In this document: positions 1 through 64,000 of the stretch, in pieces
How positions within the stretch are numbered: position 1 is the first letter of the stretch
How the letters are laid out: every line of letters starts with the position of its first letter
Assembly: GCA_914767715.1 (NCBI GenBank)
Contig: OU612074.1
Location: forward strand, 4,295,501-4,359,500
DNA from: Membranipora membranacea
Lineage: Eukaryota > Bryozoa > Gymnolaemata > Cheilostomatida > Membraniporidae
DNA length: 64,000 nucleotides
Reading direction: 5' to 3'
Made by a program: the position numbers and the translations under genes
Notes under the pieces: model-generated
What the model was told of the DNA's origin: nothing
The model's input: the letters and a program-made list of their open reading frames with translations, nothing else
The model's database searches: none

Positions 1-1198
1 AAAAGCCGCGTGGTTACAATACGCGACCTTACGGTAGTCTATTTGGTGTCTCTAAAAGCTTAACATATACCATACCAAATTCTCATCAATCATGGGACAC
101 CACCATTACCCTAGAATTATGTGATTAACTTATTCCACTATACCTATGTGGAATTGTAAGTTAATATCAGACATAATTTATATTAATATCAATCTTTTCT
201 ACCCCTATATTCATTTTATTTCATTCAAATTAACATTTTTGTCAACAGGATGAGAAAGTTATTTACCCCTTTTTGAACCGACCTAGTTCTGAAATATACA
301 AGCAATTTCCCACCACCATTTAACCACCACTCTCTGGCTCACAAATCTAACCGCTGGTACTTTTCCATTGCCGAACTTGTCTACCCAAAAGTCATGTGAG
401 ATTTTCACCCACAAAACTTAATTCATTAATGGGGTGCAGAGTCTAAGTCTGTGGCATCTGTTCTAAAAATGATGCGGAAATGAATGTGGAAAATACAGAG
501 TTGTTTACATCTAAAGAACTCATTTTTTCTTGAACAATGTGACAAGGCTCAGTTATTTAATAACACAGTAGTGTGTTATAACTTGTAAAATTTACTAACT
601 CTAACCTGGCCTTTAAGCCTCATATTTTGTAGTTATCTTATCTTACCTCTAGCATTATCTAGTACCACGGCGCGCCATATAGCGAGTTATGCTAATTTAC
701 TTATCTCGTCAGTTTGCGGGTTTTTCTCGTTCCTATTATTCTAAATAACTGAAGAAACAAGTCGTCTTTTCCCAATTCCCACCCTCCCGCCCTAAAGTAC
801 TACCTAGTGTTACTATATTTCTCAGCGTGTGAAAGGTGACTTGGGTGCATGTGAGGTTGGTGCTAAATTTTCCGTCTTTTCTAAAGTATCAGGGCCGCTT
901 TTCCTCCTATAAGGTTTTTGCCCTGCCTATGCTGTTCTCCAGCAACTTACTGTACTTACTTAAACATTTTATTTCTAACTTATTGGGGTTAACCAGGAAA
1001 TGGCGTATTAGTCGTACATTCATGTTACCAAACTTTTGTATTTTTCCAATATTGGTGCATGAAACTTACAGCGTGATATTTTTACTGCTTTGTATGTATC
1101 CATATTTATCTAAACCGAGCTGTAGGTATGATCCGCAGTAACTCCTTATACTGACCTAAAAATCTATGTTGTTTCCACCCATTGGTTATTTTTGACAG
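1..1198 (+). repeat. Duplicated intron segment at the left edge of copy 1
   Basis: Bases from about 35 to 1013 are a near copy of the intron at about 2138-3125 and of the copy-2 intron at about 32557-33535. The shared stretch includes the run around AGTCTATTTGGTGTCTCT and the motif GGCGCGCCATATAGCGAG. From about 1014 the sequence instead matches the segment starting at about 31433. Copy 1 therefore has the order D-C-D', with the intron block D present on both sides of the two eIF4G-like exons. No convincing exon is seen before 1199; the open frame at 836-1141 is intronic repeat sequence. Confidence 0.8.
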
Positions 1199-4100
1199 GC
1201 TTCTTTAAAGAAGAGGGAGAGTAAACCACTAGCTATCATTAACCCAGACACACACGAGACTGTGAATAAAGAAGCACTCACTAAACCTCCGACTAGTACA
1301 GCCTCAGATTCTACTAGTAAAACAAGCACGCCACCACCTAGCACAGATAGACAAATGTCCAATGCACAGGCTCAACCCACTGCCCCCACTGAGGCAGATA
1401 AAACTGTAAGATAACCAGTATGTTGTTCCATTTTATTTCTTAGATTGTATACTTAGAAGTGCCACATCCTTGCATACATAAGACAAACTGAACGAGTAAT
1501 CCTTCCTCGCTGTGATGCCATGGATCGAGGGAAGATCTGATTCTTATTGTAATTTGTGCTCATTCGCCCTAGAGGTTAAATTAAAAGGCTAACTTATGGA
1601 AATTTCATATTCATGTTCATATTGATTTTATTGTGTATTTTAGCATCATTATTTGGAATTGGTCCTTTTAAAGGTGCCTGCTGCTGAAAAGTATGTATCT
1701 GCCACCGATAAAGCTTCCTCCCCAAAACCACCACCTAGTGAGAAGCCGCAGAAAAAAAACAAAAAATCCTCTTCTACAAAAACAGAGAGATCACCTAAAA
1801 CTAAAATTGCACCAAAAACTGCTGCTGTTGAAACTCCATCCGTCTCAAGAATTGGTAGAACAAACAACCTGGGATGGGAAAAGTCCCCAACGACAAGTAA
1901 ACCTGATAGAGAGAGTGTTAAACAGGAGCCATCAGCTAAACTAGAGCAGACTAAACCTGTCTCAGATGGTAGTCCAACTGCCAGGGAAAGTCAAAAGGAG
2001 GTAGAGAGAGTCAGCAAGTCTACAACCGAATCAGCAGTAGCTACAAAGGTTCGCTATCTTTAATGCGCAGATTGTCTTTCCCATTTGCCGATTGGTGGTT
2101 TTGTTGGTCCAGATCAAGTGGATAGAAAATTAGGCATTATTAGTCTATTTGGTGTCTCTTAAAGCTAAACATATACCATACCAAATTCTCATTAATCATG
2201 GGGCACCACCATTACCCTACAATTATGTGATTAACTTATTCCACTATACCTATGTGGAATTGTAAGTTAATATCAGACATAATTTATATTAATATCAATC
2301 TTTTCTACCCCTATATTCATTTTATTTCATTCAAATTAACATTTTCGCCAGCAGGATGAGAAAGTTATTTACCCCTTCTTGAACCGACCTAGTTCTGAAA
2401 TATACAAGCAATTTCCCACCACTATTTAACCACCACTCTCTGGCTCACAAATCTAACCGCTGGTACTTTTCCATTGCCGAACTTGTCTACCCAAAAGTCT
2501 TGTGAGATTTTCACCCACAAAACTTAATTCATTAATGGGGTGCAGAGTCTAAGTCTGTTGCATCTGTTCTAAAAAATAATGCGGAAATAAATGTGGAAAA
2601 TACAGAGTTTTTTACATCTAAAGAACTCATTTTTTCTTGAGCAATGTGACAAGGCTCAGTTATTTAATAACACAGTAGTGTGTTATAACTTGTAAAATTT
2701 ACTAACTCTAACCTGGCCTTTAAGCCTCATATTTTGTAGTTATCTTATCTTACCTCTAGCATTATCTAGTACCTACCACGGCGCGCCATATAGCGAGTTA
2801 TGCTAATTTACTTATCTCGTCAGTTCGCGGGTTTTTCTCGTTCCTATTATTCTAAATAGCTGAAGAAACAAGTCGTCTTTTCCCAATTCCCACCCTCCCG
2901 CCCTAAAGTACTACCTAGTGTTACTATATTTCTCAGTGTGTGAAAGGTGACTTGGGTGCATGTGAGGTCGGTGCTAAATTTTCCGCCTTTTCTAAAGTAT
3001 CAAGGCCGCTTTTCCTCCTATAAAGTTTTTGCCCTGCCTATGCTGTTCTCCAGCAACTTACTGTACTTACTTAAACATTTTATTTCTAACTTATTGTGGT
3101 TAACCAGGAAATGGCGTATTAGTCGCCCCCCTCCTATAGGGGAACCCCCAGCTATCATGTTAATCATTGAGGTAAATGAAAAACATGTTTAAGAGGTTCT
3201 CTAAACTAAATTTATATCTAGGTATTGTGATAGTGAGAAGGCTGTTATACAAATAAATGATCTAAAATTGCTTGCTGACAATGTACCACAATAAAAACAA
3301 GTGAATCAATGTGAAGGCTGCTAGAACTTGAGTGAGCAGACTAACAGCCTGTCGCTGACATGTTTTAGGATGTTGGGGGAATCATGAGCGGTCAGACTGA
3401 TCCTAGCAGTGTGTTAGAAGATCACATCTCATGTCCTATCTGTGCAGAAGTTGTGCCTCTAAGGATACCTCCATGTCAGCATCTCATATGTGAAAACTGT
3501 ATAGGTGAGATTATTTGTAAATGACTCTTTGCCCTCTCATTGACTGAATTTTCGAAGAAATCTAGACCCTACTTATTGAGATGTTCTCTTGTCCAAATGG
3601 TTTGATTCCCTAGAATTTTTCTTTGTATTTTATTCTTGTGAACAGGTTATCAACTGAGGAAAACTTATTTTTCAGCCTGCGTATGTTTTTACCAGTTATC
3701 CCTTCTTAGCTAATAGAGTACAGCCATTTTCAGAATTGCCACAGTTACTCAAGCCAATAATAAAACACCAGCATTGTCAATTGGAATGATAATTTCTCGT
3801 TTGATCACTCCTTTTCCATTTTCTTAATGTATTATTTCAATAGAAAGCTGGAGTTCCCGCTCCAAATCGAGGGATAAATTTAGCTGCCCAACATGTAGGA
3901 ATGATTGTGATGTTAACCTGCCTGTGCTCAGAATCTTAGAGAATATCAAAGACTCACTCCTAAGCAAAACTCCTTGTAAGTACATATTTATTCAAATTAC
4001 ACTGTGACAAACTTTGTGTACAAAATACCCAGCATGATATTTCTGTGAAGAGCAGAATTACAAGGAGTATCTAAGAGTCGATACTAAGCAAAGCTCATCT

Positions 4101-7100
4101 ATGGAACAACCAATACCTACCAAATTATATGCTGAGGGGGTATGAAGGCATGTTATTGTTGCCCCTTATATAAAATTGTAAATGGGTGAATTGTACAGTA
4201 TACCAGTGTGGAAAGGGACAATCACTAACTTGAGCAAAACTTTATGAGCTGATTATAAATTTTTGTTTTTGTATTTATGCAGGGAAAGACTCAAGAGTAT
4301 GCGATACTTCTAGTTGTAAGCGCATGGTAGATTTTCGCTGCAGTGATTGCAAGAAATTTATCTGTTTTAAGTATGTTAATCGATTTTGTCAAATGTTTTG
4401 CAACATTTCTATTGAAATTCAAGTCTTCCCCATCCTCATAGAGTAGAAAAATTGTGAAATTCCGGTCTAAATGTTTTGAATTTTTACTTGCTTAATGGAT
4501 GTGATACTTCTGAAATGATCTGAGCATTTAGAACCTCATTGTTTTCTTAAAGACTTAGTTTAAGGCTGCTCTTTTGTATCACATCGGAATCTCCATATTC
4601 TATTCTATCATGTGAGCAATTTTCAGCTTTAGAATCCAAATATCGAGGAAGTTATTGCCTCTCAAACTTCCAGGGTGATTGCCTTCAATCGGCATTGGGA
4701 ATAAGCGGATGTTTCCCCTGGGGTACGTCACAACCATAGACATGTGCTTTGTCTATGGTCATACTTATTATGAGTTAATACACTAATAATCACACAGATA
4801 AGATGGGAATCGAACCCGGGTCCACAAACCTATAGGCAACGACGCTACCATCGCTCCACTTTGACCAACTAGGTGAGGCTGTAGACAATATAGCTCAGTG
4901 TCTGCAAAGCCATTTGGACCTGGGTTCGAGGCCGTTACAGATCTGAACATTTTGATGATCAAAATATTTATTAGTGTATCGTAATAAGTATGATGGTTGT
5001 GACGTACCATAGGGATTGCCGGCTGATTCTTACTGCCGATAAATTGCCGTCACCTTGGAGGTTTGAGAGGCCATAGCTTCCTCAGTATTTGGATTTGAAA
5101 GCTGGAATTCACTCACATGATAGAATAAAATATGGAGAATAAGATGTTATACAAAAGAGCAGCCTCACACTAAATCTTTAAGCTAGAGCCCCTGAAGATC
5201 TGGCTCTCTAGGCAATGTAAATCATGGATATAAGTTTTATTTTCATCTCAGATGCAGCAAGCATGGATTCTGTGAGGCTAGTGTCAGACATTCTGGTTGC
5301 AAAGAGGTACATGAACTGGAGGTTGAAGCTGAGCAGAAATTATTGCGATGGAAACAGTCTATAACAAAGCAGGTAGTCAACAACAAAAGTGTCATCTGTG
5401 TGCTGTGAAGATGTTAGACTATTTTTTATATGGGCCAAAAACATCTTATCCTACTTATACCTGCTTACGAATAGCAAGGTACTGGGAACGAAACGCTTGA
5501 AAGCATGAACAGTTTTGAGGTCATAATTCTTTAGTCACACATTGTCATAACCAGTATTATTGCACTGTACTTGGGTTAATGTCGTTATCATGCGATAGCC
5601 TGCCCCTATTGCCACAATAAACTCAGATGTTCCACGATAAACTTTTTAGTTCTCAATAACAGTACAAATACCAGATATTATGAATATCTATACTGCTCAT
5701 TACTTTAAAAAGATGAGCAGGGTATTTCTTATAGGAACTCAAGGACATTTATGTCCAAATAAAATATTTTAGCAATACAGCTGTGCTCTCGAGCCATAGT
5801 GACCAACGTGTTTATTGTTTATACAAATCTTCTTTCTCGATTTCTACTCGTCAATTATTTTGAGATAACAAAAAAATTCACCATCCAGTGCAATTCCTGA
5901 AACAGGCCATATTCCTTTTTTTCAGATCGAAAAGCTGAGAAATCTACTTGAAGATGTGGAATGTGTCTGGGACAAACACGAGGATGCTGTTAACCGCATA
6001 TTGTTGGCCGAGCAACTAGGTACTGTAGAAAATATTAATTTCTAACCCAATCAGTATACTGGCATTAATCATCTTCTCTTTTCTACCAAGCCCAGTTAAA
6101 AAATAACATAGCTGTAGATAGATAGCAGTTTGTCCTTGAAATCCATTGAGTAAACAGAGTGTGTTAAAATTCTGAGATAATCTGGAAGCTAATTTGGAAG
6201 AGACTTTTTAAATGTTGTTCATAGAGTGATTATGGAATATTCATGGTTGAAACTAAGGTAAATAAATAGCTAATCTATCTGACAATGAACTATTTTATTT
6301 TTTAGGAAACCAAACAGATGCTTTTGAAGATCAGCCATATATGGTGGGGATGGGCAAGATCTCAGTTCAATCAACTCTTAATGAAGCTTCTTATATCAAA
6401 CAAGACACTGGGGTAAAAATAAAATCATGCTTCAACTTCATCAAACCCACCAGAGAGCCGGAGATAAACAATAGGATGAATACAAAGAAGGCAGGTGCAA
6501 CGGTACGCAAAAAACACGTTTAACTGGAGAAAAGTTTCACTTGCGCAGTCAGTAAATTTGACCAAAAAAAAGATTTTGGGGGTATGACAAATGCAGAAAG
6601 CTATATTTAAAGTAACTCATTTGTTGTTGATAGATGAAGTAGTAGGAAAACCGTCAGCATTGTGATATGTTGAAAATAGTCATGCGTTTTACTTCATATT
6701 ATCTACAGAAACTAGAGTACACATTATCAGACACAGTAGCCCAGAGTACATCATCAGCCTCACCTCAAACTTCCTCCGAGGATATCAGTGAAACCCTGAA
6801 TAAGTTATTACTGATAGACTCAGCTCCCAACGAGACTGTCTTTGACTGGATCGACGGTAACCTGACAGCTGAAAAACGAAAAGAACCCAACTTCATAAGA
6901 TCTCTAACTCAAACAGTCGCCAAAGCTTGCATCAGTGAGTTTTCAGCCTACTTGGCAACTGAAGCCAAAATTTCCTGGCATATATCGTGTTTGAATTATG
7001 ATTTGTCAATTATTGTTTAGATTTGATTCACTAAACAGCTGCTAACCACCCTGAGAAACAGCTATCAAGAGATTTATTGACATTTTACTGACCATGACGT

Positions 7101-7732
7101 TGATTCTGTACTCAATTCCCTCTCTTAGTGTTACTTTTTCCACGGTCACATCATTGTACATTGTGCGCTTTTGTTTGCAGAGTCTAGCGAGTTGCAAGAG
7201 GAGACTTTTAGGGATCGTGCTCCCATGTTATTGAAGTATTATGACGGTAAACCCAATACAGAGTTGGCTGCTCTCAATGCACTAGAGGAATTAATGGATG
7301 AGCTGCAACACCCTTCCAGTAAGTCGATAAATATGTCAAGCGTGATAGAAAAGGCTGCAAATACCCCCATTTGTCTTATTTCTTCAGAGTTGGCAAAGCA
7401 TGTTATTTTTATCAGAACTATGCAGGACACAAGAATCACTTTAGTTGTCATTGATGTGTTTAGCTGTGATGTATCTGGCATCCAAATAGCATACCTATCG
7501 CAATTCTAACTGAAGCTGCAGAGATAGTCTCACCGTCTCACTCTCACTTATCAAACTGTCACATATATTTTTCCGTTTTATTTTAGAATTGCTCAGCGAT
7601 ATCTGTTATGCTCTCTCTGAAGAAGAGTTGATATCAGACGATTCATTCTTCGACTGGGAGCAAAATAGTAAAAATGGAATAGCTATCAAATCTGTATCAC
7701 AATTCTTCCAATGGTTACGGACTTATGATTAA
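1199..7732 (+). CDS. eIF4G-like / RING / B-box / W2 fusion gene, copy 1 (5' end outside the window)
   Basis: Phase-consistent exons by eye: 1199-1405, 1674-2048, 3369-3504, 3844-3975, 4283-4370, 5252-5372, 5926-6019, 6306-6502, 6709-6934, 7181-7318 and 7587-7732 (stop TAA). Exon 1 encodes KKRESKPLAIINPDTHETV, like the conserved KRERK...I.DP motif of the eIF4G N-terminal region. Exon 2 is lysine/serine/proline-rich and probably disordered. Exons 3-4 form a C3HC4 RING (CPIC, PCQHLICENC, then CPTC). Exons 5-6 give B-box type cysteine/histidine pairs (CDTSSC, CSDC, CSKHGFC, HSGC, HEL). Exon 7 is a short charged helix. The last three exons form a W2 HEAT domain (VFDWIDGNL, ALNALEELMDELQHP, SFFDWEQ, and the ending KSVSQFFQWLR), very like the C-terminus of eIF4G. 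No MIF4G or MA3 domain is present between them. I infer an E3-ligase-like protein built on eIF4G ends; activity is unproven. The upstream exons lie to the left of the window. Confidence 0.8.
4553..5185. mobile_element. Palindromic element with two inverted tRNA-like units, in the B-box intron (copy 1)
   Basis: The intron between the two B-box exons holds a long imperfect inverted repeat. The left arm around GGCTGCTCTTTTGTATCACATC and TTCTATCATGTGAG pairs with the right arm CTCACATGATAGAAT and ATACAAAAGAGCAGCC. Inside it, GTACGTCACAACCAT pairs with ATGGTTGTGACGTAC. The centre has two tRNA-like sequences. One is on the minus strand (about 4795-4865, T-arm GGTTCGATTCC) and one on the plus strand (about 4885-4955, TAGCTCAG A-box, TGCAAA anticodon-like loop, GGTTCGAGGCC B-box). 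In this copy the plus unit has lost about a dozen bases of the D-arm region that copy 2 keeps. This looks like two inverted tRNA-derived SINE-like units. Confidence 0.7.
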
Positions 7733-7935
7733 ACGGCTTAATTTCTTCAAATTACTGCATGAAATACTGAGTTGGGAGTACAAAACGAAATGTTCTTTAA
7801 AATACTGACGTTTGTATTCCCCAAAGTTTTCCATATGTAGAGGAAAACTCCCAACTATTACTGAGCAACTTGGAATGGTGCTATAAGCTTACCATTACAA
7901 CCAATATTATTATCAATATGGTATATATATATATA
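7733..7935 (+). other. 3' flank of the copy-1 fusion gene
   Basis: This short stretch follows the W2 stop codon. It has no canonical AATAAA close to the stop. It contains the imperfect inverted pair CTGAGTTGGGAGT and ACTCCCAACTATTACTGAG, which could form a hairpin in the 3' UTR. It ends at a TA dinucleotide run (about 7921-7935) that appears to be the tail of the LINE insertion beside it. Confidence 0.35.
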
Positions 7936-8465
7936 TTCCATGTTTATTCTGGAGAAGAATAAGTCCTTAGGACTTGTACCCAGAAAACAGAAAAATTGAT
8001 TAAAATATGGTGTAGAATTAAAAAGACATGTAACTAAAAATCAAGAACAATGCCAGGTAAAATTACAACGTACACGCAGGCATTAATTAGCAGTAAAACA
8101 TTACACAAGTTGATACACAATAGCTAGGAAAAGAAAAGTTAGAACAATGTAGCAGTAGGCTAAAATGAAATGATAAGAACTGACTCATTAATTGAGAAGT
8201 TTGAGGACGTGGCTCCGAGTGGCATTTTTGAATGTAGCAAGGGATTGACTCAGCTTAACATGATTGGGTAATTCGTTAAACTTCTGAGCACCGATATTAG
8301 CTAAAGCAATTCTAAAATTTTCCTTGGATAGTCTAAACCCAGAACTTTTAGCAAGCCGAGTTTCACTAGTTAATTTCTCGGGGAGCAGATTGGTATCAAT
8401 TATTGGGACTAAACTATTAACAATTTTAGTATATGATGATAATCTATGAATCCTGTCAATTTAGA
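7936..8465 (-). mobile_element. 3' end of a LINE (non-LTR) retrotransposon, copy 1
   Basis: On the minus strand, about 90 codons end at a TAA at 8188-8190. They read like the extreme C-terminus of a CR1/L2-type LINE polymerase, with TRLAKSSGFRLSKENFRIA, ALANIGAQKFNELPNHVK and SLATFKNATRSHVLKLLN. A short 3' UTR follows and ends in a TA repeat next to 7921-7935. The upstream polymerase is missing, so this is a typical 5'-truncated insertion. The same insertion sits at the equivalent place in copy 2, so it predates the segmental duplication. Confidence 0.75.
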
Positions 8466-10682
8466 TGTTTTTTGTCCGAATTTATTCTTTGAAGCCTCCT
8501 AATCTATATTCAGGCTCATTTCTGCCCTATAATACAGCAAACTTGAACTTTTTTCCAGGGGCACCAAACAAAATGTGGGGAAAACTTCTTAACATGGAAG
8601 TAATGTCCCACAAAATGAGGTAAGCTCTGACTGAAGGGGTCAAATACTTTCCCTCGGGCCCTCTGCATGGTATTTTGATTTTTGGAGAAAGCATGCACTC
8701 AATAGTAATTTATTTTCAGTTAAAATAATATTATGATATAGCTGATATGGATAGTATTTCACATGATTTAAACATAGACAATTGATGTTGTTGCTTTTAT
8801 AAATAATGATGCAGAGATTTTGTCTATGACTGAACTGTAATGCACAGTTGATGTGTGACTGATGTCTATTATACTGCATTCAATTATAATATTATTAAAT
8901 AAAAATAATGATCCCCTGGAGTATCTAGTTCTATCAATGTATGCCAGAATGTATATGGTTATTCAGGAGCTCAGCCGGAGAGATTGTTAAACTGGCGAAG
9001 CTATACATAGAAGCCATATGAGGAACTCTGACATTCTTCAAAAAACTAATGATTTTGTGTCAACTCTGGTCACAGAGAATGAGAGTTCCTGATAAATGAA
9101 ATTGTCCCCTCAGCACAATGATTACCAACTGAACATGATTGGCAAAATGAGTCAACAAGATCTGCCACATGCTACATGATAATCAACTCTTCAAGATTCA
9201 AGCATATTATTGTTTTTTGGATTGCTTTCGTTTTTGGGAAACCGAAAAACAGTCAACTCAGTTTGGTCGTCTCAGTCATCCGCTTTGGTCAAATGGTTGT
9301 CCCAGTTTGTACGACAACCAGTAATCGCAGCCTCAGGATTGTTGAGGGGACCAATTTTAAGCACACACTTCCTTATTACAATAGGGAGTTATTGATTAAC
9401 TACTCAGTTATTAGTACCAGCATCTTTGGAATTTTCTGCTCAGATAATGAAGTGTGACAACTTCAGCTCCACAACTTTATTTTTGTGCTTTTGTCAGTTT
9501 GGAATTTTGGATTCATGTTTTAAACATGCGGTTGATACACTAGTTCAGCACAAAGCGCTTATGACTTGTATATATCACTGCAAATGCCTTGGCTTGATGG
9601 GTCCGCGTCTTTTCACTTTCATTTTGTATTGGTGATGAACTTCCTGCTCAGTTTTCCTCAAAGACATCCAGACATCACATTCCGTGAAATGCTAAATCAT
9701 TGTATCATTGATGAGGAGATGTTGTTTGAGAAGGTGAGAGAGTTGGTTTTGCTTGTCGTCGGGATTACTGTTTTAAAGAGATAAGTCCGAATTGAGAATG
9801 TTGCCGCATGTATATCCTCTGATGCGGAGTTTATCTGTGTATATTGAAAACAATTTGGGGTCAGCTCGCAGTTCTGTGGGCTTTCTGTCGACATGATGGT
9901 TAAAGCTGCCTTCTTTCCCGATGATGTAACTTATTGTTGGCTCTAGGTACATTTAGCTGAAAATGTTTGGGTGTAAGTCGGTCTGTAGCAATTTGTTTAT
10001 TAGTACTGCCAATGATTTCGTGTTGACATCACTCGTAAAACCTTTGAAGAGAAAATGTCCCTTCAGCTCGATACATATATTTACCCGAGAAGAATAAAGT
10101 GTTTGCAGAGAGAAAAGTTTGCGAATTAGAGCACACTTGAGATTGCTAAATTTCATGATAACATTTAATAAACCTCTTTAAATTATGTAGACTCCAACTA
10201 CAGTGAGCCAAAGTTTAAGTTTTAAGCTAGCTCACATTAAGTCACCCCTACTACTAGCTCGGCGGAAGACTAGCCAACTTTGAGTTTCTCTCTCTCATTC
10301 TTGCAGTACTAACTGAAACTCACTCACCCACACTAGTAGTAGTCCATGGCCAATAATCCCTACTCAATTGAAATTGATAGATAGACTGGACCCACTTATT
10401 CATCATCCTAATACTTATGCTCTAATTCTAACTGGTTGTCAGTGAGAGTGATACAACTCTCATGAGTTTTGGAAGTTTACACAATAGCACACTAGGCCTA
10501 TCACTATGATCACTGAAAAAGGTTTGGTTATTCAAGGACATGTTGCTTTTAAGTAGGTTTTTTAGTGAGATGGGACTGGAAATATCACTATTACAAATCA
10601 GTTACATCTATCATTATAAAGCAAGCATGCAACTACTTACTATGACTCCCCAGGCTGTTTCACATTTGCCTTAATTTACCAG
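8466..10682. other. No gene recognised between the LINE end and the hAT exons
   Basis: Short open frames occur here, for example around 9176-9457 and 9566-9784. They are conserved in copy 2 only as expected for recent duplication and show no recognisable domain or consistent splice structure. A repeated motif near 10225 (ACATTAAGTCACCCC ... CTAGCC) recurs in diverged form near 15905, suggesting an old dispersed repeat. Confidence 0.4.
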
Positions 10683-13438
10683 GAGGAAAACTGATCTTGA
10701 TACTGAGGACAATAAAGCTAGCACTTCATCTACAGCCAACCAGGTAGTAATTATTCAGGTAAGAATGGTTGATCGCATCAACTGATAGACACATGTGTTG
10801 ATTTTTGGCTCGTTAGTTGTCACAGATGCAGCCTTTTGAGACTATGAAACGCTATTTGGGATCGGTCAAGGTTGTATGTAGTTTCGTCCTGTATTATAAT
10901 AGTCATAATATGATTATTATATAACAGAACGAAACTACATAGTCAAACTCTGTGTGGTGGCTAAGCTATGCTAGTGCACACATATGTTTTACATAATGTG
11001 TACTGTTGTAAGTGGAACATGAATCAGATGTGATGATAATACCAAATATCTGTGATAACATTATCCATGTCAACTATAATTTACCATAGGATGAACAAGA
11101 GACTGGTAGCCAGACTACAAATGATACAGAAACAACTATAGAAACACCAGTAAGACACACAAATATGTTACAACATATTGTCGAAGATTCATAGGATGTC
11201 AATTTTATTCGCTTCAAATTCTTATTCCCTTGTAATAGAAAAAAAATTATGGAATACTGTGGTAACTGTATCTTGCCCAGCATAGTCAAAATGAAGCAAT
11301 TTTGATATGATATTCACGCTAAAGTTCGGGTTAATTATTTACCAATTACCAATAATATGCCTCAGATAGTTTTTTTTTTAATTCACATGGCACTTATACA
11401 AGTCAACAATTCTCTTATAAACCTACGCTACGTTTTGCTTATTTACAGGAGACAAACAAAATCTTGTCCATCTACACACCTGATGAGTTCGAAGACAAAT
11501 GTAGGGAGTATCCATGGCTCACGACAGGCAAAGAGGGCAGGCTGCTTTGTAGCACATGTATAGAGGTGAGCGCCCTCAAGATTGATCAGGCTAAGGGTGT
11601 GTACATTCGCAGCCAATGGGTGACAGGTGGTGTATGTGGTAGTGGAGATGATGTATCAAAACAGAAGACATCTATAAGTCGTAAGATTTTTGACCACAGA
11701 AAATCTGCGACACACATTAAAGCTGAAGAGATTTTGCATCAGGCAAATAAAGAACAGTTGGAACAGGGTTTCAGGGAACAAAATAAGGGCCAATTTGAGA
11801 CTACTGAAAGACTTATTCGGTCAGCATATGCTATGGCCAAAAACAATAGACCATATGTTTCCTATCAGGCGTACTGCGAGTTGCAGCAAGCCAATGGCTT
11901 GGATATAGGTACTTGTTTACATTCCAGATATGCTGGAACTGCTATGATAGATAGCATAGCAGAAGATATGATAAAAATTCTTTGTGAGTCAATAATTAAA
12001 AACTGCAAGCGCATAAGCATTATGCTGGATGAATCCACCACAGTCAGCAGGAAGTCCTGTCGGGTAGTGTATGTAAGATCAGCATGTCCTCAGAAAAACT
12101 CTGATGAGAGTCAGTGTTTTGCATTCCCGTTGGGTTTAGTTGAACTGCCATCCCTGAAGTCTCAGGATATCACAAAGTGTACTCTGAAGCTTTTAGCTGA
12201 GCATGGCTTCACAGATGAGTATTTAGCCTCAAATCTAGTGGGTGCATGCTCAGATGGTGCTTCTGTGATGCTTGGAAAGTACTCAGGTGTGCTAACCAAG
12301 CTGAAAGAGACACATACAAAACATCATATTCTGGCATTGTATGTGTCACAGAGTAGAGCTTGCCATAGGTGATGCGGTTAAATCTGACAAACTCTACTCT
12401 GTATTTAGCCAAAGCCCAAAAGCTCAGCGTGAGCTTGAAGACTGCGCTCTTCAAGTTCATTCAGAGTTGCTAAAGATAGGTAGGGTGCTGGATGTACGTT
12501 GGGTCGCATCTAGTTTTAGTGGTTTACAAGCTGTCTGGAAAAGCTACTCTGCCCTTCACAAATTTATGACCACCTCTGACACAGCTACTAATTCAAAACA
12601 TAAATCTATGTGTGAAGGTCTGAAAAATATTCTCGCATCTGATGGGTTTGTACACAACCTAGCTGTTATGTTAGATGCATTAGAGGCCATTTCTGATCTG
12701 TCGAAGTCTCTACAGCGTGAGAACTGCTCACTTGGTGAGGCTTATGGTATGGTTACCCGTACAATCAGGGATTTGAGGCTACAAAAATCTGATGTGAAAG
12801 GGCATTATTATTTCCTCTACGAGGAAGCTTCAGTAGGGGGAGAATTCAGAGGTGTGACTTTGGATGGCAATCGCCACAGCATGCTAAATAAATCAGCTTT
12901 CCTCCAAGCTCTGATTGACAACTTAAATAGCAGGCTGTACACCCAGGTTGGTTTTTCAAACCACCAGGAAGAAATAGATGTACTGAACCCACAAAAGTGG
13001 CCAACGGGTGTTTTGAGCCCATTGGTAAAAGGTGAGACCCAGCTGGGTTCACTTTGTAAGAGACTATCTGTAGACTTTGGGACCGTTAGTGGGCATTTTA
13101 GAGATTTTGTTGACAACCCAAACACTCAGCCCGCAAAAATCACTGAGCTAAAAACTATCATAAATACACTGCCAGTCAGTAGTGCTGACTGCGAACGAGG
13201 GTTCTCGACCATGTATGTCATTTGTTCTGATTTACGAAATAGCCTGACTGTCACACATATAAGCAACTTAATGTTCATTTCTGTGGTGGGGCCACCGGTC
13301 AGCAAATTCAAGCCTAAACGCTGTGTTGACCGATGGCTCTTATCTCATAGACATGCAGATTACAAAAAGAGAGAGCTTAACGTGAAGAAGGATTGTGCAC
13401 CCCAAGAGCGGTACCAAATGCTCTGGGAATTATTTTGA
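10683..13438 (+). pseudogene. hAT-family transposase gene, copy 1, with an internal frameshift
   Basis: In-phase exons are 10683-10743, 11090-11149 and a large exon from 11449. The large exon starts ETNKILSIYTPDEFEDKC and contains a BED/TTF-like zinc finger (LLCSTC, then HRKSATH). The RNase H-like core follows, with MLDESTT as the likely first aspartate and GACSDGAS as the second. The frame breaks at about 12330-12345: one frame ends with the peptide LYVSQSRACHR, while the other continues CHRVELAIGD, the expected next segment. The downstream frame runs to 13438. It includes the hAT C-terminal dimerisation region (SSADCERGFSTMYVICSDLR) containing the likely catalytic glutamate. Total length is near the usual hAT size of 600-700 residues. 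It is probably a broken transposase, unless an unseen intron or recoding bridges the shift. Confidence 0.8.
10875..10941. repeat. 67-bp near-perfect hairpin in the hAT gene intron (copy 1)
   Basis: The arm TATGTAGTTTCGTCCTGTAT pairs with ATAACAGAACGAAACTACATA around a small AT-rich loop. It lies in the intron between the first two recognised hAT exons. It may be a tiny MITE or a hairpin-forming RNA element; sequence alone does not decide. Confidence 0.65.
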
Positions 13439-14625
13439 CTTTTGTGTGTCAGAAAGTTGCAACGGATTTGTAACACAACGCTATTAATAGTTTTTTAATA
13501 GTTATACCCTTTTAGTTTATTAGTTTTATTTCAATTTTATAGACAACCTGTCAGCGCTAGCTGGTAAGTCAAAAATTTATATTTATATGTTTTTGTTCTT
13601 CTAACAGCTTTCATAATATAACTCTCAACCTAATCATGTCGCTAGTGGGTGGTATGGTGGTTTTGTTCCATGTGCCTGTCTTATGATGTCCTCGCTTCAA
13701 GCTTACAATTTAAGAATCTTAACAGCGGCCCTTTGAATGTCGTAAGGACTTGATGCCTCTCAGTGATTACGAGTTTGAGATGTTTGAAAAACCTGCTTTA
13801 AACTGTTTACTACTCATAATGGTAAGTTTGACCCCATGATATTGTTACTGGTAATCATTTATGATTGTAAGAGAAATAACACATGTATATCTGATTGCAT
13901 AATTTCACTGTGAAATGGATAGATTTACTCTATTTTGCTCCCTCATCTCAAAATTTTTCCGACGCAGGAGGCCGCTCTGCCGCCCCTCCCGCACCCACCC
14001 CGGCGTCAGGCCGTTGGCCTGACATTGTTGGGATACTGAGTTGGGGTAAGAAAATTTTCCTCTCAACACCACTGGCTATATCCAATGTCTCGATGTCCCG
14101 GGAAATGCAAGGAAAAATTTTCCTTGCATTTCAATAGATTTGTACAAGGTTGAGGAAACCTGCATCCACTCCCCTGCCAACAGTGACTGGTAATATACGC
14201 CTATATGATAGTTCTATATGAGCAGCCACAGCTGACAGGTACAGATGTCAGGCATTTTATGATCATTTTGATGGAAGGCAAGACGATGGGTTTAATTGAC
14301 ACCTGGTAGGCCTTTTATATTCTTGCAGAGTATAAGTCACACTACCCCAAACTTCTACACCTACACAAGATTACATAAAAAGAGGGAGTAACAAAATGAG
14401 AAATGCTAATAATTTTTGAATTTGGGATGGCTGTGTTATCGCTTTACGCTTTACATTTAACACTTTCTATGCCTTTTGTACTCTTTAAAAAAACCACAAA
14501 TATGACCAGATTTTAATCTCCTTCAGTAGCATACTATAAGAGTCTATATCAGGGGCTTTTACTCGCCCAGAAGGGGAATTCCCTACAATTATTGATTTTA
14601 AAAGCCAAAGCCAATAAACTAATAG
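13439..14625. other. Downstream flank of the hAT gene up to the copy-1 duplication boundary
   Basis: Sequence here matches copy 2 (about 43843-45030) and then diverges abruptly at about 14625. The stretch ACAACCTGTCAGCGCTAGCTG followed by GTAAGT near 13543-13562 looks like a micro-exon but cannot be placed in a gene. The palindrome GGAAAATTTTCC-like near 14120 is present. No supported gene is seen. Confidence 0.4.
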
Positions 14626-16070
14626 CTAATAACTAATACTGGCATAAACATTCACAGTATGTCAGCTGTCTAGAACACTTATATCATTCACATAAGGCTG
14701 TGGATATTTTACATTATAGGGGATTCCCCGCTGCTAACAAACAGTATTCATTACACAGAATGCACAATCTGAAAGCTTTATCATAGCAATCTCAATCACC
14801 CTTCATCAACAAGTTATAACTAATAGTTAACTACAATACCTTATTTGCGTTGGATAAGCCAGTCATGAGACACGTTCATAGCAAGTTCATAGCCCACTCA
14901 CACTTGAGAACTGTTAGAGACACCAAAAGCTAAGGGAGGACTTCACTTAGGTATGTGTATTAGAAAATACATTTCAAGATAGTGGTCTGCACTGAATATC
15001 CTTTTACAATGGACTGCCTTCTCTGTAGTTTATACAAGTCCAGTGGAAAGGCCTCTACAACCGGGACATGCAACTAAAGAAGGCATGTGCTTTTAACAGC
15101 TGCGTTGCAATGGTTATGTTTATTAGTAAATGATCATACTTAAATAAAAGATGTACAGAACAAGTGTTATCTCTGAAACTAGGGGTTTTAGGAAAACTGA
15201 TACAACTAAACTCAATACAATCGATAGAACAGGCTCACCTCAAATCACTGTTACAAATGTCTGACTTGCTCAAGCAAGATCTTCTCAGTACCGAGCTATC
15301 AGTGGATTGTCCTCTCTACTAGCCGCCAGCCTTTTGGGTGACTCTACAAGTAATATAATTCTCATATGAGTAATCTAGCTGTCCTCACGAGTATAGGCTA
15401 CATGTTGCACAGAAAACAGTCATGAGTAGAGTCCCTTTCCCAATCTTGCCTACTTCTTTTTCTTTTGTTTTTTGGTTGTAGCGTCCTTCAAGTTTTTCAT
15501 TGTTTTGATTGGATCCATAATATGTAATAATATATATGTATATATGTATTTGGTACAAAGGGATAATATGATTCCTCAGTATGAAATATGATAGTAGTCT
15601 GCATGCATGTTTGCCGCTACGTGGCTGACTGGTTTTTGGCTGAGTCATGTTGTTTAAACCTTTGTACACAACTACATGTAAAAATAGGAGTTGCCTTCCT
15701 TTTTATGTGTGGTGGGGAAACTCCAACGTAATATATGATTGCTATTAGAATTTGACTAATATTCAATATAGCACTAGTGTGAATTTCTCAATGTAGTTTG
15801 CAGTAGTACTCCATTTTGATATATCCCTGCTACTGTTTGTAGGCTTCACGTTTGCAAACTTTGCTATGTTTACATGTTTTATACATACTTCATACATACA
15901 TACTACATTAAGTCACCCCAAATAGCTAAGCCAGAGGCTAGCCAAAATTTACTCATTAAGTGTAAATTAACTCTGTGTGGGCACAACTCTGAGCATTTAA
16001 TTCTGGTATTATTACTCTGTCTAACTAGATCTATGTTTCAATGTTAAAATCATTTTTTGGGCATCACTGC
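14626..16070. other. Inter-copy spacer, no gene recognised
   Basis: This is unique sequence to the right of the copy-1 breakpoint. It holds short TA-rich and ATAC-rich runs (about 15520-15550 and 15885-15905). The short open frames show no recognisable domain. Confidence 0.35.
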
Positions 16071-16073
16071 GTT

Positions 16074-17133
16074 TCAGACCCAAGAATTGTTGGACAATTC
16101 TGTACAATTCTAGAATTGTTGGAAACTAACCCATATATCATTACCCAACCAGCAACCATTATTGTGCAATTAACCCTGCCTGCTAAATAAATTACATTCA
16201 TTCTTGCTATTTTATAGTTATAGTATAAGCCTTTACAGTTCTAGTCAATATTACATAATTGGATTGACATTGTATTCAACTAGTTTGTATTTAGATGACC
16301 AGGCAAGATCTCCTGTAATGAATAGATATTGCTGTGCAAGGTAGCATCAAAGTCTATAACGTGGGAGGCCCAGGTTCAAATCCCCGCCGAGACAAATCTT
16401 TTCTTTTCGTCATGATGGAAATCGAAAGCATTCCATTTGAATTGTCCGCTTACAATTTTTGTAAGCACAGAAAAGTCTAAGTAATGAGTATGATGACCCG
16501 TCAAAATATGTTCAAATCTTCTGTGTTGTACCGTACCCTACGTTATATTTTGTGCAATCTTTTAATACTGGGAGCAACTGCATAAATAGAATACATCAGC
16601 TAAACCATGCTAGCAGAATCATCAGGAGTGCCAAAGGTTGAAATTGGTATGATTGTTTTCAGTCTCATCCAGTGGACAAGGCAAATATAAAGCATCACAT
16701 TTCAGTAGTAAGTATCTGTCGTGTAAGAGGAAAAACTCAGCACAAGTCTGAATTCCCCTTGGAAAAATCCCAATCGGGGGGGGGGGGGGGGATTGTGAGC
16801 TGATATTTAGACTGAGTCCCCAGTACTTTCAACTTTTCCTGTTCAGTCCTATTATGTCATATTATCTTTGTAATTGAGCACAGGCCTCTCACTTGTTTCC
16901 TGGTAGTTATCTTCAATATTTTATGAATCACGTACTTGGCAATGCTCCCAAATGATAACGTTTAACTTTGTTTATTAATTTGATTTGGCTTTGGCATGAA
17001 TGTTATTTATTTAGCAGGCAGGGTTAAGTACACAATAATGGTTGCTGGTTGGGTAATAATATATGGGTCAGCTTCGAGCAATTCTATAATTGTACAGAAT
17101 TGTCCAGCAATTCTTGGGTATGAAACGCAGTGC
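16074..17133. mobile_element. Inverted-repeat (foldback/MITE-like) element of about 1 kb
   Basis: About 130 bp at 16074-16203 is repeated in reverse complement at about 16995-17133. For example CAGCAACCATTATTGTGCAA on the left corresponds to ACACAATAATGGTTGCTG on the right, and GCGTTTCAGACCCAAGAATT corresponds to AATTCTTGGGTATGAAACGC. The interior has a tRNA-like B-box (GGTTCAAATCC near 16373) and a run of 16 G at 16776-16791. No transposase is seen, so it is probably non-autonomous. Confidence 0.7.
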
Positions 17134-18714
17134 ATACAGCCGGAAATTCCTTTCTCTAATGCTAAAATAAGTTTGTACAATAATGAGGACGCTTGCATCC
17201 ACTCCCCTGCATGCCACAAACAAAACATGGTCTGATAATAACGCATATAAGATAGTTCTATATCAGCAGCCGCAGCTGACAGAGAGAGATGGCAGGGATT
17301 TTATATAAATTTCATTGACACAGGGTAGTATGGATGGATTTATTACAATCACTGACAACGAAGCAGCGAAATTGGCACTGGTAAAAAAAAAATATAGAAA
17401 AATCAGGTCTCTGTGGTAAAAGTTAAAATGAATATTGTTTAGTGTGAGAATCAGATGTCATAAAGACCAGTCTCGGCCCCAAACACCTCTGTACTTCATG
17501 GTGCGGTAACGAGTAGGCCTAACAGGGCATAATTTGAATTCACACCTACGCATTCTGCTTTTAGATAGAAAAAACCAATAACAAATTGAGCGGTGCTAAT
17601 AGATATGAAATTGTGCTGCTAATAGCTTTTGAACTTGATATGCCTTTTGCATGCTCATGAAAAACCTGCATAGACACGGCAGCTGTAGAAACGAGGGTTA
17701 CTAGTAGATAAAGCATTATATGATAACAAAGGACTATAAATGCCGTTTGCTCAATCAATATCTCTAATGTAATAATCTAGTCTTTTATGGTGTCATTGAG
17801 AGGGCTGTTTTAAAAGTAGATGAACTGAAACTGCTTGCTGACTGCACTTCAATAAGTGCCACTGTAACATTGTGAATAACACTATTACTAAATTTAGCTG
17901 AGTTAGAGGCGATCAAATCTCATGCCCTGTTTTCGTAGTCAGACTCTTGACTGCTGAAACTACCTCGTTCCAAAAATTTAAGCAAGATCATGATTTGTTT
18001 GATGATTAAAATGAGGGTAACCATATTATTTGTTTTACCCGAAAAGCATGATGTACCATCGACTTTATCAGTTGTGACAGAGGCAGTTTAATCAAGTATA
18101 GTGATTGAATCTGTCTAACTAAGCTGCTTAGTGGTTTCTTGTTCCCCAGTCTGAGTGTAAATTGATAAACCATGAACATGTATCAGCGATCAGGGGTTTG
18201 TACAAATTATACAACCACTCAATACAACACATTTCTTTCACAAAGCTTTCAGTATTTCATGGTATCATACTGCGCTGGTAGAGCACTAGATTTTTAAACC
18301 TCCTAGGTGCAACTGATGAAGTACGGGGGCAATTTCTAAAGCTACACATATTTTTACCTGGAAGAGATAAAAACTTTTTCAGCGTCAAAATATTGCATAA
18401 CTACTGCAGAACTAGCTGCCAGACTATTTAGCTTCGGTCCTTCTGTATTTTCCAGGTCTTCAAGTGTTGTAATCTATAACTCAATCAATTTCAGCCTTAC
18501 GATGGCAATAAAACATCACTATAGGTAATCATTCAACTGTAAACTCAATCCAAACTCAATGATACACTAATCTCTACACTATAACTCAAGTGCTTATGTA
18601 CCGGCCAAGTCATGGTTATTCTTGTTATTCACTATTGCGCTGTTAAACTGTAACTTCAAATGTAATGAACCCAACATTATAATTGCTGTAAGTACTATAG
18701 TTATTGTTTAGCAG
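17134..18714. other. Spacer with diverged fragments of the duplicated segment
   Basis: About 17185-17340 is a diverged match to about 14155-14320 (GCATCCACTCCCCTGC, GATAGTTCTATAT, CAGCTGACAG). About 17780-17880 is a diverged match to about 3215-3310 (GAGAGGGCTGTT, TGCTTGCTGAC). They may be remnants of an older third copy. No intact gene is seen before the exon at 18715. Confidence 0.4.
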
Positions 18715-21700
18715 GTGCCTTTCAGAAGATAAAGGAATCTTGGACGATCAGAGTAACACAAAAAGGAAGCAGGGTGATCATATCTTATGTCCTGTTAATC
18801 TAGAAAATAAGAGAACCGAGAAATATCCAACCACAGTGCCTGAGATTGACATCAGTGTTGTACCAGGAGTCATGTCAGCTTACAACCCTAATATACGGCA
18901 GGTAGGAATTTGTGTTGTAATTTAAAGCTTTCTATGCGTATAATAACGTTGGTACAGGTGATGGCCAGCACCATAACTACTTGTGTGTCTGAGGGTCCTA
19001 GATTTGACATCTGGGGTTTGTTGTGCCACAATATGCTCAAACCTTCCCAAAAACAGAGAGAAATCAACATAACCAATTATACTGTTTTTTTTTATCATTG
19101 AAAAGCTAGGATTACCAGCATCACAAAAACTTACTTTTGAATACCTCAGGTGACATGACACAATATCACAGCTGACATGAATATGCAATCATATTTTCAT
19201 GTGTCTGAAATGTTGGTATCATAATTGTTCAGCCTTGTTACCGCCTTCTTGCGCTAAAATGCATTACTATAATTGCATTTCTTGAGAAACTATGGTAGTC
19301 TTTGAAGTCTTTTTACTGATGATAGCATATGATAGTTAACAGCTTTGTTTAGTTCGTTCAGGAGACCAGTGATGATAAATCCATCTATTCTATGAGATTC
19401 TTGTCAGTTTTGAGTGAAGTAGATGGACTCCATATTAACAACTTTGATGGCATTCCTCATTCTCAGTGTAATTTGTACACATAATGCATCTTTTGTCATA
19501 CTTGATTTCACCAGCAACGTGCCATGTCACAGCCTAGAGGAATACCCACCAATCATCAACGGGGACACAATATACACGGTATGAGCGGAACTTCGCCTCA
19601 AACACAGCCAATGCACTTTTCCCCTCAACATCCACAGCATATGATAGCTAATATGCCGGGACAAGCTATGGTATGTTTTATTGGAACTTATCATCAATTT
19701 CTACGTCAAAGTGTGTGAGTTTAATCGGCTGACAAGCTTTACCAAAATCTGTGTCATGCCGGTTAGAATCGGCTCCGAAACTTCAGTGCGATGAAATTTG
19801 GATTCAAATTGGGTTGTGCCGTTTGAAAGCTTCCAAGAAATTGTTACAAAGGGTGCAGATCTAACCTTCTGGTCTGGTATTTATTTCGATCAGAATTCAG
19901 ATGTCCTTGTTACATATTGTCAGGCTGGTAAGGTGGGCTTTTGGTTTTACGCCGTTAGTCAATACTGATTTTCTCAAGTTCCTAGCAGGGGTAATATCTC
20001 AAAATACTAGGTAATAATAAGCTTTAAATTCTATGATCAATTAATACTATTCAACTGTAGTTACTCAAGACAGATTAACTGAGGGAATTCCCTCCTAAAT
20101 ACTACAAAGAAATCTCACTGGGAAACCCTATTGTAATTTCCTTGTTATGACTGTACTTGTGTAATGTGTACAAGAATGTGATAAATTATGTATGACCTGT
20201 CTATGTTTATTTGTCTACACACTATGCTAATAAACCAAATTGATATCTCAAGTAAGCTATTATGTCAATAATCAAGTGCTTCGCTGAACAATAGGCAACT
20301 CAAAAATAGACTTTGTTCTACCGTTCACAGTTCTGGACAGAAAAGGCTACTTGGTAGAACTAAGACTATCCTCACCCTGACTCGCGGAAAATGTTACTTC
20401 AATGATCTTGTATGATATTATAATCAAAAGTTAACAGTAAAGATTAGCTTTACTATTACCTGACATACAACTGGATAGTTTTCTATGGTAACAAAATTAA
20501 ATTTCAGCCTTATAAATAACTAATTTCAATTACATCAAAGGATGACTTTAATTCAAGCTCTACAACAGTTACTAAGCTATGTTAATTGAAACTATTTGAC
20601 CCAAGCGAAGCAGTCTCAATTGCCAAAACAAACTGCTTTACGCCCCATTTTTGGTATGCCAATATATACCCTGAAGTGCCACCTGCCCGGCTAGTAAATA
20701 TTAGCCTCTTGCAAATTTTGAATTAATTAAAAACAAAAATCAAATGACACTTTAACTTCATAAAAATTGAGGTACAAATAAACTTCCAAAGTCTCAAAAA
20801 TAATTACCTTATAAATAATAATACGGTACTTACTATATTCCAGTGAAGTCTGTCTAAATTAAACTTGTACTCCTCAAGTCTATATTTCTTCTTTGAGAAC
20901 GCCTCTGTCACTGTGTCGTCAAACTTGTACTCCTTATGTCTCTATTTCTCCTTTGTGAACGCCTCTGTCACTGTGTCTTAAAACTTTTATTCTTTAAGTC
21001 TGTATTTCTCCTTTGTGAACGCCTCTGTCACTGTGTCTTCAAACTTGTACTCCTTATGTCTGTATTTCTTCTTTGAGAACGCCTCTGTCACTGTGTCTTC
21101 AAACTTGTACTCCTTATGTCTGTATTTCTTCTTTGTGAACGCCTCTGTCACTGTGTCTTCAAACTTGTACTCCTCAAGACTGTATCTCTTCTTTGTGAAC
21201 GCCTCTGTCACTGTGTCGTCAAACTTGTACTCCTTAAGTCTGTATTTCTTCTTTGTGAATGCCTCTGTCACTGTGTCTTCAAACTTGTACTCCTTATGTC
21301 TCTATTTCTCCTTTGTGAACGCCTCTGTCACTGTGTCTTAAAACTTTTATTCTTTAAGTCTGTATTTCTCCTTTGTGAACGCCTCTGTCACTGTGTCTTC
21401 AAACTTTTACTCCTCAAGACTGTATCTCTTCTTTGTGAACGCCTCTGTCACTGTGTCGTCAAACTTGTACTCCTTAAGTCTGTATTTCTTCTTTGTGAAT
21501 GCCTCTGTCACTGTGTCGTCAAACTTGTACTCCTTAAGTCTGTATTTCTTCTTTGTGAACGCCTCTGTCACTGTGTCTTCAAACTTGTACTCCTCAAGAC
21601 TGTATCTCTTCTTTGTGAACACCTCTGTCACTGTGTCTTCAAACTTGTACTCCTTAAGTCTATATTTCTTCTTTGTGAACGCCTCTGTCACTGTGTCGTC

Positions 21701-24700
21701 AAACTTGTACTCCTTAAGACTGTATCTCTTCTTTGTGAACGCCTCTGTCACTGTGTCTTCAAACTTGTACTCCTTATGTCTCTATTTCTTCTTTGTGAAC
21801 GCCTCTGTCACTGTGTCGTCAAACTTGTACTCCTTAAGTCTGTATTTCTTCTTTGTGAATGCCTCTGTCACTGTGTCTTCAAACTTGTACTCCTCAAGAC
21901 TGTATCTCTTCTTTGTGAATGCCTCTGTCACTGTGTCTTAAAACTTGTACTCCTTAAGTCTGTATCTCTTCTTTGTGAATGCCTCTGTCACTGTGTCTTA
22001 AAACTTTTATTCTTTAAGTCTGTATTTCTCCTTTGTGAACGCCTCTGTCACTGTGTCTTAAAACTTTTATTCTTTAAGTCTGTATTTCTCCTTTGTGAAC
22101 GCCTCTGTCACTGTGTCTTCAAACTTGTACTCCTTATGTCTCTATTTCTTCTTTGTGAACGCCTCTGTCACTGTGTCTTCAAACTTGTACTCCTCAAGAC
22201 TGTATCTCTTCTTTGTGAACACCTCTGTCACTGTGTCTTCAAACTTGTACTCCTTAAGTCTCTATCTCTTCTTTGTGAATGCCTCTGTCACTGTGTCTTA
22301 AAACTTTTATTCTTTAAGTCTGTATTTCTCCTTTGTGAACGCCTCTGTCACTGTGTCTTAAAACTTTTATTCTTTAAGTCTGTATTTCTCCTTTGTGAAC
22401 GCCTCTGTCACTGTGTCTTCAAACTTGTACTCCTTATGTCTCTATTTCTTCTTTGTGAACGCCTCTGTCACTTTGTCTTCAAACTTGTACTCCTTATGTC
22501 TCTATTTCTTCTTTGTGAACACCTCTGTCACTGTGTCTTAAAACTTGTACTCCTTAAGTCTGTATCTCTTCTTTGTGAATGCCTCTGTCACTGTGTCTTA
22601 AAACTTTTATTCTTTAAGTCTGTATTTCTCCTTTGTGAACGCCTCTGTCACTGTGTCTTAAAACTTTTATTCTTTAAGTCTGTATTTCTTCTTTGTGAAC
22701 GCCTCTGTCACTGTGTCTTCAAACTTGTACTCCTTATGTCTCTATTTCTTCTTTGTGAATGCCTCTGTCACTGTGTCTTCAAACTTGTACTCCTTAAGTC
22801 TGTATCTCTTCTTTGTGAATGCCTCTGTCACTGTGTCTTCAAACTTTTATTCTTTAAGTCTGTATTTCTCCTTTGTGAACGCCTCTGTCACTGTGTCTTC
22901 AAACTTGTACTCCTTAAGTCTGTATCTCTTCTTTGTGAACGCCTCTGTCACTGTGTCTTCAAACTTGTACTCCTTAAGTCTGTATCTCTTCTTTGTGAAC
23001 GCCTCTGTCACTGTGTCTTCAAACTTGTACTCCTTAAGTCTGTATCTCTTCTTTGTGAATGCCTCTGTCACTGTGTCTTCAAACTTTTATTCTTAAAGTC
23101 TGTATTTCTCCTTTGTGAACGCCTCTGTCACTGTGTCTTCAAACTTGTACTCCTTAAGTCTGTATCTCTTCTTTGTGAACGCCTCTGTCACTGTGTCTTC
23201 AAACTTGTACTCCTCAAGACTGTATCTCTTCTTTGTGAACGTCTCTGTCACTGTGTCTTCAAACTTGTACTCCTTAAGTCTGTATCTCTTCTTTGTGAAT
23301 GCCTCTGTCACTGTGTCTTCAAACTTTTATTCTTTAAGTCTGTATTTCTCCTTTGTGAACGCCTCTGTCACTGTGTCTTCAAACTTGTACTCCTTAAGTC
23401 TGTATCTCTTCTTTGTGAACGCCTCTGTCACTGTGTCTTCAAACTTGTACTCCTCAAGACTGTATCTCTTCTTTGTGAACGCCTCTGTCACTGTGTCTTC
23501 AAACTTGTACTCCTTAAGTCTGTATCTCTTCTTTGTGAACGCCTCTGTCACTGTGTCTTCAAACTTTTACTCCTTAAGTCTGTATCTCTTCTTTGTGAAC
23601 GCCTCTGTCACTGTGTCTTCAAACTTTTATTCTTTAAGTCTGTATTTCTCCTTTGTGAACGCCTCTGTCACTGTGTCTTCAAACTTGTACTCCTTAAGTC
23701 TGTATCTCTTCTTTGTGAACGCCTCTGTCACTGTGTCTTCAAACTTGTACTCCTTAAGTCTGTATCTCTTCTTTGTGAACGCCTCTGTCACTGTGTCTTC
23801 AAACTTTTATTCTTTAAGCCTGTATTTCTCCTTTGTGAACGCCTCTGTCACTGTGTCTTCAAACTTGTACTCCTCAAGACTGTATCTCTTCTTTGTGAAC
23901 GCCTCTGTCACTGTGTCTTCAAACTTGTACTCCTTAAGTCTGTATCTCTTCTTTGTGAACGCCTCTGTCACTGTGTCTTCAAACTTGTACTCCTCAAGAC
24001 TGTATCTCTTCTTTGTGAACGCCTCTGTCACTGTGTCTTCAAACTTGTACTCCTTAAGTCTGTATCTCTTCTTTGTGAACGCCTCTGTCACTGTGTCTTC
24101 AAACTTTTATTCTTTAAGTCTGTATTTCTCCTTTGTGAACGCCTCTGTCACTGTGTCTTCAAACTTGTACTCCTTAAGTCTGTATCTCTTCTTTGTGAAC
24201 GCCTCTGTCACTGTGTCTTCAAACTTGTACTCCTCAAGACTGTATCTCTTCTTTGTGAACGTCTCTGTCACTGTGTCTTCAAACTTGTACTCCTTAAGTC
24301 TGTATCTCTTCTTTGTGAATGCCTCTGTCACTGTGTCTTCAAACTTTTATTCTTTAAGTCTGTATTTCTCCTTTGTGAACGCCTCTGTCACTGTGTCTTC
24401 AAACTTGTACTCCTCAAGACTGTATCTCTTCTTTGTGAACGTCTCTGTCACTGTGTCTTCAAACTTGTACTCCTTAAGTCTGTATCTCTTCTTTGTGAAT
24501 GCCTCTGTCACTGTGTCTTCAAACTTTTATTCTTTAAGTCTGTATTTCTCCTTTGTGAACGCCTCTGTCACTGTGTCTTCAAACTTGTACTCCTTAAGTC
24601 TGTATCTCTTCTTTGTGAACGCCTCTGTCACTGTGTCTTCAAACTTGTACTCCTCAAGACTGTATCTCTTCTTTGTGAACGCCTCTGTCACTGTGTCTTC

Positions 24701-27700
24701 AAACTTGTACTCCTTAAGTCTGTATCTCTTCTTTGTGAACGCCTCTGTCACTGTGTCTTTAAACTTGTACTCCTTAAGTCTGTATCTCTTCTTTGTGAAC
24801 GCCTCTGTCACTGTGTCTTCAAACTTTCATTCTTTAAGTCTGTATTTCTCCTTTGTGAACGCCTCTGTCACTGTGTCTTCAAACTTGTACTCCTTAAGTC
24901 TGTATCTCTTCTTTGTGAACGCCTCTGTCACTGTGTCTTCAAACTTGTACTCCTTAAGTCTGTATCTCTTCTTTGTGAACGCCTCTGTCACTGTGTCTTC
25001 AAACTTTTATTCTTTAAGTCTGTATTTCTCCTTTGTGAACGCCTCTGTCACTGTGTCTTCAAACTTGTACTCCTTAAGTCTGTATCTCTTCTTTGTGAAC
25101 ACCTCTGTCACTGTGTCTTCAAACTTGTACTCCTTAAGTCTCTATTTCTTCTTTGTGAACGCCTCTGTCACTGTGTCTTAAAACTTTTATTCTTTAAGTC
25201 TGTATTTCTTCTTTGAGAACGCCTCTGTCACTGTGTCTTAAAACTTTTATTCTTTAAGTCTGTATTTCTCCTTTGTGAACGCGTCCCGGTTGCTACCCAT
25301 TCTGCTGAAGGAGGTGAGCTCTCCGATCAATGGCCTAGCTTGCCCACCCTTACATTGTACAAGGGTGCGCTAATTAGATGAGTCATATTATGTATCATGT
25401 ATCATGTGTCATGTGTCATGTATCATGTGTCATGTGTCATGTGTCATGTGTCATGTGTCATGTGTCATGTGCCATGTGTCATGTGTCATGTATCACGTAT
25501 CACGTATCATCAATCTTATGTATCACGTATCACGTATCACGTCTCACGTATCACGTATCACATATCACACTTGGGGGCCAACCAAACCCCAGTAGTTGAT
25601 GGACTTTAGTGGGTTTTCAACCCACGACCTCCAATATCCTTCCATGCTAAAGGAATGGCGCTCTAACCAATTGAGGCACCTCCTACTCCCTCGTCATTAT
25701 CACATGTGATGAATTACACTTTGAAATTAGTTCTGGGTACCAATGACTTTACGACAGGGGAATTTCATATAATAGTATCAACATTCGATGACTCCGCAAT
25801 TATACATTCCACCATTACACACATAAAAAAACTACATCGCATGTATGTAGATTTGAAACATGGGTTTAACCTGGAGTTATGCTTTCACAGTTCTATCATG
25901 CGAGTGTCAAAGATGGGATTATAATTGCAAGGACCTGCAAAGTCAGCAAACCATTGTCATTTATATGTATGTACAGGTAATGTGGAATAGGAATATGGAA
26001 TATGCTCATGATCTAAAATTGATAGCTAAAGATGATTGCGCAATTTATGAACAGGTATAAAAAGGAAGGTGGTATGGTGCAGCACATGTGTGATATACTA
26101 AATACAAAGAATGATGAGACTCAGATACTATCAAGGTCCATAAATCTCCTATAGCCTATGACTACATGTAATAATTCATATAATGTATGTAAATAATAAC
26201 ATTCAGACGACGGGACGTTGCCGCAGCGGACAGGCGTAACATCTTAATTATGGATGGCTATTGCTGCACTTCTAGCTCTATCAACATTAGGGTTGGAACG
26301 ACCTCTTGAGGTTGGAGTTGAATTTCAGATATTTGACGTCGGATTCAACCACAAACCGGATCGGATATGTGTTATGTCTGATCCGAGATGATACGTTTTT
26401 AATCAACACTTACTTAGCATCATTTATCCCACTAAAAATGACAAGGAAGGAAGTATGATAGTCATTAATTTGTGGTTCTGATTAGATAATGGAGTTTGGC
26501 TGAAAGCACTCGGTGATCGGTAGGCAATCAATACCTATCTTATTTTCATAGCTAGTTATATTGTTGCCGATTAAGTTTGATGGATGTGTTTTTCTGCTGA
26601 AATTGAGAGAAGCATCTTTACTCAGATCGTTGTGAATAGGGACATAATTTTTCTACAAATATGTTCCCTGTAACAAACTATCTAGTTTAATGTACAAGGT
26701 TATCCTCTTCTTCAAAGTAGGAGGACAATTCCTATCCTAATCACAGCAGAGAGTTTGGGACATATGAGCAGGGAGTTTGTTCAAACTCAATGATTACAAA
26801 CATTGGGGTTTGAGTGATCCTGCCAAATTGAGTCAAGAGATATTTGTACTCATTAAATGATACTTTTAAATATACTATTTGCGTGATCATTGCACCGTGG
26901 CTGTTTGAGTGATAAGTTGGTCCTTGTAAAGTATTATATCCAAGCAGATACATACGCATTTAAATTGGGGTAATGGTTCAGGGAAAAGATTGTTGACGCT
27001 GTTTATCCATGTATTCAATGACCTTAACTGTATATTATGGTCCAAAGGTACAGCTGCTTGGACTTAGCGTTTGTACGCGTTATCCGGATCCGATCCGAGG
27101 TTGAATCCAACGACCGATTCGATATCCGATCCGAGGTTGCCTAACCCTGATCCGTTCCACCCCTAATCAACATTACAACGAAGACAAAAACGCATATATC
27201 ACAACCCTGGCAACTACTGATGGCCAACTGTGTCCCAACTGCGCCAGCAGTTTTGCAACCGTTGGGCGTGTTGACCAGACACACCGCTACATCAATGACT
27301 CTGGAATCCAACAGCATGCTATAAAGAGCATCTGTTGCCCAACCAATTCAAGCGCTACAAAACAATCGACTGCCAAACAAAAAATCTTCAGGCAAATCAA
27401 GCTAAAACAATAAACCAGCTAAATGTAGACATCGGCCTATGTCCAATTAACCCTTCACCTCAGCTGGCCCGCATTGACCGGCGACTGACTTGCATGCATG
27501 GCTGGAACATCTGGCCCAACCAACGCGGAATCCTCACAGGTGTTTGCCTCACCTTTCCATTTGTCCCAGTATTAATTTCTAAGCAATACACCATGGTCAA
27601 GTGATATAAATTTCCACATGTTCAAGGACTACTCTTTGGCAGCTTCAAAAAAATCAATTCTATATGCCGTGAAAAAGATGGCATTACTTAATTTATTTTC

Positions 27701-30700
27701 CTAAAAGCTGCCAATATTAATGTTCACTCACAATTGAGTGATGATGATATTTTTTGATGGTGATGGCTAATTGATGGCACTATGGTTGGTTATCCCTAAA
27801 ATGTCTTTTACCTATCAACATTCATCAATTTGCAGTGGTGCCCAATCCATGTTTATTTCCAAGTTAGATGACATAATTTACATTGGCAATAGCTTGTTCG
27901 AATTTACAGTAGACAATTAATCCCTTAATTACAAAATTTTCAGAATGAGTCAGACAGCCAGAATGGTTTCATTTGTGATAATCCAAATAAATCTGAATGA
28001 TAAACATGACTGAGCTAAAAACAATGCAAACAGATATTACCTTGAGAATTCCATGAAATTAAGAATTAAGCCTCATTTAATTTCGGCAATAGAATGTCAA
28101 TACACAGTGTTGAGATTAGTGTCTCTCATGGAAGAAATTTTGTTATTACACAATTGGAGCAGGGCTTATGTTTGATAATATCTACATATTGCCATGCCGG
28201 AAGCAATAAATTTCCGTGTTCTCGCCGAGCGCAATAAACCGAACTTAAATTGGGTATACACAAATTGGAATACAAAAATTGGAATACAAAAAATGCTCTG
28301 CGAGTCATTAAGGGAATTGGACCAGGGGGTCACATTTCCAGTCATTTTGAAAAAATTTAAAATCAAGCCATTGCAAATGCTTTTTGAATACAGAACTTTA
28401 AAACTTTTATTAAAATCATATTCAATTCAAGATATTTTAAATATGAAAACAAACCATGAGTACAACACTAGATCCAACAAACAAAATTATTAAGACAAGC
28501 AACAAGCGAGGAGAGAGGTCTTCGTTGAGCAATGGCATAGCCTTGTTCAACAATTACCTTTCGGGAGTTTGGACGGGGCCAGGATGCGATCTCACAGTTG
28601 GGCTGGCGGGGCGTCTCTGGTCGTGCAGTGGATAGCGGGTACGGTGGGCATGTTTTGCCTGGGCTTTTCATGATGTTCGTGTGGTGTTCTTGTAATTAGT
28701 TGGAGGGTTGGCCGCCACTCTGGTCGCAGACTATCTGGCTGACCAATGCTTTTATTTAATTTATTTGAACATTTAATCGCTTAATTTACAATGTTTCTTT
28801 ATCGCAAAATACAGAAAAAAAAAGTCCTTAATATCTAGTGAAAATTGCCTCAATCAATATTGAATTAGGCCGGTATTGCTTTGTACAATCTGTCTGACAA
28901 TTTTTGTGGTTTTCCCTTGTACCAACCATGATACAGCATACCTAGCTTACTTGGTGTTGACAATTACCCACACATTTTTCTAAGGTACCTGTCCATGACT
29001 TACAGATCAATGGTGATCATTTCTGGTCCCTGATAAGAGAGCAAACAGTAATACAATATTTTGAGCTTACCGCAGCTACTCTAAAATGAAGTTAAGAGCA
29101 GGTGACCTTCAGAAACTTAATTATTTTAATTTCGTAGTGATAACGACCGATAAAGAATTTTTTGGCTCTATTCCCTGTAGGTAAATGGATATTAGTTCAA
29201 TCAAGTTCGTTGTAATTTGCCTGCATTTATGAGTTTTTGGTGCCAGTCATTATACGCAAAGGGCAGCTCCAAGTGCACGCATACCAGAGCAAATCCAATA
29301 TATTTGTTTATAAAAATACAGCACAGTTGTTCTGTCGCATATTCGACCCACTTGGGGCCGAATACCCGAGCAGAACAGACACCACTATTTCATTCATTTT
29401 GCTCATGTTTATTTTGTATGGAGTTAAGTTCCTCCTGTTGAGGAAGAAGGCAGGAAGCAAGGAAGAAGACTCCATACAAAAAGTGTTTTGTTTACCTAAT
29501 CAAATTTATCCACAACATTGTTCTTTAGAATTTTGTTACAAGCAGATATTAATTCAATTTACTAATGACTAATAGTTGAGATGCCTTTCGACATTAAAAT
29601 AAGGCTTTATTTTGATTAAATGGTGGAAATAAGTTTAAACAGTCATTGTAAAAAATAAACCATGCTCTATCATACCGTCAAAGTTTCCTGTGTAAAAGGT
29701 CAGAATAGGTCAACTCCAAAACAGTAATTCGTAGTACGCTCCAAAATAGTAATACGCTCCAAAATAATAGTAATACCAAAATATTGCAGAGTAATATGCT
29801 GCTGAGGGCTCTCCAAAAGAACTGCCCTGCCTTGATGTTCCCCCGGTTTTTATATGCACCGGGGTTCATCACGGAGGGTGAGCATGGCCAAAAAACCGGA
29901 GGTTGCATTTGCCCATCCTCTTGACAAAAGCAGAGATTTGATTTAGGTTTTTTGTCCGATAAAAAGGTTTTAATTATATAAATCATTTAAATGCTTGCGT
30001 TTGAACCCTCCAAAAAGACGGAGATTGGACTTTAATTTATGTCTGATAAAAAGGTTTTAATTATATATATTATTTAAATGCTTGCGTTTGAACCCTCCAA
30101 AAAGACGGAGATTGGATATAAATTCTTTGTCTGATAAAAAGCTTTTAATCATACACATTATTTAAATACTTGCGATAAAAAGGTTTAATTATACACATTA
30201 TTTTAAAGTGGTTGACGCCGTCTGGTATCACCTGCTCCCATCCTCTTGGCTCCATTCTCTTTATCTGAAGTCTCCTGAGCTGTGAGAACTTGAGATCTCA
30301 CAGTTCAATAAGAAAAAAACGATGTTGATCTCCCACAAGACAAGTCTTATTCCTCATCATTACATAATAGAAATATATTTCATACCATGATGCATCCTTG
30401 GTAACTAATACCTGAAGATCATCATTTGAAAATTTATAAGGATGGACTTATTATGATATGTTCTTTTTGTGTTTACAGTATCATCCTCAACAACAGATAG
30501 CACAGCTCTCACAGTACCCAGGGCAGCCTGGATATTATATACTTCCTGCTGGCGGCAAACCACAACCCCAAGGTTTGATGTCCTTTAAATTGATTTGTTG
30601 TGACTTACTAAGATATTTCCAACCATTGTTTTCCTAAATAAATTGAAGAACAACGATGAGATGTGAATGGAGATCTACTCTCTCAATTCAATACAATTTA

Positions 30701-33700
30701 TCCGATTGAATAAAAGTGAGTAATATTAGTTTGCTCATTGAAAAATCTCCGATTCACTATGGAGTTATATGAGGGCGCACCAAACTGCTGCAAGTGCAGT
30801 GTCGTAGTGTTCAATTCAACCACTTTGTTTAAAATGAGCTAATGTTACTATATAACAGTTTTTGTTTTGGCAAACATATCATATCATATCACAGGTCAAG
30901 GAGAAAAGGATTGGATAAAATGTATTGATCAATGGAGAAGGGGAGTCTTCATCCTTCAAGTTGTATTCTTTCAGGTATGCAGTATGCAGCTTATGCTGCT
31001 GCTGCACAACAACAGTTGCAGCAGCAGCAGCAACCACAAGGGATCCCCATGCAAGCACCTCCACAGGGACCTCCCCAACAACAACATGGCGGTCAGCAGC
31101 AGGGACGTCCCGCTTCTCAGCCTGGTATGGGAGGTATGCCTGTACAACAACCTAACAATGCTGCAATGAGCCAGTCTATGTCAGGCAGTTTCCCTCAAAG
31201 TCAACAACCCCAACAGTCTCAAATGGTAGCACCGATGCCTCAACAGCAAATGCAACCACGACAACCTAATCCATACGCTCCTGCATTTCAACCGCCGGTG
31301 AGTAAAATACTATAATGAAGAATGCAAGTTTCTTGTTTGCTTTAAAACATAGCATAATTCTCATCGTCAGAAGTGTTTATGCGCCGCCGACAATACCTCA
31401 GGAATTTCCATAAAATGGTTCTCATCCAAGGAAACATTCATGTTAGCAAATGTTTGTATTTTCTAATATTGGTACAAAAAACTTACAGTGTGATATTTTT
31501 ACTGATATATAATGTATCCTTAGTTAACTAAGCCCAGCAGAAGGTTTAATCCACAGTAACTCCATATACTGACCTAATCATATATGTTGTTTCCACCCAT
31601 TGGTTATTTTTGACAGGCTGCTTTACAAAAGAGGGAGCGCAAACCACTAGCTATAATTATCCCAGACACACACGAGACTGTGAATAAAGAAGCACTCACT
31701 AAACCTCCGACTAGTGCAGCCTCAGATTCTACTAGTAAAACAAGCACGCCACCACCTAGCACAGATAGACAAATGTCCAATGAACAGGCTCAACCCGCTG
31801 CCCCCACTGAGGCAGACAAAACTGTAAGATAACCAGTATGTTGTTCCGTTTTTTTCTTAGATTGTATACTTAGAAGTGCCACATCCTTGCATACATAAGA
31901 CAAACTGAACGAGTAATGCTTCATCGCTGTGATGCCATGGATCGAGGGAAGATCTGATTCTTAGTGTAAATTGTGCTCATTGGCCCAGAAGTTATATTAA
32001 AAGGCTAACTTATGGAAATTTCATATTCATGTTCATATTGATTTTATTTTTTATTTTATAATCATTATTTGGAATTGGTCCTTTTAAAGGTACCTGCTGC
32101 TGAAAAGTATGTATCTGCCACCGATAAAGCTTCCTCCCCAAAACCACCACCTAGTGAGAAGCCACAGAAAAATAACAAAAAAACCTCTGCTACAAAAAAA
32201 GCGAGATCACCTAAAACTAAAATAGCACCAAAAACTGCTGCTGTTGAAACTCAAAAATCTGTCTCAAAAATTGGTAAAACAAACAACCTGGCATGGGAAA
32301 AGTCCCCAACGACAAGTAAACATGATAGAGAGAGTGTAAAAAAGGAGCCATCAGCTAAACTAGAGCAAACTAAACCTGTATCAGAAAGTAATCCAACTGC
32401 CAAGGAAAGTCAAAAGGAGGTAGAGAGAGTCGGCAAGGCTACAACCAAATCATCAGTAGCTACAAAGGTTCGCTATCTTTATTGCGCAGATTGTATTTCC
32501 CATTTGCCGATTGGTGGTTTTGTTGGTCCAGATCAAGTGGATAGAAAATTAGGCATTATTAGTCTATTTGGTGTCTCTAAAAGCTAAACATAAACCGTAC
32601 CAAATTCTCATCAATCATTGGGCACCACCATTACCCTTCAATTATGTGATTAACTTATTCCACTATACCTATGTGGAATTGTAAGACATAATTTATATTA
32701 ATATCAATCTTTTCTACCCCTATATTCATTTTATTTCATTCAAATTAACATTTTCGCTAGCAGGATGAGAAAGTTATTTACCCCTTTTTGAACCGACCTA
32801 GTTCTGAAATATACAAGCAATTTCCCACCACCATTGAACCACCACTCTCTGGGTCACAAATCTAACCGCTGGTACTTTTCCATTGCCGAACTTGCCTACC
32901 CAAAAGTCTTGTGACATTTTCACCCACAAAACCTAATTCATCAATGGGGTGCAGAGTCTAAGTCTGTAGCATCTGTTCTAAAAACGATGCGGAAATAAAT
33001 GTGGAAAATACAGCGTTTTTTACATCTAAAGAACTCATTTTTTCTTGAGCAATGTGACAAGGCTCAGTTATTTAATAACACAGTAGTGTGTTATAACTTG
33101 TAAAATTTACTAACTATAACCTGGCCTTTAAGCCTCATATTTTGTAGTTATCTTATCTTACCTCTAGCATTATCTAGTACCACGGCACGCCATATGGCGA
33201 GTTATGCTAATTTACTTATCTCGTCAGTTCGCGGGTTTTTCTCGTTCCTATTATTCTAAATAACTGAAGAAGCAAATCGTCTTTTCCCAATTACCACCCT
33301 CCCACCCTAAAGTACTACCTAATGTTACTATGTTTCTCAGTGTGTGAAAGGTGACTTGGGTGCATGTGTGGTTGGTGCTAAATTTTCCGCCTTTTCTAAA
33401 GTATCAAGGCCGCTTTTCCTCCTATAAAGTTTTTGCCTGCCCATGTTGTTCTCCAGCAACTTACTGTACTTACTTAAACATTTTATTTCTAAGTTATTGG
33501 GGTTAACCAGGAAATGGCGTATTAGTCGCCCCCTTCCTATAGGGGAACCCCCAGCTATCTTGTTAATCATTGAGGTAAATGAAAAACATGTTTAAGAGGT
33601 TCTCTAAACTAAATTTATATCTAGCTATTGTGATAGTGAGAGGGCTGTTATACAAATAAATGATCTAAAATTGCTTGCTGACACTGTACCACTATAAAAA

Positions 33701-36700
33701 CAAGTGTATCAACGTGACGGCTGCTAGTTCTAAAGTGAGCAGACTAACAGTCTGTCGCTGACATGTTTTAGGATGTTAGGGGAATCATGAGCGTCCAGAG
33801 TGATCCTAGCAGTGTGTTGGAGGATCATATCTCATGTCCTATCTGTACAGAAGTTGTACCTCTGAGGATACCTCCCTGTCAACATCTCATATGTGACAAC
33901 TGTATAGGTGAGATTATTTGTAATTAACTCTTTGCCCTCACATTGACTGAATTTTCTAAGAAATTTAGACCCTACTTATTGAGATGTTCTCTTGTCCAAA
34001 TGGATTTTTCTATTTATTCTATTCTCGTGAACAGGTTATTCGCTGAGGAAAACTTCTTTTTCAGCCTGCGTATGTTTTTACCAGTTATCCCTTCTTTGCT
34101 AATAGAGTACAGCCATTTTCAGAATTACCACAGATACTCAAGCCAATAATCAAACACCAGCATTGTCAATTGGAATGATAATTTCTCGTTTGATCACTCC
34201 TTTTCAATTTTTCTTAATGTATTATTTCAATAGGAAGCTGGAGTGCCCGCTCCAAATCGAGGGATAAATTTAGCTGCCCAACATGTAGGAAGGATTGTGA
34301 TGTTAACCTGCCTGTGCTCAGAATCTTAGAGAATATCAAAGATTCACTCCTAAGCAAAACTCCTTGTAAGTACATATTTATTCAAATTACGCTGTGACAA
34401 ACTTTGTGTACAAAATACCCAACATGATATATCTGAGAAGAGCAGAATCACAATGAGTATTTAAGAGTCGATACTAAGCAAAGCTCATCGATGGAACAAT
34501 CAATACCTAACAAATTATATGCTGAGGGGGTATGAAGGCATTTTATTGTTGCCCTTTATATAAAATTGTAAATGGGTGAATTGTACAGTATACCAGTGTG
34601 GAAAGGGACAATCACTAACTTGAGCAAAACTTTATGAGCTGATTATAAATTTTTGTTTTTGTATTTATGCAGGGAAAGATTCAGGAGTATGCGATACTTC
34701 TAGTTGTAAGCGCATGGTAGATTTTCGCTGCAGTGATTGCAAGAAATTTATCTGTTTTAAGTAAGTTAAACAATTTTGTCAAATGTTTTGCAACATTTCC
34801 ATTGAAATTCAAGTCTTCCCCATCCTCATAGAGTAGAAAAATTGTGAAATTCCGGTCTAAATGTTTTGAATTTTTACTTGCTCAATGGATGTGATACTTC
34901 TGAAATAATCTGAGCATTTAGAACGTCATTGTTTTCTTAAAGACTTAGTTTGAGGCTGCTCTTTTGTATCACATCTGATTCTCCATATTCTATTCTATCA
35001 TGTGAGCGATTTTCAGCTTCAGAATCCAAATATTGAGGAAGTTATTGCCTCTCAAACTTCCAGGGTGATTGCCTTCAATCGGCATTGGGAATAAGCGGAT
35101 GTTTCCCCTGGGGTACGTCACAACCATAGACATGTGCTTTGTCTATGGTCATACTTATTATGAGTTAATACACTAATCATCACACAGATATGATGGGAAT
35201 CGAACCCGGGTCCACAAACCTATAGGCAACGACGCTACCATCGCGCCACTTTGACCAACTAGGTGAGGCTGTAGACAATATAGCTCAGTGTTAGCGGCGT
35301 TGGCTGCAAAGCCATTTGGACCTGGGTTCGAGGCCGTTACAGATCTGAACATTTTGATGATCAACATATTTATTAGTGTATCGTAACAAGTATGATGGTT
35401 GTGACGTACCATAGGGATTGCCGGCTGATTCTTACTGCCGATAAATTGCCGTCACCTTGGAGGTTTGAGAGGCCATAGCTTCCTCAATATTTGGATTCTA
35501 AAGCTGGAATCCACTCACATGATAGAATAAAATATGGAGAATAAGATGTTATACAAAAGAGCAGCCTCAAACTAAGTCTTTAAGCTAGAGCCACTGAAGT
35601 TCTGGCTCTCTAGGCAATGTAAATCATGGATATAAATTTTATTTTTATCTCAGATGCAGTAAGCATGGATTCTGTGAGGCTAGTGTCAGACATTCTGGTT
35701 GCAAAGAGGTACATGAACTGGAGGTTGAAGCTGAGCAGAAATTATTTCAATGGAAACAGTCTATAACAAAGCAGGTAGTCAACAACAAAAGTGTCATCTG
35801 TGTGCTGTGAAGATGTCAGACTATTTTTTATATGGGCCAAAAAACATCTTATCCTGCTTATACCTGCTTACGAATAGCAAGGTACTGGGAACGAAACGCT
35901 TGAAAGCATGAGCAGTGTTGAGGTCATAATTCTTTAGTCACACATTGTCATGACCAGTATTATTACACTGTACTTGGGTTAATGTCGTTATCATGCGATA
36001 GCCTGCCCTTATTGCCACAATAAACTCAGATGTTCTACGATAAACTTTTTAGTTCTCACTAACAGTACAAATACCAGATATTATGAATAGCTATACTGCC
36101 TCATTACTTTAAAAAGATGAGCAGGGTATTTCTTATAGGAACTCAAGGACATTTATGTTCAAATAAAATATTTTAGCAATACAGCTGTGCTCTTGAGCCA
36201 TAGTGACCAGCATATTTATACAAATCTTCTTTCTCGATTTCTACTCGTCAATTATTTTGAGATAACAAAAAAATTCACCACCCAGTCGATTCCTGAAACA
36301 GGCCATATTCCTTTTTTTCAGATTGAAAAGCTGAGAAATCTACTTGAAGATGTGGAATGTGTCTGGGACAAACACGAGGATGCTGTTAATCGCATATTGT
36401 TGGTCGAGCAACTAGGTACTGTAGAAAATATTAATTTCTAACCCAATCAGTATACTTGCATTAATCATCTTCTCTTTTCTACCAAGCCCAGTTAAAAAAT
36501 AACATAGCTGTGGATAGATAGCAGTTTGTCCTTCAAATCCATTGAGTAAACAGAGTCTGTTAAAATTCTGAGATAATCTGGAAGCTAATTTGGAAGAGAC
36601 TTTTCAAATGTTGTCCATAGAGTGATTATGGAATATTCATGGTTGAAACTAAGGTAAATACATAGATAATGCTTTACACAATGCTATCTATCTGACAATG

Positions 36701-38147
36701 AACTACTTTATTTTTAAGGAAACCAAACAGATGCTTTTGAAGATGAGCCATATATGGTGGGGATTGGCAAGATCTCAATTCAATCAACTCCTACAGAAGC
36801 TTCTTATATCAAACAAGTCACTGGGGTAAAAATAAAATCATGCTTCAACATCATCAAACCCACCAGAGAGCCGGAGATAAACAATGGGATGAATACAAAG
36901 AAGGCAGGTGCAACGGTACGCAAAAAACACGTTTAACTGGAGAAAAGTTTCACTTGCGCAGTCAGTAAATTTGACCAAAAAAAGATTTTGGCGGTATGAC
37001 AAATGCAGAAAGCTATATTTAAAGTAACTCATTTGTTGTTGATAGATGAAGTAGTAGGAAAACCGTCAGCATTGTGACATGTTGAAAATAATAATGCGTT
37101 TTACTTTATATTATCTACAGAAACTAGAGTACACATTATCAGACACAGTAGCCCAGAGTACATCATCAGCCTCACATCAAACTTTCTCGGAGGATATCAG
37201 TGAAACCCTGAATAAGTTATTACTGATAGACTCAGCTCCCAACGTGACTGTCTTTGACTGGATCGACGGTAACCTGACGGCTGAGAAACGAAAAGAACCC
37301 AACTTCATAAGATCTCTAACTCAAACAGTCGCCAAAGCTTGCATCAGTGAGTTTTCAGCCTACTTAGCAACTGAAGCCAAAATTTCCTGGCATATATCGT
37401 GTTTGAATTATGATTTGTCAATTATAAATTGTTTAGATTTGATTCACTAAACAGCCGCTAACCACCCTGAGAAACAGCTATCAAGAGATTAATTGACATT
37501 TTACTGACCATGACGTTGATTCTTTACTCAATTCCCTCTCTTAGTGTTCTTTTTCCACGGTCACATCATTGTACATTGTGCGCTTTTGTTTGCAGAGTCT
37601 AGCGAGTTGCAAGAGGAGACTTTTAGGGATCGCGCTCCCATATTATTGAAGTATTATGACGGTAAACCCGATACAGAGTTGGCTGCTCTCAATGCACTAG
37701 AGGAATTAATGGATGAGCTGCAACACCCTTCCAGTAAGTCGATAAATATGTCAAGCGTGATAGAAAAGGCTGCAAATACCCCCATTTGTCTTATTTCTTC
37801 AGAGTTGGCAAAGCATGTTATTTTTATCAGAACTATGCAGGACACAAGAATCACTTTAGTTGTCATTGATGTGTTTAGCTGTGATGTATCTGGTATCCAA
37901 ATAGCATACCTATCGCAATTCTAACTGAAGCTGCAGAGATAGTCTCACCGTCTCACTCTCACTTATCAAACTGTCACATATATTTTTCCGTTTTATTTTA
38001 GAATTGCTCAGCGATATCTGTTATGCTCTCTCTGAAGAAGAGTTGATATCAGACGATTCATTCTTCGACTGGGAGCAAAATAGTAAAAATGGAATAGCTA
38101 TCAAATCTGTATCACAATTCTTCCAATGGTTACGGACTTCTGATTAA
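18715..38147 (+). CDS. eIF4G-like / RING / B-box / W2 fusion gene, copy 2 (most complete)
   Basis: Phase-compatible exons: 18715-18901 (least certain), 19515-19670, 30479-30572, 30975-31297, 31617-31823, 32090-32467, 33772-33907, 34234-34365, 34673-34760, 35654-35774, 36322-36415, 36719-36915, 37121-37346, 37596-37733 and 38002-38147 (stop). The N-terminal exons are Q/P/G/M-rich, with SQYPGQPGYYILPAGGK and a polyglutamine stretch. They resemble the region of animal eIF4G just before its KRERK motif, which here reads LQKRERKPLAIIIPDTHETV. A lysine-rich disordered segment follows, then a C3HC4 RING (CPICTEVVPLRIPPCQHLIC, CPTC), B-box zinc fingers, a charged helix and a C-terminal W2 domain ending SVSQFFQWLRTSD. 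In eIF4G, W2 is the Mnk kinase docking domain and the N-terminus binds PABP; sharing these ends suggests a translation-linked ubiquitin ligase, by inference. I see no eIF4E-binding YxxxxL motif, MIF4G or MA3. The intron 19671-30478 is 10.8 kb and holds the 60-bp array. The start codon is not identified. Confidence 0.75.
19671..20862 (+). other. Large intron, left part
   Basis: AT-rich sequence between the GTATGT donor at 19671 and the 60-bp array. No exon, RNA gene or transposon recognised. Confidence 0.4.
20863..25282. repeat. 60-bp minisatellite array, about 74 units (4.4 kb)
   Basis: The unit is TCTGTATCTCTTCTTTGTGA then ACGCCTCTGTCACTGTGTCT then TCAAACTTGTACTCCTTAAG, with phase kept exactly through the array. 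Variant units carry TTTTATTCTTTAAG, CCTCAAGAC, CTGTGTCGTC, GTCTCTGTC or GTGAAT. Because 60 is a multiple of three, several frames stay open: one plus frame for 1366 codons and another for 688. The minus strand encodes a hydrophilic 20-residue repeat (TEAFTKKRYRLKEYKFEDTV) but is cut by TAA stops in the TTTTAT and CTTAAAAC variants. It lies in the large intron of the copy-2 fusion gene. It is best read as a non-coding VNTR; the open frames follow from the period. Confidence 0.95.
25384..25570. repeat. Heptamer microsatellite (TCATGTG / TCATGTA / TCACGTA)
   Basis: Tandem 7-bp units run from ATGTATCATGTGTCATG to ATCACGTATCACATATCAC. The first part is mainly TCATGTG and the second part is mainly TCACGTA, so one C/T change spread through half the array. 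It lies shortly after the 60-bp array. The overlapping cysteine/histidine-rich open frames are artefacts of the repeat. Confidence 0.9.
25608..25688 (-). tRNA. tRNA-like sequence (possible pseudo-tRNA or SINE head)
   Basis: On the minus strand GGTGCCTCAATTGGTTAGAG resembles a D-arm with A-box, and GTGGGTTGAAAACCCAC resembles a T-arm. Between them, TTTAGCA sits where an Ala-type AGC anticodon would be. The anticodon stem is weak, the loop spacing is off by one, and the T-loop lacks the usual TTCGA. It is probably a decayed tRNA or tRNA-derived repeat, not a working gene. Confidence 0.4.
25690..26279. other. Unassigned intron sequence left of the hAT-like element
   Basis: Nothing recognised. 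The short frames at 25706-26060 show no domain and overlap one another. Confidence 0.3.
26288..27165. mobile_element. Non-autonomous hAT-like element (878 bp) with 8-bp target duplication
   Basis: The ends are TAGGGTTGGAACG on the left and its imperfect reverse complement CGTTCCACCCCTA on the right. Both sides are flanked by ATCAACAT (26280-26287 and 27166-27173). An 8-bp target duplication with TAGGG-type ends fits the hAT superfamily. Subterminal inverted motifs related to GGATTCAACC and GATCCGATCCGAGGTTG occur near both ends. No transposase is encoded. It lies inside the 10.8-kb intron. Confidence 0.85.
27174..29930. other. Intron sequence with possible old retroelement debris
   Basis: The frame at 28194-28493 ends HEYNTRSNKQNY, which recalls the end of some LINE polymerases (YNTRS motif), but nothing else confirms it. 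The stretch 27180-27620 has interrupted open frames in several phases and no recognised domain. Nothing else is supported. Confidence 0.3.
29938..30210. repeat. Tandem repeat of about 90 bp, three units
   Basis: Three units share GATAAAAAGGTTTTAATTAT, TTATTTAAATGCTTGCG and CCCTCCAAAAAGACGGAG. The third is shortened and its last part repeats GATAAAAAGGTTTAATTATACACATTATT once more. It lies upstream of the exon at 30479. Confidence 0.8.
34945..35590. mobile_element. Palindromic tRNA-like element in the B-box intron (copy 2)
   Basis: Partner of the element at 4553-5185. The plus tRNA-like unit (about 35277-35345) is fuller here. It has TAGCTCAGTGTTAGCGGCG as A-box region, GGCTGCAAAGCC as a Cys-GCA-like anticodon arm, and GGTTCGAGGCC as B-box. 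The minus-strand unit is at about 35175-35255 (B-box GGTTCGATTCC). The outer arms pair as in copy 1. Confidence 0.7.
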
Positions 38148-38344
38148 ACGGCTTAATTTCTTCAAATTACTGCATGAAATACTGAGTTGGGAGTACAAAA
38201 CGAAATGTTCTTTAAAATACTGACGTTTGTATTCCCTAAGTTTTCCATATGTAGAGGAAAACTCCCAACTCTTACTGAGCAACTTGGAATGGTGCTATAA
38301 GCTTACCATTACAACCAATATTATTATCAATATGGTATATATAT

Positions 38345-38880
38345 ATATTCCATGTTTATTCTGGAGAAGAATAAGTCCTTAGGACTTGTACCCAGAAAAC
38401 AGAAAAATTGATAAAAATATGGTGTAGAATTAAAAAGACATGTAACTAAAAATCAAGAACAATGACAGGTAAAATTACAACGTACACGCAGGCATTAATT
38501 AGCAGTAAAACATTACACAAGTTGATACACAATAGCTAGGAAAAGAAAAGTTAGAACAATGTAGCAGTAGGCTAAAATGAAATGATAAGAACTGACTCAT
38601 TAATTGAGAAGTTTGAGGACGTGGCTCCGAGTGGCATTTTTGAATGTAGCAAGGGATTGACTCAGCTTAACATGATTGGGTAATTCGTTAAACTTCTGAG
38701 CACCGATATTAGCTAAAGCAATTTTAAAATTTTCCTTGGATAGTCTAAACCCAGAACTTTTAGCAAGCCGAGTTTCACTAGTTAATTTCTCGGGGAGCAG
38801 ATTGGTATCAATTATTGGGACTAAACTATTAACAATTTTAGTATATGATGATAATCTATGAATTCTGTCAATTTAGATGT
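38345..38880 (-). mobile_element. 3' end of a LINE retrotransposon, copy 2
   Basis: Same truncated insertion as at 7936-8465, with the same C-terminal polymerase peptide (NIGAQKFNELPNHVKLSQSL) ending in TAA and a TA tail at about 38335-38349. The shared position in both copies shows the insertion is older than the duplication. Confidence 0.75.
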
Positions 38881-41093
38881 TTTTTGTCCGAATTTATTCC
38901 TTTAAGCCTCCTAATCTATATTCAGGCTCATTTCTGCCCTATAATACAGCAAACTTGAACTTTTTTCCAGGGGCACCAAACAAAATATGGGGAAAACTTC
39001 TTAACAGGGAAGTAATGTCCCACAAAATGAGGTAAGCTCTGACTGAAGGGGTCAAATACTTTCCCTCGGGCCCTCTGCATGGTATTTTGATTTTTGGAGA
39101 AAGCATGCACTCAATAGTAATTTATTTTCAGTTAAAATAATATTATGATATAGCTGATATGGATAGTATTTCACATGATTTAAACATAGACAATTGATGT
39201 TGTTGCTTTTATAAATAATGATGCAGAGATTTTGTCTATGACTGAACTGTAATGCACAGTTGATGTGTGACTGATGTCTATTATACTGCATTCAATTATA
39301 ATATTATTAAATAAAAATAATGATCCCCTGGAGTATCTAGTTCTATCAATGTATGCCAGAATGTATATGGTTATTCAGGAGCTCAGCCGGAGAGATTGTT
39401 AAACTGGCGAAGCTATACATAGAAGCCATATGAGGAACTCTGACATTCTTCAAAAAACTAATGATTTTGTGTCAACTCTGGTCACAGAGAATGAGAGTTC
39501 CTGATAAATGAAATTGTCCCCTCAGCACAATGATTATCAGCTGAACATGATTGGCAAAATGAGTCAACAAGATCTGCCACATGCTACATGATAATCAACT
39601 CTTCAAGATTCAAGCATATTATTGTTTTTTGGATTGCTTTCGTTTTTGGGAAATCGAAAAACAGTCAACTCAGTTTGGTCGTCTCAGTCATCCGCTTTGG
39701 TCAAATGGTTGTCCCAGTTTGTACGACAACCAGTAATCGCAGCCTCAGGATTGTTGAGGGGACCAATTTTAAGCACACACTTCCTTATTACAATAGGGAG
39801 TTATTGATTAACTACTCAGTTATTAGTACCAGCATCTTTGGAATTTTCTGCTCAGATAATGAAGTGTGACAACTTCAGCTCCAAAAAACTTTATTTTTGT
39901 GCTTTTGTCAGTTTGGAATTTTGGATTCATGTTTTAAACATGCTGTTGATACACTAGTTCAGCACAAAGCGCTTATGACTTGTATATATCACTGCAAATG
40001 CCTTGGCTTGATGGGTCCGCGTCTTTTCACTTTCATTTTGTATTGGTGATGAACTTACTGCTCAGTTTTCCTCAAAGACATTCAGACATCACATTCCGTG
40101 AAATGCTAAATCATTGTATCATTGATGAGGAGATGTTGTTTGAGAAGGTGAGAGAGTTGGTTTTGCTTGTCGTCGGGATTACTGTTTTAAAGAGATAAGT
40201 CCGAATTGAGAATGTTGCCGCATGTATATCCTCTGATGCGGAGTTTATCTGTGTATATTGAAAACAATTTGGGGTCAGCTCGCAGTTCTGTGGGCTTTCT
40301 GTCGACATGATGGTTAAAGCTGCCTTCTTTCCCGATGATGTAACTTATTGTTGGGTCTAGGTACATTTAGCTGAAAATGTTTGGGTGTAAGTCGGTCTGT
40401 AGCAATTTGTTTATTAGTACTGCCAATGATTTCGTGTTGACATCACTCGTAAAACCTTTGAAGAGAAAATGTCCCTTCAGCTCGATACATATATTTACCC
40501 GAGAAGAATAAAGTGTTTGCAGAGAGAAAAGTTTGCGAATTAGAGCACACTTGAGATTGCTAAATTTCATGATAACATTTAATAAACCTCTTTAAATTAT
40601 GTAGACTCCAACTACAGTGAGCCAAAGTTTAAGTTTTAAGCTAGCTCACGTTAAGTCACCCCTACTAGCTCGGCGGAAGACTAGCCAACTTTGAGTTTCT
40701 CTCTCTCATTCTTGCAGTACTAACTGAAACTCACTCACCCACACTAGTAGTAGTCCATGGCCAATAATCCCTACTCAATTAAAATTGATAGATAGACTGG
40801 ACCCACTTATTCATCATCACAATACTTATGCTCTAATTCTAACTGGTTGTCAGTGAGAGTGATACAACTCTCATGAGTTTTGGAAATTTACACAATAGCA
40901 CACTAGGCCTATCACTATGATCACTGAAAAAGGTTCGGTTATTCAAGGACATGTTGCTTTTAAGTAGGTTTTTTAGTGAGATGGGACTGGAAATATCACT
41001 ATTACAAATCAGTTACATCTATCATTATAAAGCAAGCATGCAACTACTTACTATGACTCCCCAGGCTGTTTCACATTTGCCTTAATTTACCAG
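38881..41093. other. No gene recognised (copy-2 counterpart of 8466-10682)
   Basis: Near-identical to the copy-1 stretch. The same short frames occur and no domain is seen. Confidence 0.4.
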
Positions 41094-43842
41094 GAGGAAA
41101 ACTGATCTTGATACTGAGGACAATAAAGCTAGCACTTCATCTACAGCCAACCAGGTAGTAATTATTCAGGTAAGAATGGTTGATCGCATCAACTGATAGA
41201 CACATGTGTTGATTTTTGGCTCGTTAGTTGCCACAGATGCAGCCTTTTGAGACTATGAAACGCTATTTGGGATCGGTCAAGGTTGTATGTAGTATCGTCC
41301 TGTATTATAATAGTCATAATATGATTATTATATAACAGAACGAAACTACATAGTCAAACTCTGTGTGGTGGCTAAGCTATGCTAGTGCACACATGTTTTA
41401 CATAATGTGTACTGTTGTAAGTGGAACATGAATCAGATGTGATGATAATACCAAATATCTGTGATAACATTATCCATGTCAACTATAATTTACCATAGGA
41501 TGAACAAGAGACTGGTAGCCAGACTACAAATGATACAGAAACAACTATAGAAACACCAGTAAGACACACAAATATGTTACAACCTATTGTCGAAGATTCA
41601 TAGAATGTCAATTTTATTCGCTTCAAATTCTTATTCCCTTGCAATAGAAAAAAAATTATGGAATAGTGGTAACTGTATCTTGCCCAGCATAGTCAAAATG
41701 AAGCAATTTTGATATGGTATTCACGCTAAAGTTCGGGTTAATTATTTACCAATTATCAAATATGCCGCTGATAGTTTTTTTTTAATTCACATGGCACTTA
41801 TACAAGTCAACAATTCTCTTATAAACCTACGCTACGTTTTGCTTATTTACAGGAGACAAACAAAATCTTGTCCATCTACACACCTGATGAGTTCGAAGAC
41901 AAATGTAGGGAGTATCCATGGCTCACGACAGGCAAAGAGGGCAGGCTGCTTTGTAGCACATGTATAGAGGTGAGCGCCCTCAAGATTGATCAGGCTAAGG
42001 GTGTGTACATTCGCAGCCAATGAGTGACAGGTGGTGTATGTGGTAGTGGAGATGATGTATCAAAACAGACGACATCTATAAGTCGTAAGATTTTTTACCA
42101 CAGAAAATCTGCGACACACATTAAAGCTGAAGAGATTTTGCATCAGGCAAATAAAGAACAGTTGGAACAGGGTTTCAGGGAACAAAATAAGGGCCAATTT
42201 GAGACTACTGAAAGACTGATTCGGTCAGCATATGCTATGGCCAAAAACAATAGACCATATGTTTCCTATCAGGCGTACTGCGAGTTGCAGCAAGCCAATG
42301 GCTTGGATATAGGTACTTGTTTACATTCCAGATATGCTGGAACTGCTATGATAGATAGCATAGCAGAAGATATGATAAAAATTCTTTGTGAGTCAATAAT
42401 TAAAAACTGCAAGCGCATAAGCATTATGCTGGATGAATCCACCACAGTCAGCAGGAAGTCCTGTCGGGTAGTGTATGTAAGATCAGCATGTCCTCAGAAA
42501 AACTCTGATGAGAGTCAGTGTTTTGCATTCCCGTTGGGTTTAGTTGAACTGCCATCCCTGAAGTCTCAGAATATCACAAAGTGTACTCTGAAGCTTTTAG
42601 CTGAGCATGGCTTCACAGATGAGTATTTAGCCTCAAATCTAGTGGGTGCATGCTCAGATGGTGCTTCTGTGATGCTTGGAAAGTACTCAGGTGTGCTAAC
42701 CAAGCTGAAAGAGACACATACAAAACATCATATTCTGGCATTGTATGTGTCACAGAGTAGAGCTTGCCATAGGTGATGCGGTTAAATCTGACAAACTCTA
42801 CTCTGTATTTAGCCAAAGCCCAAAAGCTCAGCGTGAGCTTGAAGACTGCGCTCTTCAAGTTCATTCAGAGTTGCTAAAGATAGGTAGGGTGCTGGATGTA
42901 CGTTGGGTCGCATCTAGTTTTAGTGGTTTACAAGCTGTCTGGAAAAGCTACTCTGCCCTTCACAAATTTATGACCACCTCTGACACAGCTACTAATTCAA
43001 AACATAAATCTATGTGTGAAGGTCTGAAAAATATTCTCGCATCTGATGGGTTTGTACACAACCTAGCTGTTATGTTAGATGCATTAGAGGCCATTTTTGA
43101 TCTGTCTAAGTCTCTACAGCGTGAGAACTGCTCACTTGGTGAGGCTTATGGTATGGTTACCCGTACAATCAGGGATTTGAGGCTACAAAAATCTGATGCG
43201 AAAGGGCATTATTGTTTCCTCTACGAGGAAGCTTCAGCAGGGGGAGAATTCAGAGGTGTGACTTTGGATGGCAATCGCCACAGCATGCTAAATAAATCAG
43301 CTTTCCTCCAAGCTCTGATTGACAACTTAAATAGCAGGCTGTACACCCAGGTTGGTTTTTCAAACCACCAGGAAGAAATAGATGTACTGAACCCACAAAA
43401 GTGGCCAACGGGTGTTTTGAGCCCATGGGTAAAAGGTGAGACCCAGCTGGGTTCACTTTGTAAGAGACTATCTGTAGACTTTGGGACCGTTAGTGGGCAT
43501 TTTAGAGATTTTGTTGACAACCCAAACACTCAGCCCGCAAAAATCACTGAGCTAAAAACTATCATAAATACACTGCCAGTCAGTAGTGCTGACTGCGAAC
43601 GAGGGTTCTCGACCATGTATGTCATTTGTTCTGATTTACGAAATAGCCTGACTGTCACACATATAAGCAACTTAATGTTCATTTCTTTGGTGGGGCCACC
43701 GGTCAGCAAATTCAAGCCTAGACGCTATGTTGACCGATGGCTCTTATCTCATAGACATGCAGATTACAAAAAGAGAGAGCTTAACGTGAAGAAGGATTGT
43801 GCACCCCAAGAGCGGTACCAAATGCTCTGGGAATTATTTTGA
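41094..43842 (+). pseudogene. hAT-family transposase gene, copy 2, frameshifted and with an extra stop
   Basis: Exons 41094-41154, 41499-41558 and a large exon from 41853 match copy 1. A TGG to TGA change at 42021-42023 adds a stop inside the zinc-finger region (RSQ stop VTGG). The same internal frameshift as copy 1 occurs at about 42735-42750, before CHRVELAIGD. The downstream frame reaches 43842 with the hAT C-terminal region intact. The shared frameshift was present before the duplication; the extra stop arose afterwards in this copy. Confidence 0.8.
41286..41352. repeat. 67-bp hairpin, copy 2
   Basis: Counterpart of the hairpin at 10875-10941. The left arm here has GTAGTATCG instead of GTAGTTTCG, which adds one mismatch to the stem. 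Confidence 0.6.
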
Positions 43843-45209
43843 CTTTTGTGTGTCAGAAAGTGGCAACGGATTTGTAACACAACGCTATTAATAGTTTTTT
43901 AATAGTTATACCCTTTTAGTTTATTAGTTTTATTTCAATTTTATAGAAAACCTGTCAGCGCTAGCTGGTAAGTCAAAAATTTATATTTATATGTTTTTGT
44001 TCTTCTAACAGATTTCATAATATAACTCTCAACCTAATCATGTCGCTAGTGGGTGGTATGGTGGTTTTGTTCCATGTGCCTGTCTTATGATGTCCTCGCT
44101 TCAAGCTAACAATTTAAGAATCTTAACAGCGGCCCTTTGAATGTCGTAAGGACTTGATGCCTCTCAGTGATTACGAGTTTGAGATGTTTGAAAAACCTGC
44201 TTTAAACTGTTTACTACTCATAATGGTAAGTTTGACCCCATGATATTGTTACTGGTAATCATTTATGATTGTAAGAGAAATAACACATGTATATCTGATT
44301 GCATAATTTCACTGTGAAATGGATAGATTTACTCTATTTTGCTCCCTCATCTCAAAATTTTTCCGAGGCAGGAGGCCGCTCTGCCGCCCCTCCCGCACCC
44401 ACCCAGGCGTCAGGCCGTTGGCCTGACAGTGCTGGGATACTGAGTTGGGGTAAGAAAATTTTCCTCTCAACACCACTGGCTATATCCAATGTCTCGATGT
44501 CCTGGGAAATGCAAGTAAAAATTTTCCTCATGCTACAATAGATTTGTACAAGGTTGAGGAAACCTGCATCCACTCCCCTGCCAACAGTGGCTGGTAATTA
44601 CGCCTATATGATAGTTCTATATGAGCAGCCACAGCTGACAGGTACAGATGTCAGGCATTTTATGATCATTTTGATGGAAGGCAAGACGACAGGTTTAATT
44701 GACACCTGGTAGGCCTAATATATTCTTGCAGAGTATAAGTCACACTACCCCAAACTTCTACACCTACACAAGATTACGTAAAAACAGGGAGTAACAAAAT
44801 GAGAAATGCTAATAATTTTTGAATTTGAGATGGCTGTGTTATCGCTTTACGCTTTACATTTAACACTTTCTATGCCTTTTGTACTCTTTATAAAAACACA
44901 AATATGACCAGACTTTAATCTCCTTCAGTAGTATACTATTAGAGTCTATATCAGGGGCTTTTACTCGCCCAGAAAGGGAATTCCCTACAATTATTGATTT
45001 TAAAAGCCAAAGCCAATAAACTAATAGCCTAATACTCATAGGCATCTGGAGTTACAAGCATGTCCAGTATCAACCACCCCCTTTCCCTCTCAAGGTGTAG
45101 CACACTTGAGTTTCAAACAAAATCACTCACTAAAACTTTTGCACTCTGTTCACTCTAATAAGCTGTGTCTTTTACAATGGTTTCCAATCCTCTACTTGCT
45201 CTTTTACAG
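43843..45209. other. Downstream flank of copy 2 and boundary
   Basis: Matches 13439-14625 up to about 45030, then becomes unique. No gene recognised until the possible terminal exon at 45210. Confidence 0.35.
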
Positions 45210-45268
45210 GTGCTGTGGATGAAAATGTTCTGAAAGATTCCCAATTTCTCTCAGAATCCTGCCATTGA
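45210..45268 (+). CDS. Possible terminal exon of an unidentified gene
   Basis: A good acceptor (CTTTTACAG) precedes an in-frame run reading AVDENVLKDSQFLSESCH and a TGA stop at 45266-45268. An AATAAA signal follows at 45420-45425. The parent gene is not identified; it could be an alternative end of the copy-2 fusion gene or an old fragment. Confidence 0.3.
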
Positions 45269-45419
45269 CGCCATGTTGATAACCCAAACTGAAGCTTTCA
45301 AAAAATACTTTTTATAACGAATTTTTCTTCACTGAATCTGTTTTTGTTTATCAAAATCAAAGTTATATTTTGTTTCTGTATTTAAAAAATGTCTATTTCA
45401 TTGTTTTCAATCGTATTTC

Positions 45420-45425
45420 AATAAA
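45420..45425 (+). terminator. AATAAA polyadenylation signal
   Basis: Canonical hexamer about 150 bp after the stop of the possible terminal exon and about 185 bp before the transposase start codon. Confidence 0.4.
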
Positions 45426-45609
45426 CTAAATAATATTTCAAATAAACAAAAGGGACGTCTTCGTTCATCGACTCTCCCATTGGCTTACTGCTATTAAACC
45501 ACTATGGCGGTTTCCTTTTGGGAATTCCCAGAATAATAACAGTACTGCATTGACTGCATTTTGGCGGACTCATTACCATATTCATTATCACTTGTATTAT
45601 GAGGGGAAA

Positions 45610-48600
45610 ATGCCGCCTAAGGCAAAATATGATCAGAAACTCTGGCAGGCCCAGTCCAGTGGCGGAAAAACAAGTGCTAGTAAATGGTAAGAGTTTTGGA
45701 TTATAGAGTTTGCTTAGTTGGCTAATAAATACAGTATGAGTATTTCAATTTACCATTTTAGTTGCTTGTGTGTAAAAATGCTGGTAATTACCAAAGATTC
45801 AGAGTGCTTATAACAAAGCAAGTGTGTGTTTCTCACCAACCACTTGTTGAATGTTCATCATTATCATTAATTAACTGTGCCACAAACTCTGGCAGGCCCA
45901 GTCCAGTGGGGGGAAAACAAGTGCTAGTAAATGGTAAGAGTTTTGGATTGTAGAGTTTGCTTAGTTGGGTGGCAGACATTTCGCCAATGTACATTTTGCC
46001 AATGCTACGTTTTGCCAATCACATTTCGCAAATCATATTTTGCCAAAGACATTTCGCCAGTCTTATTTTGCCAATCACATTTTGTCAAAGATGTTTTGCC
46101 AATTTTATTTTGCCAATCACATTTTGCCAAAGACATTTCGCCAGTCATATTTTGCCAATCACATTTCGCCAAAGATGTTTTGCCAATCTCATTTTGCCAA
46201 TCTCATTTTGCCAAAGATATTTTGACAATCTCATTTTGTCGATCATAAATTGCCAATAACATTTCGTCAACCCCAATTGCCAATTAAGGCGTAAAAATAT
46301 TCATTCCATAAATGCTTCATGATGATGGTAAGGAATGCGTACCGGGTCAACTGTCGGTATGGGATGACACCAATTGTTTTTGAGCGCGCGCAATCAGCAC
46401 TTATTGATCGTTCCCTCTTCATTGTTCTGGTTTTACTATCCTCATCCATTTTTGCTGTGACCGTTACAATTACCGATATCAGCACCTGTATTTTTTCCAA
46501 AAAATTCAGATTTCAGACTATATGTCAACCGCAAATCTGGATTTGTATTTGCTGTGATCTAAAGTTTAATGACAGATAGTAAGCAATATAGTTTGGTATT
46601 AGACACCATATCTATTCAGGGGGAGGGGGAGACTATGAACGTTTATTCTGCTGTTCAGTCATACATTAATTAGGCACCTACAGAAATAATTATAATAATA
46701 TGTTATAAGCACACACTGATATACTATAATATAATGTCAATGGTTGAACATCAGAGGTCTATAATGGATGAAAGGAAATATCTTTCCTATTCACATCCAT
46801 CCTTGACTGTTGCTGGTTAGTTCATGCAATTCTTGCTGGGCTTGTCCATCCAAAGAGTTCGAGCTTAAAACATTTGCAGGCATAGGTTAAGGCAAAATGG
46901 TGGCCGAATGTTGCATCTCCATTTCCAAATTTATAACTTTCTCCAGTATTGGCTGGATGTGAACATTGTTAATGTATTTGTGAATGTGAACAGCTTAGCT
47001 TGCAAAGAGGCTGCGAAGGAAAAACTTAGCGGTGAAAAATTTGTGTGATGGGAAAACAGCACTGTGGTAAATTGTCCTGTTGGGAAAATTGTTTGGTGGA
47101 AAGTTAGCAGAACCTGCCTTGTGGCTGTATCTTTGTACTATATGATAACTTGTTTGGGATCTGGTAATAAGACGTTCAAGGGTTGAGCGTAGATAGATAT
47201 AGGTGGGTTTTCCCCAGTTGAAAACAGACAAAAAATGTTGTTATCTTCTCAACACAACTAGGCAAGGTCGAGTGTAGAACCAATATATATACTTTTACTG
47301 GCAACGAAAGTCATCTCATTAGAATTGTTTTGCACTCAGTGCATATGAATGCAAATGAAACTCAGTGCCAATGAAGAACTCACATTCAAACTTCTTCAGG
47401 AGTAAGATCACAAAAAATTCTTTACATAAAAACAAATTTTTGGCATGCACATTTGTTGGAATGAGAGTTGCTTCCCCTGTCGAGAGAGAAGATAACCAGG
47501 ACTTATCCCATGTGAAATAACTAATAACTGTCTTAAAATGGAAAAATATCAAATTAAGTTAAATTTGTATTGTCATATTAGTATTAATAACATACATCTC
47601 AAAGGATGCTGGGGACTAGAACGACCAAAATGGTGCTTTGAACAGGCAATCTATAAAGCATCCCCCAGTGGAAGTCAAATTGATGACTTCTGGCCTTGCA
47701 GTAAGTAGCAAGCGCGCTATTACACTAGTAAACTAAACAATACCAAACCAAGCTCCTCGGATTAACTATCGACTACAACTTGACATTTATAGTCAAGATA
47801 TCAATATGGTTGGAGAAAAAGTCAGATCGCTAACCTATGTGCGCACCAATCTCAAGCGCTCAGGGTTACCAAGAGATCTCCTAGTGCGATTCTACACAGG
47901 CTGCATTAGACCTAAAATGACATATGGCTGCCCTGCGTGATACCCTTTGCTCAGTTCAACATCGAAAGTGCAGCTCTTATCGCTTGAGAAATTGGCACTC
48001 ATCATTTCAGTCCAGCATCAGGTGATTACAATGACAGAGTATTTTGCCTTAGAACTCACACCACTGTATGACCATATTGACCAGCAATGGTCCAACACCT
48101 CTATTTATTTCCCCATTGCTTTACATGCAAACTATGTTGACTTGTCACCTCAATAGGCCTGCTTCAGGTTCTTTCAATTCTTTAACCAGATCACTCAAAA
48201 TGATGGTATGCTCCTGGTCTTCCATATTGGTGACTATGTGTTGAAAAACGGTTGTCAGAATTTTTTAGTGGCCTCATATATAAGACCATTGCATTTTGCA
48301 CACATTTCCGGTCTAATTTACATTAGCCAATCCGTATGCATTGATCTTCCAAAAATGATTTTGCAAAAAGATTTTCAAACTTTAATTCAATAGATTTCCA
48401 TTGCAAATACACCTGAAAATATTAACAGGGTTCAATATCACTGATAGCAGTGCTTTTGAATTGGCTACACCCTCATTTGTCATCAGCATACTAATCATTT
48501 TATTTTGGAGGATGGGTGCAACAAGTTGACCTTCACCCAATTAGAGGTGTATTACCTAATAGTGACCGGACTGACGGTAACGGGTCGTCAAAGTTGGTCA

Positions 48601-51600
48601 CATAAGACCTCTGTTGGTACGCTAGCATGTCGCGAAGTTCGGAGGCGATCCATCCATAGCGTGACTGGCCACGGCCATTTGACCATAAGACCGTTGCCCT
48701 CAAAACTCACCTTGTCAGGCTTTGCTCCCTTATTGGTCTCTAAAGTGGTATCTTGCTTTGGTCGCAGCTTACAGATATACAATGTTCATGACCATCATCA
48801 GCAAAGTCTGCAGCCACGGCTCAGGTTGTCTACAGACATAAGACAGAAGAGATGTTAAGCTAAAGTATGACGTATACATGTCATTTGGAAGTAACTTTTC
48901 CTTGTCAAGCGGGGAGATAACTTCAAATAATGACCCATTGACTAAAGATATAGTTGTTTATTGAGTAATGGGGTGGGGTTTTGACCTTCAGAAATGCATT
49001 CAATGAGACACTCATTAATTCAACACACTTAAATCTAGTTAGAGTCTTATAAAGAAGAAGAGAGAACAAGTCCGGACTTGCCCGACAGGTGCAAATTCAT
49101 GTGCTGTAAGCACCAGGCGAAGTGTTTTATGAGGTTAAGATATAGTATAGTCATATTGATTGAGGATTGGGGTGTAATATTGGGGTTCGGGGTTGGCAGC
49201 CTGAGGTATGCGAGCCAAATTTGGGGTTTTGGGGTCAGCTTTTGGGGTTTAGGGGTCAGGTTCGGGGTCAATATTTGGGGTTTGCAGTTCGCAGTTTGGG
49301 GTTTGCAGCCTACACTCTGGGGTTCACGGCCTACTTTCTGGGGTTTGGGGGTCATACACGAGGGTTTGGTGTTTAGAAGTCAGTTTTTGGGGTTTGGGGG
49401 TCAGTTTTTGGGGTTTGGGGGTCATTTCTTGGGGTTTGAGGGTCAATATTTGGGGTTTGCAGTTCGCACTTTGGGGTTTGCAGCTCACAGTTTGGGGATT
49501 GCAGCATGAATGAAGTTTTGGGTTTGCAGCTCACATTTTGGGGTTTGTAGCTCGAAGTTTTGGGTTAACAGCTGGCAGTTTGGGGTTTTTGGGGTCAAGA
49601 GCGGATTCAGGGGTCAACAGTTGACGGCATGTTGCTCAACTAACCCAGCACTCTTTTCCAACACATATCTTCTTAGTACCAATATTATTATGTTAACCTA
49701 GTTCATACAGGACAAGCCACCAGCCGACCCCCCCCCCTCCTGCCCAACCCTACCGGTGCCCACCAATGTCACCAACCCTTAAATGTTCCATAACCTACCC
49801 AGCCAGGTCACTGAATAATGTTTTTCCTTTGAAGTTGCTATAATTACTGCAATCAGCTGATTGTGCAAATTGTCTGCTAGTGCTACTATTAGGTCCAACA
49901 CCTCTATTTATTTCCCCATTGCTTTACATGCAAACTATGTTGACTTGTCACCTCAATAGGCCTGCTTCAGGTTCTTTCAATTCTTTAACCAGACCACTCA
50001 AAATGATGGTATGCTCCTGGTCTTCCATATTGGTGACTATGGGTTGAAAAACGGTTGTCAGAATTTTTTAGTGGCCATTGCATTTTGCACACATTTCCGG
50101 TCTAATTTACATTAGCCAATCCGTATGCATTGATCTTCCAAAAATGATTTTGCAAAAAGATTTTCAAACTTTAATTCAATAGATTTCCATTGCAAATACA
50201 CCTGAAAATATTAACAGGGTTCAATATCACTGATAGCAGTGCTTTTGAATTGGCTACACCCTCATTTGTCATCAGCATACTAATCATTTTATTTTGGAGG
50301 ATGGGTGCAACAAGTTGACCTTCACCCAATTACAGGTGTATTACCAATGCAGGAAGTACATGGACAAAATCAAAATGCCTGATCATTGCCTGCATTAGCT
50401 GCAACCCAAACCACAATCAGAATCTCAACGATCTGCACGGCTAAAGACCAGGGCGGCCACCAACTACAGAACCGAATTACGCAAAAACACTTTGTTACTG
50501 TCACATGCTAACCAGGACATCATATCTTACAAAGAATAGATGTTTTAAATTCTTTTTAAGATTCTTTTACCAAATTTTTAAAACACAATCTTTTTTAGTT
50601 GTCACTTTTTATATGACGAGACTTTTAAAGGTTTAACACTCATTGTGAAAATCAATCGTCAGATTAAAGATAATAATTGTAATGGAGTACCTGTGTGACA
50701 TTTTTTATAACAGTAAAACTACACAAGGAATATTTTTCAGACTTCAGCAAGGCTTTGACACCATCAACCATGATATTTTAATTAAAAGATTGCCTTTTTA
50801 TAATTTTAAAAAGGATGTATGTAATTTGCTGAAATCTTATTTAGAAAACGGAAAGCAATTTGTCAAAATCAGCGATCATTTCAGTATAATGAAATAGGTC
50901 GATATAGGAATCCGGATCAGAGATCCGTAATAGGTCCAATTTTATATTTAATATTAATTAATGATTTGGTTATATCCGCGCCAATGTTTAAATATATTCT
51001 CTTTGCCGACGACACAAATATATCTTTCCAATGCTCACGAAATTAAAAAAAGGTCATACAATTGAACGATGGTGCTTGAGTAATGAATTGATTTTAAACT
51101 ATACAAAAACAAACAAATTTTAGATCCTGAACAGTACCATATAAAACTTGGAAATCAGGTTTTAAAGACAAAAAAATAGCACTTCATTTCTCGGCATTCA
51201 CCTTGATGAGAGCATAGTTATGAAAACAAATATTTTAAAAGTTTGTCGGAAATTGAAGCACATCCTATTTTTAATGCGTTGTGTACAACCATATCATGAT
51301 ATTCATACAATGATCAAATTGTATAACACATTGTTTTATCCACATTAAATTTATGGTATTGAGTTTTATGGTCATGTCGCATATTGTCATCTAAATCACA
51401 CCTATTCACTTCAAAAATCCGCCCACATAGCTATGTGACCTCTTTCTTTTCTGTGTATCAAATTGTGCCCATTGAAATGATTGTTAAATACAGTAAATTG
51501 TTACTTTTTAATAATAATGGCGAGTTAGAAATCAAAACCCCGGCCGTAACAGCCACTTGGTGCAAACCTGTTGAATTCATACCAACTGGGGGAGGAGGGG

Positions 51601-54600
51601 GGGGAGGCTCCTTTTGCCTTGCGTGAGAGTTTGGCGTCGTCGCTGCGGGGTGTGGTTCGAATCTTGCCAAGTAGGCTGCGTGTCAGGGCTAGCCTTGTGG
51701 AAAGTAGGCTTCATTGTCCTGACATGGTCGCCTCACTATTCCTGGACTTATCCTACCATGCCGCTGCTTTATTTTATTTCACTATTTTAGTGCATTTATT
51801 TGAAATACAATAAATTGTTGCAGAAAAAAAATGATAGATTTTCCTTTCCTCTGTAGGCTAGCCCTCTGGCCTGCAGCCATTGACTTCACACGTTATGTCA
51901 ATGTTATGTCAACAAATAATCTTTTAAACAATATTATAGCGTCCTGTTAAAACAGCTTACCTTCAACCTTGGTTGCCACCACGGCCGTCAGTTTATTCAA
52001 AATTCATTCTTCCCAACATTATTTTTCACAGATAACATGATAATATTTTTTCTGTCAATCTACTATTTAATTTTTTTTTCTTTTCAAGGCTAATATTGTA
52101 AAACATTCTTTGAGAATGAAAATTCTTCCAATAAAGTATTAAAAAACAAATGTGTGCATTCAACATATTATTGAAATGATTTCAATAGGTTCCTAATTGA
52201 TGTATGAACGAGCAGCACAATAAACATAAAGAGTAATTTCCAGAATAGATATGATGCCATTACTAAACTATATGGCTTACCATCTGACGTTACACATTTG
52301 ATGATAGCAAATACAAAACCAGATTTACGATTTACGATCTAGTCTAAAATCTGAATTTTTTGGATAAAATATAGGAGCTGATATCGGTAATGGTAATGGT
52401 GACAGCAAAACGGGATGAGGATAGTAAAACCAGAACCATGAGGAGGGATCAATCAATAAGTGCTGTTTGCGCGTGCTCAAAACCAATAGGATTCGTCCCA
52501 TCCCGACAGTTGACCCGGTACGCATTCCTTACCATCATCATGGTAAGGAACGAATATTTGTACGCCTTAATTGGCAATTGGGTGATGACCAAATGTTATT
52601 GGCAATTTATGATTGGCAAAATGTCTTTGGCAAAATATGATTGGCAAAATGAGACTGGCAAAATGTCTTTGGCAAAATGTGACTGGCAAAATGAAATTGG
52701 CAAAATGTCTTTGGCAAAATGTGACTGGCAAAATGAGATTGGCAAAATGTATTTGGCAAAATGTGATTGGCAAAATAAGATTGGCAAAACATCTTTGGCG
52801 AAATGTGATTGGCAAAATAAGATTGGCGAAATGTCCTTGGCAAAATGTGATTGGCGATTTGTGATTGGCAAAACATAGCATTGGCAAAATTTACATTGGC
52901 GAAATGTAGCGGATTCGCTTAGTTGGCTAATAAATACAGTGAGAGTATTTCAATTTACCATTTTAGTTGCTTGTGTGTAAAAATGCTGGTAATTACCAAA
53001 GATTCTGAGTGCGTATAACAAAGCAAGTGTGTGTTTCTCACCAACCACTTGTTGAATGTTCATCATAACATTAATTAAATTGTGCCACTCAGGTTGAAGC
53101 GTCGCTATATGACCCAGCAGCCAGTGCAACTCCAAACCTGTTGTTCAACTCAGAGCGTTTACGCTGACTTTGGCACTCTATATAAGAATGGGCCAAATAT
53201 CTCTCCTAAAGCCTTCAATCAGGTAGTCCTGAAGGTGAGTCCTCAGAGTTAATTTTATAAACTGTATAAAGTTTTTTTTTTAATGAATGCTTAGGTGCCT
53301 TGCCTACCTAATCTACCAGTTACTGAGTTTTCATTCTTCTAGTTGGATACAGTTAGAGTGATGGTTGCTGTTTTAAAATGCACTGTTTTATGTGTCATAG
53401 CTGTTATGACTTGATCGGCTTAATAAAGTTGAATATATTATACAGAAATGCTGGTACAATTCTCAGCCAAAATATTATGTGTCAGGCAATGTTATGAGCC
53501 TACTTGTCTCTAAGGAAGGAAACACCAAAACATGCTATTCTCTGTAGGAATTTCCTGCCGCGTCTATCCAACGGAGGTATATTGCGAAGGCCGGTACCAG
53601 GCAAGTGTTTGTGGGACTGATGAAAGTGGGAACCAATCAACAAACCAGTGCAGACCACACATACAACCAGAGCAGGACACAAAGCAATTCCTCCGACCAT
53701 GGATATGTAAAGGTAAAGTTGTCAATCTAAGTGGGGGGTGCAATGGTGGTCTAAAGTATAAAGTGTAAAGAAATTTCATCAGAGAAAAAAACACACAAAA
53801 AAAGGGTGCCAACAAATGGGTTACGTCTCGTCTGTCGTCTACGTTGTAAATGGATTGTAACAGTAATTCACTCTGCCTAACCGGTAAAATTTCAGACAAA
53901 AGTAATTCCAATACAAACATACTGATATGTACCATACACCGAAAACTTTTGAATTCCATATAGGGGCAAGCCAGGCATTTTATTTGACCATCCTCATATA
54001 AAACTCATCCCATGCTACTCTCTATTCCAGTCTTGTGTTTTGAGAACATTCAAATTGTTCTGACCAGATTTTACTATCATCTTCCATTGATCCAGTGTAT
54101 TTGTTGAGTAGAGTATGCAAGAGAGTGCTTGGACTGTTTACATACAAGGAGCAATCATTCATAAGAATTATTTTGTTATTGCAAAATTGTAACTTGTAGT
54201 CGGCTACCCACTTGCAATGAAGCGACGGCTCACAGTTTTCAGGATATAATTATGTTTGGCACCATTGTTCAGTTACCCACAATTACCTAAAGCTGTCGCT
54301 CTGGTCTGAGAACTGCAACTGTTGAATTTACTTTTTTTTATGTAGCGTTGTCTACCACGCAAAGCACTTGGAGAAATAACTAATAGCAGTCAGCCGACGG
54401 AAGCAACACCTCCTCCGCCACAGAAAGCTGAAACAACAGCAAATGACAGTGACTGTTCAAACTCTGCTCCCAGCAACGGAGACACCGATCACGGTGAGGG
54501 AAGAGGGCATTTATTCATTTGTTAATCATTTGTTAATAGAGCTGAACTGGATTTGAGATAAGGCAGTATGATACAAACATGTGCACTATTGAACGCCAGA

Positions 54601-57600
54601 ACTCCTTTTTAAACTTGAATAGAATAATGCATATTTTGCTGAGATCCATCGATCCTACTTTGAGGCTATTTAATCCATGATCTCGAGTAGTGAAGTAGTG
54701 AGACTTTGGGTTTATGTCGAGAAACCATGCTAAGCTTTTCAATTATTCATAATATGTTACCATTTTGACCCTCATCGAACTATGTGTGTGTGAATTGACC
54801 AGATTCAGAAAGTGATGATGAAGGTAGAGATGTTGACCAGGGGGATGAGGAGTATGTACCATTCACCTCAGACGACGAATCAGAATCAGAAGAACAACCT
54901 GACGTCACCCAAACCACTCCAGCTCCAGTACCAGCCATCTCTTGGGAGGATCTGCTTCCTGCAGAGTTACGGCAGGATGAGGAGTGGAAACATTTCTATT
55001 CGCAACAGCTAAAGAATTGTGGGAAATATCATAGATGGAGCATAAGGTAAGACAAGATATACACTGTCTGACAAAAATACTGTTGCCCTCGAGAGGACTG
55101 TGATTAATATATGACGCTTGTTGCATCCTATGTATTTAGACAATCCTCTTTTTGATACAGACTTAATATTGCATAGGGTAGTGATAACATCACTTATTTA
55201 TCATTTTGACTAAGATGACGCCAGAAATTTGGTTTGACTTAGAATGACAACGCTCAATGTGCACATGGTGAGACAATGCATTTTCTTAATGATTTTTTTC
55301 AGCGTACTCCAGACATCTCTGGATATGTACACAAGATCTCCACAAGGTTACAGCAACAGGCGGAAGGCTGGTACCTTAAAACTTCCACATCCAAAACACT
55401 TGCAGAAGATAAAGAACTATGTTTCACAAACTCCAGGGTTAAACCATGAAAACCTTCACTGGATGCTGCTGGAGGCAGACAGGCGCAGACTATCAGCCAG
55501 AGGGCGAACTGGCTTCATCGTGTTCGATGAAGTCCAGATTCAGGTTAGTGGAATGCTTGCACCATTTCCTTCCTTAATACTGCATGATTCTTGCGCCTTG
55601 CAAAGCACCGTTCTATATGCGAAAATATCACAATGTAGGACAACTTAACCCTTCTGAAAACTAACAACTATGTCAATTAGTTATAGGGGAGAGTAATTTT
55701 TTGATAGCAGAACAAAAAAATTAGGCTTTTCGCACAAGCACCAGAAGTTATCATCTCACAGTAAATGGATGAACAATAAAGGTGATACACCAAGTGACAG
55801 CAGGGCCGCCATTAGTGGGCCGTGGGGCAAGACTAGTCCGTCATGATATCTGATAACTTTCATTTTCTATCACTTTCATCATTTACGACTTCATATTCTC
55901 AGGTGTTCCCTTCTGCTATTCCTATATTTTTATGTTGCTTTAGGAGGACCTGCAAGCTGATTCCGCAGCTGCCAACTCCAGACTATATGGGATGACAGAA
56001 TGTGGGTCTGCTGATGGCATGTATCGATACAGAAGACAGGGTAAGCAAAGCAATTCAGTGACAGCGCTTTGCATTGAAAGACTTGCAGATATTTTTTTTT
56101 TCAATTCTGCTTTAGTCTGCATTATTCTGTAATCTCAGCGTGAAGTATGTTGAGTCCCACCTATTAATTTTGTGTCTCATGACCAGTGTTTATGCTATTG
56201 CTAAACATGGTCAATAGCATAATAAATCAAAATCATTTCATTCTAGGCGGATTCAGAAACCTAGCCACACATGTGCTGCAATTTGTGTTCCTGGGTTACA
56301 CCGGTTTTAAGTGGCCTGTCGCCTACTTCTGCACCACTGAAGCTCACGCAGCAGAATTGATGCAGATTGTTTGGGAGGTGGTGGACAAGCTAGACCACTA
56401 CGATTTTAAGGTGTGTTATTGTTATTTCCTCAATAGAGTTTTCAGTTGTAAGTCTTGCACAAAGGCCAGGAGTGTAGAGACATGGCATTGGCAGCGTTTC
56501 CACAGTCTGTTTTTCTATTGACATATTGATGGTATTTAGTTGTACCAGAGACTATAGATATAGAGACCTTCCACTTGCGCATAAAATGCGAATAGCCAAT
56601 CAGCGTTATTTGACGGTCACTTTAACTTCTGGTTGTAAAGTAAGCGCTGCTGCCTTGGACAGCAATGGGTTTATCAATAAAGTTTCAGGTTTTTCACCTA
56701 AGTTATTTGAGGCAAAATAACCACAATCTTGATGACAAAACCAGATCAGACAGCAACAAAGTCACTATCAACTTGTTATTGCATTCTTAGCCAGGGATTT
56801 ATATAATACAGGCCTGTATTTTTGTGAGAAAGTAAGGGGGCTGTGCAGTATAATCCATCATAGTTGCCCACTGCAATGCACTGATGGCCTGACATAGGTT
56901 AGCTGTTGTGATGAGTTTCACGGACAAAGTTCTCATGTGTGAGGACAAGATGAGGCCTTCTTTTTGTTTGAATAGCATCGCTTGTTAATATTTGCGCTAA
57001 GATAAATATAAAAAAATTAATCATGGTGACTAGGACCAACCATACACACGCGTTCAAAAGTGAAGTAAGAATGGCATCGGAGTAAAGTGCATCGTCAGCA
57101 GATTCATACTGACAATACAATTCAATACTGACCAAATGTAAAGAAATTACTGCATCAAGAGATAGAAGACCTCCCTCTCTGCCTCAAAGTTAATGTGGGA
57201 TGGTTGGGGATATGAAAAGCTTTTTTTTTACAAATCGCATTGAAAACTTGTTTGGGCTTCATAGATAGATTCAGAGCAGTTTGAAGCACATTTATCTTCA
57301 GGCAACAATCAGCAATATGCTAACTTTAAGCGGGAAAACTTAGATTTTTTGAGGATGATTCTTTTCTCGGACATATGCTATAGAAAATTTCTGGGCTGGC
57401 CTGACTGATGAATTCAATTCAGTCACCAGAACTGGAGAATATATCATCAGTGCTTGCTCACATTTAACTATTTTCACATTGAATATTCAATTGTCTTTAT
57501 ATATGGGTGGGGGGCTACATTACCAAAAGGTTTTATGATTCACCAAGTATTTTAATTTTTTTATTCCTATATTTTATATAAAGGTCACTTCTTAGATTTC

Positions 57601-60282
57601 ATTTGTCCCAGTTGATATTATTGAAAGTTTTGTGGGAATGTACTTATAAAATAAACAACTAAAGCATTCACCTAGTCAATTTTTGATGGTAAATTCATAG
57701 CACTGGGTACGCTTACCTCCAAGCGATTACCACCAGAAAAGGAGCCTAATTTTCAATGTGTTTGCATCGGTTATATACGTTATCATGGCAAGTGGAAGGT
57801 CTCATTATCTATAGTCTCTGGTTGGACTCCTTCAACAATATGCACCGAAAGATGAAAATAATATAATGATGATCATAGTTCTGACATTGTTAGGTGCAAA
57901 AAATGATGTAAATAGTTAGCAATACTCTTTCCCTTAGTTCACATTGCACAGGAGTAGGCATTTCCCAATAATCAATAAATTATATCACTTGTCTCCAATC
58001 AGGGAAGTCCCTGCTCCAATTCATTAACGCAGGTTTGATACATGCCCCCCCCCCCCCCCCCCGGTGTATAGGTTTATACACCGGGAGCCACTACTACCAT
58101 TCGCTACGGCTAAGACTATAGTTTATCACACAGGTAGAAGGGATGCTCATGGATGGAGGAGCAAATAATCGAAAATTCCTCAGACTGCATGGTGACAGGG
58201 AGCTCAGGTCACAGGAGGCCTATATAATAACAAACCCAAACAGGCCATCACAGGAGGTAGCTGCTGTGATGGATCCATGTGTAAGTGTTTCAAGATGATT
58301 GTTACGTTGTTGATGAGATGGCAATGATTTAACTTGATGTTATGAAAGAGAAATTTCCCTGTGATAGTATGTTGATGATATCAGCTTGATAGTGCATAGA
58401 GATTATACAGTGTAGTTGATCATGTTTAATATTGATGGGTATAAAATTTATTGAATATTCAGAATATTATTATATATATAATATTAAGCAAATGTCACTT
58501 TACTTTCACTCACTGCCGCTAGCATTTCGGCTACACGGTACAAAAGCATAAACTGTAATGCAGGAGAAGAAACTGGTCTGTACATGATATTTGATCAGGG
58601 CAATGGGGCCTTGAAATGGAAATAGATTTCAGAGTGACCGAAAAATTTTGACACAACCAGGCAATGGGTCTATTGAATATGGTTCGAATGCTACGATTGG
58701 TCAAACGTTTAAAAATCAGTAAGCAACCTGTTTGTGATATCTTAATGGTGTTAGTTAGAATGTGGAACCAGTAGAAAACATAATTGATATTATCAATTGT
58801 TAAAATTTCAGCATGGGATAAAAAAAATCAGAAATTCTATGCTAAACTCACGTAACACGCCCAATGCAAAGAGGAGACTGAGATGGGGAGCAGACATCTG
58901 CGTCTGGGACCACTGGGAAGACGCATATAAATGGGATGACGAATCCAACAGCATGAGATTACACTATAAGCTCACTAATGAGCATATATTCGTTACTGAC
59001 AGCGGTAAGATGCGTAACCACCTCGCCTTCCAAACTATGGACAAGGATATGCTGCATCTTATGAAGGTATGCCAGTATGTTTTCAGATAATAGTCATAGC
59101 TGTTTCTTCAATCTCCTAGAAGCGTCATTTACTTGCTGCAAACAAAACAACAATACAGGTGGTTAAATACGAAAATTTGCCGTCCTTGCCTAAAAGCTGA
59201 CTTAGCTATGATATTACCACACTTATGCAATTCCCCACTAAAATTACAGAAATACCATTGCCATTATCGAATATGGTAGAACTGTTGTTGAGATGACAGG
59301 AATTGAGTGGCATAGTATGAGTTTATCAGATAACATGCGGTGGACTTTCTGTGCAACCAATGCAGTTCTTCATATGGCCCACCAAAATGGCGGCTTATTT
59401 ATATATGAGGCACTTTGATGCATGAAATGTCAAGGAGTCTTCTACCAATGTCAAACCGAGCACTATTACCCTCTAAACTGTATTATGTTTTAAAGATGTA
59501 TCAGCAGGAGTCCAAGAGGACAGACCTAAATCTGACCATACAGGGATTACCAAACATGGCCGTGCTGACGGAGAATCTACTATTGACAGTCTCTTATGTC
59601 TCGGTAGACGATGCTCGGTTCGCGGAAAACTTGCAGGCTCTGCAATTTTTTACAGATTGGTATAACCATACCAAAGGAGACCCCAAGTATGTCTGATTTC
59701 ACCGTATTAAAAAAATATAGAATGAGGTTAAAGATCCAAAGACGTTGCTAAACATCGGTATGAAAACATTTTGGGACATACTGATCATAACATTATTTAT
59801 ATCATCCTATCTAATAGAGAGGCGACACAATATCAATAGCATCATAGCTGTACCCCTGTACGATGACAGATGGGCTGAAATTCTCAAGACTCAATTATTC
59901 CTGCAGTCACATTAATATAACCAATATCATAACTTTTTTTAGGTCCTTCATTACTCAAGAGGCGTATGATGACATGTGCTCTACAGTACATGGATTTCAG
60001 TTTGTGACAAAAAGAATCCTGAAGTCACATCCTGGAGCACGAGTTGAGGCTTCCATTATGAACAGTGATGTTATTGAAAACATGTTTTCCTCACAAAGAG
60101 GCCGCTGCAACGGAGCCAACACAAATCCGTCCATCCTTGCATACAGCAAGGCTATTAACACGATCATCATGACAACTGAGCTGCAGCGCTCCTCAAAAAG
60201 AAATGCCAGCTCAACCGCCTCAGTAGGGGGGGCACATCCCTACCACATTCTTGCTAAAAAGAGCTTTAGATCAAAAGTGTAA
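45610..60282 (+). CDS. P-element/THAP9-like transposase with an RFX-like DNA-binding domain
   Basis: Twelve exons join with no frame break: 45610-45686, 53093-53234, 53548-53712, 54346-54493, 54803-55046, 55303-55543, 55944-56040, 56247-56410, 58134-58280, 58812-59066, 59496-59686 and 59943-60282, giving 736 residues. The start is ATG in MPPKAKYDQKLWQAQ. Residues about 25-100 resemble an RFX-type winged helix (SKWLKRRY, VYADF, ISPKAFNQVVLKEFPAASIQ, RRYIAKAGTRQVFVGL). An acidic/Pro linker follows. The C-terminal half resembles P-element/THAP9 transposases: LPHPKHLQKIKNYV, FIVFDEVQIQ (first aspartate), GFKWPVAYF, MLMDGGANNRKF (second aspartate), MDPCHGIKKIRNSM, and SDVIENMFSSQRGRCNGANTN near the expected glutamate. 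No THAP zinc finger is visible. The intact frame despite intron insertions suggests a recent or selected gene. It may be a transposon or a domesticated derivative; in vivo activity is unknown. Confidence 0.8.
45642..45886. repeat. 245-bp tandem duplication covering the end of transposase exon 1
   Basis: The block from AAACTCTGGCAGGCCCAGTC to the end at GTGCCAC is repeated. The second unit begins at 45887, is interrupted at about 45968 by the foldback element, and resumes at about 52917 up to 53088. A second copy of the exon-1 donor (AAATGGTAAGAG) therefore lies near 45927-45940. Confidence 0.75.
45975..46270. repeat. 14-bp minisatellite in the left terminal inverted repeat
   Basis: Tandem units such as ATTTTGCCAATCAC, ATTTCGCCAAAGAC and GTTTTGCCAATCTC alternate, about 21 in number. 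Phe/Cys/His-rich open frames across it come from the repeat. Confidence 0.9.
46630..47750. other. Foldback element interior, left part
   Basis: Nothing recognised. A G-rich run (AGGGGGAGGGGGAG) occurs just inside the left inverted repeat at about 46618-46631. Confidence 0.3.
47755..48547 (+). mobile_element. LINE polymerase C-terminal fragment
   Basis: The translation near 47800-48000 includes LTYVRTNLKRSGLPRDLLVRFY, TGCIRPKMTYGCPA and a stop, then further LINE-like residues. This is typical of the region after the reverse transcriptase domain in CR1/L2 or Jockey-type LINEs. It is interrupted by stops and frameshifts. From about 48090 the sequence is repeated directly at 49892-50340. Confidence 0.6.
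48090..48547. repeat. Direct repeat of about 450 bp, first unit
   Basis: Shares long identical stretches with 49892-50340, for example TATTTATTTCCCCATTGC and GATGGTATGCTCCTGGTC, with small indels. The two units flank about 1.3 kb that includes the G-rich array. Confidence 0.85.
48548..49150. other. Spacer between the direct repeats
   Basis: No domain recognised in the frame at 48505-48858. It is followed by ordinary AT-rich sequence up to the G-rich array. Confidence 0.3.
49160..49625. repeat. G-rich degenerate repeat (TTTGGGGT-type)
   Basis: About 460 bp of repeated TTTTGGGGTTTGGGGGTC and TTTGGGGTTTGCAG motifs with unit lengths near 20-27 bp. Frequent runs of four or five G at short spacing would allow G-quadruplex folding on the plus strand. 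The open frames across it (for example 49078-49509) are repeat artefacts. Confidence 0.85.
49892..50520 (+). mobile_element. Second direct-repeat unit and 3' end of the LINE fragment
   Basis: 49892-50340 repeats 48090-48547. After it, translation near 50345-50510 gives KYMDKIKMPDHCLH, then LKTRAATNYRTELRKNTL after a stop, a pattern common at the end of LINE polymerases. It appears to be the continuation of the fragment at 47755. Confidence 0.5.
50690..51640 (+). pseudogene. Decayed LINE reverse transcriptase
   Basis: The frame at about 50740-50897 has FDTINHDILIKRLPFYNF and LLKSYLENGKQFVKI, matching the palm region of non-LTR reverse transcriptases. After stops and shifts it continues with LINDLVISAPMFKYILFADD, the FADD catalytic box. 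Further down come a HLDESI-like motif and KLYNTLFYPH, then YGIEFYGH. Stops are frequent, so it is inactive. Confidence 0.75.
51641..52240. other. LINE 3' tail and foldback interior, right part
   Basis: A GC-richer tail around 51600-51730 precedes an ATACAATAAATTGTTGCAG end near 51806-51825, which may be the 3' end of the LINE. The rest is AT-rich with no recognised feature. Confidence 0.3.
52595..52905. repeat. 14-bp minisatellite in the right terminal inverted repeat
   Basis: Inverted partner of 45975-46270, with units such as TTGGCAAAATGTGA and TTGGCAAAATGTCT. Lysine-rich open frames over it (for example 52390-52878) are repeat artefacts. Confidence 0.9.
56411..58133 (+). other. Largest ordinary intron of the transposase gene
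   Basis: 1.7 kb with no exon recognised. It includes an 18-base C run at 58045-58062 and right after it the hairpin CCGGTGTATA / TATACACCGG (58061-58084), about 50 bp before exon 9. Confidence 0.4.
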
Positions 60283-60341
60283 CCAAGGTAGGCTGACGCT
60301 AAGACTATGTATTTAGCATTATTTATTATTATATTTGTTAT

Positions 60342-63300
60342 TTAGATGTGATTAATATTCACATACCTTTGTACTTTGATGCACCGAACACACGCCCATT
60401 CAATAGCTGCTAGCTCCTGCTGAGTTATGCCCTTCTTCATTGTAGTGCAGACAACATGGTACCAGTCCTGACATTTCTCGCATTCGATCCAGTGAAGTGT
60501 ATCCGGTAACTTCATCTTTCCTCTTCTCACCTTGCAGTATTGAGCTTTGCAGTCATCGTTCTCAGTTTCACTGGCTTTCCTTCTCTGCAACATCAACAGG
60601 ATTATAGGGTCAAATTTTGCAGTATTTTTTGGCATCCACCAACACAAGTATATCTTGTTGTCCCGTTGGCTGAATGTTATATACGAAATCTCTATATATA
60701 TATATATCTATATCTATTTTTATAGCAGCTTAATAAGGTATCATGTGATTTCTGATTGATTTCTGCGGAATTATATAAACAAGATTTGCTTCTACTGTCT
60801 ATTTTTCTCTGTAAAATCTGCAGGATTGCAAGGTCAAGCATGGCAGTATTTTTTGTCCCCCATCAAAGCAGATATGTCTTGTGGGATGTAATGTTCTATT
60901 TCTTTTTATTATAGCAGTGTGAATAGATAGATAATACATTGTGAGAATTATAGGGTCAAATTTTGCAGTATTTTTTGGCACCCACCAACACAAGTATATC
61001 TTGTTGTCCGTTGGCTGAATGTTATATACGAAATCTCTATATATATATATATCTATATCTATTTTTATAGCAGCTTAATAAGGTATCATGTGATTTCTGA
61101 TTGATTTCTGCGGAATTATATAAACAAGATTTGCTTCTACTGTCTATTTTCTCTGTAAAATCTGCAGGATTGCAAGGTCAAGCATGGCAGTACTTTTTGT
61201 CCCCCATCAAAGCAGATATGTCTTGTGGGATGTAATGTTCTATTTCTTTTTATTATAGCAGTGTAAATAGATAGATAATACATTGTGAGAATTATAGGGT
61301 CAAATTTTGCAGTATTTTTTGGCACCCACCAACACAAGTATATCTTGTTGTCCGTTGGCTGAATGTTATATACGAAATCTCTATATATATATATATCTAT
61401 ATCTATTTTTATAGCAGCTTAATAAGGTATCATGTGATTTCTGATTGATTTCTGCGGAATTATATAAACAAGATTTGCTTCTACTGTCTATTTTTCTCTG
61501 TAAAATCTGCAGGATTGCAAGGTCAAGCATGGCAGTATTTTTTGTCCCCCATCAAAGCAGATATGTCTTGTGGGATGTAATGTTCTATTTCTTTTTATTA
61601 TAGCAGTGTGAATAGATAGATAATACATTGTGAGAATTATAGGGTCAAATTTTGCAGTATTTTTTGGCACCCACCAACACAAGTATATCTTGTTGTCCGT
61701 TGGCTGAATGTTATATACGAAATCTCTATATATATATATATATCTATATCTATTTTTATAGCAGCTTAATAAGGTATCATGTGATTTCTGATTGATTTCT
61801 GCGGAATTATATAAACAAGATTTGCTCCTACTGTCTATTTTTCTCTGTAAAATCTGCAGGATTGCAAGGTCAAGCATGGCAGTATTTTTTGTCCCCCATC
61901 AAAGCAGATATGTCTTGTGGGATGTAATGTTCTATTACTTTTTATTATAGCAGCGTAAATAGATAGATAATACATTGTGAGAATTATAGGGTCAAATTTT
62001 ACAGTATTTTTTGGCACCCACCAACACAAGTATATCTTGTTGTCCCGTTGGCTGAATGTTATATACGAAATCTCTCTATATATATATATCTATATCTATT
62101 TATATAGCAGCTTAATAAGGTATCATGTGATTTCTGATTGATTTCTGCGGAATTATATAAACAAGATTTGCTTCTACTGTCTATTTTTCTCTGTAAAATC
62201 TGCAGGATTGCAAGGTCAAGCATGGCAGTATTTTTTGTCCCCCATCAAAGCAGATATGTCTTGTGGGATGTAATGTTCTATTACTTTTTATTATAGCAGC
62301 GTAAATAGATAGATAATACATTGTGAGAATTATAGGGTCAAATTTTACAGTATTTTTTGGCACCCACCAACACAAGTATATCTTGTTGTCCCGTTGGCTG
62401 AATGTTATATACGAAATCTCTATATATATATATATCTATATCTATTTTTATAGCAGCTTAATAAGGTATCATGTGATTTCTGATTGATTTCTGCGGAATT
62501 ATATAAACAAGATTTGCTTCTACTGTCTATTTTCTCTGTAAAATCTGCAGGATTGCAAGGTCAAGCATGGCAGTACTTTTTGTCCCCCATCAAAGCAGAT
62601 ATGTCTTGTGGGATGTAATGTTCTATTTCTTTTTATTATAGCAGTGTAAATAGATAGATAATACATTGTGAGAATTATAGGGTCAAATTTTGCAGTATTT
62701 TTTGGCACCCACCAACACAAGTATATCTTGTTGTCCGTTGGCTGAATGTTATATACAAAATCTCTATATATATATATATCTATATCTATTTTTATAGCAG
62801 CTTAATAAGGTATCATGTGATTTCTGATTGATTTCTGCGGAATTATATAAACAAGATTTGCTTCTACTGTCTAATTTCTCTGTAAAATCTGCAGGATTGC
62901 AAGGTCAAGCATGGCAGTATTTTTTGTCCCCCATCAAAGCAGATATGTCTTGTGGGATGTAATGTTCTATTACTTTTTATTATAGCAGCGTAAATAGATA
63001 ATGCATTGTAAGAATTTCTTCCGATGAATCTTTGCGAAGTTAACATCAGCATTTTTTGAATTCCTCTTTTTGTGAACCAAAAATCTGTAATTAAATACAA
63101 ATTACCTATGTATTTTGAAAAACTTACCTTACGAGTACTTGCAGACCTTTTCTCTGTTGACGTCTGCTCCATAGCGGATATCTTGCTGCGATGAGACTGC
63201 TTCCTCTGTTGTTGTAGTGCGTTGAGCATTCTCTTCCGAAATTCATTATTTCCCACTGGCAGGTAGCGCTGTAGCAGAAGCCTCCACACTTCTTCCAGGA

Positions 63301-63898
63301 GAATCGGGTCAGGTTGTCCTGGAAAGAGTGAACCCAGTTTTTCCCGCAGGCATACATCATTGAGCAGATAGTTATAGGTTACTTCGTAAATGACAGGACC
63401 CACTGTCATTCCGGTCTCAAGGGTCTCACGCCTGTCTCTAGCTTCATTCAGCTGAAGAAACAGCTCGTATGCTGAGTCTGTAATGTGTGTGCGAGTCCCC
63501 TTGATGTCTCCTCTCGCCGTCTCTGACACTGTGTCAGGGTACCTGCCTGACCTCGCCTCACTTTCTGAGGTTTTAAGCACAGTTTCAAATGCATGCTTCA
63601 CACGCTTGCACAGTTTGTATGTGGCTGTTGTGGTTTTTCCTCTGAGTAATCTGAGGCGACGAGACATCTGTTTAATGCACTTGAACACTGTGCGACCGCC
63701 AATCTTACGTATTACACCTCTGGCTGCATCAGAGGTTTGAAGAGATGTTGAGGGTTGCGCAGAAGCAGAAGTTCTGGCGAGACGTGAAGATCTTTCTGCC
63801 TGACGGTCAGCCTCAGTGTTCAGATACCTGCTGCACATTGACGAGAACATGACACGCAGGTAATAGTGATACTGATTGGGAATGTTCTCTTCCACCAT
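60342..63898 (-). CDS. Basic protein with a C-terminal PHD finger (5' end may lie beyond the window)
   Basis: Two exons join in phase: 63898-63128 (257 codons, donor GTAAGT) and 60584-60342 (80 codons and stop, acceptor TTGATGTTGCAG), giving 337 residues. The C-terminal exon carries a PHD-type cysteine/histidine pattern: DCKAQYC, WIECEKCQDWYHVVC, WACVRC. In known families PHD fingers read histone H3 tails. The N-terminal part (MFSSMCSRYLNTEADRQAER, RLLRGKTTTATYKLCKRV, EEVWRLLLQRYLPVGNNEFR) is helical and basic, and I do not recognise it. An ATG with good context (CAAAGATGG) is used as start, but CTTACAG just upstream could be an acceptor, so it may be an internal exon. Its stop is 60 bp from the transposase stop, and the genes are convergent. 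Confidence 0.7.
60588..63010. repeat. 346-bp tandem repeat, seven units, in the PHD gene intron
   Basis: Units of about 344-347 bp each contain TTGCAAGGTCAAGCATGGCA, TTATAGGGTCAAATTTTGCA, a TA-rich microsatellite and TAAGGTATCATGTGATTTC. The first match abuts the PHD exon acceptor at 60585 and the last ends near 63010. The repeat fills almost all of the intron. Each unit gives a spurious 64-66 residue open frame on the minus strand (MCWWVPKNTAKFDPI). Confidence 0.95.
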
Positions 63899-64000
63899 CT
63901 TTGCTGTAAGTTCAGTGGTTTTAAACTTAAATATTGTCTCTGCAAACGAACTGAATATGACATCATTAGCTACATTGTTCTGAACATTCCCAGCTAGAAT

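Follow-up and report, generated by a model that had tools for sequence, protein, structure and literature searches.

One example of a TRIM protein joined to another host protein is TRIMCyp, a primate fusion of TRIM5 with cyclophilin A that arose by retrotransposition. W2 domains are found outside eIF4G in DAP5/eIF4G2 and BZW/5MP, proteins that are without parts of eIF4G. For eIF4G itself, the C-terminal domains of the human protein are cited in a HEAT-domain paper as binding eIF4A and Mnk1 (PMC9467303), and eIF4GI is described as being cleaved by a viral protease (PMC2776998). No description of a RING-eIF4G fusion was found among the titles and abstract openings listed in searches of open-licence papers, and neither MIF4G nor eIF4 occurs in a further paper (PMC3503706).

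In the bryozoan Membranipora membranacea, the joining of a RING module to the W2 tail of eIF4G is supported by a junction common to five gene copies, in which the junction itself is identical, the splice sites are in phase 0 and the frames are intact. The DNA analysed here is a 64,000-nucleotide window (C10:4295501-4359500, where C10 is contig OU612074.1) of an assembly searched over 339 Mb in 18 contigs. Judged from its sequence, this window probably carries two of the five copies of a RING-W2 hybrid gene, whose most likely action would be that of a RING ligase targeted by its W2 domain.

Organisation of the proposed hybrid gene

In the proposed hybrid, a RING/zinc-finger/helix module (exons R1-R6) would be spliced in phase 0 onto the three 3'-terminal exons of eIF4G (W1-W3); the product, of approximately 420 aa, would have an N-terminal RING and a C-terminal W2 (Table 1). 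This RING-zinc finger-W2 form is the likely gene, and some copies may also encode an 808-aa form that includes the N-terminal region of eIF4G. The longer form was assembled for window copy 2 (A3) only, where 14 exons between 19515 and 38147 of the forward strand splice into a single 808-aa frame with a stop at its end, with GT/AG at 13 of 13 introns and consistent phases. The RING module begins and ends in phase 0; the same phase is found at W1 and at the N4 donor of an ordinary eIF4G copy. R1 contains an ATG 15 bases in, the three bases directly ahead of the exon are an in-frame TAG, and we think that R1 could serve as the first coding exon. Homology to an ordinary eIF4G copy sets in 55 bp ahead of W1, which places the breakpoint inside the R6-W1 intron. 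The R6 donor (GTACGC) deviates from the consensus, which counts against a RING-W2 gene. Repeats are also present around the module: a MITE-like inverted repeat (window 34936-35584; 72% over 682 columns) lies in the R3-R4 intron, and a repeat of approximately 970 bp occurs at window 35-1014, 2141-3125 and 32560-33528 (95-97%), two of its copies being located in the N4-R1 introns of both window copies, near the presumed recombination site.

Table 1. Exons, associated features and gene copies of the RING-eIF4G locus; positions are those of the window unless preceded by C10.
Feature	Position	Strand	Description
Na	18719..18901	+	probable relic of exon R7 of sister RING-eIF4G genes; the gene model works without it
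Exon Nb	19515..19670	+	eIF4G-like N-terminus, ATG at 19524, phase-0 donor; long form only
60-bp tandem repeat array	20861..25282	+	inside the Nb-N1 intron
Exon N1	30479..30572	+	YYILPAGG; long form only
Exon N2	30975..31297	+	Gln/Pro-rich; long form only
Exon N3	31617..31823	+	KRERK; long form only
Exon N4	32090..32467	+	Lys-rich; long form only
Pre-R1 stretch, 192 bp	33580..33771	+	about 90% identical to the equivalent place in type B2
Exon R1	33772..33907	+	RING first half, own ATG at 33787; AG/GT sites, PF13445 match
Exon R2	34234..34365	+	RING second half (CPTC)
Exon R3	34673..34760	+	Cys-rich zinc-finger-like segment (B-box of the first-pass annotation)
Exon R4	35654..35774	+	remainder of Cys/His segment, then start of probable helix (by eye)
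Exon R5	36322..36415	+	probable helix (by eye)
Exon R6	36719..36915	+	linker; phase-0 donor to W1
R6-W1 intron end	37066..37120	+	homology to ordinary eIF4G copies starts at about 37066 (fusion breakpoint)
Exon W1	37121..37346	+	eIF4G C-terminal domain
Exon W2	37596..37733	+	second of the last three eIF4G exons
Exon W3	38002..38147	+	PF02020 core and stop codon
Copy 1, N exons	1199..2048	+	N3 1199-1405, N4 1674-2048
Copy 1, R1-R3	3369..4370	+	R1 3369-3504, R2 3844-3975, R3 4283-4370
Copy 1, R4-R6	5252..6502	+	R4 5252-5372, R5 5926-6019, R6 6306-6502
Copy 1, W exons	6709..7732	+	W1 6709-6934, W2 7181-7318, W3 7587-7732
Type A1	R1 at C10:4207675		R1-R6 then directly W1-W3
Type A2 (window copy 1)	R1 at C10:4298869		R1-R6 then directly W1-W3
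Type A3 (window copy 2)	R1 at C10:4329272		R1-R6 then directly W1-W3
Type A4	R1 at C10:4431351		R1 match starts three residues in
Type A5	R1 at C10:4492560		R1-R6 then directly W1-W3
Type B1	R1 at C10:4224963
Type B2	R1 at C10:4388496
Type B3	R1 at C10:4530461

In the spliced 808-aa protein, residues 742-808 match the Pfam W2 profile PF02020 (E 9.9e-10) and pass its cut-off; the window is not among the seven places found by an exon-by-exon genome search with this profile, since the domain is divided over exons. Among Protein Data Bank structures, the W exons match human eIF4G1 (6zmw, E 7.7e-18; 1ug3, E 6.6e-14). The RING is matched by PF13445 at residues 405-444 of the same protein (E 1.4e-7) and above the cut-off in the RING module alone (E 2.9e-8), and it weakly matches the structures of TRIM30, RNF126, CBL and TRIM5 (E 2.7e-4 to 1.7e-3), with TRIM34 also matched. 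No variation occurs at the eight C3HC4 ligands across the four aligned paralogues (two of the five type A copies and two of type B, the copy at C10:4572019 being excluded), the ligand pattern of this putative E3 ligase being intact. Neither MIF4G nor MA3 gave a Pfam match in the spliced protein, and none of their 22 and 11 genome-wide exon-by-exon matches, respectively, lies within the window. No eIF4E-binding YxxxxL-phi motif was found in the 808-aa protein, and the eIF4G-like N-terminal exons have no Pfam, NCBIfam or PDB match, though they are paralogous to exons of an ordinary copy.

The first-pass annotation had described a phase-consistent exon chain running from an eIF4G-like N-terminus through a RING and B-box fingers to a C-terminal W2, with MIF4G and MA3 absent. 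In this description, the exons, their phases, the RING, the W2 and the two absences are borne out by the searches above, and the B-box is not: PF00643 was not listed, PF22586 reached only E 0.22 in the module and E 4.5 in the spliced protein, and a four-sequence profile compared with solved structures returned RING structures and an unrelated PCNA chain in which no stretch passed alone, with no B-box structure listed. We call R3-R4 a zinc-finger-like segment rather than a recognised B-box; R4-R5 is probably helical, as judged by eye. The exon placed first in that annotation, from 18715, has been reassigned as well, as it more likely represents a relic of R7, the exon that follows the RING module in the sister genes, and the eIF4G start is likely the ATG at 19524.

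Tandem copies and sister genes

The window holds two tandem copies of the gene in a 30.4-kb unit, with positions 1016-14645 repeated as 31434-45045 (96.75% identity over 13,675 aligned positions); the gene copy at 1199-7732 had escaped the first-pass annotation, as had three more outside the window. The order of RING followed by W2 occurs five times (type A) in a cluster of approximately 0.5 Mb where eIF4G copies with MIF4G, MA3 and W2 are present as well. In all five copies R1-W3 (1272-1278 bases) is without stops or frameshifts and the splice sites are kept. Genome-wide, the RING module has 72 matches, of which twelve are first RING exons in C10:4.2-4.67 Mb, and nine of the 22 MIF4G matches and five of the 11 MA3 matches fall in C10:4.14-4.65 Mb. 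W1-W3 resemble the W exons of those cluster copies that adjoin MIF4G and MA3 exons. The hybrid would have arisen here, among the duplicated eIF4G genes, through an intron-to-intron deletion or recombination that led to the loss of MIF4G and MA3.

Another arrangement has been found in the type B genes, three copies of a diverged RING module (R2 66%) that lie 12-19 kb before MIF4G exons. In B1 (C10:4231827-4232195) and B3 (C10:4534834-4535202), a single open frame joins exon R7 to exon Nb of eIF4G; these two R7-Nb exons are nearly identical and may reflect a single shared event. In a further copy, with RING exons from C10:4572019 and R7 from C10:4582954, R7 and Nb stand apart as two exons, with sites in phase 0 by eye, and the eIF4G start codon is ATA. 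B2 has R7, with no Nb match nearby. The joining of RING and eIF4G thus appears to have taken two forms, RING-W2 and RING before eIF4G, and to have happened more than once, since the type B module precedes eIF4G and does so twice within one open exon.

Several other elements were observed in the region. Between the R7 and eIF4G exons of B2, reverse-transcriptase-like open frames are present that appear LINE-like by eye (C10:4395562-4398472). Two copies of a transposase-like open frame, hAT-like by eye, occur on the forward strand of the window at 11356-13435 and 42024-43839, both split over two frames and inside the duplicated unit, and a 344-bp unit is present in seven tandem copies (98%) at window 60601-63000. 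Window 14647-15961 shares 93.5% identity with the stretch that precedes a type B RING module (C10:4386641-4387945); no RING exon match follows it in the window before copy 2, and it is perhaps a deleted type B copy. Elsewhere on the contig, three MIF4G matches and four diverged RING matches lie in C10:14.73-14.95 Mb, perhaps an older relative of the cluster.

Divergence and selection

The type A copies are young (1-4% non-coding divergence), and the variant and indel counts given here exclude N4. Over R1-W3, the five copies carry 23 synonymous and 31 non-synonymous variants, against a neutral expectation of 74% non-synonymous (p 0.005). The corresponding counts are 18 and 24 in R1-R6 (p 0.008), 9 and 16 in R2-R6 alone (p 0.145), and 5 and 7 in W1-W3 alone (p 0.19), so that selection against amino-acid change in R1-W3 is significant, modest and leans on the RING exon. 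Between A1 and A3, R1 differs by 8 synonymous and 1 non-synonymous changes, and A3 shares 97% identity with type B2 over R1, as opposed to 90% over the 192 bp upstream; together these suggest gene conversion of R1, which weakens the selection signal, as it rests partly on this exon. The upstream stretch is a candidate promoter, 5' leader or gene-conversion tract.

Indels provide a further measure, with a single in-frame 6-base indel in 1278 coding columns compared with 12 in 3294 non-coding columns, 11 of which are not a multiple of three; at the non-coding rate, by arithmetic, the coding part should have accumulated approximately four frameshifts. The chance of finding no stop in R1-W3 under neutrality is 0.08, which is not negligible and counts against a RING-W2 gene. 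R6 shows the opposite trend, with 8.5 non-synonymous and 0.5 synonymous changes between A1 and A3, but these numbers are too small for a claim of positive selection. Comparison of ordinary with type A copies over W1-W3 gives dN/dS of 0.18-0.42; however, of the codon differences fixed between the five type A and the five ordinary copies, 2 are synonymous and 5 non-synonymous, so the constraint seen in W1-W3 may lie mostly on the ordinary side, and the founding branch of type A shows no constraint.

Transcripts and alternative gene models

Protein collections were queried with RING-W2, with the RING module alone and with N3-N4-R1-R2, considering subjects of 0.55-1.75 times the query length, and no protein crossing N4-R1 or R6-W1 was found among the matches of these three queries. 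One match (P0001) is a 282-aa piece of ordinary eIF4G that aligns across four introns and is for that reason probably derived from RNA; it supports the W1-W3 splice sites in general, without bearing on the fusion. The W2 part has a 77% relative in P0002, and a third match (P0003) represents unspliced R1 plus the following intron and is therefore genomic. No transcript of a type B gene was seen either.

As the first-pass annotation proposed, the eIF4G N-terminal region, the RING module and W2 may form a single protein, which here would have 808 aa and start at the ATG at 19524; this is a substantial possibility, if not the outcome that we would expect. The joining of all 14 exons in one frame in window copy 2 argues for it, as do the presence of Nb before each of the five type A copies and of N1-N4 matches upstream of R1 in all five (full length in A1, A3 and A5). 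N1 and partial N4 matches are found 2.5-3.4 kb before R1 of B1 as well, the place and phase of the N4 donor are as in the ordinary eIF4G copy, the AG acceptor of R1 is kept in five of five copies, and Nb is conserved relative to the ordinary copy (dS 0.065, dN 0.017). Against this, N4 is almost neutral between the window copies (dS 0.083, dN 0.074; for N3, dS 0.086, dN 0.046) and, at dS 0.46 and dN 0.34, is loosely constrained relative to the ordinary copy too. A4 has a one-base deletion, and hence a frameshift, in N4 and only partial N2 and N3 matches, and A2 has a partial N2 match, yet both keep the RING-W2 half intact. The ATG carried by R1 itself, the lack of any N1-N4 match in the 8.5 kb upstream of R1 in B2, a Nb-N1 intron of 10.8 kb containing a 4.4-kb repeat, and the absence of a transcript of this form from the protein-collection searches all count against the long form.

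Division of the locus into two or three separate genes or remnants appears unlikely; these would be an eIF4G N-terminus cut short, a RING gene whose last exon is R6, and W exons left orphaned. Such a RING gene is possible in that R6, read past its donor, meets a stop at the seventh codon; eIF4G and RING exons also alternate along the cluster, and the N4-R1 interval contains two AATAAA and two TATA-like hexamers, a number for which chance could suffice. However, the frame, splice sites and stop of W1-W3 are kept in all five copies, their variant density (0.0235 per site, compared with 0.044 in non-coding columns) would be unexpected for orphaned exons, and W1 begins in phase only 205 bp after R6 in window copy 2. 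It is similarly improbable that the hybrid is a functionless, decaying by-product of an unstable tandem array, whether transcribed or not. The youth of the copies, the near-neutral N4 and the fixed W differences would fit such decay, which has plainly occurred in a sister RING copy (C10:4604669, where R2 is absent and R3 runs into R5), but the non-synonymous deficit within type A and the freedom of R1-W3 from frameshifts in every copy stand against it. An assembly or haplotype artefact is very improbable: near-identical tandem copies are hard to assemble, but exon differences of 0.8-4% separate the type A copies, A4 excepted, and a separate 989-bp JGI contig carries a type A-like R1 region, without the junction.

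Proposed function and relation to known systems

In the RING-W2 hybrid that we favour, W2 would be the targeting or bait part and the RING would recruit an E2, leading to ubiquitylation of proteins that bind W2, be they partners of eIF4G or foreign proteins directed against it. A decoy role, also suggested in the first-pass annotation, is likewise hypothetical. Were transcription to follow the model, the hybrid would be a ubiquitin ligase whose targeting domain is taken from the translation scaffold of the cell itself. It would then tie RING ligases directly to the initiation of translation and would offer a test case for hosts turning a favourite pathogen target, eIF4G, into bait. If transcripts confirm it, a hybrid of a RING with an eIF4G tail would be an unusual kind of protein, and the five RING-W2 copies with the parallel RING-eIF4G genes form a natural series of a fusion forming and spreading.

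Tandem growth, gene conversion and turnover are often shown by host-pathogen genes, and their occurrence here underlies a broader and more tentative suggestion. In this suggestion, which we regard as rather doubtful, the eIF4G-RING genes joined in two ways would constitute an expanding family of bait ligases that lure pathogen factors or eIF4G partners to RING-marked destruction. If true, the family would be an animal counterpart of the integrated decoy, built on the translation machinery.

Like animal eIF4G (eIF4G1/3), the hybrid has a C-terminal W2 region, and the N exons of the possible long form are paralogous to those of an ordinary copy in the cluster, but it has a RING module in place of MIF4G, MA3 and the YxxxxL-phi motif. 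DAP5/eIF4G2 and BZW/5MP, unlike the hybrid, have no RING, and a probable DAP5-like gene, so named by inference, stands separately at C1:8.11 Mb. With TRIM/RBCC ligases it shares a C3HC4 RING, a second Cys/His segment, probable helices and a separate C-terminal domain, while differing in that no B-box is recognised by the profiles used; to our knowledge, W2 is not among the TRIM C-terminal domains. As opposed to TRIMCyp, the hybrid arose, in our reading, by rearrangement within a tandem cluster, and an antiviral action is without support here; as in TRIMCyp, a RING module is joined to a host protein that is bound by pathogens.
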